Shown piece after piece: positions 1-61,996 of a stretch of DNA of 61,996 nucleotides. The DNA lies in IMG/VR virus record IMGVR_UViG_3300043436_000818, positions 1-61,996 of that record; one strand, 5' to 3'. The notes beneath the pieces are model-generated. The model saw only the letters and a list, made by a program, of their open reading frames with translations, made no database searches and was not told the DNA's origin. Position 1 is the first letter of the stretch. Every line of letters begins with the position of its first letter. Source of the stretch: a virus. Both the position numbers and the translations under genes were made by a program.

Positions 1-127
1 AATGAGCAACAATAAACAAAGTATGAAACTATACACTAAAGAAGACTTTTTAAAAGCCGCTGAATTTTGCGAAGTGTCAATGATAGATGCGAAATATATA
101 ATTGAACGCATTGATGAAGTAAGCGAC
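1..127. repeat. Terminal direct repeat, left copy
   Basis: Bases 1-127 are identical to 61870-61996. An exact overlap of 127 nt is what a de Bruijn assembler using k=127 leaves on a circular contig, so I read it as an assembly overlap and not a packaged terminal repeat. The same stretch, extended to 157 nt, also occurs internally at 31636-31792. Confidence 0.93.
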
Positions 128-283
128 CCCATCGAACTACCAAGTGATGAGGAGATACGAGAAGAGCGATTATTACAATTTCCTGATTCTGAATATGCTA
201 ACAGGGCAAATGATAGACTTGCCTTTTATTGTGGCGCAAAATTCGTAATAAACAAATTCGGAAGTGATAATGAAATGGAGTAA
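2..283 (+). CDS. Small hypothetical phage protein, chimeric N- and C-terminal halves
   Basis: A 93-residue acidic protein starting MSNNKQSMKL. I do not recognise a function. Its first ~52 residues are encoded by DNA identical to the gene at 31637. From PSDEEIREERLL onwards it matches the end of the gene at 57604, including SEYANRANDRLAFYCGAKFVINK. It is therefore a mosaic of two other genes in the window. It overlaps the next gene by 14 nt. If the sequence is circular, the upstream DNA is that before 31636 or 61870. Belongs to a family of small exchangeable genes, probably accessory or host-interaction proteins (inference). Confidence 0.7.
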   Translation: MSNNKQSMKLYTKEDFLKAAEFCEVSMIDAKYIIERIDEVSDPIELPSDEEIREERLLQFPDSEYANRANDRLAFYCGAKFVINKFGSDNEME

Positions 284-647
284 GCAAGATTTGGAAAAAT
301 TCATGCAACTATATCCAGTAACCAATACTGAAGATTTAGTCAAGATATTCAATCGTAACGTTTCCGCATTACGAACTAAGGCACACGAATTAGGCATTCA
401 AAAGACAAATGAAACAATGGTTAATATGTGGTCACGGAGTAATAGCGGACAATTTAAACGAGGTCAAACCGCTTGGAACAAAGGCACAAAAGGACTAATG
501 GAATGTAACGCACCTACACGCTTCAAAAAAGGACAGATTCCACACAACAAGTTACCTGATAATATCCGAGCAATTACCAGTCAATTATCACGATTGAAGA
601 AAAACATAAAAGAAAGGGAGAAACGATATGCCACGCAACAAAATTGA
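270..647 (+). CDS. HTH/NUMOD-type DNA-binding protein lacking an HNH nuclease domain
   Basis: About 125 residues. The N-terminal ~45 residues (WSKQDLEKFMQLYP to AHELGIQKT) look like a small helix-turn-helix of the kind that precedes phage homing endonucleases. Two tandem NUMOD-like motifs follow, one with QFKRGQTAWNKG and one with RFKKGQIPHNK. In related HNH endonucleases a His-Asn-His domain follows; here the protein ends in a basic helix. I infer a DNA-binding remnant or regulator. I chose the ATG at 270 over a GTG at 264. Confidence 0.6.
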   Translation: MKWSKQDLEKFMQLYPVTNTEDLVKIFNRNVSALRTKAHELGIQKTNETMVNMWSRSNSGQFKRGQTAWNKGTKGLMECNAPTRFKKGQIPHNKLPDNIRAITSQLSRLKKNIKEREKRYATQQN

Positions 648-837
648 TGACTTACGCAACCATCTATTTGAAACGATTGAAATGCTCAAGGACAAAGAGA
701 TTGATGTCAACACCGCTAAGGCTATAAGCGAAGTAGCACAAGTCATTGTCAACACGGCAAAGGTTGAGATTCAATTCATCAATCGCCAAAATAGTAGCGA
801 AGAAATAGGATTTATGAAGTTGGAAAATAAGAAATAA
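628..837 (+). CDS. Small phage protein of a widespread early-gene family
   Basis: A 69-residue, mostly helical protein. The pattern DLRNHLFETIEMLKD, AKAISEVAQVIVNTAKVEI resembles a short protein common near regulatory or replication genes of many phages; its function is not known to me. The start overlaps the preceding gene by 20 nt and lies behind AGAAAGGGAG, one of the few purine-rich ribosome sites here. It is the last gene before the intergenic leader RNA at 851. Confidence 0.6.
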   Translation: MPRNKIDDLRNHLFETIEMLKDKEIDVNTAKAISEVAQVIVNTAKVEIQFINRQNSSEEIGFMKLENKK

Positions 838-850
838 ATACCTATATTTG
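820..850 (+). promoter_or_regulatory. Bacteroidota-type promoter for the phage A replication block
   Basis: TTG at 820-822, a 20-nt spacer, then TATATTTG at 843-850, matching the -33/-7 consensus (TTG, TAnnTTTG). Transcription should begin a few bases downstream, right at the structured leader RNA. The -33 half lies inside the end of the preceding gene. Confidence 0.7.
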
Positions 851-954
851 AAGAGTTAACTGAGATGTCGCATATCTCGAAAGTTACAAGATTTTTGCCC
901 GATTGGGTTAGTCTGCGATGCGACCGCAACTAATTCAGTTGGGCGTTTTTTTTT
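851..954 (+). ncRNA. Structured leader RNA with 7-bp kissing loops (phage A copy)
   Basis: Hairpin 1: TAACT (857-861) pairs with AGTTA (882-886), and GAGAT (862-866) with ATCTC (874-878), with a GAA bulge (879-881) and loop GTCGCAT (867-873). Hairpin 2: TTAGT (908-912) pairs with ACTAA (929-933), and TGCG (914-917) with CGCA (925-928), with one bulged C and loop ATGCGAC (918-924). The two 7-nt loops are exact reverse complements. GCCC (897-900) and GGGC (941-944) close hairpin 2, followed by nine T (946-954) and the start codon at 956. The same architecture with different but still complementary sequences is at 59610-59707, so the pairing covaries. I know of no described family that fits; a control element for the downstream replication gene is inferred. 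Confidence 0.8.
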
Positions 955-955
955 A

Positions 956-1495
956 ATGAAAGAATCAATAATAATCTATCGCAGTTTTTATGAAGCGATT
1001 AAAGACTTGCCAAAAGAACAACAAGCAGACGCTTGGAATGCAATCTTTGAGTATGGTTTAAACCAAACCGAAGTACAATTAACTGGTATTGTTTCCACAG
1101 TATTTAAGTTAGTCAAACCTCAATTAGATGCCAATCTTAAACGCTATGAAAATGGCAATAAAGGAGGTAGACCAAAGAACCAAACAGAAACCAAACAAGA
1201 ACCTAACTATAACCAAACAATAACCAAAGTCGAACCTAATGTAAATGTTAATGTAAATGATAATGAAAAGGTTAATGTAAATAAGAAGTTTATTAAACCC
1301 ACACAAGACCAAATTAGAGAGTATATGTTAGAACAAAGAATGAACGATGAATCCGAACGCTTTTACAACTACTATGAGGCAGTAGGATGGAAAGTAGGAC
1401 GTAACCCAATGAAGAATTGGAAAGCAGCGGTAATTACTTGGAAGAAGAACCAACAACCTATACAAACCATTAACAACAATTATAGAGTATTATGA
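956..1495 (+). CDS. DUF6291-like replication/primosome protein
   Basis: 179 residues. The N-terminus (FYEAIKDLPKEQQADAWNAI, then KPQLDANLKRYENG and KGGRPKN) matches the DUF6291/DUF4373 type of phage replication proteins. A low-complexity Asn/Val/Lys linker follows. The C-terminus (FYNYYEAVGWKVG, MKNWKAAVITWKK) is the short tail common to phage DnaD-like initiators and helicase loaders. It directly follows the structured leader RNA; its start codon lies one base beyond the T9 tract. It overlaps the DnaB gene by 4 nt, so a helicase-loader or initiator role is likely. The counterpart after the phage B leader (59712) is a different protein with the same kind of tail. Confidence 0.7.
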   Translation: MKESIIIYRSFYEAIKDLPKEQQADAWNAIFEYGLNQTEVQLTGIVSTVFKLVKPQLDANLKRYENGNKGGRPKNQTETKQEPNYNQTITKVEPNVNVNVNDNEKVNVNKKFIKPTQDQIREYMLEQRMNDESERFYNYYEAVGWKVGRNPMKNWKAAVITWKKNQQPIQTINNNYRVL

Positions 1496-2721
1496 ATTTA
1501 GAACTACACATCGTTAGCAACATAATGTTCTACGAAAAGAACTATGTTTATCTACCCCGAATTAAGGGTAATTGGTTTACTAACCCACTACACCAACAAA
1601 TAATCCAAGCAATGCAATTTTTGTACTTGCAGAACCAACCATTCGGTTTATACGAGATTGTTAACCACATCGGACAAGAGAAAGCCTACGAGGTATCAAT
1701 GATTCTAAATTCTGTTATGGGTACGGGAGAAATTGAACCACATATTAAACAACTCCAAGCGGTATCACTTAAACGTCAATTAGTAGATAAGTTAGGAGGA
1801 TTAGACTTAACACGCGATTTAAAGGCTATTACAAGCGATTTAACGCAATATGTCGAAGAAGCGATGATAGTACACGCAAAAGAATCAATTGCGATGAATA
1901 AGGTAACTGCAAAGACGTTTGACGATATGGTGTCAGCAATCGAGAGAGGTGATTCAATTAATGGTAGACCAACGGGATGGATTCGGTTAGATAGGGTTAT
2001 AGGTGGTTGGAATAAGGGAGACGTTGTTATTATAGCGGGGAGACCAGGTTCGGGGAAGACTTCCATAGCGTTAACCTTTATTCTAAACGCTGCTAAACTT
2101 GGTTCAAAGTGTTTGTTTCTATCATTGGAAATGAGCAACGAGCAAATTGCCAAGCGTTATATGAGTTTGATTTCTTCGGTTACAAACGGAAAGATACGTT
2201 CGGGTAATCTTGACAAACGAGACATTGAAACATTAGCGGTTGCTATTGTAAACGATGACAATGTATTCCACATAGACGATGAGGCGATAGTTGATATTAA
2301 CACAATTAAATCTAAGGTTAAGATTCACAAAGCGAAGTTCGGATTGGATGTATTGGTTATCGACTATTTACAATTGATTAAGGGGAACAAGCAAAACAGA
2401 GAGCAAGAGATATCCGACATAAGCCGCAACCTAAAAGTGTTAGCCAAAGAATTAGATATCACCGTTATTGCATTGGCTCAGTTATCGAGGAAGTGCGAGG
2501 AACGCTCAGACAAACGTCCTATGCTATCCGACATTAGAGAGAGTGGAAGTATAGAACAAGATGCAGACGTTATCTTATTTCCATTCCGTCAAAACTACTA
2601 CGATAGGCAATTACTCGATATTGAGGATAGTGAATTGATAGTTGCAAAGAACAGACACGGAGAGGTAGGAATGATTGAGACTGAATTTATACCATCACGA
2701 ACATATTACAGAGAAAAATAA
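1492..2721 (+). CDS. dnaB: Replicative DNA helicase, DnaB family
   Basis: 409 residues, close to full length for DnaB. The N-terminal domain (1-100) is followed by a linker and a RecA-like domain. Walker A is GRPGSGKT (~183-190), SLEMS follows the next strand, Walker B is LVIDYLQL (~288-295), then LAQLSRKCE, and SDIRESGSIEQDAD with KNRHGEVG near the end. This hexameric 5'-3' helicase unwinds the fork for phage replication. It overlaps the upstream primosome-like gene by ATGA coupling. Only phage A encodes one, so phage B presumably recruits the host helicase. All catalytic motifs are intact. Confidence 0.95.
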   Translation: MNLELHIVSNIMFYEKNYVYLPRIKGNWFTNPLHQQIIQAMQFLYLQNQPFGLYEIVNHIGQEKAYEVSMILNSVMGTGEIEPHIKQLQAVSLKRQLVDKLGGLDLTRDLKAITSDLTQYVEEAMIVHAKESIAMNKVTAKTFDDMVSAIERGDSINGRPTGWIRLDRVIGGWNKGDVVIIAGRPGSGKTSIALTFILNAAKLGSKCLFLSLEMSNEQIAKRYMSLISSVTNGKIRSGNLDKRDIETLAVAIVNDDNVFHIDDEAIVDINTIKSKVKIHKAKFGLDVLVIDYLQLIKGNKQNREQEISDISRNLKVLAKELDITVIALAQLSRKCEERSDKRPMLSDIRESGSIEQDADVILFPFRQNYYDRQLLDIEDSELIVAKNRHGEVGMIETEFIPSRTYYREK

Positions 2722-2743
2722 ATTAAAAATATTTTTGAAAAAG

Positions 2744-2774
2744 TTTGCATATTCAAAAAAAGGTTGTAGATTTG
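2744..2774 (+). promoter_or_regulatory. Strong Bacteroidota-type promoter
   Basis: TTTG at 2744-2747, a 19-nt spacer, TAGATTTG at 2767-2774; a perfect match to the consensus. The ATG of the next gene begins 5 nt after the -7 box, so its transcript would be leaderless or nearly so. Confidence 0.8.
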
Positions 2775-2778
2775 AATC

Positions 2779-3030
2779 ATGGAAACAATGAAAAAAACAA
2801 TAGAAAGAACAAATGACACAAATGTATCAATGGCTAACGGATATATTGCACATAACAACATAGTCCATAAAATTCGTATTGTTAGATATAACATTAATGG
2901 TCAAGATATGGTAAGCATGATACCTGTATGTGGAACATCATATAAACGTGGTCAAGAGAGACTAATAAAAAATGAATCACATATTAATTGTGAAAAGTGT
3001 TTAAAAAGATTATCTAAACAGGGTGCTTAA
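2779..3030 (+). CDS. Small Cys-containing hypothetical protein
   Basis: 83 residues with no recognised family. It has CxxC spacing near the end (NCEKCLKR) plus an earlier Cys, suggesting a small zinc-binding protein. It has its own promoter and its own terminator, so it is a monocistronic unit, probably early and strongly expressed (inference). The last codons and the stop form the 5' arm and loop of the terminator hairpin. Confidence 0.6.
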   Translation: METMKKTIERTNDTNVSMANGYIAHNNIVHKIRIVRYNINGQDMVSMIPVCGTSYKRGQERLIKNESHINCEKCLKRLSKQGA

Positions 3031-3042
3031 TTGCACCCTTTT
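3021..3042 (+). terminator. Rho-independent terminator
   Basis: GGGTGC, loop TTAATT, GCACCC, then TTTT. It overlaps the last codons of the gene ending at 3030. The same hairpin and loop occur at 57114 in phage B. Confidence 0.8.
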
Positions 3043-3055
3043 AAATATTATAGTA

Positions 3056-3232
3056 ATGAATAAAAAAGATAATCGAGGAGGCATTCGCATAAATGCAGGT
3101 GCTAAACCTAAATATAGTGAGCCTACTAAAACAATTGCATTTAGATGTCCAGTATCAAAAATAAATGAAATAAAGTTAGTTGTAAAAAATCAACTTGAAA
3201 AATGGGAGGTAAAAAATGAATTATCAAGTTAA
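3056..3232 (+). CDS. Small ribbon-helix-helix-like protein upstream of the mom-like gene
   Basis: 58 residues: a basic start (GGIRINAGAKPKY), then TKTIAFRCPVSKINEIK, which resembles the strand-helix entry of MetJ/Arc-type regulators common in Bacteroidota phages. I chose the ATG at 3056 because it lies just beyond the upstream terminator. It overlaps the mom-like gene by 17 nt. In phage Mu the small Com protein overlaps and activates translation of mom; this gene sits in the same position but does not look like Com, so a matching role is only a guess. Confidence 0.55.
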   Translation: MNKKDNRGGIRINAGAKPKYSEPTKTIAFRCPVSKINEIKLVVKNQLEKWEVKNELSS

Positions 3233-3893
3233 ACCAATAGATTACCAAGATTGCAAAGAGTGGTTTTTAAAAAAACACTATTTAAAAAGGTTGCCATCAA
3301 TCACCTATTGTTTTGGTTTATATGACAATAATATTTTAATTGGGATATGTTCCTTTGGCAATGCAGTTCCTTTGACTATGAAACGAAGTGTATGCGGTGA
3401 AGAATACGAACATTTAGTATATGAGTTAAACAGATTGATTGTAAACGACAACCACGAGAAAAACATGACCAGTTATTTTGTGGCACAATGTTTAAGACAA
3501 TTACCGAAACCTTTAATTATTGTTTCCTATGCCGATAAATCACAAGGTCATAACGGATATATTTATCAATCTACTAATTTTATTTATTTAGGTTTATCAC
3601 ATACACAAAAGGATTGGAAGATAAAAGGCGAAGAAGATAAACACTCACGCACTTTAATGGATGAATTTGCATTTACTCCTAATCGAATACAACTACTAAA
3701 AGAAAAATATGGAGATAGATTATATCAAGTAGAACGTGAACCAAAACATAGATACGTTTACTTCTTAGGAAGTAAAACACAAAGACAAAAATTCATCAAA
3801 GCATTAAGGCATCAATCACAACCATATCCAAAAGGTGACAATCAACGCTATGATGCTTCTTATCAACCAACAACACAAGCAAAACTATTTTAA
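3216..3893 (+). CDS. mom: Mom-like DNA adenine modification protein (GNAT-fold)
   Basis: 225 residues. The pattern CKEWFLKKHYLKR, ITYCFGLYDNN..IGICSFG, YELNRLIV, YFVAQCLRQLPKP..IVSYAD..QGHNGYIYQ..NFIY is that of the phage Mom family, which converts adenine in phage DNA to N6-methylcarbamoyl-adenine and protects it from restriction. The acyltransferase-like core is complete and is followed by a ~60-residue basic C-terminal extension ending in low-complexity Gln/Thr. Phage B has no counterpart and carries a ParB-methyltransferase fusion instead. Assigned from motif pattern; activity is inferred. Confidence 0.75.
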   Translation: MNYQVKPIDYQDCKEWFLKKHYLKRLPSITYCFGLYDNNILIGICSFGNAVPLTMKRSVCGEEYEHLVYELNRLIVNDNHEKNMTSYFVAQCLRQLPKPLIIVSYADKSQGHNGYIYQSTNFIYLGLSHTQKDWKIKGEEDKHSRTLMDEFAFTPNRIQLLKEKYGDRLYQVEREPKHRYVYFLGSKTQRQKFIKALRHQSQPYPKGDNQRYDASYQPTTQAKLF

Positions 3894-3894
3894 A

Positions 3895-4395
3895 ATGGAA
3901 AACCCTTATCAGAAAATCTATGACCTTGAAAAACAAAACAAGTCATTACAATCAAAAATGGAACGTATGCGTAAGATGTACGAAGACAAGTTGGCAGAAC
4001 TCAGACACGAGATTCTTTACCCCAAAATCAAGTACACGAAAAAACTTGAAGATTGGGAGATTGTATTAGCGGAGATTTGCAAAGTGTACAACACAACCCC
4101 TGCAATGGTATTGAGCAACTCTCGTAAGATGGAATACACCGCACCTCGACATTTATTTTGCTACATCCTACGCTTTCACTACGGAATGAAAGTAGTTGCA
4201 ATAGGTCGGATATTAATAAAAGACCATACAACAGTGTTACACGCTTGTAAAACAATCGAATACTATTTAGAATATGACAAAATCCTCCAACGAAACTACG
4301 CCACCCTCCTTGAGGTATTGGGATTTAACAATGACAAAGGGAATCTACACCACAATAATCATTCTCTACAACGAGTCAGAAGTGGAGTATTATGA
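3895..4395 (+). CDS. DnaA domain IV-like DNA-binding protein with N-terminal coiled coil
   Basis: About 166 residues from the ATG at 3895. Residues ~5-45 form a coiled coil (KIYDLEKQNKSLQSKMERM). The C-terminal ~95 residues carry a DnaA domain IV signature: ICKVYNTTPAMVLSNSRK, APRHLFCYILRFHYGMKVVAIGRIL, KDHTTVLHACKTIEYYL. In DnaA this domain binds the DnaA box through DHTTV. No AAA+ module is present, so it would bind DnaA-box-like DNA without initiator ATPase activity, as an origin-binding or decoy protein (inference). Located after the helicase and mom-like genes. Confidence 0.72.
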   Translation: MENPYQKIYDLEKQNKSLQSKMERMRKMYEDKLAELRHEILYPKIKYTKKLEDWEIVLAEICKVYNTTPAMVLSNSRKMEYTAPRHLFCYILRFHYGMKVVAIGRILIKDHTTVLHACKTIEYYLEYDKILQRNYATLLEVLGFNNDKGNLHHNNHSLQRVRSGVL

Positions 4396-4421
4396 GAAAA
4401 AATATAAAAAGTTAGGATACA

Positions 4422-4452
4422 TTTGTAAAATTGAAAAAAAGTTTTAAATTTG
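4422..4452 (+). promoter_or_regulatory. Strong Bacteroidota-type promoter before the sigma-like gene
   Basis: TTTG at 4422-4425, a 19-nt spacer, TAAATTTG at 4445-4452. The geometry is identical to the promoter at 2744. It faces the sigma-like gene and the co-oriented block towards the terminase. Confidence 0.8.
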
Positions 4453-4551
4453 TGAATCAAACGTAACGAGATTATACAATGGTTAACAACTGAGTCGTGG
4501 TTCTTAGAGGCGTGTTACAAGATAGCACCTAATAAGGACACGGCTGAGGAG

Positions 4552-4956
4552 TTGTACCAATATGCTTTCCTTGCGATTTTAGAAAAACCTAATAAACAAA
4601 TAGAGGAAATTTATGAGGGTGGTTATATACGCTTCTATGTTGTACGGCTCTTGTACAACGCAATACACGGAAAGTGCAGTCCATTTGCAAAACATCGAAT
4701 TCAAGAAAGCGATGAAGTGGAGGAGAGATTTTCAGATGAAGAATCCATACCTTACAAAGAGGCTCAGGAGATTAAGTACATCGCCATTGAACGAACCCTC
4801 CCGAAGTTACATTGGTATGAACGTAAAATCTTCGAGATATGGATGGAAGGAAATTCGGCTCGTGCCATTCACAGACAAACAAAAATCAGTATCAACGAAA
4901 TATTGAGAGTAATAAAAAAAGTAAAACAACAAATAAGAGATGAATACAATCCTTGA
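4552..4956 (+). CDS. Sigma-70-like protein (short)
   Basis: 134 residues from a TTG at 4552, but the frame stays open upstream to 4456 and encodes plausible extra residues (SWFLEACYKIAPNKDTAEEL) that look like the start of a sigma region 2. No ATG, GTG or TTG lies in that extension, so the true start may be a rare ATT/ATA near 4471. The C-terminal half (LHWYERKIFEIWMEGNSARAI, KISINEILRVIKKVKQQI) resembles a region 4 helix-turn-helix. Likely a phage sigma-like or late-gene activator. The counterpart in phage B is at 32612. Confidence 0.6.
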   Translation: MYQYAFLAILEKPNKQIEEIYEGGYIRFYVVRLLYNAIHGKCSPFAKHRIQESDEVEERFSDEESIPYKEAQEIKYIAIERTLPKLHWYERKIFEIWMEGNSARAIHRQTKISINEILRVIKKVKQQIRDEYNP

Positions 4957-5200
4957 AATTATAGGGGTAGCGTGTTTTGCGATTATCCTTGTGAACTTTG
5001 GAAAACCTGCGGACTATGTTAAGCGGTTTATCTACGGAAGTAATCCCTACCATTGGCAATCAATGAAACCCATCGATTGTGCGTTCTGTATGTCTTGGTG
5101 GATAGGGTTATCAATTTTCCTATTTACTTATGGATGGGTTGGCATTTTATACGCATCTATTTCCTCTGTAATTGTAGCACTATTAGATTCTAAAATATGA
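4940..5200 (+). CDS. Small membrane protein
   Basis: 86 residues with an N-terminal hydrophobic helix (ILEIIGVACFAIILVNF) and a hydrophobic C-terminal half with one or two more helices. A DCAFCMSWWIG motif between them resembles short phage/host inner-membrane proteins with a CxxC-W motif. Function unknown. It overlaps the genes on both sides, so it is part of the operon from the promoter at 4422. Confidence 0.55.
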   Translation: MNTILEIIGVACFAIILVNFGKPADYVKRFIYGSNPYHWQSMKPIDCAFCMSWWIGLSIFLFTYGWVGILYASISSVIVALLDSKI

Positions 5201-5523
5201 AAGAACAACTATTATTTATACGCTCATTAGCACCCAAGTATGATGACTTTAAGAGGTCACAAGTATTGAACCTAACACCCGAAGAACAAGCGAAGTTAAA
5301 CAACGCATATAGAGAAATCTACGGACGTAATCTACCAGGTTGCTCATCTTGTTTTGCCGATGCCTTTTTGTCGCTACTAATATTCTCCCAACAACGATTG
5401 GATGAGATAGAAAAGGAAGAGAAAGCCGCTGCGATTGAATCAGAAATACAAACCGCATTCAACGAGATAGAGTTAGCACAATTAGCGGATGACGAGCAGA
5501 AACCAAGACGCAAAAGAAAATGA
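5197..5523 (+). CDS. Hypothetical protein with CxxC motif
   Basis: 108 residues. The N-terminal helical region (LTPEEQAKLNNAYREIYGR) leads to GCSSCFADAFLSLL; the C-terminal third is a charged helix ending in KPRRKRK. It overlaps neighbours by 4 nt on each side. No family recognised; the CSSC pair could bind metal. The start ATG is fixed by overlap with the previous stop. Confidence 0.55.
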   Translation: MKEQLLFIRSLAPKYDDFKRSQVLNLTPEEQAKLNNAYREIYGRNLPGCSSCFADAFLSLLIFSQQRLDEIEKEEKAAAIESEIQTAFNEIELAQLADDEQKPRRKRK

Positions 5524-6080
5524 ATAGTTTTGGAGGAAGTTGGGACGATAAAAAGTGTTTCAATAAAGAACTAGAATGGAACATACACTTAGACGATATG
5601 GGCTACGTTAACCTATTTAAGTCAACTGCGGAATATATAATCCCTATGTGTCACCCTAAAGAGTTTGTAGACTTAGGCGGTGGAATGGGTGGTTACTCAT
5701 TAGCAATGCGTGATAAAGGGGTAAGCGTGAGATACTACGACCAAAACAAATTTCACTATGAATATTACGTTGACAGAGTATTGAACACTATTGCGTACAA
5801 TTGTGACTTTACCGAAGAGAAAATACAAGGTGACTTAGTAGCATCAATAGAAGTGTTTGAACATATACCCGATTCCAAGTTAATACCATTTCTAAGTGAC
5901 TTACAATGTAATTACTTCCATTTCAGTTCAACTCCTAACACAAGCGAACTCGATAAAGAATGGGGACACATCAATATCAAGAATCGCCACCAATGGATAG
6001 ACCTATTTCAATTGTGCGGATTTAGATTTGAGAGGGATTTAATGATGCCTACTCCGTGGGCTATGCTATTCAGTAAATGA
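5520..6080 (+). CDS. Class I SAM-dependent methyltransferase-like protein
   Basis: 186 residues. The glycine-rich SAM loop is VDLGGGMGGYSLAM (~50-63), followed by an acidic YYDQN strand and SIEVFEHIPDS, the typical motif of small class I methyltransferases. No DNA-MTase DPPY motif is visible, so the substrate may be a protein, sugar or small molecule. It lies between a CxxC protein and an HNH gene, upstream of the terminases. It could act with the glycosyltransferase at 7486 (inference). Confidence 0.7.
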   Translation: MNSFGGSWDDKKCFNKELEWNIHLDDMGYVNLFKSTAEYIIPMCHPKEFVDLGGGMGGYSLAMRDKGVSVRYYDQNKFHYEYYVDRVLNTIAYNCDFTEEKIQGDLVASIEVFEHIPDSKLIPFLSDLQCNYFHFSSTPNTSELDKEWGHINIKNRHQWIDLFQLCGFRFERDLMMPTPWAMLFSK

Positions 6081-6328
6081 AGAAATACACCCGAACATAC
6101 CTAACCTATTTTGAATACGATGAAACCGATTTTATACCTTGCGAAGTATGCAACAAACAAGCAGTTGACATCCATCATATCGAGGCAAAGGGAATGGGAG
6201 GAAGTAAGACAAAGGACAACATAGAGAACATAATGGCACTATGTAGAGATTGTCATATGAAGTACGGAGATAAGAAACAATACAAGGATTTTTTAAAACA
6301 GATACACTCAACTAAAATTCGTAATTAA
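6077..6328 (+). CDS. HNH endonuclease
   Basis: 83 residues with a complete HNH fold: structural Cys pairs CEVC and CRDC, catalytic VDIHHIE, then NIENIMALCRDCHMKYG. Small HNH proteins next to terminase genes assist DNA packaging/cleavage in many siphophages; a homing role is the alternative. It sits directly before the small terminase gene, which supports packaging. Confidence 0.85.
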   Translation: MKKYTRTYLTYFEYDETDFIPCEVCNKQAVDIHHIEAKGMGGSKTKDNIENIMALCRDCHMKYGDKKQYKDFLKQIHSTKIRN

Positions 6329-6335
6329 TTCGTAA

Positions 6336-6716
6336 ATGGCAAAGCAAGTACCAGCAAGAAACGGAGGAACACTTACTCGCCCCGATAAAGGTGAAGTAAT
6401 GAATCCTCACGGAAGACCAAAGAAGTTAGTAACACAACTAAAAGAGATAGGTTATCACAAATCACAAGTAGAGGACACAATAAATGCAATGCTTACGATG
6501 TCACGGAAAGAGTTAGAGAAAATAGATAAGAGCGAAGAGTATACAATCCTTGAACGAATCATTGCAGGAACACTTTTGAAATCACACGATAAGAACTCAC
6601 TATTCAACCTTGACCTACTTTTAAACCGCAGTCAAGGCAAACCAAAAGAAACAATCGACCAAAATATCACAGAAAAATCAATCAAAATAACTTTAAATTT
6701 AAATGGAGAACAGTAA
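6336..6716 (+). CDS. Putative small terminase subunit (DUF5681-like)
   Basis: 126 residues. The N-terminus NPHGRPKKLVTQLKEIG is the DUF5681-type motif of Bacteroidota phage proteins next to the large terminase. The helical remainder is suitable for ring assembly, and GKPKETIDQNI near the end is typical. The equivalent in phage B is at 37016 with NPNGRPKGSKN. The assignment rests on family resemblance and position; five small genes separate it from TerL, more than usual. Confidence 0.65.
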   Translation: MAKQVPARNGGTLTRPDKGEVMNPHGRPKKLVTQLKEIGYHKSQVEDTINAMLTMSRKELEKIDKSEEYTILERIIAGTLLKSHDKNSLFNLDLLLNRSQGKPKETIDQNITEKSIKITLNLNGEQ

Positions 6717-6936
6717 AACATTTGTCGGGACTGCGTGGGAAGACCAGTACGGAATCACATTGTCGTTATCAATGAAGCAACTACAAGAGGCAATCGAGAA
6801 TGGCAAAGCACAAGTTAACACTTACGGAGATGTAAGAATCAGAATCGGTAAGTTGCGTGAACCAAATGCCAAGAGTAAGGCTACACACTATGTGAGAATT
6901 TATGAATACAAAAATGAGAGCGAGATTGGATTTTGA
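6703..6936 (+). CDS. Small hypothetical phage protein
   Basis: 77 residues; contains WEDQYGITLSLSMKQLQEAI and a beta-rich second half (VRIRIGKLREP, HYVRIYEYK). No function recognised. It overlaps TerS by 14 nt. The fold may be a small beta-sheet, single-domain protein; the strict overlaps suggest expression with the packaging genes. Confidence 0.55.
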   Translation: MENSKTFVGTAWEDQYGITLSLSMKQLQEAIENGKAQVNTYGDVRIRIGKLREPNAKSKATHYVRIYEYKNESEIGF

Positions 6937-7144
6937 TTTGCCCGAAGAACAGACAGAGTTTCAACTTGCGGTAAATGCCTCCAAGTTGCATTCAGTATTG
7001 TGGGAATTAGACTCATTCCTACGAGCAAAAGTAAAGTATGCTCAAGAAGAAGATAACGATATTGAGGTAGCCACCTATGACAAAGTACGGACGTGGTTAC
7101 ACAATGAACTAAGCGGACACAATTTAGACCTATACGAACTATGA
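6914..7144 (+). CDS. Conserved small phage protein
   Basis: About 76 residues starting MRARLDFDLPEEQTEFQLAV, then LHSVLWELDSFLRAK and the acidic KYAQEEDNDIEV. This sequence type (short acidic protein with LWELDxxLR) is common in phage genomes and has no assigned role. An ATG at 6902 is also in frame; I prefer 6914 because the N-terminus then matches the family as I know it. Confidence 0.6.
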   Translation: MRARLDFDLPEEQTEFQLAVNASKLHSVLWELDSFLRAKVKYAQEEDNDIEVATYDKVRTWLHNELSGHNLDLYEL

Positions 7145-7323
7145 AGAATAAAAAAGTACAAGAACTATTAGCACTAATTTTAGTGAATGTAATTGATGAG
7201 AATAATCAATCACAAGATAGTCAAGAGAATGAATTATGGAAACTTGGATATCAAGAAGCCTGTGATATGGTTATAGATATGTTACAAGAATTATCCAAAA
7301 ACTATGAAGAAGACGTGGCGTAG
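7141..7323 (+). CDS. Small hypothetical protein
   Basis: 60 residues, acidic, Asn/Gln-rich in the middle, predicted helical (ELWKLGYQEACDMVIDMLQEL). It overlaps genes on both sides by 4 and 20 nt. No recognised family. Confidence 0.5.
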   Translation: MKNKKVQELLALILVNVIDENNQSQDSQENELWKLGYQEACDMVIDMLQELSKNYEEDVA

Positions 7324-7489
7324 TACATTAGACCAAGTACCCAATGACGATTTCCTTGTTTTGGTATCTCAAGACAACGGAGATAAAACCCTTGCCCGAT
7401 ACTATGAAGATATGTGGATTTGTGAGTTTACGAATCGGGTTATCTTCGTAGCGTATTGGATGCCTATACCTTTAACACCAACCGAATGA
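7304..7489 (+). CDS. DUF551-like small protein
   Basis: 61 residues. The pattern MKKTWRST, VPNDDFLVLV, YYEDMW, YWMPIPLTP resembles DUF551, a short phage/bacterial domain of unknown function that ends in WxPxP. A homologue (34788) lies at the same position in phage B, immediately before the glycosyltransferase and sharing an ATGA overlap with it. Confidence 0.7.
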   Translation: MKKTWRSTLDQVPNDDFLVLVSQDNGDKTLARYYEDMWICEFTNRVIFVAYWMPIPLTPTE

Positions 7490-8490
7490 ACCTACTACTA
7501 TTATGCGATGGAATGAACGGAGTAATCTATCATCGTATCGCAACACCTCACCTCCGTATGCAATTAATGGGATTGGCAAATGTAGACGTTTGCCAAAACC
7601 CTGCGGAGTTCTTAGACATCGATTACAAAGCATACGATTTAATTATATTCTCTCGGTGGTTAGGTGAGAAACACTATGATGTACTCAAGAAGATAGCACA
7701 GAGTGGCACGAAGTACGCGGTGGATGTGGACGATTATTGGGCTTTACCTCGTTACAATCCTGCATACCAAGCGTATCGGAAAGGAATCAAACAAGCCGTA
7801 AAGGATTCAATGCACTATGCAGACGCAGTAATTGCCACAACTCCACACCTACAATCCAAAGTATTCGAGTTTAACCGCAATTGTTACATAGTACCCAATT
7901 GCTTAGACTACGAACACGAACAATGGTCACAAGAGAAATGGAAGTCATATAACCTACGCATCGGATGGGTTGGAGGTGTAACACACTACGAGGATTTAAA
8001 GTTGTGTAACGAGGCTATAAATAGGCTACAATCGCATTATGACTTTGAGTTCTATATATGCGGTTATACCCCGAGCGAAGAATGGGACAAAATTGTCAAG
8101 TTATTCAACAACCCTAAGATAGTAGGCGGTGTGAACACCTTTGAATACGGACACGCTTATAAACACTTGGACTTTGTTATAGCACCCCTACTCAATGAAT
8201 CGTTCAACAACCACAAATCAGAGTTGAAGATATTAGAAGCGAGTGCATACCAATTGCCCATAGTGGTTAGTGATTGTTACCCTTACAAGTACTGCGAAAA
8301 CAACTTGGGTGTATTGTTTGCTGCAAACGACAAATGGGAAGATAGAATAGAAAAAATGATTCTAATGAGTGACGATGCAAGAATCGGAATGGGTCAACTA
8401 AACGGAGAGTATTCTCGTAAGCATTATAACTTAGAACATTGGTGTAGAGAGAGAGAGTTAATCTACAAGAAGATTATAAATGGAAATTGA
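7486..8490 (+). CDS. Glycosyltransferase, GT-B fold
   Basis: 334 residues from the ATG at 7486 that overlaps the previous stop. N-terminal domain: LLLCDGMNGVIYHRIATP, SRWLG, KYAVDVDDYWALP. C-terminal nucleotide-sugar domain: LRIGWVGGVTHYEDL, FYICGYTPSEEW, VIAPLLNESFNNHKSELKILEASAYQLPIVVSD, the GT4-type ExxxxxxP region. It is homologous to 34970 in phage B, at the same place before the terminase. Likely adds sugar to phage DNA, a virion protein or a host surface glycan; the substrate cannot be told from sequence. Confidence 0.82.
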   Translation: MNLLLLCDGMNGVIYHRIATPHLRMQLMGLANVDVCQNPAEFLDIDYKAYDLIIFSRWLGEKHYDVLKKIAQSGTKYAVDVDDYWALPRYNPAYQAYRKGIKQAVKDSMHYADAVIATTPHLQSKVFEFNRNCYIVPNCLDYEHEQWSQEKWKSYNLRIGWVGGVTHYEDLKLCNEAINRLQSHYDFEFYICGYTPSEEWDKIVKLFNNPKIVGGVNTFEYGHAYKHLDFVIAPLLNESFNNHKSELKILEASAYQLPIVVSDCYPYKYCENNLGVLFAANDKWEDRIEKMILMSDDARIGMGQLNGEYSRKHYNLEHWCRERELIYKKIINGN

Positions 8491-9667
8491 GTACATCAGA
8501 CCATATTTAACAACATACCAACGGGAGATATTAGATGCTCCCGAACGCTATACTATTACCGCAGCATCAACCAAGACGGGTAAAACTGCATCCCATATTA
8601 TTTGGCTATTTGAACAAGCACTCACCCTCAAGACAAATCAATCTGTTTGGTGGGTTGCTCCCGTTTACAAACAAGCCGAGATTGCCTACCGAAGAATGAA
8701 AGCCCAAGTATCACACCGCGATTTCTTCCAATCCAACGAATCCAAGTTAGTACACATATTACCCAATGGAGCGAGGATAGAATTTAAGTCAGCAGAAAAC
8801 CCCGACAACCTATATGGAGAGGATGTATATGCAGCGGTATTCGATGAAGCCTCACGAGCGAGAGAAGAGAGTTGGTTTGCGTTACGTTCAACCCTAACCG
8901 CTACACGAGGCAAGTGTAAACTAATTGGAAACGTCAAGGGGAAAAAGAATTGGTTTTACAAATTAGGTGAACGAGCGAAACAAGGAGAACGAGATTATAA
9001 GTTCTTTAAAATAACTGCATACGATGCAGCGAGAGAGGGGATATTGTCATTGGACGAAATAGAACAAGCAAAACGTGATTTACCAAAGGCGGTATTCGAT
9101 GAATTGTACTTGGCTGAACCTGCTGACGATAAATCTAACCCATTCGGATTGGACAACATTGAAAAGTGCATCAGACCCGTTCAGAATAGTCAAGTAGTAG
9201 CGTATGGAGTTGACCTTGCAAAGTACACGGATTGGACGGTTATAATTGGTTTAAACGCTAATAACGAGGTAGCCTATGTAGATAGATTCCAAAATGATTG
9301 GGCAGCAACTACCGATAAGATAGTTTCTATCGTTGGAAACATCCCTGCGGTTATGGATAGTACAGGCGTAGGAGACCCTATCGTTGAGCAGATTCAGCGT
9401 AGATGCCCAAGAGTTAAGGGGTTTAAATTTACCTCAATAAGTAAGCAACAGATAATGGAGAACCTCGTAGCCCATTGTCATCAACAAAAGATATTCTTTC
9501 CATTAGACCCTATCGGGTATGAGATGCAGAATATAGAGTTTGAATACACCCAATCGGGTATAAGATACGCAGCACCATCAGGATTGCATGATGACTGCGT
9601 TATGAGTTTGGCATTAGCCTTAGAATGTAAACATACAAATCGACAAGGAACATTTTATTTTGCATAA
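8480..9667 (+). CDS. terL: Terminase large subunit (ATPase-nuclease packaging motor)
   Basis: 395 residues. The P-loop is STKTGKTAS (~30-38), Walker B VYAAVFDEAS (~116-125). The RNase H-like nuclease has GVDLAKYTDWTV (~243), AVMDSTGVGD (~290) and GLHDDCVMSLALA near the C-terminus. These drive ATP-dependent DNA translocation into the prohead and cleave the concatemer. It resembles the Terminase_6 type and differs clearly from the phage B enzyme at 37332. It overlaps the glycosyltransferase by 11 nt. Confidence 0.93.
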   Translation: MEIEYIRPYLTTYQREILDAPERYTITAASTKTGKTASHIIWLFEQALTLKTNQSVWWVAPVYKQAEIAYRRMKAQVSHRDFFQSNESKLVHILPNGARIEFKSAENPDNLYGEDVYAAVFDEASRAREESWFALRSTLTATRGKCKLIGNVKGKKNWFYKLGERAKQGERDYKFFKITAYDAAREGILSLDEIEQAKRDLPKAVFDELYLAEPADDKSNPFGLDNIEKCIRPVQNSQVVAYGVDLAKYTDWTVIIGLNANNEVAYVDRFQNDWAATTDKIVSIVGNIPAVMDSTGVGDPIVEQIQRRCPRVKGFKFTSISKQQIMENLVAHCHQQKIFFPLDPIGYEMQNIEFEYTQSGIRYAAPSGLHDDCVMSLALALECKHTNRQGTFYFA

Positions 9668-10203
9668 TGAAATACACAATCGGACAAATACAAGAAGTAC
9701 ACTCATTAGGTGACTTAGGAAACTTAGATAAGAAAATAGAAGCGTTAGCAATTCTAACCAACCGAACTATTGACCAAGTAGAGGAGATGTCAATGGATGC
9801 TATTTTGGACGAGTTTAAGACACTCAATTTTATCCCAAGTAAGACAGAGCCTAAATTTGTTTTTAAGCACTTAGGGAAGAAATATAAACTACTTACTAAC
9901 CCATTAGAACTAAAGGCTCACCAATGGATTGAATTGCAGGAAATTTACAATGGTGACATTATCGAATCCCTTAATAAGATTATGGCGTTGTTGGCGGTAG
10001 AATCAAGTTTATTTAATCGTAAACGTGACATCGGTAAAAAGGAATTTGATAAACGATGTGAAGATTTCCTATCGTTGGATTTTGCCATTGCGTACAATTA
10101 CGCTCTTTTTTTTTCGAAAGTCTATCCCGAATTATTGAAGACTACCCTATCTTATTTGAAAACGGAAGTGGAGAAACTGCAACAGGAATTAGACCTACCC
10201 TAA
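9667..10203 (+). CDS. Tail assembly chaperone, zero-frame (gpG-like) product
   Basis: 178 residues: an N-terminal helical part (KIEALAILTNRTIDQVEEM, DAILDEF) and a middle FKHLGKKYKLLTNPLELKAHQWIELQ. It is homologous to 38516 in phage B in layout and local motifs. Both genes contain a nine-T run late in the frame with a correctly phased T_TTT_TTT heptamer, as in the gpG/gpGT chaperones of siphophages. The short product ends 29 codons after the slip site. It would coat the tape measure protein during tail assembly (role from family and position). Confidence 0.75.
   Translation: MKYTIGQIQEVHSLGDLGNLDKKIEALAILTNRTIDQVEEMSMDAILDEFKTLNFIPSKTEPKFVFKHLGKKYKLLTNPLELKAHQWIELQEIYNGDIIESLNKIMALLAVESSLFNRKRDIGKKEFDKRCEDFLSLDFAIAYNYALFFSKVYPELLKTTLSYLKTEVEKLQQELDLP
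10106..10114 (+). other. T9 programmed -1 frameshift site (phage A)
   Basis: Nine consecutive T; the zero-frame codons are CTT TTT TTT TCG, giving the heptamer T TTT TTT. After a -1 slip, translation enters the frame at 10113, which stays open to 10403. The same length run, same phase and a homologous downstream frame occur at 38994-39002 in phage B. Confidence 0.8.
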
Positions 10204-10403
10204 TATGGTTGGAGTTGGTAGATAAACTTTGCCGAGGGGATAGAACTAAATGGGATTACTTCCTACAGATGGGGTTGATTGAGTTCTTGAATACGGTTGC
10301 ATTTTATAAGTCCACCAAGAAAGAACAATCCAAGCGGTTAGAACAGGCAGCAAACAAAGGGTATCAAACCTATATCGTAGCGGTATTAAATGAGATGTTG
10401 TAA
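10113..10403 (+). CDS. Tail assembly chaperone, -1 frame extension (gpT-like)
   Basis: Translated only after the -1 slip: 96 residues added to the first 149 of the upstream gene, for a ~245-residue fusion. Key stretches are WLELVDKLCRGDRTKWDY and FLNTVAFYKSTKKE. The phage B -1 frame has FVHWLCEGDITR and LLWGCYKSDMADLEK at matching positions, and its fusion is ~246 residues. I see no credible independent start: the only options are a TTG at 10209 or a later ATG. It is an extension, not a separate gene. Confidence 0.75.
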   Translation, partial: FESLSRIIEDYPILFENGSGETATGIRPTLIWLELVDKLCRGDRTKWDYFLQMGLIEFLNTVAFYKSTKKEQSKRLEQAANKGYQTYIVAVLNEML

Positions 10404-10571
10404 CAAATAATAGTACAAATATGTTACGAGATTGTCGCAAAAATTGGCATAATATGCGACATAATAAAGTGTTATTTATGGCACAATTTGAATGATAATT
10501 GTGACATTAAATACAATTTATCGCATTAAAGTATGATTTAGGACGCATTACAACCAAAACTATTTTATAAC
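10404..10571. repeat. Intergenic region with iteron-like repeats and an inverted repeat
   Basis: 168 nt without a gene. GTCGCA (10434) and TGCGAC (10455) form an inverted repeat around an AT-rich loop. From 10455 to about 10549, imperfect ~21-24 nt units begin with TGCGACATAAT, TGGCACAATTT, TGTGACATTAAA, TCGCATTAAAG and ACGCATTAC, several ending in ATTTA. This could be an operator array, a late control region or an origin. No consensus promoter fits cleanly. The start codon of the following gene is preceded by CTATTTTATAA. Confidence 0.5.
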
Positions 10572-11708
10572 GTGAGTGTTACTATCAATCAAAAACCCGA
10601 ATTAACCACACCTGCTTACAATGATATGAATTTTGTTGTAAGCGAATCGAGTTCCGCAATCTACGAAAAAGACAATTTCAAATGGATTGGAGAGGTTGTG
10701 GTAGATTCTACTACCATCGCAAAACTAAAAGCACCTATCTACTATAATAGTACAAACAAAGGTGTGTTCAATATCGGTAGAATCTTAGAATCCTACGTTA
10801 CACACGATTTTAACCATTCCGATACATTGCCCAGTGGTTGCACAAATAGCACAAAGGAGTACAACTTCAAAGTAGGCTATGAGTATTCTACAAGCCCAAC
10901 GGGTACAGTTACCGAATACTTGAACCAAGCATCCGCAAGTGGTAGTATTTGGAACGCTGCATTAAATCCCTATGACTTTGTTTCATTCGATATCGACACC
11001 TACACCGATACTGCTCGTAAGTTCTTGACATCGGTTAGAACGCAGACAATCCACAGGACGCAAAAGGTATGGTTATACGCTCTAAGAGGTGCAGCAACCA
11101 ATTTAAGAATAGTTTACTCCGATGCGACAACTTCTACTTATACTTTGCCGAATGTGCGAATGGTACGAATACCAGTTAATTTGACTACTCCATCAGGTGC
11201 AACCTATTTTGATTGTTACTTGAGGGATGTAGACGGAGTTCAGATTTCAGAGACTTACCGATTCTACATTAAAGACGAGTGTTCCAAGTATGAGAACTAC
11301 GATTTATTTTGGTTAAATAGATTAGGTGGTTTTGATTCATTCAGATTCAATAGAGTATCTAAAACATCGCACGAAATAACACGCCAAATGTATAGGCAAA
11401 ACCCGTACACGCTTAACAATACCGCAGTAAGTTGGACGTATGGTACTGATTCTTTTAGCAACACGCAATTTTACGGGGAGAGTAAAGAGAAATTGACACT
11501 ATTCAGTAATTGGATAACCGATAGTGAGAGCATATGGTTAAGGGAATTAGTTGAATCTCCCGTTGTGTACATTTTGGATGGCTCAATGTTGCGTAGTTGT
11601 AATATCACAAACAACACCTACGAAGAAAAGAAATGGATTAACGACAAGATGTTCAACCTACAATTGGATTTAGAGTTTGCATTTGTTGACAAAGTACAGA
11701 GAAGATGA
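10572..11708 (+). CDS. Minor tail protein, distal-tail-like
   Basis: 378 residues, beta-rich, starting at a GTG (SVTINQKPELTTPAYNDM). Contains FNIGRILESYVTHDF and many aromatic beta strands, typical of Bacteroidota phage distal tail proteins encoded just before a ~900-residue tail hub protein. The counterpart in phage B is 40302, with the same order (this gene, the long gene, tape measure). Probably part of the baseplate at the tail tip; structural role inferred from position and composition. Confidence 0.6.
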   Translation: MSVTINQKPELTTPAYNDMNFVVSESSSAIYEKDNFKWIGEVVVDSTTIAKLKAPIYYNSTNKGVFNIGRILESYVTHDFNHSDTLPSGCTNSTKEYNFKVGYEYSTSPTGTVTEYLNQASASGSIWNAALNPYDFVSFDIDTYTDTARKFLTSVRTQTIHRTQKVWLYALRGAATNLRIVYSDATTSTYTLPNVRMVRIPVNLTTPSGATYFDCYLRDVDGVQISETYRFYIKDECSKYENYDLFWLNRLGGFDSFRFNRVSKTSHEITRQMYRQNPYTLNNTAVSWTYGTDSFSNTQFYGESKEKLTLFSNWITDSESIWLRELVESPVVYILDGSMLRSCNITNNTYEEKKWINDKMFNLQLDLEFAFVDKVQRR

Positions 11709-14446
11709 TAGAAATTTTAATAAATAATCAAAGAGTGGATGTTGGCGAAGTGTTCGACATCCTAATAAACAAGTCAATAGCAGACGTAAGAGAACCTGAA
11801 AAGCGGTCAAGTGATTGGACTAAGACAATTACTCTACCTGGCACGAAGAACAACAACAAGATATTCGGTCACATATTCGAGATTGAACACACGGTCTATG
11901 GTACTACTCCATTTAATTCTAATTTTAATCCAAATAGAAAAGCGAGTGCAGTAGTATTAATGGATGGATTGGAGCAGATACAAGGCTTTATTCGGTTAAT
12001 CAAAATCAAAGTAATTGACACCGCAAATATTGCCTACGAATGTTCGATTCACGGACAGACCGCAGATTTGTTTTCTTCTATCTCCGAAAAAAACTTATAC
12101 GAGTTAGATTTTAGCGAATACAATCACGAGTTAAGCATTGATAATGTCAAGAACTCTTGGGATACATCGATTAAGGTTAACAACTCAACTGTTTCTTTTC
12201 AATATGGTAATGGCTATGTATATGCGTTAATCGACAAGGACGATAGAAAGTTAAAAAGTCATTGGGTATGGTCTTTGGAAGACACAACTCCGTGTTTGTA
12301 TGCAAAGACGATTGTAGACAAGATTTTCACAGAGGAGGGCTACACCTATACCGATGATTCGTTCTTCAACACAGAGCGATTTAAACACTTAATTATCCCT
12401 GCTCCATCAGGATTGGCGGTCAATACCACCTCGGCAAATACCCGACTATTCCAAGCAACAAGAACAACTGCACAGAATATCGCTAATTACACTACTAATT
12501 GGATATTCGACAACGATTCAACGAGTGGTAATTTCGATAATGGCGGCAATTACAACCCATCAACAGGAGTTTATACAATCCCCGTAGGTGGTAATTACAC
12601 ATTTTTTGTCAATTTACAAGGCAATATCGATACAAGCGATTACGGATTTACCAATGATAAGGACATTTATCTGACAGTTGCAATCAAAGTAAACGGAAGT
12701 ATTAGAGCAACATCGGTAGTGAGTTGTGGTAGCGATGACGTGTATATGTTCAGCGGTGAGATATTGATGTTTCCTAACGTATATATGTACTCCAACGATG
12801 CAGTTTCAGTCGTTGTTTCTCGTGTGTATGACCTTGACAGACCGACTACACCGCTAATTGGTGACTTCGTGGTTAACGTAGAGGATTCGGTTTTTTACAA
12901 CAATATGTCTGCTATCAATTTTGGAACGGGTAACGTGGTTGATTTCGGTCAATTCTTCAATGCTGAGGGTAAGCAATCGGACTTCTTAGTGTCAATGATT
13001 AGGATGTTTAATCTATACGTTGAACCCGACAAGTATTTCCCAAAGAAGTTGCGTATTGTTCCACGAGATGAGTTCTACAATGAGCCAACAATTGACCTAT
13101 CTAAAAAATTAGACTATTCGCAGCCTTTGGAAATTATACCAATGGGTGAACTAAACGCCAATCCGTATTATTTGACATACAAAGACGGAGGCGATAGCGT
13201 TAACCAATCCTATCAATCGTATTACTCACAGACTTACGGAAGCCGAAAGTTTTTTATCGACAATCAGTTTGTCAAGGGTGAGAAAAAGATTGAGTTGATT
13301 TTTCAACCTACTCAGATGCGTAGTTATGGGAGCGAAAAGAACTTTGTGTTATCGTATGCACCAGGTGATAAATTAGGCTATCGCATTCTCTACTATTCGG
13401 GTTGTACACCTAATTTGAATCTATCATTAGTCACGGATTATAGTAGTCCATCACAGATTGCAAGTGGTCAACAAAACAAACTACCAATTACACTACACGT
13501 TGATTCGGTTAGTAATATGACGTTTGATTTGTCATTCGGTATGCCTCGTGAGGTCTTGTTAGGTGCAGGATATTCGTATTCTTCCAACAACCTATTCAAT
13601 CAGTATTGGTATAGGTTTATGTACGAAATTACCAATAGAAACTCCAAGATTATAAGCGGATATTTTAGACTAAGCCCTGCGGATTTTTACAACCTACGAT
13701 TTGCCAACAACTATTTTTTCGAGGGTCAATATTGGAAGTTAAACAAGGTAGAGGATTACAACCCTATGAGCGATGGAGTCTATAAGTGTGAGTTCTTGTT
13801 AAGCCAATACATACAACCATTTATCCCATCTAATAAAACGATAGGAGCGGAAACGGGAAGCGATACTATCACCAATGGTGAGACATATCCATACGGCTAC
13901 AAGTATACCACTCCCAATCAATCTTACATTAATATCGGGTTCAACAATGACGATGTAAATCAGTCAATGGGGATTATCAACGCATCGGGAACGTCTGCAA
14001 GTGATTTATCCTATAACAACACCATATTAGGCGGTAATGGTAATTACATCCCACCATTAATCAACAATAGCACCCTAATAGCGTGTGATGATTTTACACC
14101 TACGGAATCCGATACTTTATACTACGGAAACTACAAACTTTATCCATTATGGGTTAGTGCAGGTAAAGTTCAGACGTTAACGGCTAATCATACCGCAACC
14201 ACTACGGATTGGTTGTTTCTATGCGATACAACTACAGGTGCAATCACTATTACTTTACCCGACCCTGCAGGATTAAGCGGTAAGCATTGGATATTTAAAA
14301 AGATTGCATCAAGTCACTCTGTAAAAATTGACACCGCAGACGATAGTACAATTGATGGGTCTGCAACATTCACGATGAACGGCAATAATGAAACACATTG
14401 GATTGTGACCGATGGGAATAATTACTATTTAATAGCAGACAAGTAA
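11705..14446 (+). CDS. Large tail tip/hub protein
   Basis: 913 residues. The N-terminus (MIEILINNQRVDVGEVFDILINKSI, VREPEKRSSDWTKTITLPGT) matches the start of the equivalent phage B protein (41411: DVSDLSQARTDFTQQFTIP), a hallmark of Bacteroidota phage tail hub proteins. The middle is beta-rich. The last ~110 residues (TANHTATTTDWLFLCDTTTGAITITLPDPAG) form the tail-fibre-like domain often seen at the tip. It is coupled to the tape measure by ATGA overlap. Probably the hub that contacts host surface and fibres (inference). Confidence 0.65.
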   Translation: MIEILINNQRVDVGEVFDILINKSIADVREPEKRSSDWTKTITLPGTKNNNKIFGHIFEIEHTVYGTTPFNSNFNPNRKASAVVLMDGLEQIQGFIRLIKIKVIDTANIAYECSIHGQTADLFSSISEKNLYELDFSEYNHELSIDNVKNSWDTSIKVNNSTVSFQYGNGYVYALIDKDDRKLKSHWVWSLEDTTPCLYAKTIVDKIFTEEGYTYTDDSFFNTERFKHLIIPAPSGLAVNTTSANTRLFQATRTTAQNIANYTTNWIFDNDSTSGNFDNGGNYNPSTGVYTIPVGGNYTFFVNLQGNIDTSDYGFTNDKDIYLTVAIKVNGSIRATSVVSCGSDDVYMFSGEILMFPNVYMYSNDAVSVVVSRVYDLDRPTTPLIGDFVVNVEDSVFYNNMSAINFGTGNVVDFGQFFNAEGKQSDFLVSMIRMFNLYVEPDKYFPKKLRIVPRDEFYNEPTIDLSKKLDYSQPLEIIPMGELNANPYYLTYKDGGDSVNQSYQSYYSQTYGSRKFFIDNQFVKGEKKIELIFQPTQMRSYGSEKNFVLSYAPGDKLGYRILYYSGCTPNLNLSLVTDYSSPSQIASGQQNKLPITLHVDSVSNMTFDLSFGMPREVLLGAGYSYSSNNLFNQYWYRFMYEITNRNSKIISGYFRLSPADFYNLRFANNYFFEGQYWKLNKVEDYNPMSDGVYKCEFLLSQYIQPFIPSNKTIGAETGSDTITNGETYPYGYKYTTPNQSYINIGFNNDDVNQSMGIINASGTSASDLSYNNTILGGNGNYIPPLINNSTLIACDDFTPTESDTLYYGNYKLYPLWVSAGKVQTLTANHTATTTDWLFLCDTTTGAITITLPDPAGLSGKHWIFKKIASSHSVKIDTADDSTIDGSATFTMNGNNETHWIVTDGNNYYLIADK

Positions 14447-16032
14447 TGAGTACAATAAAAACCGCGATAGAACTTGAGGTTAAAGAACCTAACCTCAAAG
14501 GATTTAGGCAGCAACTTCGGGAGTTGACATTAGCCGCACAAGAGGCGGTTGTTAAATTTGGGGAATTTTCACCTGAAGCGCAAGAAGCAGAAAGACGTGT
14601 TGCAGAGTTGCGAGATAGGATGGATGATTTCAATGACCGAGTTGCAGCGGTTAACCCTGATAAGTTTGCTCAAATTAATACGGTTGTTAGTGGTGTTGCT
14701 CGTGGATTCCAAGCGGCTCAAGGTGCTATGGCTTTATTCGGTAGTGAATCAGAAGATTTACAAAAGACTTTAGTACGATTGCAGGGTGCTATGGCATTGG
14801 CGGAGGGATTAGAGGGATTGGGTAAAGTACAACAACAATTTGGGGCAATTGCAGGAACAATAAAAGGTAGCGTAGTTAAGGCATTTTCGACTTTAAGAGG
14901 TGCAATTATAGCAACGGGAATTGGTGCTTTAGCGGTTGGACTTGCCTTAGTCGCTGCCAATTTTGACAAGGTAAAGACTGCAATTCTAAATATGTTCCCA
15001 TTCTTGGAAAAGTTTGGGAAGTTTATGGGTAACTTAATACAACGATTTACTGACTTCGTAGGAATAACATCGGAAAGCAATAGACAATTAGAGAAATTTA
15101 ATAAAACTACGAACACTCGTATTTTATTAATGGATAGAGAGATTGAATATCTACGAGCGCAAGGGAAAGAATTAGAAGCCTTTGCAAAAGAACGTGAAAA
15201 GTTAAATCTACAATTAGCACAAGCACGAGCAAACTATGGTAAAAACGCAGAAAAGGAATGGGGTAAAATTATTGGAGATACGAAGAACGCTTTACGAATC
15301 TTAGAAGTTAATGAGCGTAACTATTTAGCGGAACAGGCTAAATTAAGAGCAGACGCAAGGGCAAAAGAACTTGAAAAAGAAAAGCAACATCGTAAAGACT
15401 TAGAAGATGCCTTATCAGATATTCATCGTAAAGGCTTAGAAGAACGTAGTGCATTAGATGCGGAAGTATTAAGAATCTCAAGAACTACACAAGCACAGAT
15501 AGTTGTTGAATCACAACAATTAGAGGCAAGTAATTTGGAGCGTATGCGTATGTTTTGGGGTGCGCATTACACCGAGATTGTAGATTTAACAAGTCAAGCA
15601 TTTGGCGCAATTACTACTTTAAATCAATCGTTTGAAAAACAAGACGAAGCCTCAAGAAAACGAGCGTTTGAGAATAACAAAAAGTTACAGATTGCCAACA
15701 CAATTATAGGTACTCTTAATTCTATTGTTTCAATCTTTGCAAACGCTGCAAAAAATCCTGCATCTATTCCATTCCCTGCCTATCCTTATATACAAGCATC
15801 ATTGGCAGGTGTTTACGGATTTGCTAACGTACAACGCATAAGAAACACGCAATATAACGGAGGTAGTTCTGCTCCATCTGCTCCAACAATCGGAGGTTCT
15901 GCACCTACAATGACAAGCGGAAGCACACTAAATGAGAACACATCAGGCAATCAAGTATTCGTTCTTGAGGGTGATATCAGACGCACTCAGCAACGTGTAG
16001 GAATGAATAGAGGTGTATCAGTTGTCGAATAA
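14446..16032 (+). CDS. Tail tape measure protein
   Basis: 528 residues, largely helical. Predicted coiled coils lie at ~20-70 (AAQEAVVKFGEFSPEAQEAE) and ~220-330 (YLRAQGKELEAFAKEREKL). A hydrophobic segment occurs near 150-180 (GAIIATGIGALAVGLALV), with further apolar stretches around 410-450. The C-terminus is low-complexity Ser/Gly/Pro. This layout is typical of a tape measure that sets tail length; 528 residues implies a rather short siphophage tail. Homologous in role to 44214. Confidence 0.82.
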   Translation: MSTIKTAIELEVKEPNLKGFRQQLRELTLAAQEAVVKFGEFSPEAQEAERRVAELRDRMDDFNDRVAAVNPDKFAQINTVVSGVARGFQAAQGAMALFGSESEDLQKTLVRLQGAMALAEGLEGLGKVQQQFGAIAGTIKGSVVKAFSTLRGAIIATGIGALAVGLALVAANFDKVKTAILNMFPFLEKFGKFMGNLIQRFTDFVGITSESNRQLEKFNKTTNTRILLMDREIEYLRAQGKELEAFAKEREKLNLQLAQARANYGKNAEKEWGKIIGDTKNALRILEVNERNYLAEQAKLRADARAKELEKEKQHRKDLEDALSDIHRKGLEERSALDAEVLRISRTTQAQIVVESQQLEASNLERMRMFWGAHYTEIVDLTSQAFGAITTLNQSFEKQDEASRKRAFENNKKLQIANTIIGTLNSIVSIFANAAKNPASIPFPAYPYIQASLAGVYGFANVQRIRNTQYNGGSSAPSAPTIGGSAPTMTSGSTLNENTSGNQVFVLEGDIRRTQQRVGMNRGVSVVE

Positions 16033-16047
16033 AACTATTTAATTACG

Positions 16048-17037
16048 ATGAAATTACCAGTTTATAAATTAGACATCAACGAATTTGATGAAGATAGCGG
16101 AATAGATTTTATCTCTTTGGTCGAAGCACCTGCAATCCAAAAGGACTTTGTAGCATTTAACCAAGCCTTTGTTGAACCCAAGCCAAACGAATCGGAGGAA
16201 GAATTTATATCTCGTTGCATACCCATATTAATAGGAGAGGGTAAAGAACAAGCCCAAGCGGTTGCAATATGCTATTCATATTTAGAGAAAAAGTTTGAAT
16301 CATATACGGACTATCCCGAAGCCGCTAAAGAGAACGCTAAACGTGGTATTCGATTGAACGAGGAATTAGGCAATAAATGTGCAACGCAAGTGGGTAAAGT
16401 AAGAGCGCAACAATTAGCCAATAGTGAGCCTATATCAGACGAAACTGTGAAGCGTGTATATTCCTACCTATCACGAGCAAAAGAGTATTACAAACCATCG
16501 GATGATACCGCTTGTGGTACAATCTCCTATCTACTATGGGGTGGTGAAGAAATGTTGAGATGGGCTGAATCTAAATTGAACTTTAATAAATTCTCAATCA
16601 CCAATGAAGAAAAGCGAATAGTTAGTGGTGTGGCAATGGTTGCAGATTTACCAATTTATCGGAGGGATTCTGTTCGCGGTGAGTATTATGTAATGTTCGA
16701 CAAAGAGGCTATTTTCAAACTTGCGAAGAAATGGGCAAGAAATGGTAAGTATTCAAGCGTTAACCAACACCACGAAAGCGAGGTTAAAGGTGTTCACTTA
16801 TTGGAATCCTACCTAATAGACAGAGAACGCGGTGTTAACCCTCCTATGGGCTTTGAAAAGATAGCCGATGGTTCTTGGTTTGTGTCCTACTTAGTAGACA
16901 ATGACGAAGTTTGGGCAAAAGTAAAGGACGGAGAATTTAAGGGATTTTCAGTTGAGGGTATGTTTGACTTCGTAGACGAGGAAACCGAACTTTACAACAA
17001 ATTAAAACGTGTTGTTAGTCAATGGAATGGGCAATAA
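16048..17037 (+). CDS. XkdF-type prohead protease with inserted head-protein module
   Basis: 329 residues. The N-terminal start (VYKLDINEFDEDSGIDFISLVEAPAI) and C-terminal half (IVSGVAMVADLPIYRRD, VNQHHE, FKGFSVEGMFDF) match XkdF-like serine proteases; His in QHHE and Ser in GFSVEG are the likely catalytic pair. Residues ~48-180 are an insertion with ESEEEFISRCI, AVAICYSYL, SYTDYPEAAKENAKRG and ACGTISYLLWGG. The phage B protease (46105, 203 residues) lacks this block, while the phage B portal carries it. Processes capsid/scaffold proteins during head maturation (family knowledge). Confidence 0.8.
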   Translation: MKLPVYKLDINEFDEDSGIDFISLVEAPAIQKDFVAFNQAFVEPKPNESEEEFISRCIPILIGEGKEQAQAVAICYSYLEKKFESYTDYPEAAKENAKRGIRLNEELGNKCATQVGKVRAQQLANSEPISDETVKRVYSYLSRAKEYYKPSDDTACGTISYLLWGGEEMLRWAESKLNFNKFSITNEEKRIVSGVAMVADLPIYRRDSVRGEYYVMFDKEAIFKLAKKWARNGKYSSVNQHHESEVKGVHLLESYLIDRERGVNPPMGFEKIADGSWFVSYLVDNDEVWAKVKDGEFKGFSVEGMFDFVDEETELYNKLKRVVSQWNGQ

Positions 17038-17074
17038 AACTATAACAATTTTTACACTTTAATATTTTACACAA

Positions 17075-17611
17075 ATGAACTCTAAAGAAGTTTTAACCGA
17101 AATTAGGTCATTGCTTGGATTCTCAAGCGAAGAACCTAAAACAGAGGTTGAGTTTGCGTCTGCAACCTTGACCGATGGAACTATTATTAAATGGGAGGGC
17201 GAATTAGCCGTAGGTACTGCAATTCTTGTAGAAACCGCTGAGGGTGATATTCCTGCTCCCGATGCAACTCACGAGGTAGAGGGTGGAATGTTGGTTACCA
17301 CAATGGATGGTATCGTAACTGAAATCGTTGAACCCGAAATCGAAGTTGAAGTTGAAATGAACGCTTTTGATTCTGCAATCGAATCTGTTAACCTAAGAGT
17401 TGACGAAAAAATCGCAGAATTAAACTCAAAGATTGACGCTTTAATCGCTGAGAAATCTCAAGTAAAAGAGGCAATGTCTAAAGTAGTTTCATTGGTTGAG
17501 GCATTAGCCGAAATGCCAAGTGCTGAACCTACTAAAACTCCTATCGCTCCAAGCAAGAAAGAGCAACAATTTGAAAATCTTTTAAAATTCGCAAAATCAA
17601 TTAACAAATAA
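17075..17611 (+). CDS. Scaffold-like head protein
   Basis: 178 residues, strongly acidic. It has a beta-rich first half (LTDGTIIKWEGELAVGT, LVETAEGDIPAPDATHEV) and a coiled-coil second half (ESVNLRVDEKIAELNSKIDAL), ending in a basic tail (KKEQQFENLLKFAKSINK). Lying between protease and capsid genes, and sharing its layout with 47084, it is the probable capsid scaffolding protein. The VEGGMLVTTMDGIV segment is shared with the phage B protein (LEDGMKIETDEKGVI). Confidence 0.68.
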   Translation: MNSKEVLTEIRSLLGFSSEEPKTEVEFASATLTDGTIIKWEGELAVGTAILVETAEGDIPAPDATHEVEGGMLVTTMDGIVTEIVEPEIEVEVEMNAFDSAIESVNLRVDEKIAELNSKIDALIAEKSQVKEAMSKVVSLVEALAEMPSAEPTKTPIAPSKKEQQFENLLKFAKSINK

Positions 17612-17615
17612 AACA

Positions 17616-18545
17616 ATGGCATTTAACGTACAAGGATTAGTTAACTACACTAACGAGCAACAATCCGAACTTTTAGTAAAAGCATTATTCGGAAGCAAAA
17701 CCGCTTCTGTTATGCAATCTGCAGGTCAGGTTCAACCTGGAATCAAATCTGCTTCTAAATTAGCATTGGTAGGTTCTACCGTGTTTTTCCAAGCCGATGG
17801 TTGCGGTTACAACCCAAGTGGAACTACTACTTTAACTCAACGTGCTATCACAGTAGGTGCGGTTAAGGTTGAAGAAACTCTTTGCCCTAAGACTTTGGAA
17901 GCAAAATGGATGCAAACTCAAATCGCTCCAGGTTCTGCAACTGCACTTCCTTTTGAGGCTCAATTCGGTGCTGAAAAAGCAGCCGTTATCGCTGAGCAAA
18001 TCGAAATCGCAATGTGGCAAGGTGACACCGCAAGTGGTGACCCTAACATCAATCGTTTTGATGGATTTGTAAAAGTAATTAGCGGTTCTTCTCCAACTTT
18101 GGGTAACTCTGCTCCTACTACTTTCACTTCAATCACTAACGCTAACGTAGACGATATCTTAGACCAAATCTACGGAGTATTACCTGCCCGTGTTGCTTCT
18201 AAAACTGACTTAGTTTGCTTCGTAGGTGTTGACGTATTTAAGTTGATGTTGGTTAACTTGAAGAACGCTAACTTGTTCCACTACACTCCTGAGGCTGCCG
18301 TAAACTTAGAAATGGTTTATCCTGGTTCTAATATGAAAGTAATCGCAGTAGGTGGTTTGAACGGTACTAATAAAATCGTTGCAGGTTCTTTGAGCAACTT
18401 CTTCGTAGGTACTGACCTTGCAAACGAAGAAGAGCAATATAAGTTCTGGTACTCTGAGGACAACGACGAGGTAAGATTCCGTGCATCTTTCAAATATGGT
18501 GTACAGGTTGCTTACCCTGCTGAAATCGTTTATTTCACCCTTTAA
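17616..18545 (+). CDS. Major capsid protein
   Basis: 309 residues, a length typical of the HK97 fold without a delta domain. An N-terminal helical arm (NYTNEQQSELLVKALFG) is followed by many short beta strands. The GSTVFFQADGCGYNP and YKFWYSEDNDEVRFRASFKYGVQVAYPAEIVYF endings are usual for Bacteroidota phage capsids. Codon choice is strongly biased here (many GCT, TCT, ACT codons), as expected for a very highly expressed gene. Immediately downstream of the scaffold gene, 4 nt after its stop. Confidence 0.85.
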   Translation: MAFNVQGLVNYTNEQQSELLVKALFGSKTASVMQSAGQVQPGIKSASKLALVGSTVFFQADGCGYNPSGTTTLTQRAITVGAVKVEETLCPKTLEAKWMQTQIAPGSATALPFEAQFGAEKAAVIAEQIEIAMWQGDTASGDPNINRFDGFVKVISGSSPTLGNSAPTTFTSITNANVDDILDQIYGVLPARVASKTDLVCFVGVDVFKLMLVNLKNANLFHYTPEAAVNLEMVYPGSNMKVIAVGGLNGTNKIVAGSLSNFFVGTDLANEEEQYKFWYSEDNDEVRFRASFKYGVQVAYPAEIVYFTL

Positions 18546-18556
18546 TCTTATAAATA

Positions 18557-19063
18557 ATGGCTTGTTTACTAACTCAAGGATTTACACTTGACTGCAAAGA
18601 TTCAGTCGGTGGTATCAAGAGCATCCATTTGATGAATTGGACTGCTTCTAAATTTACTGTTGCCAGTGGGGAAGTAACTGCCACCACTTTGACTTCGGGC
18701 GATGTTTTCGATTACGAACTTCCAAAGGGTACAGGTTCAATGACTACAACTACTAACGTAAGCGTAGAAAATGGGACAGTATTCAACCAAGCGGACGTTG
18801 CGTTCAAATTGCGTAGATTGTCAACTGCTAAAAGAAACGAGATGAAATTATTGGCTCAAGGTCGCTGCTATGCGATTGTTAAAACTAATAACGATGACGC
18901 TTTCTTAGTTGGCTATGAGTACGGATGTGACGTTACTTCAATGGTTGCTAATACAGGTACTGCAATGGGAGATTCTACTGGTTATGAGGTAACTCTTTCC
19001 GCAATCGAATCTGAAGCCCCTTACAAAGTACAGAGCGGTGTATTGACCACATTAGGCATCTGA
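18557..19063 (+). CDS. Major tail tube protein
   Basis: 168 residues, starting MACLLTQGFTLDCKDSVGGI. It has beta-rich strands, LRRLSTAKRNEMKLLAQGRCYAIV, LVGYEYGCDVTSM, and a GYEVTLSAIESEAPYKV ending. The phage B protein at 48760 shows the same start (CNTLANRYEPCKQFVGGI) and the pattern LLGEDEGCDSTGG at the same place, so they are a matched pair. It follows the capsid gene and precedes a strong terminator, fitting a very abundant tail tube subunit. Confidence 0.72.
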   Translation: MACLLTQGFTLDCKDSVGGIKSIHLMNWTASKFTVASGEVTATTLTSGDVFDYELPKGTGSMTTTTNVSVENGTVFNQADVAFKLRRLSTAKRNEMKLLAQGRCYAIVKTNNDDAFLVGYEYGCDVTSMVANTGTAMGDSTGYEVTLSAIESEAPYKVQSGVLTTLGI

Positions 19064-19087
19064 TTATAGGTTTTCATAGTTGTAAAG

Positions 19088-19114
19088 GGGAGGACTTCGG
19101 TTCTCCCTTTTTTT
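19088..19114 (+). terminator. Strong rho-independent terminator after the capsid/tail tube genes
   Basis: GGGAGGAC (19088-19095), loop TTCG, GTTCTCCC (19100-19107), then seven T. An 8-bp stem with a UUCG tetraloop. It ends the highly expressed capsid and tube transcripts, as the terminator at 49358 does in phage B. Confidence 0.9.
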
Positions 19115-19143
19115 ATTACATTTTTTTTGTTTACTATTTATAA

Positions 19144-19497
19144 ATGATGTTGACTATTACTAAGCAAGATTCAACCTATTGGTATGTGACCGCTACAGAA
19201 AAGGTTACGATATCAAACCCATACTTTTTGTTTAGTATAAAATCGCGTTTAACCGACACTACAAAGAACTTTCTATTAACCGATGTATCAACCCATATAG
19301 AGCGTTATAATAAGTTCTTATTCGATGAGGGAATTACAGACGCTAAAACATTGGAAATCGGTGAACACGAGTATAAGATTTACGCTCAAGTTTCATCAAC
19401 AAACCTAAACCCAAACAACGCTGATGAGTTGGTAGAAACTGGCATTTTGAAAGTTATACCATTAGTTAACGATGAACTATTTTATGAAGTATCGTGA
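19144..19497 (+). CDS. Hypothetical structural protein
   Basis: 117 residues, beta-rich (MLTITKQDSTYWYVTATEKVTISNPYFLFSIK, EIGEHEYKIYAQVSS). No family recognised. It starts a new transcription unit behind the terminator, preceded by CTATTTATAA. Equivalent in position to 49425 in phage B, before the fibre region or portal. It may be a neck or fibre-attachment protein (inference from position). Confidence 0.55.
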   Translation: MMLTITKQDSTYWYVTATEKVTISNPYFLFSIKSRLTDTTKNFLLTDVSTHIERYNKFLFDEGITDAKTLEIGEHEYKIYAQVSSTNLNPNNADELVETGILKVIPLVNDELFYEVS

Positions 19498-19715
19498 AGA
19501 AAATCTACACACATACAAGGTACAATAAAACTCACGATGTTACGGAGGAGGAGAAAATCTTCACAACAAATCGTGATATGGGGGTTGTCCACATTGTTGA
19601 TTTGGAAAAGAGAACATTTGAGGTTGACGCTTTAACTGCATTTTTTTTGATGCAAGAGGATAATAGTTTTTTGTTGTTAGAAGATGGTAGTAGAATTATT
19701 GATTATTACGGATAA
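19494..19715 (+). CDS. Small protein with LLLEDG motif
   Basis: 73 residues starting at a GTG with a 4-nt overlap. The C-terminus carries FLMQEDNSFLLLEDGSRIIDYYG. That repeat-like LLxEDG element is widespread in Bacteroidota phage tail-region proteins, and phage B shows YLLQQDGFYILQQNGSKI within 49425. Probably a small virion or fibre-associated protein; function unknown. Confidence 0.55.
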   Translation: MKKIYTHTRYNKTHDVTEEEKIFTTNRDMGVVHIVDLEKRTFEVDALTAFFLMQEDNSFLLLEDGSRIIDYYG

Positions 19716-20521
19716 TGCCAAACAGGAAGATTTCACAACTTGACCCCATTGGAACTATTGACGCAAATCTCGATAGTATTCCTATTGTTGATTATTCGGA
19801 AGGCGTTACCAAGAGAACAAATCTTGCAAACATCGGACAACGTGTTTTAGAGGCTAATAACACCGATTCTTTAGACGAGGGTACTTCCAATCTATATTTC
19901 ACCAATACACGAGTTTATACCAAAGTTAAAGCTGCATTAGTTGCAGGTTCTAATGTGTCATTTACTTACAATGATGCACTACAAACCATAACTATCGCAG
20001 CAAGTGGAAACGTCCTAAGCGTTAACGGACAAACCGGAGCAGTTGTTTTAGATACGGATGACATAAACGAGGGTACAACCAACCAATATTTCACGGCTAC
20101 AAGGGTTAGAGATTTATTGCTAACGGGTTTATCTACCGCAACAAATGCAATAATTTCTGCAACTGATAGCGTATTGGTGGCGTTCGGTAAATTACAAGCA
20201 CAGATAACCGCTAATTTATCGACATTATCTGGGCATATAAGCAATACCTCAAATCCTCATAGCGTTACAAAATCGCAAGTTGGGTTGGGTGATGTTGCAA
20301 ACGTAGACACAACCAATGCAAGTAATATTTCAAGCGGTACTTTAAACGATTCTCGATTGTCTGCAAATGTAACCTTACAAGGCAATACATTTAACGCTGC
20401 TAACAAGTTGGTGCAGTTGGATGCATCTGCTAAACTTCCTGCGGTGGATGGTTCACAATTAACGAACTTAAACATTCCTCCATCAACGGGTGGGGATTTA
20501 TATTTATTCTATAACTACTAA
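19715..20521 (+). CDS. Tail fibre protein
   Basis: 268 residues. The start PNRKISQLDPIGTIDANLDSIPIVDYSEG is a Bacteroidota tail-fibre anchor, also seen in 53337 (PDQKITQLTAITTIDNSDPLPIVDL). Fibre repeats follow: SLDEGTSNLYFTNTRV, VNGQTGAVVLDTDDINEGTTNQYFTATRV, and NPHSVTKSQVGLGDVANVDTTN, a classic phage collagen-like/fibre motif. The C-terminus is PPSTGGDLYLFYNY. Likely trimeric, exposing a receptor-binding end that works with the next two gene products. Confidence 0.78.
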   Translation: MPNRKISQLDPIGTIDANLDSIPIVDYSEGVTKRTNLANIGQRVLEANNTDSLDEGTSNLYFTNTRVYTKVKAALVAGSNVSFTYNDALQTITIAASGNVLSVNGQTGAVVLDTDDINEGTTNQYFTATRVRDLLLTGLSTATNAIISATDSVLVAFGKLQAQITANLSTLSGHISNTSNPHSVTKSQVGLGDVANVDTTNASNISSGTLNDSRLSANVTLQGNTFNAANKLVQLDASAKLPAVDGSQLTNLNIPPSTGGDLYLFYNY

Positions 20522-20523
20522 TA

Positions 20524-20928
20524 ATGGCTGCAAATACATCACCAATTTTCGCACTCGTTCCCGAAACTAAAATAGTAACGGTAACGGCTGCAACAACAGA
20601 TAGAACAGGGGCGACTACTACTAACTTGGTAGAGTTATTAACCGCTGCAACAGACGGGACTAAAATCACACAGATAGGGGCTAAGGTTGCAGGGAGTAAT
20701 TCTGCTACGAGTGTGTTGATTTTTATTACAAACACAAGCGGAACAAGCCCGAAGTTGTACGATGAAATTGCACTACCTGCTATTACTGCGAGTACAACAA
20801 CAACTTCGCAGCGACAAGTAACGGCTTATAGTGACTTGCAATTAAAATCAGGGCAAAAAGTTTTAGTTGGTATTACCGTTGCGGTTACAGACGGGGTAAA
20901 TATTTTCGCAATTAAAGGGGATTATTAA
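20524..20928 (+). CDS. Beta-sandwich virion protein
   Basis: 134 residues, Thr/Ala-rich and beta-rich (IVTVTAATTDRTGATTTNLVELLTA, GAKVAGSNSATSVLIFITNTSGTSP). This compact domain recurs next to phage fibre genes. Probably a tail-fibre accessory or decoration subunit; phage B has no direct match. The ATG is 2 nt after the fibre stop. Confidence 0.55.
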   Translation: MAANTSPIFALVPETKIVTVTAATTDRTGATTTNLVELLTAATDGTKITQIGAKVAGSNSATSVLIFITNTSGTSPKLYDEIALPAITASTTTTSQRQVTAYSDLQLKSGQKVLVGITVAVTDGVNIFAIKGDY

Positions 20929-21767
20929 TGGCAGATTTTGGACAATTTCGCGGATTTGGAGATAAACTTTTTCAGGGGCAATTGCCTACGCAATTGGGAA
21001 CAATTGGAAGTGTTTCTGTTTTTAATCCAGATTCTATTTCATTTTTTGACAGAGTAACTACAGCTGGAGGTACATTGTCAACATTAGAAAAATCTGCAGT
21101 AGATACTTTAGTTAATGATTTACAATCTTATGGATTATGGTCAAAAATGAAAGCCATATATCCGATGGTTGGTGCAAGTGCAGCAGCATGTGCGCAGAAT
21201 TTAAAGAGTTCAAGTTTTACAGGTACTTTTAATGGAGGTATAACTTATGCAAGTACTGGAATTACAAGTAACGGTTCTAACGGATATATGAATACTAATT
21301 TAAACCCAAATACATCATTATCACTTAATAGTACTCATATTTCATTTTATTCAAGAACTAATAATTTAGATGATACTGATTTAGGTGCTTATAGTAGTGC
21401 CAATGTTGGATTACAATTATTAATACGTTCTAGTGCATTTAATGCTTTTGCTGCAAGGGTTAATAGTGGTTCAGCAATAACTCAATCTTTATCGGATGGT
21501 AGAGTATTTGCAATTGCTAATAGAAAATCAAGTACTCAAGTTGGAATTGTAATAAATGGAACAAATACAAATTATACTAATAATTCAGGCAGTTTGCCTA
21601 ACTTAAATGTATTTTTATTAGCCTTAAATTATCTTGGAAATCCTACAGATTATTCAATAAAAGAATGTGCATTTGCCTCAATTGGTGACGGATTAACCGA
21701 CACCGAAGCAAGTAATTTTTATACCGCAGTTCAAGCATTTCAAACAACACTTTCAAGAAACGTATGA
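20928..21767 (+). CDS. Putative receptor-binding protein (ConA/LamG-like)
   Basis: 279 residues. N-terminal GQFRGFGDKLFQGQLPTQLG is a small virion-binding start. The segment DSISFFDRVTTAGGTLSTLEKSAVDTLVNDLQSYGLWSKMKAIYPMVG is typical of phage tail-tip proteins with LamG-like domains; the rest is Asn/Ser-rich beta structure. Phage B has a different receptor-binding gene at the same slot (54620). Base composition is more AT-rich than the flanking genes, consistent with exchange. Confidence 0.62.
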   Translation: MADFGQFRGFGDKLFQGQLPTQLGTIGSVSVFNPDSISFFDRVTTAGGTLSTLEKSAVDTLVNDLQSYGLWSKMKAIYPMVGASAAACAQNLKSSSFTGTFNGGITYASTGITSNGSNGYMNTNLNPNTSLSLNSTHISFYSRTNNLDDTDLGAYSSANVGLQLLIRSSAFNAFAARVNSGSAITQSLSDGRVFAIANRKSSTQVGIVINGTNTNYTNNSGSLPNLNVFLLALNYLGNPTDYSIKECAFASIGDGLTDTEASNFYTAVQAFQTTLSRNV

Positions 21768-21985
21768 TAGGATACATTTTAACAACCGAACAATATGAAG
21801 AAATTCAAGGCAAAGAATTTGCCCCATACGAGTATTTTAATTGTGTTCAAGATATCAATGACGTTTGGTTCAATTTTGTAACAGACCAACAATATCCTGA
21901 AATTGAAGCCTCCGAGTACGCTTGGTTATTAGATTTACCACAAGGCGAATATGTACCACCACCATCACCACCATTTCCATACTAA
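21764..21985 (+). CDS. Small fibre-associated protein ending PPFPY
   Basis: 73 residues, acidic and aromatic, ending YVPPPSPPFPY. The phage B protein 55443 occupies the same slot between the receptor-binding and holin genes and ends QPPFPYETH. Perhaps a chaperone or cap of the receptor-binding protein, as small genes after fibre genes often are (inference). It overlaps both neighbours by 1-4 nt. Confidence 0.55.
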   Translation: MIGYILTTEQYEEIQGKEFAPYEYFNCVQDINDVWFNFVTDQQYPEIEASEYAWLLDLPQGEYVPPPSPPFPY

Positions 21986-22176
21986 TGAAAAACATTGATA
22001 ACGACACCACGGCAACGATAGCAACCGCAGTTAGTGGGAGTGCTACAATTATACATTTCTCGCAACAATGGCAACCCGTAGCCGCATTCGTGTTGGCTAT
22101 TGTAGGCATAGTTTCGGGATTGTTTGCGATAATATATTGGCACAAAAAAATCAAGTCATTAGATGGCAAAGGTTAA
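21985..22176 (+). CDS. Putative holin
   Basis: 63 residues from the ATG at 21985: a soluble N-terminus (NIDNDTTATIATAV), one strongly hydrophobic helix (AAFVLAIVGIVSGLFAIIYW), and a basic end (HKKIKSLDGKG). This fits a small membrane-pore protein next to fibre genes. The phage B copy (55681) is near-identical in protein and DNA, although the rest of the two genomes is diverged. Confidence 0.72.
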   Translation: MKNIDNDTTATIATAVSGSATIIHFSQQWQPVAAFVLAIVGIVSGLFAIIYWHKKIKSLDGKG

Positions 22177-22282
22177 AGCATCAATCGTATTATTTCGCAA
22201 AAAGCCAAAGAGGAAATTAGGCAGACATACCAAACATCAAAACAAACACAAATCATGCAAACCAAATCGCGGACAAGGGTGA
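22163..22282 (+). CDS. 39-residue very basic conserved protein
   Basis: Short gene: MAKVKASIVLFRKKPKRK, then GRHTKHQNKHKSCKPNRGQG. About half the residues are Lys, Arg or His. It overlaps the holin gene by 14 nt and the next gene by 28 nt. Phage B encodes the same protein at 55859 with conserved spacing and mostly conservative changes, so it is under selection. It could bind nucleic acid or membrane; function unknown. Confidence 0.72.
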   Translation: MAKVKASIVLFRKKPKRKLGRHTKHQNKHKSCKPNRGQG

Positions 22283-22458
22283 AGTTTAAACCCTATTTTT
22301 CGCCAACACCTAAAAGAATACGCATATTTGGCGATTCATTAGCCGCTGCATCTATAATGGTTGCAGGGTTTAATATGTCCGAACCTTCCGTAATGATAGG
22401 TTGTGCAGTCGTTGGTGGATTAGGTAAATTCCTATCAAACTTTTTCACAATCGAATAA
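22255..22458 (+). CDS. Small membrane-associated protein of the holin cassette
   Basis: 67 residues: basic start (TKSRTRVKFKPYFSPTPKRI), then an apolar helix (GDSLAAASIMVAGF) and a second (MIGCAVVGGLGKFLSNFF). It could be a second holin or antiholin. Phage B has a near-identical copy at 55951. The genes overlap in the order holin, 39-residue protein, this gene, in both phages. Confidence 0.65.
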   Translation: MQTKSRTRVKFKPYFSPTPKRIRIFGDSLAAASIMVAGFNMSEPSVMIGCAVVGGLGKFLSNFFTIE

Positions 22459-22474
22459 ACCCTATTTATAAGTG

Positions 22475-24352
22475 ATGTTTCATCGGATTAATTTTCACGA
22501 CAACAAACTACCTGCTTTCAAAGAGAACAAGGCAAAGGGTATCTATACATTCGGAGACGATAACTTATACCCTGAGTTCTTAATCGAAATGTACAATAAA
22601 TCCCCTAAGCATAATGCTATTGTTTCGGCAAAAGCATCGTATGTTGCAGGGGTTGGTACTTCCATAAAAGGACAAGACACCGCAGTAATCGCAAAGGCAC
22701 AACAAAAAGTTGATGCAATTAACGCTTACGAGAGTTTAGACGAGTTAAAAGTCAAGATTGCTGACGATTTAGAGTTATTCAATGGGTTTGCATTGGAGGT
22801 TATATGGTCACGCGACAAACAAAAGATTTCCGAGATTTATCATTTACCATTTCAAAAAATCCGTAAAACATTAGACGAGAAATTCGCATTTTGTGAGGAT
22901 TGGTCAGATAGGAAAGCCGAGATAATCCAATACAACCCATTTAATCCAATCACTCGTGAATCTAAGCAATTGTATTATTGCCAACTTTACAGAGCAGGTC
23001 AAGGAATCTACCCACTTCCCGACTATGTAGGTGGATTGAAGTACATTGAGATTGACACGGAGGTATCTAATTGGCATTTAAATAGCATTAAAAACGGATT
23101 TTCTGCTCAGACCCTAATCCAAATGTTCAAGGGTTATCCAACACCTGAAGAAGCGAGGAAGACTGAAAGAGCATTAAAGAAAAACTACACGGGTACGGAC
23201 AACGCAGGTGGATTGATTATTCAGTATAACGACCCGAACGAAAAAGAGAGCATAATCAACAACCTACAACCGAGCGATTTCGACAAGCAATTTGACATCT
23301 TAAACAAGACCGTACAACAAGAGATTTTCGTATCGCACAAGGTAAACTCACCAATGTTGTTTGGAGTGCGTGTAGAGGGTCAATTAGGCGGTAGAAGCGA
23401 ACTAATCGAAGCATACGAGATGTTTCAATCCGCTTACGTTGAACCAAGACAAAAAAAGTTAGACGATGCGTTGACTTACTTATTTGAATACATCGCACCT
23501 GTACAGATTAGAACAGAGAATAAACCACCATTAGGATTAGATTATAGCGAATTGTTTACTAAGGGTATTATAACCAACGAGGAAGCACGTCAAGAAATGG
23601 GATTACCTCAATTGTCAACCGTGAAAGTTCAATCATCTCTAAACGATGCTATCAATTCATTAAGTCCTTTGGTTGCTAACAACGTATTGTCAAATATGAC
23701 AATCAACGAAAAGCGTCAATTGGCAGGTTTACCACCTATCCCAAATGGTGACGCAATCGAATCCGCTGCTCCTGCGGCTTTCAGTAAGCAAAACCCATTT
23801 GGATGGGATGATGAGCGAGATTTACAAGTATTCGCTAAATACGGAGAATCTGCGGATTTATACGAGGAGGTAAAGTTTGAGTTTGGCGATGCGTTAAACA
23901 AAGCATTGTTAAATATATTAGCAGAAAATCCAGGTTTGCAGACAGGAGATTTGGTTAATTTGACGAAACAACCTGCACAGAACGTAATGGATGCACTAAC
24001 CGAGTTGATTAAATCCGATAGGTTAGCACCCGAAATGAATGGTTACAAAGTTACTGCCAAAGGTAGAGATTTGATAAAAGGATTACAGACAGAATTGGTT
24101 GTTAGATATCAGTACGAAAAAGCACCAGGCATTGAGGGTAATATATTATTGGAAACATCTCGTGATTTTTGCCGTAAAATAGTAGAATCAAAAAAGGTAT
24201 TTAGCCGCGAGGATATCAATCAGATGAGTTCAGAGTTGGGATATGACGTTTGGAAACGTCGTGGTGGATGGTATCACAATCCAAATACAGACACAACAAC
24301 TCCACAATGCAGACATTTGTGGGCGCAAAAGGTAATGATTAGAAAAAAATGA
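22475..24352 (+). CDS. Portal protein
   Basis: About 625 residues. The N-terminal core (GDDNLYPEFLIEMYNKSPKHNAIV, YVAGVG, LELFNGFALEVIWSRD) and EVSNWHLNSIKNGFSAQTLI, then VHHK-like SHKVNSPMLFGVRVEGQLGGRSELIEAYEMF match Bacteroidota siphophage portals and the phage B portal at 49850. The C-terminal ~70 residues (FCRKIVESKKVFSREDI, DVWKRRGGWYHNP, CRHLWAQKV) form a small Cys/His-containing domain shared with the phage B protein. Portals form the dodecameric DNA gate. It lies 14 kb after TerL, far from the usual position. Confidence 0.85.
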   Translation: MFHRINFHDNKLPAFKENKAKGIYTFGDDNLYPEFLIEMYNKSPKHNAIVSAKASYVAGVGTSIKGQDTAVIAKAQQKVDAINAYESLDELKVKIADDLELFNGFALEVIWSRDKQKISEIYHLPFQKIRKTLDEKFAFCEDWSDRKAEIIQYNPFNPITRESKQLYYCQLYRAGQGIYPLPDYVGGLKYIEIDTEVSNWHLNSIKNGFSAQTLIQMFKGYPTPEEARKTERALKKNYTGTDNAGGLIIQYNDPNEKESIINNLQPSDFDKQFDILNKTVQQEIFVSHKVNSPMLFGVRVEGQLGGRSELIEAYEMFQSAYVEPRQKKLDDALTYLFEYIAPVQIRTENKPPLGLDYSELFTKGIITNEEARQEMGLPQLSTVKVQSSLNDAINSLSPLVANNVLSNMTINEKRQLAGLPPIPNGDAIESAAPAAFSKQNPFGWDDERDLQVFAKYGESADLYEEVKFEFGDALNKALLNILAENPGLQTGDLVNLTKQPAQNVMDALTELIKSDRLAPEMNGYKVTAKGRDLIKGLQTELVVRYQYEKAPGIEGNILLETSRDFCRKIVESKKVFSREDINQMSSELGYDVWKRRGGWYHNPNTDTTTPQCRHLWAQKVMIRKK

Positions 24353-24906
24353 GCAACTTCGTATATTTTATAAGCACATCCTACCTCAAGGACAATTCCG
24401 CAATCAACGAGAATGTTGACGATAAACTATTAAAATCTGCGATTAAAGAGGCTCAAGAGATTTATATTCGTGACATCATTGGTTCGGGTTTGTACGATGA
24501 ATTGCAAACACAAGCCTTTGCAGGTACACTTACAAACGTAAATACAACGCTTTTAGATTCGTATATTGCACCTTGTTTGAAATACTACACAATAACTGAA
24601 TCGATGCTCCCTATGACCTTTAAAATGATGAATAAGAGCGTAGCAGCGAGAGAGGCAGAGAACGCAAGAGCGGTGAGTATAGATGAGTTGACAATGATTG
24701 AGAAGCGATTCCGTGATAAGGCTGAATATTACGCTAATAGATTAAGAGATTATCTCCGTGAAAACACAAATACATATCCTTTGTTCCTCAATCCTGGTAG
24801 CGGATTTGATACAATTCGACCTAAAAACACATCTTTTTATGGTGGGTTCTATCTTGGTGACGATATGGATAATTGCTATTGGAACTATGACTATCCGCAC
24901 GAATAA
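24349..24906 (+). CDS. Head-tail adaptor (connector) protein
   Basis: 185 residues, mostly helical. Start SNFVYFISTSYLKDNSAINENVDDKLLKSAIKEAQEIYI, then GSGLYDELQTQ and YCAPCLKYY-type helices, then FRDKAEYYANRLRDYL. It matches 52121 of phage B in position and pattern (LISKDDLFKYTQLSGN, DIEVQQLLGTLLYRKI). Directly follows the portal in both phages, as expected for the gp6/gp15-type adaptor that closes the head. Confidence 0.72.
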   Translation: MSNFVYFISTSYLKDNSAINENVDDKLLKSAIKEAQEIYIRDIIGSGLYDELQTQAFAGTLTNVNTTLLDSYIAPCLKYYTITESMLPMTFKMMNKSVAAREAENARAVSIDELTMIEKRFRDKAEYYANRLRDYLRENTNTYPLFLNPGSGFDTIRPKNTSFYGGFYLGDDMDNCYWNYDYPHE

Positions 24907-24947
24907 ATGGCAGAAAAATAACGAAGCCAAACTAATTAAATTTCTCA

Positions 24948-25385
24948 ATGACGCTAAACCAAATAATCGCAAAGATTCAAACTCAAGCCGAAAGCCACAA
25001 GATGGTGGGAAAATTCGGAGTGGGTCAACAAAGTAATCTAACCGTTGAAAACATAGAATACTATCCGTTGGTGTGGTTGTACCCCGATGGATTCACTTTG
25101 GATTTAGCCAACAAACTACAAACCTACAACTTCGCTTTATTGGTGATGGATAGGGTATTTGAATCTGAATCTAACGTAATAGAGGTACTATCCGACACGG
25201 CTCAAATTATGGGTGATATATTTGCATTGTTGGATTCTGAATACCAAAACGAAGTTTGGCAATTAGTAGTCAATCAAAACGCCTCACCATTATACGATTC
25301 ACGCACAGATATATTAGCAGGATATGCAATTAACTTCAGTATACAAGTACCTTATTTGGCTGATACTTGCGTTGTGCCTGTATAA
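24948..25385 (+). CDS. Tail terminator/completion protein
   Basis: 145 residues: helical start, VENIEYYPLVWLYPDGF, then FALLVMDRVFESESNVIEVLSDTAQIMGDIFALL, and a beta C-terminus NFSIQVPYLADTCVVPV. The pattern and the terminal IxxPxxxDxC match 39252 in phage B. This protein caps the tail tube and joins it to the head. In A it sits after the portal, in B after the tail chaperone. Confidence 0.68.
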   Translation: MTLNQIIAKIQTQAESHKMVGKFGVGQQSNLTVENIEYYPLVWLYPDGFTLDLANKLQTYNFALLVMDRVFESESNVIEVLSDTAQIMGDIFALLDSEYQNEVWQLVVNQNASPLYDSRTDILAGYAINFSIQVPYLADTCVVPV

Positions 25386-25596
25386 TTGTTTCATAAAGCG
25401 TGAAATAACGCATTATAAGCACACTACAGACACTCAAATAGTAAAGTGGACTGATAGTATAACCAAGTGGAAGAAAGTCCGTCAAACGCTTTTAAAATAT
25501 GACACGTTATATATTGATACTTTTACTCGTGATTCCATCGGTCTTAAAGGGGCAATTAGTTTGCATCGACACCTCGATAGTATCGAACGCCAATAA
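25324..25596 (+). CDS. Spanin-like membrane protein, first of an overlapping pair
   Basis: 90 residues. An N-terminal hydrophobic helix (YLIWLILALCLYNCFI) is followed by a charged, Thr/Asp-rich region (TDTQIVKWTDSITKWKKV, DTLYIDTFTRDSIG). Its DTxxxxDSI pattern recurs in the phage B spanin-like gene (52621). It overlaps the tail terminator by 62 nt and the next gene by 98 nt in another frame, as Rz and Rz1 genes do. Disruption of the outer membrane at lysis is inferred. Confidence 0.55.
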   Translation: MQLTSVYKYLIWLILALCLYNCFIKREITHYKHTTDTQIVKWTDSITKWKKVRQTLLKYDTLYIDTFTRDSIGLKGAISLHRHLDSIERQ

Positions 25597-25834
25597 GTAC
25601 TTGGTAAAGGGTGCTAATGCTCGTAGAGATGTAATCCGATTAAACAAATTGGTTAAGGCTGATTCTATTATTATTAACTACCAAGATTCTGTAATTGAGC
25701 GTCTTGAAATTAAGACGGATTCATTAGGTGTTGAAATTCAAAATCGTAATAACACTATTTCATTACAGAAAGATGTCATAAAAGGAGTAGGAATGTGGGC
25801 GATATTGGTAACAATTATGGCAATATTCCTATGA
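25499..25834 (+). CDS. Spanin-like protein, second of the overlapping pair
   Basis: 111 residues: signal-type N-terminus (RYILILLLVIPSVLKGQ), a coiled-coil middle (SVIERLEIKTDSLGVEIQNR), and a C-terminal membrane helix (GMWAILVTIMAIFL). It starts inside the preceding frame. The arrangement of one membrane protein with a second, periplasmic coiled-coil protein resembles a spanin pair. A 4-nt overlap joins it to the phosphatase gene. Confidence 0.55.
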   Translation: MTRYILILLLVIPSVLKGQLVCIDTSIVSNANKYLVKGANARRDVIRLNKLVKADSIIINYQDSVIERLEIKTDSLGVEIQNRNNTISLQKDVIKGVGMWAILVTIMAIFL

Positions 25835-26817
25835 AAGACATAATCAAATCGTACTTAGAGAAGTACCCCGATGCACCAAATCGCACACTTGCAAAATTAA
25901 TCTTAGAAGAAAATCCACAACTTACATCTATTGAGAGACTAAGAGATAAGATTAGATATTTTAGGGGCGTAAAAGGAGACTATCTTTTTAAGGCTTTAAA
26001 AGATAAATCATTCGTGACTAATAAATCAACAATTCAAGAGGGGTTAGAAAAACTAAAGGTATTTTCGCACAACAAAGAGATGATTAACGTTCACTTAAAC
26101 GAGGGACGTTATCTAATCCTATCCGACATACACATCCCATACCACGATATGGACGCTTTGTCCACTGCCTTAGAATGGGGATTAAACAACGATGTAGATT
26201 GTATTGTTTTAAATGGCGATATTATGGATTGTTACCCAGTATCTTCATTTATTAAAGAGGTTGGGATGCCGTCACTACGAGAGGAAATAGAGATGACTAA
26301 AACCTTTTTTGCGTACTTGCGTGAACTATTCCCAATAATACCGATTTACTACAAGTTAGGAAACCACGAGGAGCGTGTTCGTAACTACTTATTACGCAAT
26401 GCCAAAGAGTTTTCCGATGTAGATAATTTAAAGTTTGAAAACCTATTAGGATTGAGTGAATTTAAAATCAACTTGGTTAATCGTGAGATAATTAAATTAG
26501 GTAAATTGAACGTATTGCACGGACACGAGATGGGAGAGAGTGTATTCTCACCTGTTAACCCTGCACGAGGTATGTTCCTAAAGGCTAAATCTTCTACTAT
26601 CTTCGGACACAACCACCAAGTATCCCACCACTCAGAAAACAATATCAACGGAGAATCTACTGGTGTTTGGTCAATGGGTTGTCTTTGCACTCTTTCACCC
26701 GATTACAGACCTTATGCTTATACCAAATGGAGTCACGGATTCGCTTGTGTAGATGTTAACCAAGATTTGACATTCCACGTTAACAATATGAAGATTATTA
26801 ACGGCAAAATAATATGA
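25831..26817 (+). CDS. Calcineurin-like metallophosphatase
   Basis: 328 residues from the ATG at 25831. The metallophosphatase core is intact: LSDIHIPYHD, VLNGDIMD, KLGNHEERV, NVLHGHEMG, IFGHNHQVSHH, giving the full D-x-H, GDxxD, GNHE, H, GHxH set. The N-terminal ~95 residues look like a helical DNA-binding or HTH region (NRTLAKLILEENPQLTSIERLRDKIRYF). It could be a DNA exonuclease/phosphodiesterase or a nucleotide phosphatase; many Bacteroidota phages carry such a gene. Confidence 0.85.
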   Translation: MKDIIKSYLEKYPDAPNRTLAKLILEENPQLTSIERLRDKIRYFRGVKGDYLFKALKDKSFVTNKSTIQEGLEKLKVFSHNKEMINVHLNEGRYLILSDIHIPYHDMDALSTALEWGLNNDVDCIVLNGDIMDCYPVSSFIKEVGMPSLREEIEMTKTFFAYLRELFPIIPIYYKLGNHEERVRNYLLRNAKEFSDVDNLKFENLLGLSEFKINLVNREIIKLGKLNVLHGHEMGESVFSPVNPARGMFLKAKSSTIFGHNHQVSHHSENNINGESTGVWSMGCLCTLSPDYRPYAYTKWSHGFACVDVNQDLTFHVNNMKIINGKII

Positions 26818-27044
26818 GAATCTTAAAGGTAGAAATCGTACACCAAGAAAAACAAGACGACATTTACAAAGAGGTTGGATTAGGTGCGGATATTGTCGAA
26901 GTATTAGAGGACGGATACATCAATTTAGACGATGTTTCGGGAGCAATTGCCAACTACGATTATACTAATGTGCTTTTTAAAGGCGGTCAAATGTTACTAA
27001 TTACGATGGATATTAATACTTTTGTGGAGCAATGGATATCGTAA
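26814..27044 (+). CDS. Small hypothetical protein
   Basis: 76 residues, acidic, with alternating beta strands (LKVEIVHQEKQDDIYKEVGLGADIVEVLEDGYIN). No family recognised. Overlaps the phosphatase and DUF3310 genes by 4 and 13 nt. Probably a single-domain early accessory protein. Confidence 0.5.
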   Translation: MRILKVEIVHQEKQDDIYKEVGLGADIVEVLEDGYINLDDVSGAIANYDYTNVLFKGGQMLLITMDINTFVEQWIS

Positions 27045-27277
27045 ATAAACCAAGCCACTACAACAAAGGCGAAATCGAGGCAATGGATGCCATATTAACC
27101 GCTATTAAAGGACTACCACCTGATGAAGCGTACACAATTGGCAATGTAATTAAATATGTGTGGCGGTATGATATGAAAGGCGGTAAAACGGATTTACTTA
27201 AAGCCTCTTACTATTTAAATAAAACAATGGAGTTGTATGAAAAGCGTTCAAACATTTCTAAACCAACGGGGATATAA
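27032..27277 (+). CDS. DUF3310 protein
   Basis: 81 residues. KPSHYNKGEIEAMDAILTAI, YTIGNVIKYVWRYDMKGGKTDLLKASYYL is the DUF3310 signature (HY, iE, GNxxKYxxRxxxKgG, DLxKAxxYL). This family, found in many phages, is of uncertain role, sometimes linked to nucleotide metabolism. Its length matches the family. It overlaps the lysin gene by 41 nt. Confidence 0.9.
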   Translation: MDIVNKPSHYNKGEIEAMDAILTAIKGLPPDEAYTIGNVIKYVWRYDMKGGKTDLLKASYYLNKTMELYEKRSNISKPTGI

Positions 27278-27857
27278 TTTAAAGGTCGATGGAGTAATCG
27301 GTCAAAAGACATTGGACGCTGCAAACGAGTGGGTGCAAAACTATTTCTCAGTTAAAAGATGGATATGGACACCTAAGAGTTTAGTTTTTGTACGTACAGA
27401 TGATAAATTAACAAACACATTCGATGATTTTTTATTGGTAATTGTTAACGAGCGTGTTGTATCAATCGTTCCGTGTTCAACAACCGCAGGGAAATTCTAT
27501 GTTCAAAACCCAATCACACACGGAGGCGTAACAGGAACGGCAATCGCAATACCTGCTCAATATCTATGGTCACACCAATTTGTAACTTCATCCAATTGGA
27601 AGTCCCTTTGGTTAGGTATGCCATATTTTAAACAGATTAAGGCTATTGATATTTATCGAGATGGTAACAAAGATGGTGTAATTGATAAAACCAAAACTCA
27701 AAATGGGTTGTTTGGTATTAATTTCCACAGAGCAGGAGCAGGGAGTATAGTAGACCGATGGAGTGCAGGTTGTCAAGTTGTACCTGATGCGTATTGGAAA
27801 GAGGTAATAAAACATTTTACAAGTGGCGAACTAATACACTTCAATCTCATTGGCTAA
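27237..27857 (+). CDS. Endolysin: peptidoglycan-binding domain plus L,D-transpeptidase-like domain
   Basis: 206 residues. Residues 5-35 (TFLNQRGYNLKVDGVIGQKTLDAANEW) are a peptidoglycan-binding domain repeat. The catalytic part has NFHRAGAGS followed by RWSAGCQVV, the His...S-x-G-C arrangement of YkuD-like L,D-transpeptidase folds; Cys is the probable nucleophile. No signal peptide, so export would depend on the holin. Phage B uses an amidase instead (56159). It would cleave or modify cell-wall peptides at lysis. Confidence 0.72.
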   Translation: MKSVQTFLNQRGYNLKVDGVIGQKTLDAANEWVQNYFSVKRWIWTPKSLVFVRTDDKLTNTFDDFLLVIVNERVVSIVPCSTTAGKFYVQNPITHGGVTGTAIAIPAQYLWSHQFVTSSNWKSLWLGMPYFKQIKAIDIYRDGNKDGVIDKTKTQNGLFGINFHRAGAGSIVDRWSAGCQVVPDAYWKEVIKHFTSGELIHFNLIG

Positions 27858-28389
27858 GACTATTCCCATAAATGACCTTATAAATCGTTTAGGAGAGGAC
27901 AAAAACCTTTTCACGGAAGAATCATCCCTATTACAACAGATAATCGCTGAGTGGAGCAATAAAGCGGTTAATTTGATGCGTAAGGAGTTGGACAATAAGA
28001 ACGCCAACGCATCGAGTTCGTTAAAGCAATCAATTCAACCTGGCGAAATAACTCAAACTCCTACTTCCTTACTGATTACTTTCCTAATGGAAGATTATTG
28101 GGAGCAAGTAGAGTTTGGACGTAAGCCGACAAAAGGCGGTCACAAAGAAGGTACTCCCTATCTATGGCAATCCATTAAAGAGTGGATGGCTTTCAAAGGT
28201 ATCAAACCAAACAAAGGTGTTTCATACGATACATTAGCCCGTGCAATTGCTCGTAAAATCCACAGACGCGGTTACAAAGGCAAACACTTTATCGAAGATT
28301 CATTCACGGAATCACTACAACAAGAACTTGCAAACGAATTAGCCTCTCAGTTGGGCAATATTATTTTTTCTCTTGATATTAAACAATAA
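27850..28389 (+). CDS. Head-tail joining protein (HK97 gp10-like)
   Basis: 179 residues, with a TTG start overlapping the lysin stop. Its SLKQSIQPGEITQTPTSLLITFLMEDYWEQVEFGRKP matches the phage B protein at 39743 (VVSGNLVRSIKPFVDGMEFGITMDWYGEAIRRGRQP). The C-terminus KGVSYDTLARAIARKIHRRGYKGKHFIEDSF is shared in type with RKIKHFGIEPFDFIKKA. Such proteins join the connector to the tail. In A it sits 3 kb past the portal, in a lysis-gene neighbourhood. Confidence 0.68.
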   Translation: MAKTIPINDLINRLGEDKNLFTEESSLLQQIIAEWSNKAVNLMRKELDNKNANASSSLKQSIQPGEITQTPTSLLITFLMEDYWEQVEFGRKPTKGGHKEGTPYLWQSIKEWMAFKGIKPNKGVSYDTLARAIARKIHRRGYKGKHFIEDSFTESLQQELANELASQLGNIIFSLDIKQ

Positions 28390-28390
28390 A

Positions 28391-28422
28391 TTTGCATAAT
28401 TGAAAGTTTAAGTTTACCTTTG
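28391..28422 (+). promoter_or_regulatory. Bacteroidota-type promoter
   Basis: TTTG at 28391-28394, a 20-nt spacer, TACCTTTG at 28415-28422, then ATG at 28431. Drives the small regulator and recombination genes. Confidence 0.8.
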
Positions 28423-28430
28423 CTTTCACT

Positions 28431-28637
28431 ATGACAATAGAACAAATCAGAGAAGAAATCCTAAAGAAACGCTATCACGGCATTTACAAGGACATTCAGC
28501 ACAGAACAGGGTTGAGTTTACCAACCATTCGTAGATACTTCCACGGAGATATCTATCAGAAAAACGCTAAAACAGTATTATCAACGGCTTACAAATTAAT
28601 TAGAGAAAATGAAGTGGGTAGCAGTTTTGGAGAATGA
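28431..28637 (+). CDS. Small HTH transcriptional regulator
   Basis: 68 residues: EQIREEILKKRYHGIYKDIQ, RTGLSLPTIRRYFHGD with a recognisable helix-turn-helix (GLSLPTIRRYF) and a short C-terminal helix. It sits at the head of the recombination operon behind a consensus promoter and probably regulates it (inference). Overlaps the next gene by 29 nt. Confidence 0.65.
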   Translation: MTIEQIREEILKKRYHGIYKDIQHRTGLSLPTIRRYFHGDIYQKNAKTVLSTAYKLIRENEVGSSFGE

Positions 28638-28887
28638 TATAGTATTAGACTATCACTCCGTTCAGTATTACTTTCGTAAATCCGATGTAGAAGCTTATCT
28701 CGTTGGATTAGATGATTCATTAGTTAACCAATATTATAAATCTACCGCAGTACCTTTTGAGGATTGCATAGACTTTGAAAATTGGTTTGACTTTGAACAA
28801 TTTCACAAAGAGTATCACGATACTTTTGTTTGTCACCTTTATTTGGGGTGGATGTCAGGAAAATTAACACCATACAACTATGAATAA
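28609..28887 (+). CDS. Small hypothetical protein
   Basis: 92 residues, very acidic and aromatic (YFRKSDVEAYLVGLDDSLV, CIDFENWFDFEQFHKEYHD). No family recognised; an early-operon protein between the HTH regulator and the ERF recombinase. The acidic surface could mimic DNA, but there is no further support. Confidence 0.5.
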   Translation: MKWVAVLENDIVLDYHSVQYYFRKSDVEAYLVGLDDSLVNQYYKSTAVPFEDCIDFENWFDFEQFHKEYHDTFVCHLYLGWMSGKLTPYNYE

Positions 28888-29428
28888 ATCAGAATCAATC
28901 GCTAATCTTGCAGCAGCATTGTGCAAGTTCCAAGCCAACATCGGAAAGGTTAAAAAGGAAGCAACCAATCCGTTTTTTAAATCTAAGTATGCGTCACTTG
29001 CGAACATCTTAGACGTTATCCAAAAACCATTAGCAGATGCAGGGTTGTCGTTCTGTCAATTACCCGATGCAGATTGTTTAACAACCATTCTTATGCACGA
29101 TAGCGGAGAGTGGATTGAAGCAACCTATTGTATGCCAGTAGTCAAAACCAATGACCCACAAGCAATGGGTTCGGCTATTACCTACGCTCGTAGATATGCA
29201 CTTGGTTCTATTCTTGGATTGAACATTGACGAAGACGATGACGGAGAGAAAGCGATGCAGCGTAATACAAAACAAGATGTACCACAAGAGAAATTGTTTA
29301 TCAACCCTGCAATGATGCAATGGGAGAAAGCGGTTGAACACATCAAAGGTGGTGGAGCTATTGAGGATATCTTGAAGAAGTATCAACTCAAGCCCGAACA
29401 CTTGACTATTTTAAAGGCGGTTAAATGA
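28880..29428 (+). CDS. erf: ERF-family single-strand annealing recombinase
   Basis: 182 residues. NLAAALCKFQANIGKVKKEATNPFFKSKYASLANILDVI, then LADAGLSFCQLP and QAMGSAITYARRYALGSILGLNIDEDDDGEKA match the ERF domain, including the conserved GSAxTYARRYALxxxLGI-type helix and an acidic tail. Binds ssDNA and anneals complementary strands. It is coupled to the YqaJ exonuclease downstream, the usual recombination pair. Confidence 0.92.
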   Translation: MNKSESIANLAAALCKFQANIGKVKKEATNPFFKSKYASLANILDVIQKPLADAGLSFCQLPDADCLTTILMHDSGEWIEATYCMPVVKTNDPQAMGSAITYARRYALGSILGLNIDEDDDGEKAMQRNTKQDVPQEKLFINPAMMQWEKAVEHIKGGGAIEDILKKYQLKPEHLTILKAVK

Positions 29429-29445
29429 ATGATTGAGGAACAGAT

Positions 29446-30075
29446 ATGATATCTACAAACTTAACAGAAGAAGCGTGGTTGCAATTACGGCAGTCACGCT
29501 TTACAGGCAGCGAAATCTATAAACTAATGGGTAAACCTCGTAACAAATCAGAGTATCTAAGCGAAACGGCTAAATCTTACGTTTACGAAAAAGCAGGTGT
29601 TATCCTTACAGGTATTCAACCCGAAATCTTCGGACGTGCTTTAGAATGGGGTAAGAACTACGAGCGTCAAGCCTTTGATACTTTCGCAGCACAAGACTTT
29701 AAAGAGTACACGTACTATGGTGGTGAAACATTTACATTCATAGAGTTCAATGAGATTAGCGGATTTTCTCCCGATGGTTTAGGTGAAGATTCTATTATCG
29801 AGATTAAGTGTCCGTTCAATTCAGCTGTTCACCTACGGAATGCCACAATTACCGATGCAGAAAGTTTAAAGGATAACCACCCCGAGTACTACTGGCAAAT
29901 GCAATTTGGGATGCTATGTACTCAGACCGAATACGGAATCTTTGTGTCGTATGACCCTCGTATGCCTGAATCTCACAAACTATTTACATCCGTAATTGAG
30001 TTGGAAGATATCCGAGAGGAAGTAGAAGAGAAACTATACCACGCAGGTTTGATGTTAAATAGTATCATTCACTAA
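29446..30075 (+). CDS. YqaJ-family exonuclease
   Basis: 209 residues. AWLQLRQSRFTGSEIYKLMG (RxxxiTgS motif), AGVILTGIQPEIFGRALEWGKNYERQAF, FSPDGLGEDSIIEIKCPF (catalytic D and E-x-K) and YYWQMQFGMLCT are the lambda-exonuclease fold motifs. Degrades one strand of dsDNA ends to make substrate for the ERF annealase. Phage B lacks this pair and has a VRR-NUC nuclease. Confidence 0.92.
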   Translation: MISTNLTEEAWLQLRQSRFTGSEIYKLMGKPRNKSEYLSETAKSYVYEKAGVILTGIQPEIFGRALEWGKNYERQAFDTFAAQDFKEYTYYGGETFTFIEFNEISGFSPDGLGEDSIIEIKCPFNSAVHLRNATITDAESLKDNHPEYYWQMQFGMLCTQTEYGIFVSYDPRMPESHKLFTSVIELEDIREEVEEKLYHAGLMLNSIIH

Positions 30076-30190
30076 GGAAATTGTCCGTTTACTAAAAAAC
30101 GTAAATAAAAGTGAAAATAAATTGAAAGCAACTATTGCAATATCAAAACTTATCTGTACTTTTGAATCAACAAATAAGAAAACAAAAGAT
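30076..30190. promoter_or_regulatory. Intergenic region with Bacteroidota promoter
   Basis: 115 nt. TTG (in ATTG, 30134-30137), a 19-nt spacer, TACTTTTG at 30157-30164. The next ATG is at 30191. An ATG-less open stretch upstream of 30191 is not coding. Confidence 0.7.
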
Positions 30191-30538
30191 ATGAATAGCG
30201 TAATCTTGTACTACAAAAAAAAGGATGGTATAATAGACATCAATAATTCAAAGTTGTTTATTGGAGATAATGAGTATTTAATTCAACACCTTACTAAAGG
30301 TGGTTATTTTTCAAAATCTGCTTTATTACCATTTTTTGAATATGAAGAAACAACTGATGGTGAAGGTGGTCAAATGTGTTTGTTTATAACTGATGAAGTT
30401 GCTGAAACTATTGTAAAATCGTATTGCAACCTTAAAGGTAAAGTTTGGGATAATAACCCACAACCAATATACGAAAGCATCGCAGAACGTAATGAAGTAA
30501 AATATGGAGATGGCGTAAATCTTGAATGGTTTAAATAA
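30191..30538 (+). CDS. Small hypothetical early protein
   Basis: 115 residues from the ATG at 30191, which follows the promoter at an appropriate distance. Beta-rich N-terminus (VILYYKKKDGIIDI, IGDNEYLIQHLTKGGYF), an acidic middle (YEETTDGEGGQM), then VAETIVKSYCNLKG. It has its own promoter and terminator. No family recognised. Confidence 0.55.
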   Translation: MNSVILYYKKKDGIIDINNSKLFIGDNEYLIQHLTKGGYFSKSALLPFFEYEETTDGEGGQMCLFITDEVAETIVKSYCNLKGKVWDNNPQPIYESIAERNEVKYGDGVNLEWFK

Positions 30539-30553
30539 TAAAAAAAAAATAAT

Positions 30554-30574
30554 GGGAGGGGAAACCCTCCCTTT
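30554..30574 (+). terminator. Rho-independent terminator
   Basis: GGGAGGG, tetraloop GAAA, CCCTCCC, then TTT. A perfect 7-bp G/C-rich stem with a GNRA loop, though the T-tract is short. Follows the gene ending at 30538. Confidence 0.75.
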
Positions 30575-30587
30575 AAAACCTAAAACT

Positions 30588-30800
30588 ATGTTACCTATAG
30601 AATTTTTAATCTTGTACCCAATCAGCCTACCCGTTGCATTTCTAATGCACAAGGCTTGGAAGAAGTTAACGACTAAAATTGAACTACCAGAGGCACAACC
30701 TTATCAGTTCGAGAAAGACCAACCAATTGCCAATTTTAATCAAGTCACTAAGCATTGGAAGAAAGAGGCTAATAGAATGTATCGAGGAGGTCAACTATGA
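30588..30800 (+). CDS. Small membrane protein of the small-gene array
   Basis: 70 residues: LPIEFLILYPISLPVAFLMH is one membrane helix; the rest is charged (PYQFEKDQPIANFNQVTKHW). The phage B homologue 57386 begins with the same MLPIEFLILYP and shares FEKDxPxxNxNQV and RMYRG. Conserved in both phages at the same end of the genome; unknown role. Confidence 0.6.
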   Translation: MLPIEFLILYPISLPVAFLMHKAWKKLTTKIELPEAQPYQFEKDQPIANFNQVTKHWKKEANRMYRGGQL

Positions 30801-31054
30801 GTATAATCTACAAACACCAATCCATCGTTAACAATGTTGAAGTTTATCGCGTTTGGAAAGATGGAGACTTAGTCGGTGAATTTAAAGAGGAGCATAAAGC
30901 CGACCACTTGTATTATTACCTATTATCTACACGAACAGACCATTTTAAACAAGCAATTATGGAAGCCTACACACAAGGACGTATCTCAATGTTGAAACAG
31001 AATGGTAGATTAGCAGACGAATATTATACTGAAACATATGAAAATAATAGTTAA
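30797..31054 (+). CDS. Small hypothetical protein
   Basis: 85 residues preceded by a clear GAGGAGG Shine-Dalgarno. VYRVWKDGDLVGEFKEEHKADHLYYYL, then QAIMEAYTQGRISMLKQNG. No family recognised. Part of the array of exchangeable small genes. Confidence 0.5.
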   Translation: MSIIYKHQSIVNNVEVYRVWKDGDLVGEFKEEHKADHLYYYLLSTRTDHFKQAIMEAYTQGRISMLKQNGRLADEYYTETYENNS

Positions 31055-31202
31055 ACACAAAAACACGGAAGTTGTCATCGAGGATGGCGAAACTAAAACC
31101 GACACTAATTCCAATCTAATCTACTACAATCAGAAGTATTTATTAGAATTGTTGGACAAGATTTTTAAAGAGATTAAAGCATTGGACAATGAGCAACAAT
31201 AA
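31038..31202 (+). CDS. 54-residue small-array protein (copy 1)
   Basis: Too short for ordinary ORF cutoffs. MKIIVKHKNTEVVIEDGETK, then NLIYYNQKYLLELLDKIFKEI and ALDNEQQ. An almost identical protein, differing at the second to fourth residues, is encoded at 61720-61884. The DNA from 31050 to 31206 matches 61732-61888 with one difference I can see. Overlaps the next gene by 14 nt. Confidence 0.65.
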   Translation: MKIIVKHKNTEVVIEDGETKTDTNSNLIYYNQKYLLELLDKIFKEIKALDNEQQ

Positions 31203-31434
31203 ACAACAAACGGCAGTAGAGTGGTTTGCCCAAGAAAGTTGGAAACTACGTGTTGAATTAGAGGGTGGCAAAATATCTTTGGGTGAATATGCCAATAAAT
31301 ATTACCAACTAAAGGAACAAGCCAAAGAAATGGAGAAGGAGCAGATAATAAATGCGGTTGACGGTTTCCCATTAGCCAATAGGAATTTAGATGGTAGTGA
31401 GTATTATGAAAAAACATACGGAGGTGACAAATGA
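31189..31434 (+). CDS. Small array protein, MSNNKQQ family
   Basis: 81 residues: MSNNKQQTAVEWFAQESW, EQAKEMEKEQIINAVDGFP, ending KTYGGDK. It shares its N-terminal MSNxKQQTAVEW and central QAKEMEKEQ with 31890. The last codons, GGAGGTGAC, double as the ribosome-binding site of the next gene. Function unknown. Confidence 0.6.
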   Translation: MSNNKQQTAVEWFAQESWKLRVELEGGKISLGEYANKYYQLKEQAKEMEKEQIINAVDGFPLANRNLDGSEYYEKTYGGDK

Positions 31435-31640
31435 GCAACGAAACACAACAAACAATAGTTCAGTGGATTAGACACCAAATAAAACAACAAGGTGTTAGTC
31501 ATTATTTTACAACAAGGGAAATACTTGATAGAGCTGAACAAATGGAAAATGAGCAACGTAAAAAAATTTGGAACGAAGCATTAAAATCAGTTGAAAAAAA
31601 ATTAGAATTATTAAAAGAAATCTACGGAGGTAACAAATGA
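31431..31640 (+). CDS. Small array protein, MSNETQQ family
   Basis: 69 residues, helical: QTIVQWIRHQIKQQGVSHYF, DRAEQMENEQRKKIWNEALKS, ending EIYGGNK. Its C-terminal codons again encode a GGAGGT ribosome site for the next ATG. A paralogue of its neighbours by layout; function unknown. Confidence 0.58.
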   Translation: MSNETQQTIVQWIRHQIKQQGVSHYFTTREILDRAEQMENEQRKKIWNEALKSVEKKLELLKEIYGGNK

Positions 31641-31792
31641 GCAACAATAAACAAAGTATGAAACTATACACTAAAGAAGACTTTTTAAAAGCCGCTGAAT
31701 TTTGCGAAGTGTCAATGATAGATGCGAAATATATAATTGAACGCATTGATGAAGTAAGCGACCCCATCGAACTACCAAGTGATGAGGAGATA
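31636..31792. repeat. 157-bp internal copy of the contig start; likely A/B junction
   Basis: Bases 31636-31792 equal 1-157 exactly, and the first 127 equal 61870-61996. Divergence begins at 158/31793 (C versus G). The upstream base also differs (A at 31635, C at 61869). This is the only place where the two phage genomes touch, so it is the point where assembly could have crossed over. Confidence 0.9.
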
Positions 31793-31900
31793 GGAAAGGA
31801 ATTTAAGCATAGTAGTGAAAATTGGGAAGTTAGACAAGCACTTGAAGTAGGTGCAAAATGGATGCGTGACAAAATACATGGAGGTAACAATGAGCAATAA
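31637..31900 (+). CDS. Small array protein across the A/B junction
   Basis: 87 residues. The first ~52 residues are the same as at 2-157 and 61871. It then continues GKEFKHSSENWEVRQALEVGAKWMRD and ends HGGNNEQ, again over a GGAGGT ribosome site. If the window is two circles, this reading combines the shared 5' part with the phage B 3' part. Function unknown. Confidence 0.6.
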   Translation: MSNNKQSMKLYTKEDFLKAAEFCEVSMIDAKYIIERIDEVSDPIELPSDEEIGKEFKHSSENWEVRQALEVGAKWMRDKIHGGNNEQ

Positions 31901-32135
31901 ACAACAAACGGCAGTAGAGTGGTTGATTGACCAATTAATTGAACACCGAATTATCATTGTTGATAAAACAACATACCAAGTCAAATACAAACATGAAATC
32001 CTTTTAGAACAAGCCAAAGAAATGGAGAAAGAACAAATGGAAAATGCACAATGTGGCTATATTGGTGGTTGGAATGAAGGTGAATTTGATGAATGGTACG
32101 AACAAACATACGGAGGTAACAATGACAATCCTTAA
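31890..32135 (+). CDS. Small array protein, MSNKQQ family (second copy)
   Basis: 81 residues from the ATG at 31890: MSNKQQTAVEWLIDQLIEHR, LLEQAKEMEKEQMENAQCG, YEQTYGGNN. The DNA for the first dozen codons closely matches 31189. This repeated 5' end may let genes swap by recombination. Function unknown. Confidence 0.6.
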   Translation: MSNKQQTAVEWLIDQLIEHRIIIVDKTTYQVKYKHEILLEQAKEMEKEQMENAQCGYIGGWNEGEFDEWYEQTYGGNNDNP

Positions 32136-32247
32136 ATTTATGTTGGACTACCTCTTAATTTTTGTACTGGGTGGGTTTGTTGTATTCGTATTCCTGTACT
32201 TATTAATTGATTTAATTAGAAGCTTGGTTAGATATTACAAAAAATGA
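32122..32247 (+). CDS. 41-residue single-helix membrane protein
   Basis: From the ATG at 32122 with a GGAGGT site 5 nt upstream. LLIFVLGGFVVFVFLYLLIDLI is one membrane helix, followed by a basic tail (RSLVRYYKK). Too short for usual cutoffs. Function unknown; a small inner-membrane protein. Confidence 0.55.
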   Translation: MTILKFMLDYLLIFVLGGFVVFVFLYLLIDLIRSLVRYYKK

Positions 32248-32585
32248 GGCATTTAGAATCTAAATTACAGATTCATTGCGTAAAATGGTTTAGATACGAA
32301 CACCCCGATTTGGTTTTGTTTTCAATTCCGAATGGGGGTTATCGTACAGCCATTACTGCGAAGATTATGAAAGCCGAAGGGCAATTGGCGGGAGTGGCGG
32401 ATATCTTCCTAATGTACCCCAATAACAAATATCATGGATTATGGATTGAGTTAAAGACCGACAAAGGCAGACAGAACGAAAATCAAAAGTTATTCCAAAC
32501 CAAGGCAGAGCAATTTGGGTACAAGTATTGTATCGTGAAATCTTTTGAGGAATTTATTACAACCATAACCGAATATTTAAAATAA
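32244..32585 (+). CDS. VRR-NUC domain nuclease
   Basis: 113 residues, the usual stand-alone size. LESKLQIHCVKWFRYEHPD (catalytic E and Q), FSIPNGGYR, QLAGVADIFLM (D) and LWIELKTDKGRQNENQ (E-x-K) are the VRR-NUC/PD-(D/E)XK motifs. It is probably a structure-specific nuclease acting on recombination or replication intermediates, replacing the ERF-YqaJ pair of phage A. Confidence 0.92.
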   Translation: MRHLESKLQIHCVKWFRYEHPDLVLFSIPNGGYRTAITAKIMKAEGQLAGVADIFLMYPNNKYHGLWIELKTDKGRQNENQKLFQTKAEQFGYKYCIVKSFEEFITTITEYLK

Positions 32586-32611
32586 ATTGTTTATTTTGCC
32601 AATGTAAAAAG

Positions 32612-33202
32612 GTGCTAACATTGGAACACATAGCCCACATGGATGTCAAATGGAGGAAGATGGCTAATTACCTTGGTGCAAGGTGGGGGGATATTGACGA
32701 TTGTGTTCAAAATATGTATTTAAAATTAGCGGAAATACAGGAAACAGAGGGTTCATTGCAACGATTGGAAACACCATCAGGTGGTGTGAATACCTTTTAC
32801 ATTTTTAAAATTCTACAATCGGCAGTTATTAACGTATATCGTGCAGAGAACAAGGTATATGACCATGAGGCACAATTTAACCCAATAGAATCTCCCGAAG
32901 AATCCGAATACAGGTATCAACAATTGATGGCACGGATTAAGGAGGTAATTGACACGATGCATGAATATGACCAAATGATTTTGGAATTGTATTTTGTCTA
33001 TGGGCATAGTTTACGGCAAATTGAAAAGCGTACAGGGATAACAGTTACATCGGTTTATAACACCTTGAAAAACGCCAAACAACACATTAAAAACCATTCA
33101 AAAGAATTATATGAGCAATACATACAACAGAAAGCAGACGAAGAAACCATCGCAAGGATTGGGGGATTCGGTGGAGAAGTTCACGGAAGCGACTGGGATT
33201 AA
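32612..33202 (+). CDS. Sigma-70-like protein
   Basis: Up to 196 residues from a GTG (an in-frame ATG lies at 32639). Region-2-like helices: MANYLGARWGDIDDCVQNMYLKLAE. Region-4 HTH: YDQMILELYFVYGHSLRQIEKRTGITVTSVYNTLKNAK. Likely a phage sigma factor or related HTH switching transcription; the counterpart in phage A is 4552. The end overlaps the next gene by 92 nt. Confidence 0.72.
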   Translation: MLTLEHIAHMDVKWRKMANYLGARWGDIDDCVQNMYLKLAEIQETEGSLQRLETPSGGVNTFYIFKILQSAVINVYRAENKVYDHEAQFNPIESPEESEYRYQQLMARIKEVIDTMHEYDQMILELYFVYGHSLRQIEKRTGITVTSVYNTLKNAKQHIKNHSKELYEQYIQQKADEETIARIGGFGGEVHGSDWD

Positions 33203-33500
33203 AGAGGTAGTAAAATTTGTAGCAGGTGAGGACTGCGGATGCGATGAGCGTAAGAATAAGTTAAATGCATTATTCCCACGGAGGCAACCCCTATGTATGA
33301 CAGAGGAAGAATACAATTGGTGGACTGCGTTCAGGGATAAAAATAGCACCGAAATTATGCCTGATGAAACCAATCACATTGCACAGATGTACACCCGTTT
33401 ATTTCAGCGTAAAAAGATATACCATCCCTGCCATTGCAATCCCAAGGCATGGCAAGAAATGATTAACCACCTAAATTACATTTGGGATACCTACCAATAG
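33111..33500 (+). CDS. Cys-rich hypothetical protein
   Basis: 129 residues. GLGDSVEKFTEATGIKEVVKFVAGEDCGCDERKNKLN is a motif common in Bacteroidota phage proteins, with a DCGCD metal-site-like pair; a second HPCHCNP pair lies near the end. Probably zinc-binding. It overlaps the sigma-like gene by 92 nt in another frame. Function unknown. Confidence 0.6.
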   Translation: MSNTYNRKQTKKPSQGLGDSVEKFTEATGIKEVVKFVAGEDCGCDERKNKLNALFPRRQPLCMTEEEYNWWTAFRDKNSTEIMPDETNHIAQMYTRLFQRKKIYHPCHCNPKAWQEMINHLNYIWDTYQ

Positions 33501-33501
33501 A

Positions 33502-33681
33502 ATGGAGAAACCAATTATAACAAAATCGTATTGGTGTGATAGATGGTATTTTGCGGTATGGTATAAGGGGTTAAGGCGTGGATTGTATGACACCAAACAA
33601 GAGGCACAATTAAAAGTAAAAGAATATGAAACAGGAATTAGTACACATAACCAAGTTGGTAAACAACAAGGGGCAAATTGA
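33502..33681 (+). CDS. 59-residue hypothetical protein
   Basis: Small ORF: MEKPIITKSYWCDRWYFAVW, then KGLRRGLYDTKQEAQLKVKEYE. Resembles single-domain phage proteins with a W-rich sheet. It starts 1 nt past the previous stop and overlaps the methyltransferase gene by 56 nt. Moderate confidence only, because of the long overlap. Confidence 0.45.
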   Translation: MEKPIITKSYWCDRWYFAVWYKGLRRGLYDTKQEAQLKVKEYETGISTHNQVGKQQGAN

Positions 33682-34801
33682 GGGTTTACCCAAAAACCCA
33701 AGGTTTTGTAAGGATCACAAATTCGTGCAATTAAAACAATCCATCAAGGAAGACCCCGAGATGTTGGAATTACGTGAGGTTATTGCCGTGGATTACAATG
33801 GGGAATTGGTTGTTATTGCTGGGAATATGCGATTGAATGCGTGTTTGGAATTGGGCATTAAGGAAGTACCATGTAAGATATTGCCCCAAGATACGCCTAT
33901 TGATAAATTGAAAGCCATTACTATTAAAGACAATGTTGGATTTGGTGAGCATGATTGGGACGCATTGGCAAACGATTGGGATGTGGAAGAGTTAGCCCAT
34001 TGGGGATTGGATTTGCCTTTGGATTTTGAGGATGATGCATTGGAGGTAGATGCCGTTGAGGATGACTATGAAATGCCCGAGCAGATTGAAACGGATATTG
34101 TGGTGGGTGATTTGTTTGAGATAGGTGAACACCGATTGTTATGTGGTGATTCCACGGATAGTGATGCGGTGGCGAAATTGATGGATGGTGAAAAGGCAGA
34201 CATGGTTTTTACTGATCCTCCGTATGGAATTTCACATAGTGGTAAAGGGATTGATGGTTCAACAAAAGGCAATGATTTTGGGCAGATATTAGGGGATAAT
34301 GATGTTACTATTGCAATAGATTCATTTAATCTATGTATTTCAATGTTTCCAGAATCAACAATGATTTTTTGGGGGGCAAATTATTATTCATCATGTATCC
34401 CAAATGGATTTGGTTGGTTGATTTGGGATAAACAAAGAGAAGGTAATACATTTAGTGGTGCAGAAATTGCGTTTGTAAATAAAGGAGTTAAAGTTGATGT
34501 ATTTCGTCATCAATGGCATGGGATGATAAAAGCAAGTGAGCATGGAGAAAAAAGAGTACATCCAACACAAAAGCCAGTAGCATTAGTAGAATGGTGTTTT
34601 AATAATTATCAGGCAGGTAATTTAATTTTGGATTTATTTCTTGATAGCGGTTCAACAATGGTAGCATCCCACCAACTTAAACGCAAGTGTTATGGCATGG
34701 AACTAGACCCTAAATATTGCCAAGTGATTATTGACCGAATGCGTAAACTTGACCCGACAATAAAAATAACAAAGAACGGACAACCTTATGAAAGCATATA
34801 G
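33626..34801 (+). CDS. ParB-like domain fused to N6-adenine/N4-cytosine DNA methyltransferase
   Basis: 391 residues. Residues ~1-110 form a ParB/Srx-like domain (LPKNPRFCKDHKFVQLKQSI, VVIAGNMRLNACLELGIKEVPCK). The methyltransferase half has DMVFTDPPYGIS (DPPY ~197-200), MIFWGANYY, HPTQKP and ILDLFLDSGSTM. The last should read FxGxG; here the first Gly is Asp, so SAM binding may be altered. Base composition drops sharply in G+C from about 34220 to 34640, suggesting replacement of the catalytic core. It probably modifies phage DNA against restriction. Confidence 0.85.
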   Translation: MKQELVHITKLVNNKGQIEGLPKNPRFCKDHKFVQLKQSIKEDPEMLELREVIAVDYNGELVVIAGNMRLNACLELGIKEVPCKILPQDTPIDKLKAITIKDNVGFGEHDWDALANDWDVEELAHWGLDLPLDFEDDALEVDAVEDDYEMPEQIETDIVVGDLFEIGEHRLLCGDSTDSDAVAKLMDGEKADMVFTDPPYGISHSGKGIDGSTKGNDFGQILGDNDVTIAIDSFNLCISMFPESTMIFWGANYYSSCIPNGFGWLIWDKQREGNTFSGAEIAFVNKGVKVDVFRHQWHGMIKASEHGEKRVHPTQKPVALVEWCFNNYQAGNLILDLFLDSGSTMVASHQLKRKCYGMELDPKYCQVIIDRMRKLDPTIKITKNGQPYESI

Positions 34802-34973
34802 ACACCCAAGCAAACAATTACCATCCGATGGGTTGCACGTATTAATCGTGGATATATACGACAATAAATTTATTGCCTATTACGATGGAGAGGATTGGTT
34901 TGATGTTCATACCGAAGAACATATCCAACACGTTGAATGGTGGATGTATATTCCAATAACACCAAGCGAATGA
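34788..34973 (+). CDS. DUF551-like small protein
   Basis: 61 residues: RHPSKQLPSDGLHVLIVD, YYDGEDWFDVH, WWMYIPITPSE. Same length, order and ending as the phage A protein at 7304, again overlapping the glycosyltransferase start by ATGA. Function unknown; conserved linkage suggests it acts with the glycosyltransferase. Confidence 0.7.
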   Translation: MKAYRHPSKQLPSDGLHVLIVDIYDNKFIAYYDGEDWFDVHTEEHIQHVEWWMYIPITPSE

Positions 34974-35968
34974 AAGTGTGTGTAATAATGGATGGCATGA
35001 GTGCCGTTACCTACCATCGATTAGCAATGCCGTGGGCAATGATTCGTTTCCATCAACAATTGGATGTAACATTTGCCATCACCAAGCCCGAAATAGAGGC
35101 GGTAAATGTTCAGGATTACGATGCTATTGTAATATCTCGATACCTACGATTCAATACCAAACTTATAACCGATTGTAAAAAGTACGGTGTCAAATTCATT
35201 GTTGATAATGATGACCATTGGATTATTCCAAAACATAACCCTGCCTATTCCTCATACAAGAAAAAGGCAAAGGATGGTGTAATATCATGCATAAAGGCAG
35301 CCGATGCGTTAATTGTTACCACCCCACAATTGGCAGAGAAAACAAAAGAAATCAACCCAAAGGTTTACATTGCCCCCAACGCATTGGATTTGGAAGAACC
35401 ACAATGGAACGCCAAGGCAGCACACCCCTTTACAATTGGATATGTTACAGGCTCATCCCACCTATATGATGTGAAGCTATTAGAGAATCAGTTATCCCAT
35501 GTACTGAAACGCAATCAATGTAATTTTCTATTGGCTGGTTATGCACCAATGGAACGAATATCACAGATGATGGAATACTACATCACGGGCGAAAAGGAAC
35601 GCCCTACGTGGTTCTATATCGGTGAGGGTGTCAATGTGTTAAACTATGGTAAATACTATGCATTTATGGATGCCGTTATTGCACCATTGGAAAAAACATC
35701 GTTCAATAAGTATAAATCGGAATTGAAGATAATTGAAGCTGCGGCATATAGATTACCCATCTTTGTTAGTGCCGTTGAACCATACACCAACCATAGAAAA
35801 AACAAAGGCGTGATTTTTGTAGAGAATAACGATTGGAGTATATTGGATAAATATTTAGCCGATAAAGCGTTATTAAAAGAGTTGGGTGAAGCCAATTACC
35901 AGTATTGTAAAGAACACCACAATTTATACCAAGTAAATGAACAACGAATTAAAGCGGTTACAGATTGA
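34970..35968 (+). CDS. Glycosyltransferase, GT-B fold
   Basis: 332 residues from the ATG at 34970. Starts VCVIMDGMSAVTYHRLAMPW like the phage A enzyme (LLLCDGMNGVIYHRIATP). Shares VDNDDHWIIPKHNPAYSSYKK and, in the C-terminal sugar-nucleotide domain, VIAPLEKTSFNKYKSELKIIEAAAYRLPIFVS. It overlaps the next glycosyltransferase by 32 nt. Substrate not known. Confidence 0.82.
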   Translation: MKVCVIMDGMSAVTYHRLAMPWAMIRFHQQLDVTFAITKPEIEAVNVQDYDAIVISRYLRFNTKLITDCKKYGVKFIVDNDDHWIIPKHNPAYSSYKKKAKDGVISCIKAADALIVTTPQLAEKTKEINPKVYIAPNALDLEEPQWNAKAAHPFTIGYVTGSSHLYDVKLLENQLSHVLKRNQCNFLLAGYAPMERISQMMEYYITGEKERPTWFYIGEGVNVLNYGKYYAFMDAVIAPLEKTSFNKYKSELKIIEAAAYRLPIFVSAVEPYTNHRKNKGVIFVENNDWSILDKYLADKALLKELGEANYQYCKEHHNLYQVNEQRIKAVTD

Positions 35969-36752
35969 GAAGGCAACCATTGCCGATGATGAACAACCCA
36001 TAAGATTAAAGACAGTATTACAATCGGGACACCTTGGGGATTTAATATATTCCCTATCCGCAGTTCAGGCAATCGGTGAACCTGTGCATTTTTACGTTGG
36101 CTTTAAATTATCCAATGGTGTTCCAAACCACCCAAGTGGTAGGTATTGCATGAATAGTGATATGTATGCCTACATCAAACCATTGTTAAAGGCACAACCC
36201 TACATTTCGCAAGTATCAATACATGATTCAAAAATTGTAGATTATAATTTTGACCAATTCAGGAACATCGGTTTAAATTTAGCGTGTGGTGATTTGAGGC
36301 GTTCACATTTCCAAGTGTACCCCGAACTTGCAACCGATTTAACACAACCTGCATTATTTGTTGAACAGACATTCCCACAATTTAATGATTCCATTGTAAT
36401 TAATTTTAGTAGTCGGTATAGAAATAGGAACATGAATTATTCGTTCCTCCAAAATTACAATGTGATATTCGTGGGGTTAGATCAGGAATATGATGAATTT
36501 GTTTCCCGTAACCATTGGCAACCAAAACGAATATTGATTGATGATGCACTACAAATGGCAATGCTGGTTAAATCCTGTAAACTATTTATCGGAAATCAAT
36601 CCTCTACCTATGCAATCGCAGAGCAATTGAAAGTACCAAGATTATTGGAATCATACCAACCATGCCCTAATGTTATTCCGATGGGTGCAAATGGATATGA
36701 TTACACAAATCAAAGTACATTAGAATATTTTGTTAAAAAATTAATCAATTAA
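35937..36752 (+). CDS. GT9-like (heptosyltransferase-type) glycosyltransferase
   Basis: 271 residues. SGHLGDLIYSLSAVQAIGEPVHF is the N-terminal GDxxxxxP-like motif of GT9 enzymes, and LFIGNQSSTYAIAEQLKVPRLLE is the C-terminal nucleotide-sugar site. Absent from phage A. With its neighbour it could build a two-step sugar modification on DNA, virion or host surface. It starts inside the upstream gene. Confidence 0.75.
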   Translation: MNNELKRLQIEKATIADDEQPIRLKTVLQSGHLGDLIYSLSAVQAIGEPVHFYVGFKLSNGVPNHPSGRYCMNSDMYAYIKPLLKAQPYISQVSIHDSKIVDYNFDQFRNIGLNLACGDLRRSHFQVYPELATDLTQPALFVEQTFPQFNDSIVINFSSRYRNRNMNYSFLQNYNVIFVGLDQEYDEFVSRNHWQPKRILIDDALQMAMLVKSCKLFIGNQSSTYAIAEQLKVPRLLESYQPCPNVIPMGANGYDYTNQSTLEYFVKKLIN

Positions 36753-36994
36753 TGAAAACTATGACACCACAACAAAAAGCAAACAAATTGGTTGAAAAAT
36801 TTTACCAAACAACACCAAATGAAGCTTGGATAAATCAACCTATTGGATTAGCAAAAGAATATAAAGCCTATAATCAAGCTAAAGAATGTGCGTTAATTAT
36901 GGTTGATGAACTATTAAGTAATTCAACATTCCTATTGAGCAATGGCGAATTATATTTTTGGAATCAAGTCAAAGAAGAAATCAATAAATTGTAA
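36752..36994 (+). CDS. Small hypothetical protein
   Basis: 80 residues, helical (ANKLVEKFYQTTPNEAW, AKECALIMVDELLSN, LYFWNQVKEEINKL). It overlaps the glycosyltransferase stop by 1 nt. The pattern of two helices around AKxxALxxVDE is frequent in short Bacteroidota phage proteins. Function unknown. Confidence 0.5.
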   Translation: MKTMTPQQKANKLVEKFYQTTPNEAWINQPIGLAKEYKAYNQAKECALIMVDELLSNSTFLLSNGELYFWNQVKEEINKL

Positions 36995-37015
36995 TTCGAG
37001 AATAATTCGACAAAT

Positions 37016-37360
37016 ATGGCAAACGAACAAAACTTAATTCCACCTGCACAACTTGGTGAGGTACGAAACCCAAACGGCAGACCCAAAGGGAGTAAGAACC
37101 GCAGTACCATTGCCCGTAAGTGGTTAGAGGTTATGCAGGATGCCAAGAATCCCATCACGGGAGAATTGGAAAAACTATCCCAAGAGGATTTGATTACCCT
37201 TGCAATGATTCATAAAGCCCGAAAGGGTGATGTCAATGCGTATAAGCAATTAATGGATTCAGGCTTTGGAATGCCTACCCAACAGATTGATGTTAATACG
37301 GAAACACCAATATTTAATGGAATAAATTTGGATGTTGCAAAAGACAACGGCACAAAATAA
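37016..37360 (+). CDS. Putative small terminase subunit (DUF5681-like)
   Basis: 114 residues. RNPNGRPKGSKNRSTIARKWLEV near the start is the DUF5681 motif, also seen in the phage A protein at 6336. A helical middle (LSQEDLITLAMIHKARKGDVNAYKQLMDSGFG) follows. It overlaps TerL by 29 nt, which supports the assignment to packaging. Confidence 0.75.
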   Translation: MANEQNLIPPAQLGEVRNPNGRPKGSKNRSTIARKWLEVMQDAKNPITGELEKLSQEDLITLAMIHKARKGDVNAYKQLMDSGFGMPTQQIDVNTETPIFNGINLDVAKDNGTK

Positions 37361-38489
37361 GATAGCGGCATTACGGAAACGAGTGCGAATAGTTAGGGGT
37401 GGAACATCCAGTTCAAAGACCTTTTCAATTATTCCTATGCTTATTACCTATGCGGTTCAGAAACCAAGCACGGAGATAAGTATTGTAGCGGAATCCATCC
37501 CCCATTTGCGTAGGGGTGCTATCCGTGATTTCCTTAAAATTATGCAGATGGTAGGCATGTACGATGATAACAAATGGAATAAATCATCCTTGACCTATAC
37601 ATTTAACAACGATTCATTCATTGAGTTTTTTTCAGCCGATCAACCCGACAAATTGAGAGGTGCAAGGCGTGATGTGTTATTCGTTAACGAGTGCAACAAC
37701 ATAGAATGGGAATCATATTACCAAATGGCAATCCGTACACGGAAGTTTATTTATTTGGATTACAACCCAGTTACTGAATTTTGGGTGGATACGGAATTGA
37801 TTGGTGATGCAGATTCCGAAATGATTGTGTTAACCTACAAGGATAATGAGGCATTGGATGAATCATTGGTTCGGGAAATTGAGAAAGCCCGTGATAAAGC
37901 CGAAACAAGTGAGTATTGGCGTAACTGGTGGGCAGTTTACGGATTAGGGCAAATCGGTAATTTAGAGGGTGTTATATTTAGCAACTACAAAACGATTGAT
38001 ACCATCCCAAAGGAGGCACGATTAATTGGGTGTGGTTTGGACTTTGGTTATTCAGTTGACCCCACGGCAATTGTAGAGATATACCAATACAACAACCAAC
38101 GTATTGTTAATGAGCTTTGTTACAGAACAGGGATGTTAAACACCGATATTGCCAAGGTATTACCCAAAGGAGTTCCGATATATGCAGATAGTGCCGAACC
38201 TAAATCCATTGAAGAGATACGGAGGTTTGGGATACAGATTAAACCCGTTACCAAGGGCAAGGATTCAATCAATTATGGTATTCAAGTAATGCAATCCCAA
38301 GAGTACCTAATTACCAAAGATTCCACCAACTTAATAAAAGAATTGCGTGGGTATTGTTGGGACAAAGGCAAGGATGGTAAACAATTACCCATTCCCATTG
38401 GTGTTGATCATGCCATTGATGCATTTAGGTATCACGAAATGGAAACATTAGGACTTAAAAAGAATTACGGGCAATACGATGTTCGCTAA
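37332..38489 (+). CDS. terL: Terminase large subunit (Terminase_3 type)
   Basis: 385 residues. The P-loop is GGTSSSKT (~23-30), Walker B DVLFVNE (~114-120). The nuclease motifs are GCGLDFGYSVDPTA (~234), IYADSAEP (~283) and DHAIDAFRY (~366), the Terminase_3/RNase H set. A different family from the phage A enzyme at 8480, so the two phages package with unrelated motors. ATP-driven packaging and cleavage of the concatemer. Confidence 0.94.
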   Translation: MLQKTTAQNKIAALRKRVRIVRGGTSSSKTFSIIPMLITYAVQKPSTEISIVAESIPHLRRGAIRDFLKIMQMVGMYDDNKWNKSSLTYTFNNDSFIEFFSADQPDKLRGARRDVLFVNECNNIEWESYYQMAIRTRKFIYLDYNPVTEFWVDTELIGDADSEMIVLTYKDNEALDESLVREIEKARDKAETSEYWRNWWAVYGLGQIGNLEGVIFSNYKTIDTIPKEARLIGCGLDFGYSVDPTAIVEIYQYNNQRIVNELCYRTGMLNTDIAKVLPKGVPIYADSAEPKSIEEIRRFGIQIKPVTKGKDSINYGIQVMQSQEYLITKDSTNLIKELRGYCWDKGKDGKQLPIPIGVDHAIDAFRYHEMETLGLKKNYGQYDVR

Positions 38490-38515
38490 CAATTACAAAT
38501 TCAATCGTTAATAAT

Positions 38516-39262
38516 ATGATGACCACACAAACCCTATCAGTACCATCCTGTTTAAATGACATCCCATTGGTGCGTATGCAAGAATACGAGCAACTGCCAA
38601 AGGATTTGGATGAGTTTGATAAGACAATTCAGGCAGTTTCAATTTTCTGTAACATCTCAATCAAGGAAGTAAAGGCAATGCCTATGGATGTACTGAATAA
38701 AGTTGCAGCCATTTTAGTTAAGGCATTATCCGAAAAGCCAAAGTTTGAATCCAAGTTTGAATTGAACGGAATTAAATACGGGTTTGTGCCTAATATGGAT
38801 GATTTAACCACAGGGGAATTTATCGATATAGAGAATTACAACAAGGCAGGGGATATGTATAAGACATTATCGGTGCTATACAGACCTATTACAATTGAGG
38901 GGCAGGGTGGTAGATACGATATTGAGCCGTACAATGGCAAGATAAATGAGGAATTTAAAATGATACCATCAGGGGTTGCCTATGGTGCGATGGTTTTTTT
39001 TTGGACTATCGGAGCCGACTTACTCAACTCTATCCTGAAGTTCTTGGAAACGAATCCGAGGGTACAGATTCCGAATACGGTATTCAACAAAAGTGGGGAT
39101 GGTTTAGCTTTGTCCATTGGTTATGTGAAGGAGATATTACAAGAGTTGACATTGTTACAAAATACCCCATTTCAAAAACCCTCCTTTGGGGTTGTTACAA
39201 AAGCGACATGGCGGACTTGGAAAAACAAACAATCCAAAAATCATTTAAACGATGAACAATAA
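38516..39262 (+). CDS. Tail assembly chaperone, zero-frame product
   Basis: 248 residues. VSIFCNISIKEVKAMPMDVLNKV, KFELNGIKYGFVPNMDDLTTGEFIDIENY parallels the phage A protein (KHLGKKYKLL..LELKAHQWIELQEIY). In-frame nine-T run at 38994-39002 (GTT TTT TTT TGG), the same phase as in A. The zero-frame product continues past the slip site for ~86 residues. It lies directly after TerL, as in A. Confidence 0.78.
   Translation: MMTTQTLSVPSCLNDIPLVRMQEYEQLPKDLDEFDKTIQAVSIFCNISIKEVKAMPMDVLNKVAAILVKALSEKPKFESKFELNGIKYGFVPNMDDLTTGEFIDIENYNKAGDMYKTLSVLYRPITIEGQGGRYDIEPYNGKINEEFKMIPSGVAYGAMVFFWTIGADLLNSILKFLETNPRVQIPNTVFNKSGDGLALSIGYVKEILQELTLLQNTPFQKPSFGVVTKATWRTWKNKQSKNHLNDEQ
38994..39002 (+). other. 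T9 programmed -1 frameshift site (phage B)
   Basis: Nine T in zero-frame codons GTT TTT TTT TGG, giving T TTT TTT. A -1 slip leads into the frame at 39001 that stays open to 39255. Same run length and phase as the phage A site at 10106-10114. Confidence 0.8.
39001..39255 (+). CDS. Tail assembly chaperone, -1 frame extension
   Basis: 84 residues in the -1 frame, overlapping the zero frame almost completely. WFSFVHWLCEGDITR and LLWGCYKSDMADLEKQ resemble the phage A extension (WLELVDKLCRGDRTKWDY and TVAFYKSTKKEQ). Two diverged genomes conserve coding in a frame reached only by the slip, good evidence for a functional frameshift. Fusion of ~246 residues. Confidence 0.72.
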   Translation: MDYRSRLTQLYPEVLGNESEGTDSEYGIQQKWGWFSFVHWLCEGDITRVDIVTKYPISKTLLWGCYKSDMADLEKQTIQKSFKR

Positions 39263-39743
39263 TCACATAGGTACGGCATTCCAAATATTCAAGGAAATAG
39301 CCGATGAATTAGGGTGGAATTATAGCCACGGCACATTGGATGAGCATTCGTTGAAAGCTATCACCGTATATCCATTGTTGCACGTTACAATGCAAACTGC
39401 ATCCCTAACCGATGTAACCGAGCAATTTAATTTTAATATCCTGATTGCCGATATTACCAACTATTTGAAAGGTGAAAATGAGCAACAAGATTTGGTGGAT
39501 GTATATTCTGAAATAGGGTATACAGAGAATCAAAACTATGCCCATATATTACAAAATCTATACGTTGAATTTTCACGTTTGGTGTATGCCAAGGAAAAGG
39601 AATATTTCAGCCAAATACAATGGATTAGACCGATTGCATTCACCCCATTCACCGAGGGTGGACAAGATGTATTAACTGGATACAATGTATCTATTACAAT
39701 TGAATTACAGAACCCTTGGGTAACTGATGGGACTTGTTACTAA
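39252..39743 (+). CDS. Tail terminator/completion protein
   Basis: 163 residues: FQIFKEIADELGWNYSHG, AITVYPLLHVTMQTASLTDV, a beta C-terminus GYNVSITIELQNPWVTDGTCY. It matches 24948 of phage A in size and ending. Here it follows the chaperone, in A it follows the portal, so the block has moved. Overlaps neighbours by a few nt. Confidence 0.66.
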   Translation: MNNNHIGTAFQIFKEIADELGWNYSHGTLDEHSLKAITVYPLLHVTMQTASLTDVTEQFNFNILIADITNYLKGENEQQDLVDVYSEIGYTENQNYAHILQNLYVEFSRLVYAKEKEYFSQIQWIRPIAFTPFTEGGQDVLTGYNVSITIELQNPWVTDGTCY

Positions 39744-40318
39744 TGGCAATTAAATACACCAATACCGAGCAGGTTGCACAACAGATGGCTAATTTCTATG
39801 CCTCACAGGCACGATTGGAATTAGAGGCCAAACACACCCGTACTGCTATCCGTGCCAAGTGGAAAAAGGTTGGTAGTGATTGGCAACCTGTGAATGTAAC
39901 CAAACAAAAAGTAAAGGCAAATTATGTTGTATCGGGTAACTTGGTGCGTTCAATCAAACCATTTGTGGATGGGATGGAATTTGGTATAACAATGGATTGG
40001 TATGGTGAGGCAATTCGTAGAGGTCGGCAACCTTGGGGGAAGTTTAGAGGTGGTAAAGGTATTCCACTCCGTGCAATGGATGCATGGATAATGAATAAGA
40101 GGTTAAGGCCAAGAGATCCCGAATCAGGACAATTCCTAAAAAATACCCGTGCAAATAAAAAGGCAATGGGATTTATGATGAATAGAAAAATCAAACACTT
40201 TGGAATCGAACCTTTTGATTTCATTAAAAAGGCAACGGTATCCACCAATTTTAAATTTAAAAATGCCTTAACCGAGGCAGTAAAAAAAGATATTCAAAAT
40301 TATGTCGCTAACATTTGA
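39743..40318 (+). CDS. Head-tail joining protein (HK97 gp10-like)
   Basis: 191 residues from the ATG at 39743. VVSGNLVRSIKPFVDGMEFGITMDWYGEAIRRGRQP is the gp10-like core; RKIKHFGIEPFDFIKKA follows. Homologous to 27850. Overlaps 40302 by 17 nt. Structural role from family resemblance. Confidence 0.68.
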   Translation: MAIKYTNTEQVAQQMANFYASQARLELEAKHTRTAIRAKWKKVGSDWQPVNVTKQKVKANYVVSGNLVRSIKPFVDGMEFGITMDWYGEAIRRGRQPWGKFRGGKGIPLRAMDAWIMNKRLRPRDPESGQFLKNTRANKKAMGFMMNRKIKHFGIEPFDFIKKATVSTNFKFKNALTEAVKKDIQNYVANI

Positions 40319-41411
40319 AGTACAACCACAAGGCAATATGGGGGCAATGTCCCCGATAATATACCAAGTTTATGACACGGATTATACAAAAACAGGATTT
40401 TACTACCTATTTGATGTTTATGTTTGGAATGGTTCTGCATCGTTTCCAGCATTTCCAAATTATTCGATTACAAGAGATGCCGATTCTTTTGCAAATAATC
40501 GTGCGTGGATTGACATTCATAAATTAGTTAACCAAGCGTTAACCGAGGATTTCTTGGATGTTGGCACATACAAACCAAATGTAACGGGCGGAGCTTGTTA
40601 TTTTGGAGTTAAGGCAAAAGGGGTATGGGCAACGGGTTCAGGTTCGTACGTTTCTTCCAACATCAAATTGGCAACAAATGGTTGGTCATACACCTTTGAT
40701 GGGTTTAACCATAGTTATGGAACGCAACGGGTATTCACAGACAAAACCACCTTTTACATCACCGCACAAACGCCAAGTTATTATGTGTGGTATGATGCCA
40801 ATCTAATTACATCCATAACCATTGGCAGTACATCGGTTACACCCGTGGCAGTTACATCATCATCCAATTACATACAGGGGATTGATGTAGTGCAATTATT
40901 AGCAGCCGCAGGGGTTGCATCGGACACCACAATAACATTTGCATATTCAGGTGGTACACAAGTGTATAACATCGATTACCAATGTCAAAATAAATACGGA
41001 AGCGTAACCATCCATTACCTTAATAATTATGGGGTGTATGATACGATGGTATTTAATGCCCTATCAAAAAAGGTATTCAATTATGAGCGTGAAACGTACC
41101 AAAAACCAATATTCTTAACACAGAATATGGCTAATGCGTGGACATATGGGGTTCATCAAACACAAAATTTCCTAACCAATGCAACCACAACAATGGTGGT
41201 AAATACCGACTACATCCCCGAAGCTTACAATGATATTATTCAGCAACTATTCGCATCGGATAATTTATTGATTGATGAGAATAATATTTCGTATTCGGCA
41301 CGGATAGTGGATTCAACATTTAATCGATTAACCCGAATTAACGATAAATTGATTCAGTACACATTAACCATAGAATACAACCAACCCTTAATCAATAAAA
41401 TCGTAAGATAA
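40302..41411 (+). CDS. Minor tail protein, distal-tail-like
   Basis: 369 residues, beta-rich (LTFEVQPQGNMGAMSPIIYQVYDTDY, DSFANNRAWIDIHKLVNQALTEDF). Corresponds in position and architecture to 10572 in phage A. It precedes the ~890-residue hub gene by 1 nt overlap. Likely baseplate/tail tip. Confidence 0.6.
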   Translation: MSLTFEVQPQGNMGAMSPIIYQVYDTDYTKTGFYYLFDVYVWNGSASFPAFPNYSITRDADSFANNRAWIDIHKLVNQALTEDFLDVGTYKPNVTGGACYFGVKAKGVWATGSGSYVSSNIKLATNGWSYTFDGFNHSYGTQRVFTDKTTFYITAQTPSYYVWYDANLITSITIGSTSVTPVAVTSSSNYIQGIDVVQLLAAAGVASDTTITFAYSGGTQVYNIDYQCQNKYGSVTIHYLNNYGVYDTMVFNALSKKVFNYERETYQKPIFLTQNMANAWTYGVHQTQNFLTNATTTMVVNTDYIPEAYNDIIQQLFASDNLLIDENNISYSARIVDSTFNRLTRINDKLIQYTLTIEYNQPLINKIVR

Positions 41412-44077
41412 TGAATGTTAGGTTTTCGATGACCATTGCAGGTCAACCAATTGATTTATTCCAAGATGAGGTTGTAAAGTTAACACGGCAAGTTAAGGAT
41501 GTTAGCGACCTATCACAGGCACGGACAGATTTTACACAACAATTTACCATCCCAAGTTCACCAACCAATGATGAGGTATTTTCCAACTACTTTGAGGAGA
41601 ATATTGTATTAGGCAATTGGAACGCATACCTAAAATTGGATGCAACCATTTTTATTCACGGATTGCCAGTATTCGTTGGATGTGTGGAATTAAGTGGGGT
41701 GAAGTACGCCAATGGACTTGCACGGCAATATGATATTATATTTTATGGACAGGCAAAAAACGCATTTGCCCTATTCGGGGAAGATACGTTGATTGATGTT
41801 GATTGGAGTGAATTAGAACATAGTGTAAGTGCAACCAATATCACTAATAGTTGGCAACAGACATTTTTAAATGGGGATATCATTTACCCAATAATTGATT
41901 GGCACGTTGGGTACACATATAGCAGTCAATTTCAGATTAAAAATAATATTGGTAGTGATGATGTAGGTGGTATTCAAATTAATGATTTACGGCCTATTAT
42001 TCGTATTCGTAAAATGTTGGAGTTGTGTTTTGCCAATGCAGGGTACACATTAAACGGAAGTTTATTAGACCGACCCGAATTTGATGATTGGTATGTTGCA
42101 CCGATGGGTGTTGCAGGGCCTGTACAGAATTACACCAATGAACAAGCCAAAATTGAAGTTACAAGAGGCAGTTTTACAATAGCCGCACAAACCGCAGTAA
42201 CTGGGAATGGTGGGTATTTGGTTTACCCATATAACACGGAGGTAACAGACCCTTTAAATCTATATAGTACCTCTACACATATTTATCAAGTACCCTACAA
42301 TGGGGAATATACTATTGAATTAGAATGGGTTATTGGGGCATTGCCTACACCACCAACCGCAGGTTATGTAAATGTGTTTGCCACGGCAATTTTAGTTAAT
42401 GGAAATCCTGTTGAACGTATTGGTTATACATTGGTTCAGACATATACTAAAACAACCACATTGACTTTAAATCAGGGTGATCAAGTAACGATTGGATATG
42501 CCAATTTATGGGGGGCAACCATTACGAGTGCCAAATTTAAAATTACACAAGTTCCATATGGTATTGCCGATTCGTTATTGAATTTAAAATGGATAATGCC
42601 TACAACTAAAATTGTTGATTTTATTAGGTCATTCATGCAAATGACAAATTCAATATTAGTTCCTGTTGATGCTACCACATTTGAGCTTCACAATATTGAG
42701 GATTGGTACGCCAATGCGGTAACCAAGGATTGGACAAAATACATCGATACAAAAGAAATATCCCATCAAAAGATGGATATACCAAAGGCAATCATGATGA
42801 GCCATGCCGAGGGGTTGGATTTGGCAAATCAGGAAATTATATCAAAGTATAACAGAAAATTTGGGATGATAGATTTTAGCCCACAAGTTGACTTTGCCCG
42901 TGAGGAATTTACCATCGAAACAATTTTTAATATATCCGTGCCATCGGTTATGCGAGAGATTAACGATGTGGGGAATGTAATTGGATTAACCGATTTACAG
43001 ATTCCTGTAATGTTGGATAAGGATAATAAACCCGTTCAACAACCATTAACGATGTTTTTCTATGCAGGGTATAACCAAGTATTTTTCCCTTATTATTTTA
43101 ATGGAACACAATATTATGATTTAGCCATTGTTTCACCTTATTCAGGTAGCCCAGTAGCCAAAACAAGCTATTCGTTGGCGTATGGCCTTGAAAACGTGTT
43201 GGCAGGTGATATGGCATTGAATACATTGTTTAAATTGTATTACGAAAATTACCTATCACGTTATTACTCTACAAAATCCCGTATCGTTACAATGGATGCG
43301 GTGATTCCTGTGGGGGAGTGGTTAAATTTATCATTAAATGACACTATCGATATATCAGGGAATTATTATAAGATACAGAAAATTGATTATGATATTTTAA
43401 ACGAACGTGCCGTAATTGAATTTATAACCTACAATGATGTTACCACCATCACATTGGATTCCGATGGGAATACCGCGGAATGGACTGATGGCACAACCGA
43501 CCCAAGCCGTGGGGCAACATTAATCGGCAATGGCATTGTAGGGAGACAATTGACAAATTCACGCCCATGGGATGCATTAAACTATACAGGAATACCACAA
43601 CAGACAACCTACAATGACCAAAACGTGGGTGGTATGAAAGTGATTACCAACCAATTGTTCAATAGGTTCAGGCGTACCGTAATGACTGCCTACAATGATA
43701 CACCCGTTGCAACGGCAACCATTGGGGATGATCCTGTATTTATTGGATTTGAGGGATATGAATTGATGGGGCAAGAACGTATGGTGTGTTCGTTGGTAGA
43801 TAGTTGGATTTATGACGAATACGGGGGGCAATTTAGGTTAACGGCAATTGTATCGGTTGATAAAACAGCAAACAAACACGATGGATTTGCCATTTTTGTT
43901 GATGGTGTTCGTACATTGGCATACACATCCTTGGACAAAACCAATGGTTCAGTAACAATAACAACTATGTTAAATTTAGGTGCGGAACAAAAGGTTCAAG
44001 TTGCATTTTGGAATGAAGATAATGAATCTCACTCCATCACTATTCATAATGTGCGTTTAATAGTAGAGCTACAATGA
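41411..44077 (+). CDS. Large tail tip/hub protein
   Basis: 888 residues. VRFSMTIAGQPIDLFQDEVVKLTRQVKDVSDLSQARTDFTQQFTIPSSP is the conserved start, paralleling 11705. It shares IIPMGELN..-type middle motifs and a beta-rich body. Its C-terminal ~130 residues (FRRTVMTAYNDTPVATATIGDDPVFIGFEG) replace the fibre-like tail seen in phage A. Coupled to a short gene and then the tape measure. Confidence 0.63.
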   Translation: MNVRFSMTIAGQPIDLFQDEVVKLTRQVKDVSDLSQARTDFTQQFTIPSSPTNDEVFSNYFEENIVLGNWNAYLKLDATIFIHGLPVFVGCVELSGVKYANGLARQYDIIFYGQAKNAFALFGEDTLIDVDWSELEHSVSATNITNSWQQTFLNGDIIYPIIDWHVGYTYSSQFQIKNNIGSDDVGGIQINDLRPIIRIRKMLELCFANAGYTLNGSLLDRPEFDDWYVAPMGVAGPVQNYTNEQAKIEVTRGSFTIAAQTAVTGNGGYLVYPYNTEVTDPLNLYSTSTHIYQVPYNGEYTIELEWVIGALPTPPTAGYVNVFATAILVNGNPVERIGYTLVQTYTKTTTLTLNQGDQVTIGYANLWGATITSAKFKITQVPYGIADSLLNLKWIMPTTKIVDFIRSFMQMTNSILVPVDATTFELHNIEDWYANAVTKDWTKYIDTKEISHQKMDIPKAIMMSHAEGLDLANQEIISKYNRKFGMIDFSPQVDFAREEFTIETIFNISVPSVMREINDVGNVIGLTDLQIPVMLDKDNKPVQQPLTMFFYAGYNQVFFPYYFNGTQYYDLAIVSPYSGSPVAKTSYSLAYGLENVLAGDMALNTLFKLYYENYLSRYYSTKSRIVTMDAVIPVGEWLNLSLNDTIDISGNYYKIQKIDYDILNERAVIEFITYNDVTTITLDSDGNTAEWTDGTTDPSRGATLIGNGIVGRQLTNSRPWDALNYTGIPQQTTYNDQNVGGMKVITNQLFNRFRRTVMTAYNDTPVATATIGDDPVFIGFEGYELMGQERMVCSLVDSWIYDEYGGQFRLTAIVSVDKTANKHDGFAIFVDGVRTLAYTSLDKTNGSVTITTMLNLGAEQKVQVAFWNEDNESHSITIHNVRLIVELQ

Positions 44078-44229
44078 TAAATTTAATTATACAATTGGCA
44101 ATTAGTCAGGAATGGCATGGGGTATCTAAATCGGTAGACCTTGCCAAAGGTGGAAATCAATACATCACATCATACAAACAATTTTGGAAAATAATTAAAA
44201 GGGAATACTACTCATGGCGGAAGATATAA
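44074..44229 (+). CDS. 51-residue protein between the hub and tape measure genes
   Basis: Overlaps the hub stop by ATGA and the tape measure start by 16 nt. MINLIIQLAISQEWHGVSKS, then DLAKGGNQYITSYKQFWKII and a basic end. Too short for usual cutoffs but fills an otherwise unexplained 136-nt gap. Phage A has no gene here. Function unknown. Confidence 0.55.
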   Translation: MINLIIQLAISQEWHGVSKSVDLAKGGNQYITSYKQFWKIIKREYYSWRKI

Positions 44230-46088
44230 AATATGCGATAAAAGTTGATACTGGTGGCGTTGATACGGCTACCAATGCAATTAATAATTTAGGCAAAGCC
44301 ACAAAACAAGCCGTAGAAAAATCATCGGATAAATTAGGCAATTTATCGGAGAAGTTTGAATCAATGCCAGGCCCTATTGGCAATGTGGCAAGTTCATTAG
44401 GTGGTTTAGGTAAATCAATGATGGCATTAGTTACTAACCCATTAGGTGCGGTGCTAACGGGATTAGTTGGAATATTTATGACCTTACGTTCTGCATTAAA
44501 GCAGACGGATGATGGGATGGATTCATTGGAACAACTTACATCGGCATTTAGTGCGGTAATTAATCCATTGATACAAGCGGTGTCCAAACTTGCCGCAACA
44601 TTAGTTGGTGGACTTGCTAAAGGATTGGAATTGGTAACATCATTATTTAGTGATGCTGCGGAACAGGGTGCAAACCTTGCTAAAATTCAACAAGATTTAG
44701 ATGATGTTGAATTACAATTAGCGGAATCAAGAGCTCAACAAAATAAAACATTAGCCGAGGCAAGAGAATTACTATCCGATACCAATGCTACATTACAGGA
44801 ACGTAGAAAGGCATTAAAACAAGTTGCCGATTCCGAAACAGATTTAGCAACCAAGGAATTAAAGTACGCAAAGGATAGGTTAAAGGCTGCACAATTAGAC
44901 CAAAAATTAAATGGTGAAACCGAAGAATCAAAAAAGAAAGTAAGCCAAGCGGTTATTGATGTAGCAAATGCGGAAACAGATTTAGCGGCAAAGCGTAGGT
45001 TATTTAATCGTGAACAAAAGAAATTAGATTCCGAGGAAAAAGCATCGGCAAAAGAACGTGCAGACAAAGCAAAAGAATATGCCGAAGAGCGTAAAGCGGC
45101 AAGTGATAAAATCCGTGAATTAGAGCAACAAAATATTATTGCATCTATAAAAGGTGAGGAACAAAGAGCAGTAAAACAAGCGGAAATAGATTTAGAAAAT
45201 GCCAAGCGTGAAATTGAACGTGGTAAATACACCAAGCAAGAAAAAAATCGGTTAATTCAGGAACTGGATGAACAACATCAATTAAAATTAACACAGATTG
45301 CAGTTGATGGAGAGAAAAAACGCAATGATGAAGTAAAGGCATTCCAAGACAAAGCCGCATCAGATGAACAGGCGTTTATTGATTTGCAGTATCAAAAAAA
45401 GCAATTGGAAATTGAGCGTACAATTACTGATGAAAAGAAATTGCAAGAGGAGTTATTTAAGTTAGAGGCAGATAGAATACAAAATCAAATTCAAGCGGCA
45501 AAGGATGCAGGTAAAGACACCACGGCATTAGAGGCACAATTATTAGCAAATTACAAAGCAAGTAATAAATTTAAACAAGAATCCGATAATCAAACTGCGG
45601 CAAATAAAAAGAAAGCAGAGGCACAAACGTTAGATGCAGTATCACAAGCATTGGGAGGTGTAATTGATTTGGTTGGTGCTGAATCAAAGTGGGGTAAATC
45701 ATTGGCAGTTGGACAGGCAATTATAAATACTTATGTAGGTGCATCCAAGGCAATTGCCGAGGGTGGAACGATAGGCCCTATATTAGCCGCTGGGGTTATT
45801 GCATCGGGGTTGGCACAGGTTCGACAAATTACTATGACTAAATTACCCGATCCACCATCCGAGTTTGGTGGTGGCGGTGGTGGTGATGCATCTGCATCCG
45901 TACCCACTCCATCATTTGCCCCAAGTGTGGGAATCGTTGGCGGACAGATAGGCAACAATGCACAATTGGCACAAGCATTTGGTGGGGTAATGCGTAAACC
46001 GATAAAGGCCTATGCCGTAGGTCAGGATATGACATCACAACAATCCTTGGACAGGCATATTTCACAAAATGCAACATTGGGTAAATAA
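44214..46088 (+). CDS. Tail tape measure protein
   Basis: 624 residues. Long charged coiled coils from ~160 to ~470 (LDDVELQLAESRAQQNKTL, AKEYAEERKAASDKIRELEQQ). Apolar segments near 60-90 (GKSMMALVTNPLGAVLTGLVGIFM) and 490-530 (GKSLAVGQAIINTYVGASKAI). The C-terminus is Gly/Pro-rich. About 100 residues longer than in phage A, so a longer tail is predicted. Sets tail length and leads DNA ejection. Confidence 0.85.
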   Translation: MAEDIKYAIKVDTGGVDTATNAINNLGKATKQAVEKSSDKLGNLSEKFESMPGPIGNVASSLGGLGKSMMALVTNPLGAVLTGLVGIFMTLRSALKQTDDGMDSLEQLTSAFSAVINPLIQAVSKLAATLVGGLAKGLELVTSLFSDAAEQGANLAKIQQDLDDVELQLAESRAQQNKTLAEARELLSDTNATLQERRKALKQVADSETDLATKELKYAKDRLKAAQLDQKLNGETEESKKKVSQAVIDVANAETDLAAKRRLFNREQKKLDSEEKASAKERADKAKEYAEERKAASDKIRELEQQNIIASIKGEEQRAVKQAEIDLENAKREIERGKYTKQEKNRLIQELDEQHQLKLTQIAVDGEKKRNDEVKAFQDKAASDEQAFIDLQYQKKQLEIERTITDEKKLQEELFKLEADRIQNQIQAAKDAGKDTTALEAQLLANYKASNKFKQESDNQTAANKKKAEAQTLDAVSQALGGVIDLVGAESKWGKSLAVGQAIINTYVGASKAIAEGGTIGPILAAGVIASGLAQVRQITMTKLPDPPSEFGGGGGGDASASVPTPSFAPSVGIVGGQIGNNAQLAQAFGGVMRKPIKAYAVGQDMTSQQSLDRHISQNATLGK

Positions 46089-46104
46089 TTCGTTATTAAG
46101 ATAA

Positions 46105-46716
46105 ATGAAGATAGTTGAATTAATATTGGATGAACAACAATTGGCTACGGGCATTGAGGCAATTAGTATTGTTGAATCACCCGCCATTGAATCCAATTTC
46201 ATTGCGTTAAATTCACACAAGTTGGAGTTTAAAACAATGGATTCCGAAAAGCGTGTGTTGTTAGGTCCTGCATTAATTCCAAACAAGCCAATTTATCGCC
46301 ATCAAGAATTAAATGGCAAAGAGGAGGAATTCTACGTTTATTTTTCCAAGGCAACCATAGAAAAGGCATCCCAATTGTACATGATGCGTGGCAACCAAGC
46401 CAAGACAACCATTGAACACCAATTTGGAGTGGATGGGGCAATCGTGGTTGAAACGTGGTTAAAGGTGGATGAGGTGAATGATAAATCCGTTGCGTATGGG
46501 TTCAACGATCCCGTAGGTACGTGGTATGTTGCAATGAAGATTGTGAACGATGAGATTTGGAACGATTTTGTAAAAACTGGTAAGGTTAAAGGGTTTAGTA
46601 TCGAAGGATTCTTTGCCGATAAATCTATGCCCACAGAAATGAGCAAGATAGAAACCGAACAAGATAAATTGGATAAAATAGTAAACATTTTAAAAGAATA
46701 TATAAATGGAAAATAA
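46105..46716 (+). CDS. XkdF-type prohead protease (short form)
   Basis: 203 residues. VELILDEQQLATGIEAISIVESPAI opens like the phage A protein; RVLLGPALIPNKPIYRHQ, then ATTIEHQF and VKGFSIEGFF contain the probable catalytic His and Ser. It lacks the ~130-residue insertion present in 16048; in phage B that block is in the portal gene instead. Matures the capsid. Confidence 0.82.
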   Translation: MKIVELILDEQQLATGIEAISIVESPAIESNFIALNSHKLEFKTMDSEKRVLLGPALIPNKPIYRHQELNGKEEEFYVYFSKATIEKASQLYMMRGNQAKTTIEHQFGVDGAIVVETWLKVDEVNDKSVAYGFNDPVGTWYVAMKIVNDEIWNDFVKTGKVKGFSIEGFFADKSMPTEMSKIETEQDKLDKIVNILKEYINGK

Positions 46717-47047
46717 CAAGACATCATTCCATAAATTTATGGATGCCACCCAAGGGGTAAATGTGGAATTGGGGTTAATTGAGGACATTAATGCACAATT
46801 ACAAAATGCATTTAAAATATATGATGTTCAATCACCTTTGATTTCTGCACAAATGCAAGTTAAAAAAGCAAAAGGGGAATATGTGAACGCATTGGCAAAG
46901 GCAGAAGATGCACTAAAAAAGGCAAAAGATTTAGGAAGTGAAATGTTAGTTGGTGCATTCCAGAAAACAGTAAGTGAGGCAAAAGGTGCAATTGGGATGT
47001 GCGATAGATTAATTGCCGCCATTGATAAAGCAATTCAAGCAGTTTAA
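46706..47047 (+). CDS. Coiled-coil protein next to the protease
   Basis: 113 residues, nearly all helical (QMQVKKAKGEYVNALAKAEDALKKAKDLG), Ala/Lys-rich. No family recognised; it lies between protease and scaffold, so it may assist head assembly or be a second scaffold component. Absent from phage A. Confidence 0.5.
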   Translation: MENNKTSFHKFMDATQGVNVELGLIEDINAQLQNAFKIYDVQSPLISAQMQVKKAKGEYVNALAKAEDALKKAKDLGSEMLVGAFQKTVSEAKGAIGMCDRLIAAIDKAIQAV

Positions 47048-47083
47048 AAATACAACACAAAACAAATTAATCGTATAACTAAT

Positions 47084-47725
47084 ATGAGCAATGCAAAAGA
47101 TACCTTGAATCGTGTACTTGATGTACTTGGTTTGGGTAAAGCCGATGCCACTATTGAAGTGGAAATGGCTCAAAAGAAAACAATGGATGGCGAAGTGGTT
47201 TTAGATAGCGAAAATTTCGCAATTGGTGAACCTGTATTCATTGTAACCGAGGAAGGTAATATCCCAGTACCAATGGGTGAATACATCCTTGAAGACGGAA
47301 TGAAAATCGAAACCGATGAAAAGGGGGTAATTGTTGAGGTGTCAACTGAAAAAGAAGAAGAAGTTACCGAAGAGGTAGTTGAGGAAGTTGAAGCCAAAGA
47401 CATGATTGAAAAAGAAGAAACAGGAATGATGGGTAAAGATTCAATGCCTAAAAAGGTTGTTAAATCTAAAACCGAAATGGAGGAATCTTATTTCTCTAAA
47501 ATCGATGCCCGTTTGTCCGCAATTGAATTAAGCAACGAATCGTTAAAGGCTGAAAACATCAAGTTATCTGCTGAAAATGACGAATTGAAAAAGCAATTAG
47601 CGGAAACACCTGCACCCCATGCATCATTCAGCCCCGAAGCCGAAACCAAAACTGAATTGAAATTCAAGATTGGTGCAAAGCGTGAAGTGTCTATTAAGGA
47701 CAGAGTATTTGATTCATTATTTTAA
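47084..47725 (+). CDS. Scaffold-like head protein
   Basis: 213 residues. Starts SNAKDTLNRVLDVLGLGKADATIEVEMA, with a beta part (VVLDSENFAIGEPVFIVTEEGNIPVPMGEY) similar to 17075. A very acidic linker (KEEEVTEEVVEEVEAKD) and a C-terminal coiled coil (RLSAIELSNESLKAENIKLSAEN) follow. Ends just before the capsid gene. Removed by the protease in the usual scheme (inference). Confidence 0.68.
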   Translation: MSNAKDTLNRVLDVLGLGKADATIEVEMAQKKTMDGEVVLDSENFAIGEPVFIVTEEGNIPVPMGEYILEDGMKIETDEKGVIVEVSTEKEEEVTEEVVEEVEAKDMIEKEETGMMGKDSMPKKVVKSKTEMEESYFSKIDARLSAIELSNESLKAENIKLSAENDELKKQLAETPAPHASFSPEAETKTELKFKIGAKREVSIKDRVFDSLF

Positions 47726-47749
47726 ACATTAAAAACACACTAAATAAAA

Positions 47750-48673
47750 ATGAGAAATAAATTTGCATTTAGCGGCCCAACTATTAACCCGAACACCTAT
47801 GCAGGTTTGTTCGCAAATAAGTACATTGCGGCTGCCCTTTTGTCGGGTGATACCCTTGCAAAAGAATTGATTACCGTTCACCCCAATGTTGCTTACAAAG
47901 AGGTGATTCGTAACTACCAAAATTCCATCGTTATTGCCGATGCAACTTGTGATTTCACAGATTCATCAAGCGTAACTTTGGGCGAATACGTGTTGACTAC
48001 CGTAGAAAAGCAAGTGAACTTACAATTGTGTAAGAACCAATTGCGTACTACATGGGAGGCAGCACAAGCAGGATTTTCCGCATTTGAGAAATTGCCCGCT
48101 ACTTTCGAAGAGTTCGCATTAGCACAAACTGCCGCTGAGGTTGCACAAGCCGTTGAATTAGGTATTTGGAAAACTACTTTGTTCTACAATGGTACTGCCG
48201 ATGAAGGTATGGTTGGTTATTTGTTGGATAATTCAGCAATTACCGTAACTGCCACTGGTGTAACTACTGGTTCAAACGTAGTTGCTCGTTTACAAGCAAT
48301 GTTGGATGCATCTCCATCCGCTTTGTATGGTAAAGAGGGATATCAGTTCTATGTAGGCCCTACAACAATGAAAGCTTACCAAGCCGCATTGTCAGCAGGT
48401 AACTACAATTTCCAATTCTATGTTGGTGAGAAACCAATGAATTTCCAAGGTATTCCTGTTACTATGTGCCCAGGCCTTAACGATTCCGATTGCGTATTGG
48501 GATTAAAATCAGACCTACACTTTGGTACAGGTTTATTGAGTGATTATAACGAAGTGAAATTTATCGACATGAGCGATATTGATGGTTCACAGAACGTGCG
48601 TATCATCATGCGTTTCACAGGTGGTTTGATTGCTACTAACCCAACTCAACAAGTTGTATTAAATATTTCTTAA
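47750..48673 (+). CDS. Major capsid protein
   Basis: 307 residues, starting RNKFAFSGPTINPNTYAGLFANKYI. It has HK97-like strands, GTADEGMVGYLLDNSAITVT, FYVGPTTMKAYQAALSAG, VPVTMCPGLND-type turns and an ending RFTGGLIATNPTQQVVLNIS. It has no visible sequence match to the phage A capsid but the same length and gene position. High-expression codon bias. A strong terminator follows. Confidence 0.85.
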   Translation: MRNKFAFSGPTINPNTYAGLFANKYIAAALLSGDTLAKELITVHPNVAYKEVIRNYQNSIVIADATCDFTDSSSVTLGEYVLTTVEKQVNLQLCKNQLRTTWEAAQAGFSAFEKLPATFEEFALAQTAAEVAQAVELGIWKTTLFYNGTADEGMVGYLLDNSAITVTATGVTTGSNVVARLQAMLDASPSALYGKEGYQFYVGPTTMKAYQAALSAGNYNFQFYVGEKPMNFQGIPVTMCPGLNDSDCVLGLKSDLHFGTGLLSDYNEVKFIDMSDIDGSQNVRIIMRFTGGLIATNPTQQVVLNIS

Positions 48674-48701
48674 TTAATTAGGAAATAGAGATTGAATAAT
48701 G

Positions 48702-48735
48702 GGGGAGGGAAACACAAGCCCCTCCCCTTTTTTTT
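48702..48735 (+). terminator. Rho-independent terminator after the capsid gene
   Basis: GGGGAGGG (48702-48709), ~10-nt loop, CCCTCCCC (48720-48727), then eight T. It ends or attenuates the capsid transcript so that less reaches the tail tube gene. Confidence 0.9.
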
Positions 48736-48759
48736 AAACACAAATAAATAAAAATAGAA

Positions 48760-49323
48760 ATGTCTTGTAATACATTAGCTAATAGATACGAACCATGTAA
48801 ACAATTCGTGGGTGGTATTCGTGGTGCATTTTTCGTACCCTATGTTTTTAGTAACGTAGTAACCAAAGATGCAAGTGGATTGGTAACATCAATCAACAAT
48901 GGTGCCAGTCCTACCCCTGTAAATGTTACAGGTTGGTTTTGGGAACTAAAAGGTTTATCAACCTTGGAAGTTGCCCCAACCGTTTCTCGTGATAACGGAA
49001 ACACTATGTACACACAAACCTTTACCCTATCTTTTAAACCAAGTGGAGTAACTCCCAATGCTGGTGATTTAGATATGGACACCATCCAAACTTTAAACCA
49101 AGGTCGTTGGAGAATTATTCTATGGGATCGAAACGATCAGTTTTGGTTATTGGGTGAAGATGAGGGATGTGATTCAACTGGTGGTTCTTTATCTTGGGGA
49201 ACACAGATGGGTGATGCCCGATTAAATACCCTTACCTTTGTAGGTAGTGAAAAGGCAGCCCCTACACCCGTAGATGCTGAAACCTATTCAGAGGTATTGA
49301 CAGTTATCACCGTACCCGCTTAA
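48760..49323 (+). CDS. Major tail tube protein
   Basis: 187 residues. SCNTLANRYEPCKQFVGGIRG, then WRIILWDRNDQFWLLGEDEGCDSTGG and ARLNTLTFVGSEKAAP. Matches 18557 in start (C..C..VGGI) and the GxDxTGG turn. Follows the capsid terminator and is itself followed by another terminator, consistent with an abundant protein. Forms the tail tube. Confidence 0.7.
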   Translation: MSCNTLANRYEPCKQFVGGIRGAFFVPYVFSNVVTKDASGLVTSINNGASPTPVNVTGWFWELKGLSTLEVAPTVSRDNGNTMYTQTFTLSFKPSGVTPNAGDLDMDTIQTLNQGRWRIILWDRNDQFWLLGEDEGCDSTGGSLSWGTQMGDARLNTLTFVGSEKAAPTPVDAETYSEVLTVITVPA

Positions 49324-49357
49324 TCTCAATTAAGGTTTTCATATTTGAATGGTTAGA

Positions 49358-49385
49358 CCCTCACCAATGGTGGGGGTTTTTCTTT
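49358..49385 (+). terminator. Rho-independent terminator
   Basis: CCCTCACC (49358-49365), loop AAT, GGTGGGGG (49369-49376), then TTTTTCTTT. An 8-bp stem with one wobble. Ends the capsid/tube region, as in phage A at 19088. Confidence 0.88.
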
Positions 49386-49410
49386 ATAATGGAACGATAA
49401 TTTAATTTTG
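49379..49410 (+). promoter_or_regulatory. Probable promoter for the portal block
   Basis: TAATTTTG at 49403-49410 fits the -7 box; upstream, TTTC at 49379-49382 is a weak -33 box. The ATG of the next gene is at 49425. It overlaps the terminator's T-tract. Less certain than the promoters at 2744 and 4422. Confidence 0.5.
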
Positions 49411-49424
49411 CGTTTATTAAATAG

Positions 49425-49865
49425 ATGGTTATAAATCTATCCACGGCCAATATTTCATTCTATCCCTTTGTTTCGTTTGAGAATGTAACACAAGGGGGTG
49501 CAACATCGTATTTATTGCAACAGGATGGATTTTATATCTTACAACAAAATGGTAGTAAGATTATTACAAGTGAGGGTGGTGGAGTTGTAAACGTTCAGGT
49601 ATGGCATAAGAATACCAAAACTATGGTTGAGGCTAATGCAACACCTGTTGAAACAGGCACTAAAATTAGTGTAGCATTACCATCGTTAACCGATATTGCA
49701 GATGTTGCACAGGATTTAGATGTGTGCTTAATTCGTGTATTTAATGGTGATACCCTATTATGGGAATACCTTGCCACATGGTCGAATGAATCTACCAACA
49801 TCAATAAGACATTTAAAAATTGGGATACCACATCAAACATTAGTCCACAATGGATAACACTATAA
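49425..49865 (+). CDS. Hypothetical structural protein
   Basis: 146 residues, beta-rich: INLSTANISFYPFVSFENVTQGG, then SYLLQQDGFYILQQNGSKIITSEGG, the same LLxxDG element found in phage A genes 19494. It overlaps the portal by 16 nt. Probably neck or fibre-linked; position matches 19144 of phage A. Confidence 0.55.
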   Translation: MVINLSTANISFYPFVSFENVTQGGATSYLLQQDGFYILQQNGSKIITSEGGGVVNVQVWHKNTKTMVEANATPVETGTKISVALPSLTDIADVAQDLDVCLIRVFNGDTLLWEYLATWSNESTNINKTFKNWDTTSNISPQWITL

Positions 49866-52117
49866 AACAGAATTTTTCGTTTATGCAATTTGCATCCTAC
49901 ACCGCACCTGCGATTGTAGAGCATAAGAATAAACATTGGGTTGAATACGGAGAGGATAACGATTATTATCAGTATTTAATTGATTTGTATCTTGGTTCAC
50001 CAACCAACAATGCCGCAATTAAAGGTATTGCAGATTTGGTGTATGGATTAGGTTTGGAGGTTGTAAAATCCGATAGGAACTTAAAAGGTTACATAGAGTT
50101 TAAAAAGCTTATTAAGCCTGATTGCATCCGTGCCGTTACATTGGATTTGAAGATGTTGGGGCAATATGCTTTTCATTGTGTTAAATCCAAGGACAAGAAA
50201 TCCTATGTTAAGGTATCTCATTGGCCTATTCAAACCCTACGCCCTGAACGATGCAACGATAAAGGTGAAATTGAGGGATGGTATTTCTGTGCCGATTGGA
50301 GTAAATTAAAAAGAGGTCAGCAACCTAAACGATTTGCATCATTTGGATTTGATGAGAATGAGAATGAATGTATATTGGTGGTTAAACCATATTCAACAGG
50401 ATCGTACTACTTTGCACCCGTAGATTATCAGGGTGGTACACAATGGGCAGATTTAGAATGTGAAATTAGCAACTACCATATTAACAACATCAAAAATGGT
50501 TTAGCACCATCGATGTTAATTAACTTTAATAATGGTCAACCACCCGAAGAGGTTAGAAATGCAATAGAGGGGCAAATTAACGCCAAATGGAGTGGTTCTT
50601 CCAATGCAGGTAGAGCAATTATATCATTTAACGATTCCAAGGAAACGGCAACCGAAATAACACCAGTACAATTATCCGATGCTCATAATCAGTACGAATT
50701 CTTATCAAGGGAATCCACCCAAAAGATAATGTTAGCCCACCGCATTGTATCACCAATGTTGTTGGGGATTAAAGACAATACAGGATTAGGGAATAATGCC
50801 GATGAGTTGCGTAGTGCATCTATACTATTCGATAACATCGTTATAAGACCATTTCAACGATTAATTATTGAGGGTGTAGAGAAAGTATTAAACGCCAATG
50901 GAATATCGTTGGAAATGTACTTTAAAACGTTGCAACCTTTGGAATTTACCGACCTATCGGGCAAGGAAGTTACCGAGGAAGTTAAGGAACAAGAAATGGG
51001 ATTTAGTTCCCAAAAAAAAAAGTATGATTTTGTAAAACCCAATGCAGGGGAATCGGAAGATGATTTTATTTCCCGATGTATTGGCGTGGTAGTTGGCGAG
51101 GGTAAAGAACAAGACCAAGCGGCTGCAATATGTTACAATTATTGGGAGGGTTCTGTTCAATTGGCAGAATCATACACCGACTATCCCGAAAGTGCCTCTA
51201 ACAACGCTAAAAAGGCATTAGAATGGGCAGAGAAAAACGGATGGGGTGATTGTGGTACACCAGTAGGCAAACAACGTGCAAACCAACTTGCAAAGCGTGA
51301 ACCAATATCTCGTGAAACTATTGCACGAATGGCGGCATTCCGTAGACACCAACAAAACAAAGATGTACCATATTCCGAGGGGTGTGGTGGATTGATGTGG
51401 GATGCATGGGGTGGTGAATCAGGTATTCAATGGGCTGAAAATAAATTAAAACAGATTGACGCTAAATTGAGTGTTGATAGACCTGAATTTACACAAGAAG
51501 CCGAACAAGAATGGATTGAATACCTAAAAGACAAAGGTCAAGTGATTGATGAATCGGTTTGGGAGTTAATTGATGAATATCCTGTGGATGATCCCGACAA
51601 CGAACAACACCTATCACGCCACGAATTTTTTAAACGATTTGCCAACCCTGATGAGAAATCCAAGGATGACAAGGGTATTTATTTGATTCGTTATCGATAC
51701 GCACCATTCCGTGTTCAAGAGAATAGCCGCATATTTTGTAAAGATATGGTTGCCAATGCCAAGCTTGGTGTAACCTATCGCAGGGAAGATATTGATGTAA
51801 TGGGTGATGCTGGTATTAATGGACAATTTGCACCATCAGGAAAATCAAGTTACTCAATTTGGAAATATAAGGGTGGGGTTTATTGTAAGCACCAATGGTT
51901 CAGATTGACATACCGCAGAAAAAAGATTAATGGTAAAATCATACCATTGACATCGGAAGAAAAAGAACAGAACATGAGGGATATAGTGGACAATTATGAC
52001 CGAGTATCTTCACAGAGTGCAGATAGAGCAGGTGTACCATTTGACCCACCATCTTGGGATATAGCATCCGTAAAAACAAACGATTTACCTAATAGAGGCT
52101 CATTAAAAAACAAATAA
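49850..52117 (+). CDS. Portal protein with inserted head-protein module
   Basis: 755 residues, ~130 longer than the phage A portal. Portal core: YGEDNDYYQYLIDLYLGSPTNNAAI, LGQYAFHCVKSKD, CEISNYHINNIKNGLAPSMLI, LAHRIVSPMLLGIKDNTGLGNNADELRSASI. Residues ~395-540 hold an insertion with AGESEDDFISRCIG, AAAICYNYW, SYTDYPESASNNAKK, GTPVGKQRANQLAKREPIS and CGGLMWDAWGG, absent from the A portal but present in the A protease. The C-terminal part includes SRIFCKDMVANAKLGVTYRREDI and KHQW. Forms the DNA gate of the head. Confidence 0.85.
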   Translation: MDNTIKQNFSFMQFASYTAPAIVEHKNKHWVEYGEDNDYYQYLIDLYLGSPTNNAAIKGIADLVYGLGLEVVKSDRNLKGYIEFKKLIKPDCIRAVTLDLKMLGQYAFHCVKSKDKKSYVKVSHWPIQTLRPERCNDKGEIEGWYFCADWSKLKRGQQPKRFASFGFDENENECILVVKPYSTGSYYFAPVDYQGGTQWADLECEISNYHINNIKNGLAPSMLINFNNGQPPEEVRNAIEGQINAKWSGSSNAGRAIISFNDSKETATEITPVQLSDAHNQYEFLSRESTQKIMLAHRIVSPMLLGIKDNTGLGNNADELRSASILFDNIVIRPFQRLIIEGVEKVLNANGISLEMYFKTLQPLEFTDLSGKEVTEEVKEQEMGFSSQKKKYDFVKPNAGESEDDFISRCIGVVVGEGKEQDQAAAICYNYWEGSVQLAESYTDYPESASNNAKKALEWAEKNGWGDCGTPVGKQRANQLAKREPISRETIARMAAFRRHQQNKDVPYSEGCGGLMWDAWGGESGIQWAENKLKQIDAKLSVDRPEFTQEAEQEWIEYLKDKGQVIDESVWELIDEYPVDDPDNEQHLSRHEFFKRFANPDEKSKDDKGIYLIRYRYAPFRVQENSRIFCKDMVANAKLGVTYRREDIDVMGDAGINGQFAPSGKSSYSIWKYKGGVYCKHQWFRLTYRRKKINGKIIPLTSEEKEQNMRDIVDNYDRVSSQSADRAGVPFDPPSWDIASVKTNDLPNRGSLKNK

Positions 52118-52120
52118 ACC

Positions 52121-52636
52121 ATGTACGCAAACGATGATGTTTTATTAATTACCAAGGATGACTTGTTCAAGTACACCCAGTTAAGTGGTAATTTTGATAT
52201 TGACAAGATAACGCCATTCATTAAGGTGGCACAGGATATTGAGGTTCAACAATTATTGGGTACGTTATTGTATCGTAAAATCTTGACCGATGTAAAGAAT
52301 AACGTATTAACAGGCAATTACCTTACATTGGTATCCGATTATGTACAACCGATGCTAATCCATTATTCAATGGCTGATTTGTTGTTGTTTCACGGGTATG
52401 AGGTATCTAATGCAGGGATTGTAAGAAATACCCCCGAAGGTACTCAATTACCCGATGCAGGTGAAATTAGTACATTGGTGGAACGTACACGGGCAATGGC
52501 GGATACCTACCGCAGAAGATTGGTAGATTATTTGAGCTATTACCCTCAATTATTCCCTGAATATACTGCTAACCAAAATGCAGGGCAATACCCAACCTCA
52601 TACCCAACTAACTATACTGGATGGAATCTAATGTAA
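52121..52636 (+). CDS. Head-tail adaptor (connector) protein
   Basis: 171 residues, helical: LLITKDDLFKYTQLSGNFDIDKITPFIKVAQDIEVQQLLGTLLYRKI, then RTRAMADTYRRRLVDYLSYYPQLFPEY. Corresponds to 24349 in phage A; the RAxAxxYxxRLxDYL-type helix is shared. It follows the portal in both phages. Confidence 0.72.
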   Translation: MYANDDVLLITKDDLFKYTQLSGNFDIDKITPFIKVAQDIEVQQLLGTLLYRKILTDVKNNVLTGNYLTLVSDYVQPMLIHYSMADLLLFHGYEVSNAGIVRNTPEGTQLPDAGEISTLVERTRAMADTYRRRLVDYLSYYPQLFPEYTANQNAGQYPTSYPTNYTGWNLM

Positions 52637-53142
52637 AAAAAACCTATGCCCCAAAGGCAAATAAGGTTGCAAAGCTTAAAACATACATGGCAAGTGTAAA
52701 AGTTGCTAATGTGGTAAAATGTGATTTATTCACAAAAACCACCAAGATAATTGCCATATTGATATTATTAAGTGGTTGTTCTGCACAATATCACATCGAA
52801 AAGGCGTGTAAGAAACAACCTGATTTATGCAAGGTGAAAGTTAGGATTGATACATTTGTTGTTAGGGATTCAATTTATTTCCATGATACGTTTACGACCA
52901 AGGAAATTGACACTATTACCATTGACACGGGTTCTATTAGGGTTAAGGTTGTACGCCATTACAATAAAATCAAAGTATGGGTAAGGCAAAACCCCGACAC
53001 CATAAGAATAACACAAACCATTACCCTACCACCAAAAGTTGTTATGGATGCAAAGAAACAGGCGTGGACTACGGCACATAGTGTGTTTTTTTGGGTGGGA
53101 GTGATATTATGTGCATTCGGATTGTATAGATTATTCAAATAG
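52621..53142 (+). CDS. Spanin-like protein with lipobox-like motif
   Basis: 173 residues. A hydrophobic segment followed by LSGC (IAILILLSGCSAQYHIEKA) looks like a lipoprotein signal. Then come a charged, Asp/Thr-rich middle (DTFVVRDSIYFHDTF, IDTGSIRVKVVRHYNK) and a C-terminal membrane helix (SVFFWVGVILCAFGLYRLF). This is the common Bacteroidota phage pattern for a u- or o-spanin-like lysis protein. Start assigned by overlap; a start near 52687 is possible. Confidence 0.55.
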   Translation: MESNVKKTYAPKANKVAKLKTYMASVKVANVVKCDLFTKTTKIIAILILLSGCSAQYHIEKACKKQPDLCKVKVRIDTFVVRDSIYFHDTFTTKEIDTITIDTGSIRVKVVRHYNKIKVWVRQNPDTIRITQTITLPPKVVMDAKKQAWTTAHSVFFWVGVILCAFGLYRLFK

Positions 53143-53172
53143 AACATTCAATAAAAAAATCGTTTTAAAAGT

Positions 53173-53331
53173 ATGACCAAAACTTGGGTAACACCATCAC
53201 GAAGCTCCCCAAAGCCTGGGGGGAATAGAGCTTGTCTATGTAAGAATGGCAAGTATTCACGCAAGTGTTGTGATGGTTCATTACAAGCCCAAGGGGTTGG
53301 TTCAGTAACAGGAGTACAAGTAACACCATAA
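53173..53331 (+). CDS. 52-residue Cys-rich protein
   Basis: Short gene in a 194-nt gap: MTKTWVTPSRSSPKPGGNRA, then CLCKNGKYSRKCCDGSLQAQG. Four Cys in a CxCxxxxxxSxxCC pattern suggest a small zinc- or disulphide-stabilised domain. Similar short genes sit before tail fibres in Bacteroidota phages, so it may be a fibre-attachment protein. It starts 31 nt after the spanin-like stop and ends 5 nt before the fibre gene. Confidence 0.7.
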   Translation: MTKTWVTPSRSSPKPGGNRACLCKNGKYSRKCCDGSLQAQGVGSVTGVQVTP

Positions 53332-53336
53332 ACATT

Positions 53337-54623
53337 ATGCCCGATCAGAAAATAACGCAACTAACTGCGATAACCACAATTGATAATTCCGACCCACTAC
53401 CCATAGTGGATTTAACGGATGATACTACCAAAAAAATTACCATTGCACAATTAAAGGCACAAGCTCCCGTACAATCGGTAGCAGGTAAAACGGGTGCAGT
53501 TACATTGGCGGCATCGGATATTGGTGCAGGTACTGTGGACAATACCGAATATGGGTATTTAAATGGCGTTACCTCCGCAATCCAAAACCAATTAAATGCA
53601 AAACAAGGTGCATTGACATTAACAACAACGGGTTCAAGTGGTGCAGCTACGTTGGTAGGTGATACATTGAACATCCCACAATATAGTGGAGGTGGTTCAA
53701 TTCCTGATGGAGATAAGGGAGATATAACCGTAAGCAATAGCGGTGCAACTTGGACAATTGATAATGGAGTTGTAAGCGATGCAAAAATAGCCACGGGCAT
53801 TGATGCCGCTAAGATTGGTGCAGGTACGGTGAGTAATACTGAATTTGGTTATTTGGATGGGGTAACGAGTGCGATTCAAACGCAATTAGATTCTAAGGTA
53901 GACGAAAACGCAGCGATTACAGGAGCAACAAAAACTAAAATAACTTACGATTCTAAGGGTTTAGTAACCGCAGGAGCAGACGCAACCACTGCGGATATTG
54001 CCGATAGTTCAAATAAGCGATATGTAACCGATGCTCAATTAGTAGTTATTGGAAATACAAGCGGAACGAATACGGGTGATAATGCAGTAAATAGTTTATA
54101 TAGCGGATTGGCTACGAGCAAACAGGACACACTTGTAAGCGGTACCAATATTAAGACAATTAACTCTACATCATTGTTAGGGACGGGTAATATATCCGTA
54201 GCCCCTGCGAGTGGAATTGATGCAACTGCAATTGGTTCGGGTTCTGTATCAAATACGGAGTTCGGGTATCTCGATGGCGTTACGAGTGCAATCCAAACGC
54301 AAATCGACACCAAAACAAATAAACTAATTACCGCTAACAGACAGACTGCATCCTACACATTGGTTGCATCTGATGCGGATAAGTTGGTGGAAATGAATGT
54401 AGCAAGTGCTAATAACTTGACCGTACCTGCATCGGTATTTACAGCAGGGACACAGATTTTATTGGCACAATACGGAGCAGGACAGACCACAATCGTTGCA
54501 GGTTCAGGGATGACAATAAGAAGCAATGGCGGTAAATTAAAATTATCGGCTCAATATAGTGGAGCTACGTTGGTTTTCATATCGGCTACGGAAGCGTATT
54601 TATTTGGGGATATTGCGTCATGA
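53337..54623 (+). CDS. Tail fibre protein with internal repeats
   Basis: 428 residues. Anchor: PDQKITQLTAITTIDNSDPLPIVDL. Three ~28-residue repeats, each with G(A/S)G(T/S)V(D/S)NTE(Y/F)GYL(N/D)GVTSAIQ, at ~62-90, ~160-190 and ~302-330. Spacers include VAGKTGAVTLAASDIGAGTV. The C-terminal ~100 residues (ASYTLVASDADKLVEMN, GAGQTTIVAGSGMTI) form the familiar beta-roll end. Longer than the phage A fibre at 19715. Probably attaches the receptor-binding protein that follows. Confidence 0.8.
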   Translation: MPDQKITQLTAITTIDNSDPLPIVDLTDDTTKKITIAQLKAQAPVQSVAGKTGAVTLAASDIGAGTVDNTEYGYLNGVTSAIQNQLNAKQGALTLTTTGSSGAATLVGDTLNIPQYSGGGSIPDGDKGDITVSNSGATWTIDNGVVSDAKIATGIDAAKIGAGTVSNTEFGYLDGVTSAIQTQLDSKVDENAAITGATKTKITYDSKGLVTAGADATTADIADSSNKRYVTDAQLVVIGNTSGTNTGDNAVNSLYSGLATSKQDTLVSGTNIKTINSTSLLGTGNISVAPASGIDATAIGSGSVSNTEFGYLDGVTSAIQTQIDTKTNKLITANRQTASYTLVASDADKLVEMNVASANNLTVPASVFTAGTQILLAQYGAGQTTIVAGSGMTIRSNGGKLKLSAQYSGATLVFISATEAYLFGDIAS

Positions 54624-55456
54624 TAATAGCAACACACGGGATTATTGCTTCGCAGATAGCATCATATGCTTTTTTATTGGATTTATATCCATCGGCTGCG
54701 GCTGCTTATTCATTGCGTAAATTACGCACTGCTTACACAGGTAGTGCTATTCAAGTGCGTAGGTCAAGTGATAACACAACGCAAGATATTGGATTTGTTA
54801 ATAATGTACTTGATACATCTTCTTTAACGACATTTTGTGGGAGTGGGAATGGATTTATTACAACTTGGTACGACCAATCGGGGAATGCCTATAATGCAAC
54901 TCAATCAACTGCATCTCAACAACCGCAAATTGTTAGTAGTGGAAGTGTAATTTTAGAAAATAGTAAACCTACATTACAATTTGATGGTTCAAACGATTGG
55001 TTAATAAATGCAACTATTAATATATCTCAACCAATAACAAGATTTAGTATTGCTAAATCAACAAATACGGGTACAGGTGCTTTAGTTGATTCTAATACAA
55101 CTAATAGATTTATCTTGTACAAAGGCGGTGGATTAGACCAAAACGGAAATTTTGTTGCTTCATACAATAATACAGGTAATGCATTGACCGTGACTAATAA
55201 TTCAAATAGAAATTTATTTTATGAGTTAGCAAATAGCGGCAGTAATGAATTTGCAATTAATGGCAATACAGCAACTATTGGTAACAATGGAACTAATGGA
55301 ATGAATCAGTTAAGTATTGGCAATATAAGAACTAATATAGTGGGCGGTTATACATTAGCAGGAAATTTTCAAGAATTAGTAATATATTCATCTAATCAAT
55401 CCTCCAACCGCACAGGCATTCAATCAAATATAAACACATACTATGCCATTTATTAA
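54620..55456 (+). CDS. Receptor-binding protein with arabinofuranosidase-like ConA domain
   Basis: 278 residues. AYSLRKLRTAYTGSAIQVRRSSDN, QDIGFVNNVLDT, FITTWYDQSGN, ATQSTASQQPQIV match the GH54-type alpha-L-arabinofuranosidase catalytic-like fold, used as glycan-binding in phage tails. The C-terminal half is Asn/Thr-rich. Sits at the same slot as 20928 in A but is a different family, so host range probably differs. Confidence 0.72.
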   Translation: MIIATHGIIASQIASYAFLLDLYPSAAAAYSLRKLRTAYTGSAIQVRRSSDNTTQDIGFVNNVLDTSSLTTFCGSGNGFITTWYDQSGNAYNATQSTASQQPQIVSSGSVILENSKPTLQFDGSNDWLINATINISQPITRFSIAKSTNTGTGALVDSNTTNRFILYKGGGLDQNGNFVASYNNTGNALTVTNNSNRNLFYELANSGSNEFAINGNTATIGNNGTNGMNQLSIGNIRTNIVGGYTLAGNFQELVIYSSNQSSNRTGIQSNINTYYAIY

Positions 55457-55694
55457 CGGATATTACTACCCTACCGAACAAGAAGCAATCGCAGCACGTG
55501 AAGCATGTGACACTTACTATGGAATACCCGTTTCCCCTGATGATGTTACCCAAAATTGGGTTGATTATCAGTTTGCAGAATTGAACGAGCCGCAGTTTTG
55601 GTACATAGTTTTTGACGAATCATTAATTCCAATATTAGGGCAGCCCACAGAATTTGAAGTAATACAACCACCATTTCCTTATGAAACACATTGA
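55443..55694 (+). CDS. Small fibre-associated protein ending PPFPYETH
   Basis: 83 residues: FINGYYYPTEQEAIAAREACDTYYGIPVSPDDVTQNWVDYQFAEL. Ends VIQPPFPYETH. Equivalent to 21764 by slot and ending. Perhaps a fibre chaperone. Overlaps the neighbours by 14 nt. Confidence 0.55.
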   Translation: MPFINGYYYPTEQEAIAAREACDTYYGIPVSPDDVTQNWVDYQFAELNEPQFWYIVFDESLIPILGQPTEFEVIQPPFPYETH

Positions 55695-55872
55695 TAACGA
55701 CACCACGGCAACGATAGCAACCGCAGTTAGTGGGAGTGCTACAATTATACATTTCTCCCAAACTTGGCAGCCTGTAGCCGCATTCGTGTTGGCTATTGTA
55801 GGCATAGTTTCGGGATTGTTTGCGATAATATATTGGCATAAGAAAATTAAGCATTTAGATGGCAAAGGTTAA
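55681..55872 (+). CDS. Putative holin (near-identical to phage A)
   Basis: 63 residues differing from the phage A copy at three positions: one near the N-terminus, one before WQP and one near the C-terminus. Single hydrophobic helix plus basic tail. DNA over ~470 nt from here to 56150 is almost the same as 21985-22450, unlike the rest of the two genomes. Confidence 0.72.
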   Translation: MKHIDNDTTATIATAVSGSATIIHFSQTWQPVAAFVLAIVGIVSGLFAIIYWHKKIKHLDGKG

Positions 55873-55978
55873 GGCATCAGTAACACTATTTCGTAAGAAG
55901 CCAAAGAGGAAACTCGGACGGCATACCAAACACATTAATAAACATAAATCGTGGAAACCAAACAGAGGTCAAGGGTGA
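55859..55978 (+). CDS. 39-residue very basic conserved protein
   Basis: MAKVKASVTLFRKKPKRK, then LGRHTKHINKHKSWKPNRGQG. The same length as the phage A protein at 22163, with a handful of changes. Overlaps the holin by 14 nt and the next gene by 28 nt. Function unknown. Confidence 0.72.
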   Translation: MAKVKASVTLFRKKPKRKLGRHTKHINKHKSWKPNRGQG

Positions 55979-56169
55979 AATTCAAACCCTATTTTTCGCC
56001 AACACCTAAAAGAATACGCATATTTGGCGATTCATTAGCCGCTGCATCTATAATGGTTGCAGGGTTTAATATGGATCATCCATCCGTAATGATAGGTTGT
56101 GCAGTCGTTGGTGGATTAGGTAAATTCCTATCCAATTTCTTTACCATAGAACAAGAGAATGAAAACTAA
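55951..56169 (+). CDS. Small membrane-associated protein of the holin cassette
   Basis: 72 residues, starting at a GTG: METKQRSRVKFKPYFSPTP, AAASIMVAGFNM, MIGCAVVGGLGKFLSNFF, ending EQENEN. Differs from phage A mostly at the N-terminus and the MDHPSVM turn, where this copy carries a GATC absent from A. Possibly a holin or antiholin. Confidence 0.65.
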   Translation: METKQRSRVKFKPYFSPTPKRIRIFGDSLAAASIMVAGFNMDHPSVMIGCAVVGGLGKFLSNFFTIEQENEN

Positions 56170-56788
56170 ACAAATTACTTTCCGTGGGTATTACCACGAA
56201 GCCAAGAATAAATCACAGGTATATTTACACCATACCGCAGGTAATGACAATGCACAATCGGTATTTAATTGGTGGGAATCACAAGGCAAAAAAATTGCTA
56301 CCTGTGTTGTGATAAATTCCAAGGGTGAAATTATACAGGGGTTTGGTTCACAATACTGGGGATATCACCTTGGTTTAACCAATGATGTATTCCGCAAAAA
56401 TGGTTGTACATTCATCCCATTGGATAAATCATCCATAGGTATTGAGATTTGTTGTTGGGGGCAGTTAACAAAAAAGGGTGATAAATTCTATAATTACGTT
56501 AACAAGGAAGTTCCAGCCGATGAGGTTTGCACATTGGATAAACCATTTAAAGGATATAAGTATTTCCATAACTACACCGATGCACAGATTGAAGCCGTAG
56601 AGGCATTATTAAAGCATTGGGGGCAAAAATACGGCATAGACCTTACCTACCATCAGGATGTATGGGATGTTACGCCACGAGCCTTAAAAAACGTTAATGG
56701 AGTATATACCCATAATTCGGTACGTTACGATAAAATTGATGTATATCCGCACCCAAAATTGGTGGATATGCTGAAAAATCTTAAATAA
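56159..56788 (+). CDS. N-acetylmuramoyl-L-alanine amidase endolysin
   Basis: 209 residues. VYLHHTAGNDNAQSV (zinc His pair), CVVINSKGEIIQGFGSQYWGYHLG, IGIEICCWG and a later TYHQDVWD..PHPK form the Amidase_2 (NALAA) core with zinc ligands. Cleaves the bond between muramic acid and the stem peptide. No signal peptide; released through the holin cassette directly upstream. Phage A carries a different lysin. Confidence 0.9.
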   Translation: MKTKQITFRGYYHEAKNKSQVYLHHTAGNDNAQSVFNWWESQGKKIATCVVINSKGEIIQGFGSQYWGYHLGLTNDVFRKNGCTFIPLDKSSIGIEICCWGQLTKKGDKFYNYVNKEVPADEVCTLDKPFKGYKYFHNYTDAQIEAVEALLKHWGQKYGIDLTYHQDVWDVTPRALKNVNGVYTHNSVRYDKIDVYPHPKLVDMLKNLK

Positions 56789-56843
56789 TTCATTCGTTTA
56801 CTAAACATTTTGATACGTTCACTAAAAAAAGTGTCCTATCTTT

Positions 56844-56874
56844 TTTGTTTTTACAAAATAAAATACCATATTTG
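56844..56874 (+). promoter_or_regulatory. Bacteroidota-type promoter (one mismatch)
   Basis: TTTG at 56844-56847, a 19-nt spacer, CATATTTG at 56867-56874 (TAnnTTTG with one change). The ATG at 56894 follows. Starts the phage B early block. Confidence 0.7.
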
Positions 56875-56893
56875 AATCATAATACAAACGGAT

Positions 56894-57088
56894 ATGAAAA
56901 ACAACACATTAAAAATTGGACAAATTGTAACTTACAAGGTATGTAATTCTATATACCAAGGAACTATTGTAAAAATCAACAATGACAAATTAGTAATTAT
57001 TGATTGCAAAGATGGAATGACATTGTTTAATGCTGGATATGCTATTGGAGATGAAATTTCAAAAAGTCAAATTCTGTATAAAAACTAA
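56894..57088 (+). CDS. Small hypothetical protein, possible KOW-like fold
   Basis: 64 residues, beta-rich (LKIGQIVTYKVCNSIYQGTIVKINNDKLVIIDCKDGMTLFNAGYAIGDEI). The G-Q-I-V-T-Y...G-T-I-V-K-I pattern suggests a small beta-barrel. It has its own promoter and terminator. Function unknown. Confidence 0.55.
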   Translation: MKNNTLKIGQIVTYKVCNSIYQGTIVKINNDKLVIIDCKDGMTLFNAGYAIGDEISKSQILYKN

Positions 57089-57113
57089 ATTCAGATTATT
57101 TTAAAAACAAACA

Positions 57114-57134
57114 GGGTGCTTAATTGCACCCTTT
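57114..57134 (+). terminator. Rho-independent terminator (same hairpin as 3021)
   Basis: GGGTGC, loop TTAATT, GCACCC, then TTT. The hairpin and its flanks (ACAGGG, CTTT) match phage A at 3021. Confidence 0.8.
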
Positions 57135-57147
57135 AAATTAAACGAAT

Positions 57148-57375
57148 ATGGAAACAACAATAAAAGTATTATGCACGGCACAGGAAGCCTTTGCATTAAT
57201 TGATTTACTACCAAAAGAATCATTCATTCAATTGGTACAGAACGATCCTACCTACGGGTTGAATGGTTCAGGGGATTTCTATGTGGTGTGCATAGACAAT
57301 TCAAACTATTATTTTTCGCATTCCCGATTATTCAATTTGGGTATGCAGGTTCAAAAAAAGATTGCTAATAAGTAA
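57148..57375 (+). CDS. Small hypothetical protein
   Basis: 75 residues: TTIKVLCTAQEAFALIDLL, FIQLVQNDPTYGLNGSGDFYVV. A mixed alpha/beta single domain; no family recognised. Starts a new unit after the terminator. Confidence 0.5.
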   Translation: METTIKVLCTAQEAFALIDLLPKESFIQLVQNDPTYGLNGSGDFYVVCIDNSNYYFSHSRLFNLGMQVQKKIANK

Positions 57376-57385
57376 AATATTGATT

Positions 57386-57607
57386 ATGTTGCCAATAGAA
57401 TTTTTAATACTATATCCTATGAGCCTCCCAGTTGCTTTTTTATTGAGCAAGTTATGGGCGAAGATTAGCCGCAAGAGATATGTAGATACGCCCGAAGCTA
57501 CACCCTACGAGTTTGAAAAAGACAAGCCCGTAAAGAATTACAACCAAGTGATGAACCACATCCATTGTGAAACCAAAAGAATGTATAGGGGAAAACTATT
57601 ATCATGA
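57386..57607 (+). CDS. Small membrane protein of the small-gene array
   Basis: 73 residues from the ATG at 57386: LPIEFLILYPMSLPVAFLLSKL is the membrane helix, then PYEFEKDKPVKNYNQVMNH and RMYRGK. Homologue of 30588 in phage A. Overlaps 57604 by 4 nt. Confidence 0.6.
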   Translation: MLPIEFLILYPMSLPVAFLLSKLWAKISRKRYVDTPEATPYEFEKDKPVKNYNQVMNHIHCETKRMYRGKLLS

Positions 57608-57855
57608 AACTATACACAGAGGATCAAGTTGTAAATGCTTTACAAAAAGTATTTTTAGAATCAATAACATTTGAAGATGTTAACGAGGTTGTTAGAAATT
57701 TAACACCCATTGAACTACCAAGTGAGGAGGAGATACGAGAAGAGAGATTATTACAATTTCCTGATTCTGAATATGCTAACAGGGCAAATGATAGACTTGC
57801 CTTTTATTGTGGCGCAAAATTCGTAATAAACAAAATACAAGGAGGTAACAAATGA
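57604..57855 (+). CDS. Small array protein, REERLLQF family
   Basis: 83 residues. The second half (IREERLLQFPDSEYANRAND) is almost identical to the end of the gene at 2-283, also at DNA level; the first half is unrelated. The C-terminus IQGGNK overlaps a GGAGGT ribosome site. Evidence of gene-part exchange. Function unknown. Confidence 0.6.
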   Translation: MKLYTEDQVVNALQKVFLESITFEDVNEVVRNLTPIELPSEEEIREERLLQFPDSEYANRANDRLAFYCGAKFVINKIQGGNK

Positions 57856-58040
57856 TACGTTACGAGAAAAAAGATTCCCTACAATGGAAAATGGAATGGT
57901 TGGAGAATATCAGGGAGTATGTCTATGTAATAACCGATGGTGGATATTCTGAAAAGTATATGATATACGATTGGAGTTTACACGATGCGATTAAAGATTT
58001 TAAAACTAAATTAAAAGTAAAATATGCAGTTAAGTATTGA
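57852..58040 (+). CDS. Small hypothetical protein
   Basis: 62 residues, behind a GGAGGT site. EKKDSLQWKMEWLENIREY, ITDGGYSEKYMIYDWSLHDAI. Aromatic/charged; no family recognised. Overlaps both neighbours. Confidence 0.5.
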   Translation: MIRYEKKDSLQWKMEWLENIREYVYVITDGGYSEKYMIYDWSLHDAIKDFKTKLKVKYAVKY

Positions 58041-58224
58041 TAGGGCAATGGGATTGCCAAAGGGAACATCCATCATTTATACGCACTTGGATACAAACGA
58101 TAGCGAGGAAATGAAATGGGTGGGAATGGACTTTTCACCTACTGGATTAATTCGTGGAATTGTAGAGGATGAAGATGGTAACCATTGGTGGGGTTATCTT
58201 ACACAATTTCATACATTTGATTGA
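58024..58224 (+). CDS. Small hypothetical protein
   Basis: 66 residues: SIDRAMGLPKGTSIIYTHLD, KWVGMDFSPTGLIRGIVEDEDGNHWWGY. Resembles a small beta-barrel; no family. Overlaps the previous gene by 17 nt. Confidence 0.48.
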   Translation: MQLSIDRAMGLPKGTSIIYTHLDTNDSEEMKWVGMDFSPTGLIRGIVEDEDGNHWWGYLTQFHTFD

Positions 58225-58230
58225 TATAAT

Positions 58231-58262
58231 TTTGTATATTCTAAAAATAAAAAGTATATTTG
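58231..58262 (+). promoter_or_regulatory. Bacteroidota-type promoter
   Basis: TTTG at 58231-58234, a 20-nt spacer, TATATTTG at 58255-58262, ATG at 58271. Full consensus. Drives the SSB-like block. Confidence 0.8.
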
Positions 58263-58270
58263 TAAACGAT

Positions 58271-58489
58271 ATGATTGACACGGATTCGGCATTAAGAGAG
58301 ATATTTACCAAGTACACCAATACTGAATTGGAGGTGTTGATGGGTGAGAATTATTACACCATTGCAACTTGGAAGTTTAAATTCAAGAAACACGAATTAT
58401 CAATTGAAAAGAAAATAGAGATCCTTACCAAGCTTAATTATAGGGTATGGACAAATTTAACATGGCAAAAACCAATTAATTCAAAATAA
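58271..58489 (+). CDS. Small hypothetical protein
   Basis: 72 residues from the ATG at 58271: DTDSALREIFTKYTNTELEVLM, WKFKFKKHELSIEKKIEILTKLNYRVW. Mostly helical, basic second half, HTH-like spacing. Directly upstream of the SSB-like gene. Function unknown. Confidence 0.55.
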   Translation: MIDTDSALREIFTKYTNTELEVLMGENYYTIATWKFKFKKHELSIEKKIEILTKLNYRVWTNLTWQKPINSK

Positions 58490-58490
58490 A

Positions 58491-58982
58491 ATGGAAACAA
58501 TTAAATCAGCAAAAGTTACCCAAGTAAGTGGTAACGGCAAATGGGATTCACAACAGTATGGAACTTTTTATAAGTTCGAAATTGTATTTGACAATGGGGA
58601 TAGTGGACAATATATGTCCAAAGAACCCGAGCAAAACAAATTCAAGGTAGGGGATGAGGCATCGTACACCATCACATCCAAGGATGTAAACGGCAAATTG
58701 TATTACACGATTAAACCTGCAATGAATTTACAACAGGGCAAAGGTGGATGGAAACCACAGGCAGCCGACCCCGAAAAGGAAGCTCGTATCTCACGGATGA
58801 GTGTGTTAAAGGTTGCAACGGATATTTACATCAACCACGGCAAAATGGAGATTAATGAGATTATCCCATTGGCACAGATTTTTGAACAATGGGTGATGAC
58901 TGGTGTTAATCCAACAAGTAAAACCGAACCAAAGAAATCGGAAACAGAACACCCATTGTTTAACGATGAACCCCCATTCTAA
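58491..58982 (+). CDS. ssDNA-binding protein-like (OB fold, acidic tail)
   Basis: 163 residues. The N-terminal ~85 residues are beta-rich (SAKVTQVSGNGKWDSQQYGTFYKFEIVFDNGDSGQY, DEASYTITSKDVNGKLYYTIKP), OB-like. A helical middle is followed by a tail ending HPLFNDEPPF, like the acidic C-terminus of SSB that recruits partners. Probably the phage B single-strand binding protein, expressed with replication genes. Confidence 0.65.
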   Translation: METIKSAKVTQVSGNGKWDSQQYGTFYKFEIVFDNGDSGQYMSKEPEQNKFKVGDEASYTITSKDVNGKLYYTIKPAMNLQQGKGGWKPQAADPEKEARISRMSVLKVATDIYINHGKMEINEIIPLAQIFEQWVMTGVNPTSKTEPKKSETEHPLFNDEPPF

Positions 58983-58984
58983 CC

Positions 58985-59392
58985 ATGAGCAACAATATAA
59001 TTGAAACAATCAACACAACCCTGTATAATGCGATACAGGGCAATATCTCACCATTTGATACATACATAGACCTAAAAGAGGTAGAAAATGCCTTAAATGA
59101 TGCTATAAATGCGTTAAAAGAGGCTGCAATGGATGAGGCAATCAGGTACAATGGACAACAACACCGTGGGTATGAGATAAAGGTAGGTAGTGTTGGAGGT
59201 CGGTATTCCTATGACCATATACCTGAATATGTAGAACTCAAAGAACAATTGAAAGGTATGGAATCAAGTTATCAGGATGCATTTAAGCAATACGAAAAAG
59301 GATTGCAGATTGTAACCGATGATGGTGAATTGATGCCAATTGCAAACTATAAACCTAATGCAATAAGTATCCAATTGAAGAAAAAGTTATAA
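58985..59392 (+). CDS. Hypothetical helical protein
   Basis: 135 residues. DLKEVENALNDAINALKEAAMDE, then RYNGQQHRGYEIKVGSVGGRYSYDHIPEYVELKEQLKGMESSY. A two-part protein with a helical start and a coiled coil around a central beta strand; no family recognised. Immediately after the SSB-like gene. Confidence 0.52.
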   Translation: MSNNIIETINTTLYNAIQGNISPFDTYIDLKEVENALNDAINALKEAAMDEAIRYNGQQHRGYEIKVGSVGGRYSYDHIPEYVELKEQLKGMESSYQDAFKQYEKGLQIVTDDGELMPIANYKPNAISIQLKKKL

Positions 59393-59601
59393 AAAAATAG
59401 GGGGTTATTACACCCCCTATAAATCTATGAACGGATAATTTTGAAAACAATCGGCACAAATATAATGAATTTCTATAAACAAAAACAGCCCCGTAAGGAG
59501 CTGCAATTTGTAACGGCATCAGTCAGTCCGTTTGATAATTTTTGTTTACATTTTAGAAGGATGTGTTTAACGACTGCGGTACAAATATAAAATTATTTTC
59601 G
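59393..59601. other. Intergenic region before the phage B leader RNA
   Basis: With the leader it makes a 319-nt gap. ATAGGGGG (59397) and CCCCCTAT (59413) form an 8-bp stem; on the minus strand it is followed by seven T, so it reads as a minus-strand terminator. Two minus-strand TATATTTG boxes lie at 59457-59464 and 59582-59589 (CAAATATA on the + strand). A weak CAGC...GCTG hairpin occurs near 59488. I find no ORF; a short antisense transcript is possible but unproven. Confidence 0.4.
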
Positions 59602-59609
59602 TATATTTG
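59602..59609 (+). promoter_or_regulatory. -7 box of the phage B leader promoter
   Basis: TATATTTG, the same octamer and same distance from the structured leader as in phage A. A good -33 TTG is not visible at the expected 19-20 nt. Confidence 0.55.
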
Positions 59610-59707
59610 TATTGTTAACTGGAATGTGAGAGATTCCGAAAGTTAAAAGACTATTGCCCGTTGGGTTTGCGTGTACTCTCACTACCGCAGATTCGATGGG
59701 CTTTTTT
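59610..59707 (+). ncRNA. Structured leader RNA with 7-bp kissing loops (phage B copy)
   Basis: Hairpin 1: TTAACT (59615-59620) pairs with AGTTAA (59641-59646), and GGAAT (59621-59625) with ATTCC (59633-59637), with a GAA bulge (59638-59640) and loop GTGAGAG (59626-59632). Hairpin 2: TGCG (59668-59671) pairs with CGCA (59686-59689), and GTA with TAC, with one bulged T and loop CTCTCAC (59676-59682), the exact complement of loop 1. GCCC (59656-59659) pairs with GGGC (59698-59701), then six T (59702-59707). Compared with phage A, four loop-loop pairs and two stem pairs have changed on both sides, keeping pairing. Confidence 0.8.
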
Positions 59708-59711
59708 ATTT

Positions 59712-60458
59712 ATGGAAGAAACAAACTATTTTGTAATATTTCCAACCGAGTTACTGGAAGTATTAACGCCCCGACAAGCAATATTAATCGGGATCATCAC
59801 AGGTATGGCAAAAAAACAAGGTTACGCATACCCAAGCAACCAAACATTATCAAACCTATTGAACGTGAGTATTGATTGTATTAAACGTGATTTAGCGGAA
59901 TTGGAGGAAAAGAAACACATTTATCGTGAAATCATTAGGAACGATAAACAAGAAGTAATACAACGCAGAATTTACCCTACGCATTTAAAACGCACCGAGG
60001 TGGGTGCAGAAATACCCCGAGGGGTGGGTGCAAATTTACACGGAGGGTCGGTGCAAAAATCCGCCATAGATAATAATAATAGTTATAATAATAAATTAGA
60101 TAAAGATAATTATATAACTATCGCAGGGCGATTGTATGATAGGGATGAACTTTTTGAACTATGTTGGAAAGCATATCCAAGAAAAGAGGGAAAGGCCGCA
60201 GCACGGAAAACGTGGGGGAAATTGAAAGTGGAGGATATCCAGTTAATACAAAAGCATCTACCATTATTTAAAAAAGAAAGTTCCGCAAAAGAAAAAAGAT
60301 ACATCCCACATTTTTCAACCTACCTAAACCAACGCAGATTTGAGGATGAGTTAGAACCATCCAATATGGGCGGCATCCTAATGGATAAAATAAACAAGCT
60401 TACTAATGAAATCGGTCATTCACTAAATAACACTTTACAAATCATTACAAATCAATAA
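59712..60458 (+). CDS. Replication initiator/helicase-loader-like protein with N-terminal winged helix
   Basis: 248 residues from the ATG at 59712, 4 nt after the leader's T-tract. Winged-helix part: LLEVLTPRQAILIGIITGMA, YAYPSNQTLSNLLNVSIDCIKRDLAELEEKKHIYREI. Then a low-complexity Asn/Asp linker (DNNNSYNNKLDKDN) and a DnaD-like C-terminal part, FELCWKAYPRKEGKAAARKTWGKL, YIPHFSTYLNQRRFED. A longer open frame from 59661 would place coding across the leader RNA and is rejected. Likely starts phage B replication by recruiting host helicase. Confidence 0.75.
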   Translation: MEETNYFVIFPTELLEVLTPRQAILIGIITGMAKKQGYAYPSNQTLSNLLNVSIDCIKRDLAELEEKKHIYREIIRNDKQEVIQRRIYPTHLKRTEVGAEIPRGVGANLHGGSVQKSAIDNNNSYNNKLDKDNYITIAGRLYDRDELFELCWKAYPRKEGKAAARKTWGKLKVEDIQLIQKHLPLFKKESSAKEKRYIPHFSTYLNQRRFEDELEPSNMGGILMDKINKLTNEIGHSLNNTLQIITNQ

Positions 60459-60468
60459 TATTTGAACC

Positions 60469-61140
60469 ATGTTTATAAAAGACATAACCCCCGAGATGCT
60501 CGATTTGCACATTACTAAATTTTGTGCATTAACTGGAATGGAGTACATCGACCTAACATCAATGATTTACCCAATGGTATTGGAGAAATATGGCAAGTAT
60601 GATGCGGCAATATTTCCGAATGCATTTAAGGATTTTGTAATATCAGGTCGCAAAGCCCCATCAAAGTTTGCATTTAACTTTATCTGTGGCGTTCTAAACG
60701 AATATATACAGGATAACCATACCAAGATACCACGGGTGGAAAATAAACGTGAATACACCCCAAAACTGCCATCCCCCGATGAAATGGAAAAGATATTCCA
60801 AAATAACTTTTCACGGTGTACTACAACTTGGATAAATGTATGGTATAGCCAAAAGATGGAAATGTTATCATTGATGGTAATGAACATTGTTTTTAAGGGA
60901 TTGGTAGAACGTGGATTGGTAGAGGATAATTTTGATCAAGGCGAAGTGTACCAAATGATGGATTGGGTATCTAATTATGAGCAAAAATACATCCAGCACC
61001 TGAAAGGATTGAATCGCAACCCATACGCCAAAACAATATATGAAACATTGACTTTGGTTGCCGATAAGAACAAACAGGATAAGACATTAGAGGGAGCGGC
61101 TAAATTTGCAATATACATAAACACAAAAAACAATATTTAA
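60469..61140 (+). CDS. Hypothetical replication-region protein
   Basis: 223 residues, helical. MFIKDITPEMLDLHITKFCA, DAAIFPNAFKDFVISGRKAPSKFAFNFICGVLNEYI, then PKLPSPDEMEKIF and NPYAKTIYETLTLVADKNKQD. I recognise it as a type present in Bacteroidota phage replication blocks but cannot name a function. Follows the initiator-like gene by 10 nt. Confidence 0.5.
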   Translation: MFIKDITPEMLDLHITKFCALTGMEYIDLTSMIYPMVLEKYGKYDAAIFPNAFKDFVISGRKAPSKFAFNFICGVLNEYIQDNHTKIPRVENKREYTPKLPSPDEMEKIFQNNFSRCTTTWINVWYSQKMEMLSLMVMNIVFKGLVERGLVEDNFDQGEVYQMMDWVSNYEQKYIQHLKGLNRNPYAKTIYETLTLVADKNKQDKTLEGAAKFAIYINTKNNI

Positions 61141-61145
61141 ACGAT

Positions 61146-61481
61146 ATGTTAAAAGTAGAAACAATCACATCAAGTTACTTTTCACCACGAGTGGTCGACA
61201 AGGTAAGAGACATTTTAACCCGATTCCCTGAAACACGGGATTCCAACAACCAATTATTGGCAAAGTATTTTCATTTCTATTGCCCCGAACCCGTGCAGTA
61301 CATTACAGGTGAGGAATTTTTAAACCATCTTGCCGCTGGTAACTTGGGTAAATTGGAGGTAATTACACGAGCATCACGAAAGTTACAACAGGATTACCCT
61401 GAATTGCGTGGGTATCTATGGGAAAAACGCCAACGGAAGGAAACGGAAGTTAGGGATGAAGTAAGAACATGGGAGGTATAA
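61146..61481 (+). CDS. Small HTH-like replication-region protein
   Basis: 111 residues. SPRVVDKVRDILTRFPETRDSNNQLLAKYF, then FLNHLAAGNLGKLEVITRASRKLQQDYPELRGYLWEKRQ. The RASRKLQ..PELRG ending is usual for short phage winged-helix proteins in replication modules. Function not established. Confidence 0.55.
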   Translation: MLKVETITSSYFSPRVVDKVRDILTRFPETRDSNNQLLAKYFHFYCPEPVQYITGEEFLNHLAAGNLGKLEVITRASRKLQQDYPELRGYLWEKRQRKETEVRDEVRTWEV

Positions 61482-61483
61482 CA

Positions 61484-61723
61484 ATGACTGCAATAAACAC
61501 ATTAATTGATTGGGTTCAAGAAATACAATCATGTAGCCCCGAATCATCTTGTTTCATCGATGCACAGGAAATTATTGATCACGCCAACCGATATGCAATG
61601 GATGATGAGATGCAGGTAATTAAATACCTTGGTATTTTAACCGACATCATAAATGCCCATCCTGATATTACACGGGAGGAAATATTGTATGAAATCAATC
61701 GAATTAAGGAGATTTTATTATGA
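61484..61723 (+). CDS. Small hypothetical protein of the array
   Basis: 79 residues from the ATG at 61484 behind GGGAGGT. INTLIDWVQEIQSCSPESSC, EIIDHANRYAMDDEMQVIKY. Helical; shares the general layout of the small-array genes (short helical protein, own Shine-Dalgarno). Overlaps the next gene by 4 nt. Confidence 0.52.
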   Translation: MTAINTLIDWVQEIQSCSPESSCFIDAQEIIDHANRYAMDDEMQVIKYLGILTDIINAHPDITREEILYEINRIKEILL

Positions 61724-61884
61724 GAATTGTTGTTAAACACAAAAACACGGAAGTTGTCATCGAGGATGGCGAAACTAAAACCGACACTAATTCCAATCTA
61801 ATCTACTACAATCAAAAGTATTTATTAGAATTGTTGGACAAGATTTTTAAAGAGATTAAAGCATTGGACAATGAGCAACAATAA
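61720..61884 (+). CDS. 54-residue small-array protein (copy 2)
   Basis: MRIVVKHKNTEVVIEDGETK, then NLIYYNQKYLLELLDKIFKEI. Almost identical to 31038-31202, from which it differs at the second and fourth to fifth residues; the DNA from 61732 to 61888 matches 31050-31206. Overlaps the next gene by 14 nt. Unknown role. Confidence 0.65.
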   Translation: MRIVVKHKNTEVVIEDGETKTDTNSNLIYYNQKYLLELLDKIFKEIKALDNEQQ

Positions 61885-61996
61885 ACAAAGTATGAAACTA
61901 TACACTAAAGAAGACTTTTTAAAAGCCGCTGAATTTTGCGAAGTGTCAATGATAGATGCGAAATATATAATTGAACGCATTGATGAAGTAAGCGAC
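61870..61996. repeat. Terminal direct repeat, right copy
   Basis: 127 bases identical to 1-127, closing the circle. See the left copy. Confidence 0.93.
61871..61996 (+). CDS. 5' part of small array protein, continuing at the window start
   Basis: The open frame MSNNKQSMKLYTKEDF runs off the end of the window. It is the same 126 nt as 2-127, so it continues either as the 93-residue gene at the start or, in a separate phage B circle, as the gene at 31637. Confidence 0.7.
   Translation, partial: MSNNKQSMKLYTKEDFLKAAEFCEVSMIDAKYIIERIDEVSD

Follow-up and report, generated by a model that had tools for sequence, protein, structure and literature searches.

The window, the whole 61,996-nucleotide stretch of viral DNA analysed here, encodes a true Mom-family DNA-modifying acyltransferase of 225 amino acids (mom; 3216-3893, plus strand). 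Its family, fold and conserved signature are established, as is its place beside dnaB in a slot that relatives fill with methyltransferases or leave empty. What sets it apart is that a bona fide Mom, encoded in a slot for modification genes, has a probable clamp tag and a recognition region that is proposed to be exchangeable. The explanation that we favour, and hold to be rather probable, is a clamp-tethered Mom with an exchangeable recognition region that modifies the phage's own DNA against host restriction. Under this scheme, the acyltransferase would modify adenines in phage DNA and thereby block host restriction enzymes; the C-terminal QAKLF would bind the sliding clamp of the host and so couple DNA modification to copying; and residues ~127-172 would read the target sequence and be swapped by recombination between conserved gene ends, yielding new specificities against new restriction enzymes.

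The gene belongs to phage A (window 1-31635). An identical 127-base stretch occurs at window 1-127, 31636-31762 and 61870-61996, and window 31-31762 is matched at 100% by an independent contig of 31732 bases. Assembly has probably fused two circular phage genomes, of 31635 bases and ~30.2 kb, into the 62-kb record through the 127-base repeat. No isolated phage close to phage A in DNA was found. Seven genome-bin contigs carry a related Mom, four labelled Bacteroidetes, Bacteroidales, Winogradskyella or Ignavibacteria and three otherwise, and a host in the Bacteroidota is offered as a weak guess. The two phages of the record encode related genes (window 7456-8490 in phage A and 34937-35968 in phage B; 36% identical), of which the phage A copy matches a glycosyltransferase family.

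The resemblance to the Mom family goes far beyond chance. Residues 3-206 match Pfam Mom (PF25680; E 1e-40, 140 bits versus a curated cut-off of 27.1), and the protein also matches PHROG 1384, 'Mom-like DNA modification protein' (E 2.7e-58), which bears out the Mom-family pattern recognized in an earlier, sequence-only reading of this DNA. By sequence it also matches the structure of the methylcarbamoylase Mom of phage Mu (PDB 8bv8; E 3.1e-11), with alignment over residues 18 to 206. An AlphaFold2 model built from 27 input sequences (mean pLDDT 82, pTM 0.75) predicts a GNAT-type acyltransferase fold like that of Mu Mom, and a Foldseek search of this model against the PDB placed 8bv8 at ranks 1-2 (E 7.8e-11), followed by other GNAT acyltransferases; the structural check that the earlier reading had proposed, for an acyltransferase fold, thus returned Mu Mom as the top match. 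The signature SYADKSQGHNGYIYQSTN (residues 104-121; 3525-3578, plus strand), with the pattern SYAD..QGHNG.IYQ..N, is a conserved block of alignment A1 and lies within the most conserved part of the family. Ser86 is invariant in 27 sequences and likely corresponds to catalytic S124 of Mu Mom. This assignment proceeds by elimination from the alignment, because Ser86 faces an alanine (Ala115 of the 8bv8 chain, in a structure titled 'inactive mutant S124A') and Ser104, the other invariant serine, faces a serine.

Next to the replicative helicase gene, mom lies at a site of exchange between genes for DNA-modifying enzymes. The left border of this slot is a DnaB-like replicative helicase gene (1492-2721, plus strand; PHROG 19, E 2e-88), and the right border is a 166-aa ORF (3895-4395, plus strand) that is conserved near dnaB with mom, a methyltransferase or nothing in between and that by eye resembles the C-terminal domain of DnaA. 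The ORF following mom was used as the query for a survey, and the stretch between it and dnaB was read in 11 relatives. Two contain mom (L186, which is L005, with a Mom 90% identical to that of the window, and L199, which is L013, at 58%), one an N6 methyltransferase ending QQKLF (L195) and two a C5 methyltransferase (L190, Pfam E 2.9e-45; L197, assigned by similar sequence); the slot is empty in the other six (L191, L192, L193, L194, L196 and L198). Seven records of this slot-relative group, which may be fragments, have no Mom anywhere at E 1. The phage N6-adenine DNA methyltransferases (PF01555, PHROG 67) thus share with Mom both the slot, in L195, and a C-terminal Q..L[FL] motif, yet are unrelated to it in fold and chemistry. 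The C5 methyltransferase in the slot lacks a clamp motif; an apparent N-terminal one, MQTQLIF, in the L190/L197 gene was rejected as a spurious frame over the C5 methyltransferase. Elsewhere, at L007 and L010, mom is directly followed by a second copy of the 3' end of its upstream neighbour (30 nt and ~48 nt, respectively), which would fit an insertion of mom at that point. Such target duplications were present in 2 of 28 moms or arrays scanned (these same two); they were rejected as a general sign of insertion and serve as a hint only.

The same relatives bear on site avoidance. As the sequence-only reading had stated, phage A avoids GATC and GGCC, with 0 sites each versus ~118 and ~24 expected under a trinucleotide model; AGCT, CATG, CCGG and CTAG are also nearly absent, below 10% of expected. 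That reading further proposed that site loss is combined with base modification. The two do co-occur in phage A, but avoidance of GATC is a property of the lineage and is not tied to mom, because empty-slot relatives without mom purge GATC as well (observed/expected 4/116, 3/60 and 4/125, and 5/36 in a fourth, short one). Among mom phages of other lineages, GATC ranges from 0/115 up to 48/69. On the same grounds, the idea that loss of GATC complements the specificity of Mom was rejected. Phage B (window 31763-61869), which has no mom, purges other four-base palindromes, namely CCGG, CGCG, CTAG and GCGC.

The proposed clamp tag lies in a C-terminal tail (residues 207-225; 3834-3890, plus strand). 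Both the Pfam match and the chain of Mu Mom run out at residue 206 (PYPK), so that Mu Mom ends without a clamp-like tail and the window Mom continues into one, of which residues 212-225 are predicted to be disordered (pLDDT <50, AlphaFold2). In the available text of PMC11139829, the bacterial clamp-binding motif is given as Q-aliphatic-x-[L/M]-[F/L], or one residue longer. The terminal QAKLF (3876-3890, plus strand), within the predicted disordered segment, matches this pattern and is a candidate sliding-clamp-binding motif, although it fits the canonical form only through alanine as the aliphatic second residue. Our clade set comprised 41 distinct complete Moms, including 7 that come from genome bins. 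The ending Q..[LMI][FL] is present in 31 of the 41, or in 36 with relaxed forms such as QMVLEL, QGILSL and QLSAF, and their commonest second motif residue is threonine, as against an aliphatic one in the canonical motif as described in that source. Exceptions are L036-L039 (four loci, three distinct proteins), which end in ENTLF and lack the glutamine; the L042 Mom has a near-terminal variant of the motif and the distant L043 Mom has none. The Q..[LMI][FL] tail was found in none of 22 Moms of isolated phages, and therefore a clamp-like tail is no general component of Mom function.

Terminal placement of this pattern is enriched, and not in Moms only. It was found at 32 of 1445 ORF ends versus ~1.3 expected from the pattern's internal rate, 26 of the 32 being Moms, which are related and not independent. 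More informative are the six non-Mom ORFs. Three encode DNA methyltransferases, of which two are related to each other; the others are a PAPS-reductase-like protein, a winged-helix protein and an ORF on the antisense strand of the window, probably not a gene. For one of these methyltransferases (L014, 6295-6936; phage N6 methyltransferases), 48 of 60 distinct homologues have the Q..[LMI][FL] end, and three isolated-phage homologues carry QLKLF at the end, QAVLF further in or QGDLF near the end. Y-family polymerase ends in host-like genomes are clamp-like in two of seven loci (QLKFEF and QLYLF); the other five are uninformative, at least two being wrong frames. No report of a clamp motif on phage methyltransferases or Mom was found in the literature, in a search that covered subscription papers poorly. 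A single terminal tag on DNA modifiers that are not homologous but do the same job suggests that they share a docking partner, and the protein known to read this tag is the clamp; QAKLF of the window Mom would dock there too.

The middle of the gene behaves differently from its ends. Amino-acid identity is lowest in mom at residues 127-172 (0.39; 3594-3731, plus strand), the proposed target-recognition region. DNA of L005 and L013 is 96-100% identical along the 3' part of dnaB and as far as the opening bases of mom. Identity falls to 0.42-0.84 inside mom, then returns to 0.91-0.98 over the gene's final 60 bases and on into its neighbour, apart from 0.84 in the last stretch compared. The search that yielded the 42 loci used octapeptides of the two gene ends, so protein conservation at those ends is inflated; with the search octapeptides left out, agreement at fourfold sites (29 moms, 324 pairs below 65% protein identity) is 0.47 at the 5' end and 0.64 at the 3' end, as against 0.30-0.35 in between. 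DNA identity drops from 0.7-0.9 to ~0.3 exactly at the start and stop codons of mom (20 starts, 25 stops), in many different neighbourhoods. More than one Mom reading frame is present in 4 of 42 loci, one of them cut by the locus end, and L009 (4308-6522) holds three tandem moms with 4-nt overlaps and three different middles, plus a stub of a fourth mom start after the last stop.

Inserts mark the same position. The Mom of L040 (4667-5584) has 305 amino acids owing to an insert in its middle that is also present in L041 and L009. Searched against phages, this insert matched 12 records, all annotated as DNA methyltransferase or methylase (E 2e-5 to 9e-3); on its own in family look-ups it returned only PHROG matches at E 0.039-0.059, with no NCBIfam match and no solved structure, and it is modelled at low confidence (pLDDT ~40-60). 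In the three enzymes examined, the module lies after the QxRxR motif in two C5 enzymes and inside an N6/N4 enzyme in the third; the position after QxRxR is where the target-recognition domain of C5 enzymes is expected. The recognition regions of the C5 methyltransferases of Bacillus phage CM1 and Pelagibacter phage HTVC134P thus have in common with the L040 and L009 Mom inserts a module of ~80 residues. The window Mom differs in being a short form that lacks this methyltransferase-shared module, and its residues ~127-172 would be the recognition region corresponding to the insert site.

The strongest competing explanation, which we nevertheless consider unlikely, is an ordinary Mom with Mu-like chemistry and loose specificity, whose tail serves folding, dimerisation or DNA binding and whose middle diverged by neutral drift. 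Mu Mom is a loosely specific enzyme, fold and signature are those of Mu Mom, and Moms of Firmicutes phages keep a different conserved tail, with FYQ or similar at its end, so conservation of a tail can have other causes. However, the tail is predicted to be disordered, its variants obey the grammar of the clamp motif, and the terminal motif is shared with non-homologous methyltransferases, one of them in the same slot; a middle replaced between nearly identical ends is not drift. A very improbable role for this Mom is as one half of a restriction-modification pair, or as an enzyme acting on host DNA or RNA instead of phage DNA. Nuclease-fused Mom domains described for jumbo phages in the accessible part of PMC7824862 would fit such a role, as would an HNH ORF at 6077-6328, but no nuclease is fused or adjacent to mom, the HNH ORF lies >2 kb away, and the slot swaps Mom with solitary methyltransferases.

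The sequence-only reading had likened a 58-residue gene overlapping the start of mom to Mu com. The ORF exists as it was described (3056-3232, plus strand; start ATG at 3056, end at 3232, 17-nt overlap with mom), and like Mu com it is small, directly upstream of mom and overlapping it. Beyond this the likeness fails. Mu Mom is under elaborate Com control, and Com has four cysteines in a CCCC zinc finger, according to the sections of PMC6483171 available to us; the 58-aa protein has no Pfam, Com or zinc-finger match and one cysteine, so no CCCC zinc finger, and its best match is PHROG 6696, of unknown function (E 2e-5). The ORF is specific to phage A: it was found in 3 of 42 Mom loci of viral contigs (two of which, L007 and L011, have only ~205 nt upstream of mom), these three (L002, L003 and L004) being the same phage, with the other 39 lacking it, and in 1 of 10 whole records holding Mom relatives, that one being phage A. 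In L005, dnaB and mom overlap by 4 nt, both are ~90% identical to window DNA, and the 58-aa ORF is absent together with an 83-aa ORF with three cysteines (2779-3030, plus strand) that also lies between dnaB and mom in the window, which has a clean insertion at ~2716-3210. The 83-aa ORF, tried as an alternative small partner, was rejected because L005 lacks it. A 60% homologue of the 58-aa protein in L048 is located among structural genes, just upstream of one, with no mom adjoining.

Nor does the start of mom itself resemble that of Mu. It is preceded by a Shine-Dalgarno-like GGGAGGT, and no hairpin was found there, RNA folding being no stronger than in shuffled sequence (z +0.36 and +1.14). 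The 17-nt overlap arises because the 5' sequence of mom itself puts a stop at nt 17 in that frame; this out-of-frame stop recurs in 11 of 18 moms, and L019/L020 have an unrelated 58-aa ORF that likewise overlaps mom by 17 nt. Thus the Com analogy does not hold: despite the small overlapping ORF, it is extremely unlikely that the 58-aa protein activates translation of mom by binding its mRNA, given an ORF that is not kept with mom, a homologue without mom, no cysteine cluster, an unstructured mom start with no RNA target structure, and an overlap that mom accounts for. Under the favoured explanation, neither the 58-aa nor the 83-aa ORF regulates mom; both are passenger genes carried by this one phage. 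The window mom differs from Mu mom in adjoining dnaB and in having neither Com nor a translation hairpin. Control of Mu mom is also Dam-dependent, which cannot apply to phage A because its genome contains no GATC.

A broader version of the clamp-tethered reading is possible but tentative. It envisages a clade of uncultivated phages with a clamp-riding, modular Mom, in which a fixed core and tail would carry an exchangeable recognition region like those of HsdS or methyltransferases (even methyltransferase modules), and tandem arrays would lay down several adenine marks per phage during replication. If the clamp-tethered reading is true, Mom chemistry is a sequence-specific, evolvable anti-restriction tool, and a clamp tether would explain timely modification of phage DNA without Com. 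As 48 of 60 methyltransferase homologues have the same end, phage DNA modifiers may more widely ride the clamp.

Follow-up and report, generated by a model that had tools for sequence, protein, structure and literature searches.

We propose, as the probable reading of these sequences, that the gene borders of a hypervariable array in two ∼31-kb phages and in many environmental phages carry a portable linker for accessory genes, serving both translation initiation and recombination. Both phages lie in the window, by which we mean the whole 61,996-nucleotide stretch analysed (IMG/VR record IMGVR_UViG_3300043436_000818). With fast turnover of accessory genes, it is an open question how a newcomer lands in an operon and is expressed at once; the linker is a likely answer, in that each inserted gene would receive its ribosome site, its start codon and a leader from it, and the linker would double as an exchange site. 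It is the combination that is new, coding and codon-frozen linkers in phages of a group that ignores Shine-Dalgarno (SD) sequences; start-associated sequences (SAS), SD-assisted coupling and annealing mosaicism were already known.

At these borders, GGAGGT forms both the closing codons of one small gene and an SD sequence 4–5 nt 5′ of the next ATG (the array genes, the second family-2 gene of phage B, the SD sites and the flanking nuclease, annealing-protein and exonuclease genes named below are on the + strand). The end of G3 (31189–31434, 81 aa) reads TAC GGA GGT GAC AAA TGA, with GGAGGT at 31420–31425 within the codons for ..YGGDK, followed by the ATG of G4 (31431–31640, 69 aa). Similarly, G4 ends in ..YGGNK (GGAGGT at 31626–31631) before the ATG at 31637 of G5 (phage B version, 31637–31900, 87 aa); G5 ends in ..HGGNN (31880–31885), 4 nt before the ATG of G6 (31890–32135, 81 aa); and G6 ends in ..YGGNN (32112–32117), 4 nt before the ATG of G7 (32122–32247, 41 aa), a predicted membrane peptide. 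A preliminary description of this DNA had stated that these tails double as the SD of the next gene, which is exact in the DNA, its coordinates being within 1 nt. A further SD border, absent from that description, is AGGAGGT (30785–30791, its GGAGGT at 30786; −12.8 kcal/mol) in the 3′ end of A3 (30588–30800), a small gene that ends in ..MYRGGQL and is the last one upstream of the array; the ATG of G1 (30797–31054, 85 aa) lies 5 nt on. Another site, which the description did list, is AAGGAGGT (57839–57846, with GGAGGT at 57841), in a second family-2 gene of phage B (57604–57855, ending in NKIQGGNK), 5 nt before the ATG at 57852.

All array borders in the window overlap, and they do so in two phases. 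The stop and start share ATGA, a 4-nt overlap, at G3/G4 and G4/G5, while at G5/G6 and G6/G7 the upstream gene runs further, through AAT GAG CAA TAA or AAT GAC AAT CCT TAA, to give overlaps of 11–14 nt. At the five SD borders within the interval, the predicted energy of pairing to the 16S tail ranges from −10.7 to −13.8 kcal/mol, strongest at the end of G3; it is −12.6 kcal/mol at 57852, compared to a median of −1.4 for the other genes of the window. These energies assume a generic, Bacteroidota-like 16S tail.

The 62-kb window is two ∼31-kb phages falsely joined, and the joint is an exact 127-nt repeat at the start of G5 (31636–31762), with identical copies at 1–127 and 61870–61996; 127 nt is a typical k-mer length of assemblers. 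The window has two large terminases (8480–9667 and 37332–38489). An independent contig, IMGVR_UViG_3300043466_000380 (31,732 bp), carries window positions 31–1500 at one end and 1–127 at the other, and therefore phage A (1–31635) closes as a circle of 31,635 bp. Phage B (31636–61869) closes at 30,234 bp through contig L087, which runs from the window end through the repeat into the G5 of phage B. A-type contigs have only A core DNA and B-type contigs only B core DNA, and homologues in the two cores are mostly 21–50% identical. The array noted at 30797–32247 therefore merges two arrays, with G1–G4 and G6–G7 in different genomes: its borders are real, but the interval spans the assembly junction. 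The junction itself creates no border motif, and each SD border belongs to one phage or the other. The array of phage A is A3-G1-G2-G3-G4-G5, in which G5 is window 2–283 and continues from G4 in the closed circle; that of phage B is G2′ (61720–61884), which joins the repeat and G5 once the genome is closed, followed by G5-G6-G7 and a VRR-NUC nuclease gene (VRR, 32244–32585).

Despite their diverged cores, the two phages have in common G2 (31038–31202, 54 aa; 97% nucleotide identity to G2′) and the start of G5 (157 identical nt). The phage B homologue of A3 (57386–57607) is 61% identical in amino acids. Elsewhere, a 490-nt segment with two small genes (21967–22455 in phage A, 55667–56151 in phage B) is 89% identical, and 95–97% in amino acids; it appears to be another recently exchanged block.

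If the linkers are borders of exchange, gene content between them should differ among relatives, and indeed it does. Relatives with 90–99% identical flanks are missing G3–G4, G3–G5, G6 or G5–G6. After the G2 anchor, phage A has G3-G4-G5, L142 has only G5, and L139 and L140 have none of the three; after G2′, phage B has G5-G6, L087 has only G5, and L084, L085 and L086 have neither. G7 is the fixed 3′ neighbour of the variable part in phage B, and VRR is its fixed downstream flank. When units are removed in silico at repeats (a 19-nt start repeat, GGAGGTAACAATGA or AATGA), the result aligns in a single block to L142, L140, L087 and L084. The plug-in cassette layout with shuffled units, which had been suggested from the window alone, is thus supported by gain and loss at shared borders and by the same tail and start DNA in unrelated protein families; content in related phages is not fixed. 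Judged from these comparisons, the linkers demonstrably mark the exact borders of gain and loss.

The selected element at these borders is the nucleotides, and the peptide is not the cause. Gly-Gly is encoded by GGA GGT in 139 of 208 cases (67%) within the last seven codons of small genes, but in 122 of 1258 (10%) in gene interiors (odds ratio 18.8). When IMG/VR was scanned for YGGNK-stop in whatever codons, 114 of 132 cases had GGA GGT, 105 of the 114 with an overlapping follower. Moreover, the SD is read in the upstream gene as GGA GG. at 148 of 191 borders and in the other two frames at 43 (29 and 14), where it yields tails such as LKEVNND, MYKGRADK and QEMREEI. Selection for the C-terminal peptide YGGNK or GGGEQ, for instance as a protein tag or contact, with the SD as a by-product, would account for the many proteins with similar tail peptides; it is contradicted by the synonymous codons fixed to GGA GGT and by the tails in other frames, and members lacking the SD end differently (FKSE, ETYK). 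We regard it as highly improbable.

The linker spans ∼45–60 nt across the border and consists of the tail (..TAC GGA GGT ..), the SD, the AATGA stop/start and a leader, ATGACAAACAATAAACAACAAACGGCAGTG or ATGAGCAACAATAAACAA. Its consensus across the junction, ..tacaacgaaacctacGGAGGaGGTgagcaATGACAAACAATAAACAACAAACGGCAGTGGAGTG.., holds between positions of about −22 and +20 and fades into the gene bodies; 75 IMG/VR stretches contain an exact 30-nt core of it. Within the conserved blocks, codon choice is fixed on forms that are rare elsewhere in the same genes: Thr is ACG in 87% versus 5%, Glu is GAG in 87% versus 11% and Val is GTG in 54% versus 3%. In the hinge block of family 1, Ala is GCC in 93% versus 9%, and in the tail, Thr is ACC in 62% versus 4% and Tyr is TAC in 90–93% versus 32%. 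Rare codons are likewise frozen in family-2 blocks.

The preliminary description had each unit begin with ATGAGCAAC/AATAAACAA-like DNA, which is correct for G3–G6 and for the G5 of phage A but not for G1, G2 and G7. A lipoprotein starts with MKKLLIATLLIGM (or near it) in L116, L294 and L367 and with MTNNKQQTAVKKLLLATLLIGM in L408 and L434, and family-2 MKLYTEEQLLNTA is found as MTNNKQQTAMKLYTEEQLLNTA in L252. Since the same lipoprotein and the same family-2 protein occur both in a form that has the leader and in one that lacks it, the head can act as an in-frame extension ahead of a native start codon. G5 in the window, which begins with the leader MSNNKQS ahead of family 2’s own start MKLYT, is built like the lipoprotein leader cases.

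To place these borders among other starts, we surveyed 2657 unique starts, from gene calls in the window and in about 215 related viral loci (small genes defined as <130 aa). The gene caller was home-made; in some loci it placed the start of G5 at the internal MKLYT, and it shortened VRR and SIG, from which we expect little effect on the counts. GGAGG precedes 172 of 586 overlapping starts between two small genes (29.4%), compared to 19 of 538 other overlapping starts (9/192, 6/165 and 4/181 by class) and, among non-overlapping starts, 18 of 470 with gaps of 0–30 nt and 16 of 993 with larger gaps (0.6–5.5%). In loci fetched by unrelated anchor genes, and thus not chosen for family 1, the counts are 70 of 275 versus 27 of 1172. 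Pairing of −8 kcal/mol or stronger is found at 34.1% of small-small overlaps, compared to 4.8% for a mock region, and at 5.2% of all remaining genes, compared to 4.3% for the mock. Core-like starts are A-rich, in agreement with the earlier statement that most other genes here have A-rich starts. SDs are thus a feature of small overlapping genes only, and the remaining genes are as expected for phages of SD-indifferent Bacteroidota.

The 191 SD-coupled borders involve 38 upstream and 67 downstream protein clusters, and 137 of them are 4-nt overlaps. The spacing of the SD peaks at 6 nt, in unrelated families as well (54/88). An overlapping follower is present in 67 of 70 cases with an SD tail and for 32 of 45 family-1 members without an SD; overlap therefore does not require the SD. 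Matches to GGAGGTAACAAATGA in L354, L369 and L378 were set aside as ordinary SDs of Firmicutes-like phages. Support is weak for ‘frame insulation’, in which the leader would hold a stop in each of the two other frames: this is so for 57% of SD-coupled starts, compared to 37% among the other ATGA overlaps and 21% among starts after a gap.

The hosts are probably Bacteroidota, because one terminase, that of phage B, is 52% identical to those of Flavobacterium psychrophilum phages, and because relatives of family 1 without SDs are found in a Sediminibacterium MAG; the phage A terminase is only remotely related to anything cultured. In that MAG, tandem family-1 genes (L227:5744–6378) ending in ..YYKDTFKNK are separated by short gaps and lack SDs, which makes them an array that does without the linker. 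When 299 genomes of the MAG’s order were searched for family 1, 2 gave matches. Bacteroidetes are the one group that uses SDs neither at new starts nor at overlaps, with SDs at <10% of overlapping pairs (Huber et al., PMC6728339), and most Flavobacteriales have a single gene with a strong SD, rpsU (McNutt et al., PMC9976891).

Shuffling extends inside genes. Family 1, to which G3, G4 and G6 belong, is marked by the head TAVEW, the hinge AKEMEKE and the tail YYxxTYGG. Among 104 distinct family-1 genes, 146 pairs share one half only (82 the N-half and 64 the C-half) and 30 share both, counting ≥85% as shared and <60% as not shared; these counts describe the sample, which was fetched with a family-1 query, and not the whole population. 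A single C-half is joined to 10 different N-halves, and a single N-half to 13 different C-halves. The crossover is the AKEMEKE hinge, a third conserved DNA block. In family 2 (..KWMRDKI.GG), the G5 of phage A is a mosaic: its first 157 nt are identical to the G5 of phage B, and nt 128–256 are 97.7% identical to 57706–57834. It combines parts of two phage B genes of this family.

The array products are small helical or membrane peptides, most likely with accessory roles in host takeover or counter-defence. An AlphaFold model of G6 has three helices (pLDDT 75), and its comparison to the PDB gave no match. G1–G6 match no family beyond chance in Pfam or PHROGs, searches of INPHARED phages with G6 and with another family-1 member gave no relative, and tRNA and Rfam scans of the window were empty, with no Rfam family matched.

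The linker, as we envisage it, would do two jobs. A ribosome ending one gene would re-start on the next through the linker whatever the sequence of the inserted gene, as the SD, the overlap and the A-rich leader would together provide a working start for any insert. The same DNA would be a short homology for the ERF single-strand annealing protein (28880–29428) and YqaJ-type exonuclease (29446–30075), whose genes adjoin the array of phage A on its upstream side, phage A being the one in which this pair was identified. Acting at linkers, the two proteins could add, swap or delete genes with frames intact, and the hinge block would permit the exchange of family-1 protein halves. On diverged DNA, an Erf/Exo pair has been shown to match lambda Red in recombination (PMC3945230). 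Ribosomes of Bacteroidia normally hide the anti-SD (PMC9976891), and therefore a restart that depends on the SD might not function in them.

That sequestration also speaks for recombination being the only job, in which case tail and head would be short homologies that spread by gene mobility, GGAGGT would have no special translation role and A-rich signals would start the genes. The freezing of DNA beyond the SD fits this account as well, as does the hinge, a third block without a translation role. We consider it unlikely, since GGAGG recurs at the same 6-nt spacing, in three frames, in families with no other shared sequence, and since an overlapping follower is more frequent with an SD tail than without (67/70 versus 32/45). 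An ordinary phage operon, with an SD-using host and coupled genes with normal ribosome sites, is a reading that we find distinctly unlikely: ATGA overlaps with SDs are common in other bacteria (PMC6728339) and the SD-type GGAGGTAACAAATGA occurs in Firmicutes-like prophages too, but the other genes of the same phages have no SD excess over the mock region, Bacteroidetes have SDs at few overlapping pairs (PMC6728339) and the phage B terminase is nearest to those of Flavobacterium phages.

The window itself was misjoined at an exact 127-nt repeat, and long repeats can yield chimeras, so that arrays and mosaics might all come from misjoined metagenome contigs. This is very improbable, as the states of gain and loss recur across independent metagenomes (L139 and L140; L084, L085 and L086), the borders share only 5–19 nt, and the halves of mosaics differ by point mutations.

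A linker for both translation and recombination resembles several known systems and differs from each. The SAS of cluster K mycobacteriophages (PMC3203893) is also a short repeat with an SD core before the starts of non-structural genes of different families, and its 13-bp consensus GGGATAGGAGCCC has no match in the window with up to 2 mismatches allowed. Unlike SAS, the linker sits inside the upstream coding sequence, includes the next start and first codons, and marks cassette borders, in a host group that normally does without SDs. Termination-reinitiation coupling (PMC6728339) likewise has the ATGA overlap and, near the close of the upstream coding sequence, an SD at functional spacing, but in Bacteroidetes the SD is present in <10% of pairs, whereas here it is concentrated in a mobile array. 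Rad52-like (Red/Erf/Sak) mosaicism (PMC3945230) shares with phage A the ERF and exonuclease and exchanges at short or diverged homologies at gene borders; here, the homologies are standardised, codon-frozen and common to unrelated genes, and a third lies inside a gene. Engineered bicistronic designs place the SD of the second gene within the first coding sequence, with overlapping stop and start, and make expression less dependent on the inserted gene (PMC5995908, PMC10367133); the phage linkers are natural, form chains over several genes and are tied to the exchange of genes. Integron cassettes are also small exchangeable ORFs arrayed between repeated elements, but the repeats here are coding, and the window has no tyrosine recombinase (PF00589) as an integron integrase. 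Nor does it have a reverse transcriptase (RVT_1) of a diversity-generating retroelement.

Control of rpsU in Bacteroidia by ribosomes lacking bS21 (PMC9976891) is another case of strong SDs in an SD-avoiding group, although the SDs here pair less strongly (−10.7 to −13.8 kcal/mol, against −14 to −21) and occur at many genes. With the generic 16S tail, only the site before 31431 (−13.8) exceeds the bS21 threshold of −13 kcal/mol, the others being −10.7 to −12.8. The arrays might be read by a special ribosome state, such as new 30S subunits lacking bS21 and with the anti-SD free, by which the accessory genes would all be translated together at one stage of infection and core genes would be SD-independent. 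We hold this as a doubtful extension; the window has no bS21 gene. If it were true, the linker would be both an address label for a ribosome type and the exchange site of a combinatorial repertoire of small proteins. Against the general disregard of SD sites in Bacteroidota, the arrays stand out as a marked exception, and they offer a handle on the conditions under which the anti-SD becomes accessible in ribosomes of this group. Gene finding for small phage proteins may profit from the linker as well, and it may serve as an expression part for Bacteroidota.

Phage B has several further features near its array. A protein with Sigma-70 region 4 is encoded just 3′ of the array (32612–33202), and the gap between VRR-NUC and this gene is another site of variation, where relatives have differing inserted genes (L087 and L084, for example, have methylase-like ones). 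Beyond it lie a fusion of ParB-like and N6/N4 DNA methylase domains (33626–34801) and two neighbouring glycosyltransferase-like genes (34937–36752), the first of which has a homologue in phage A (7558–8490, 36% aa).
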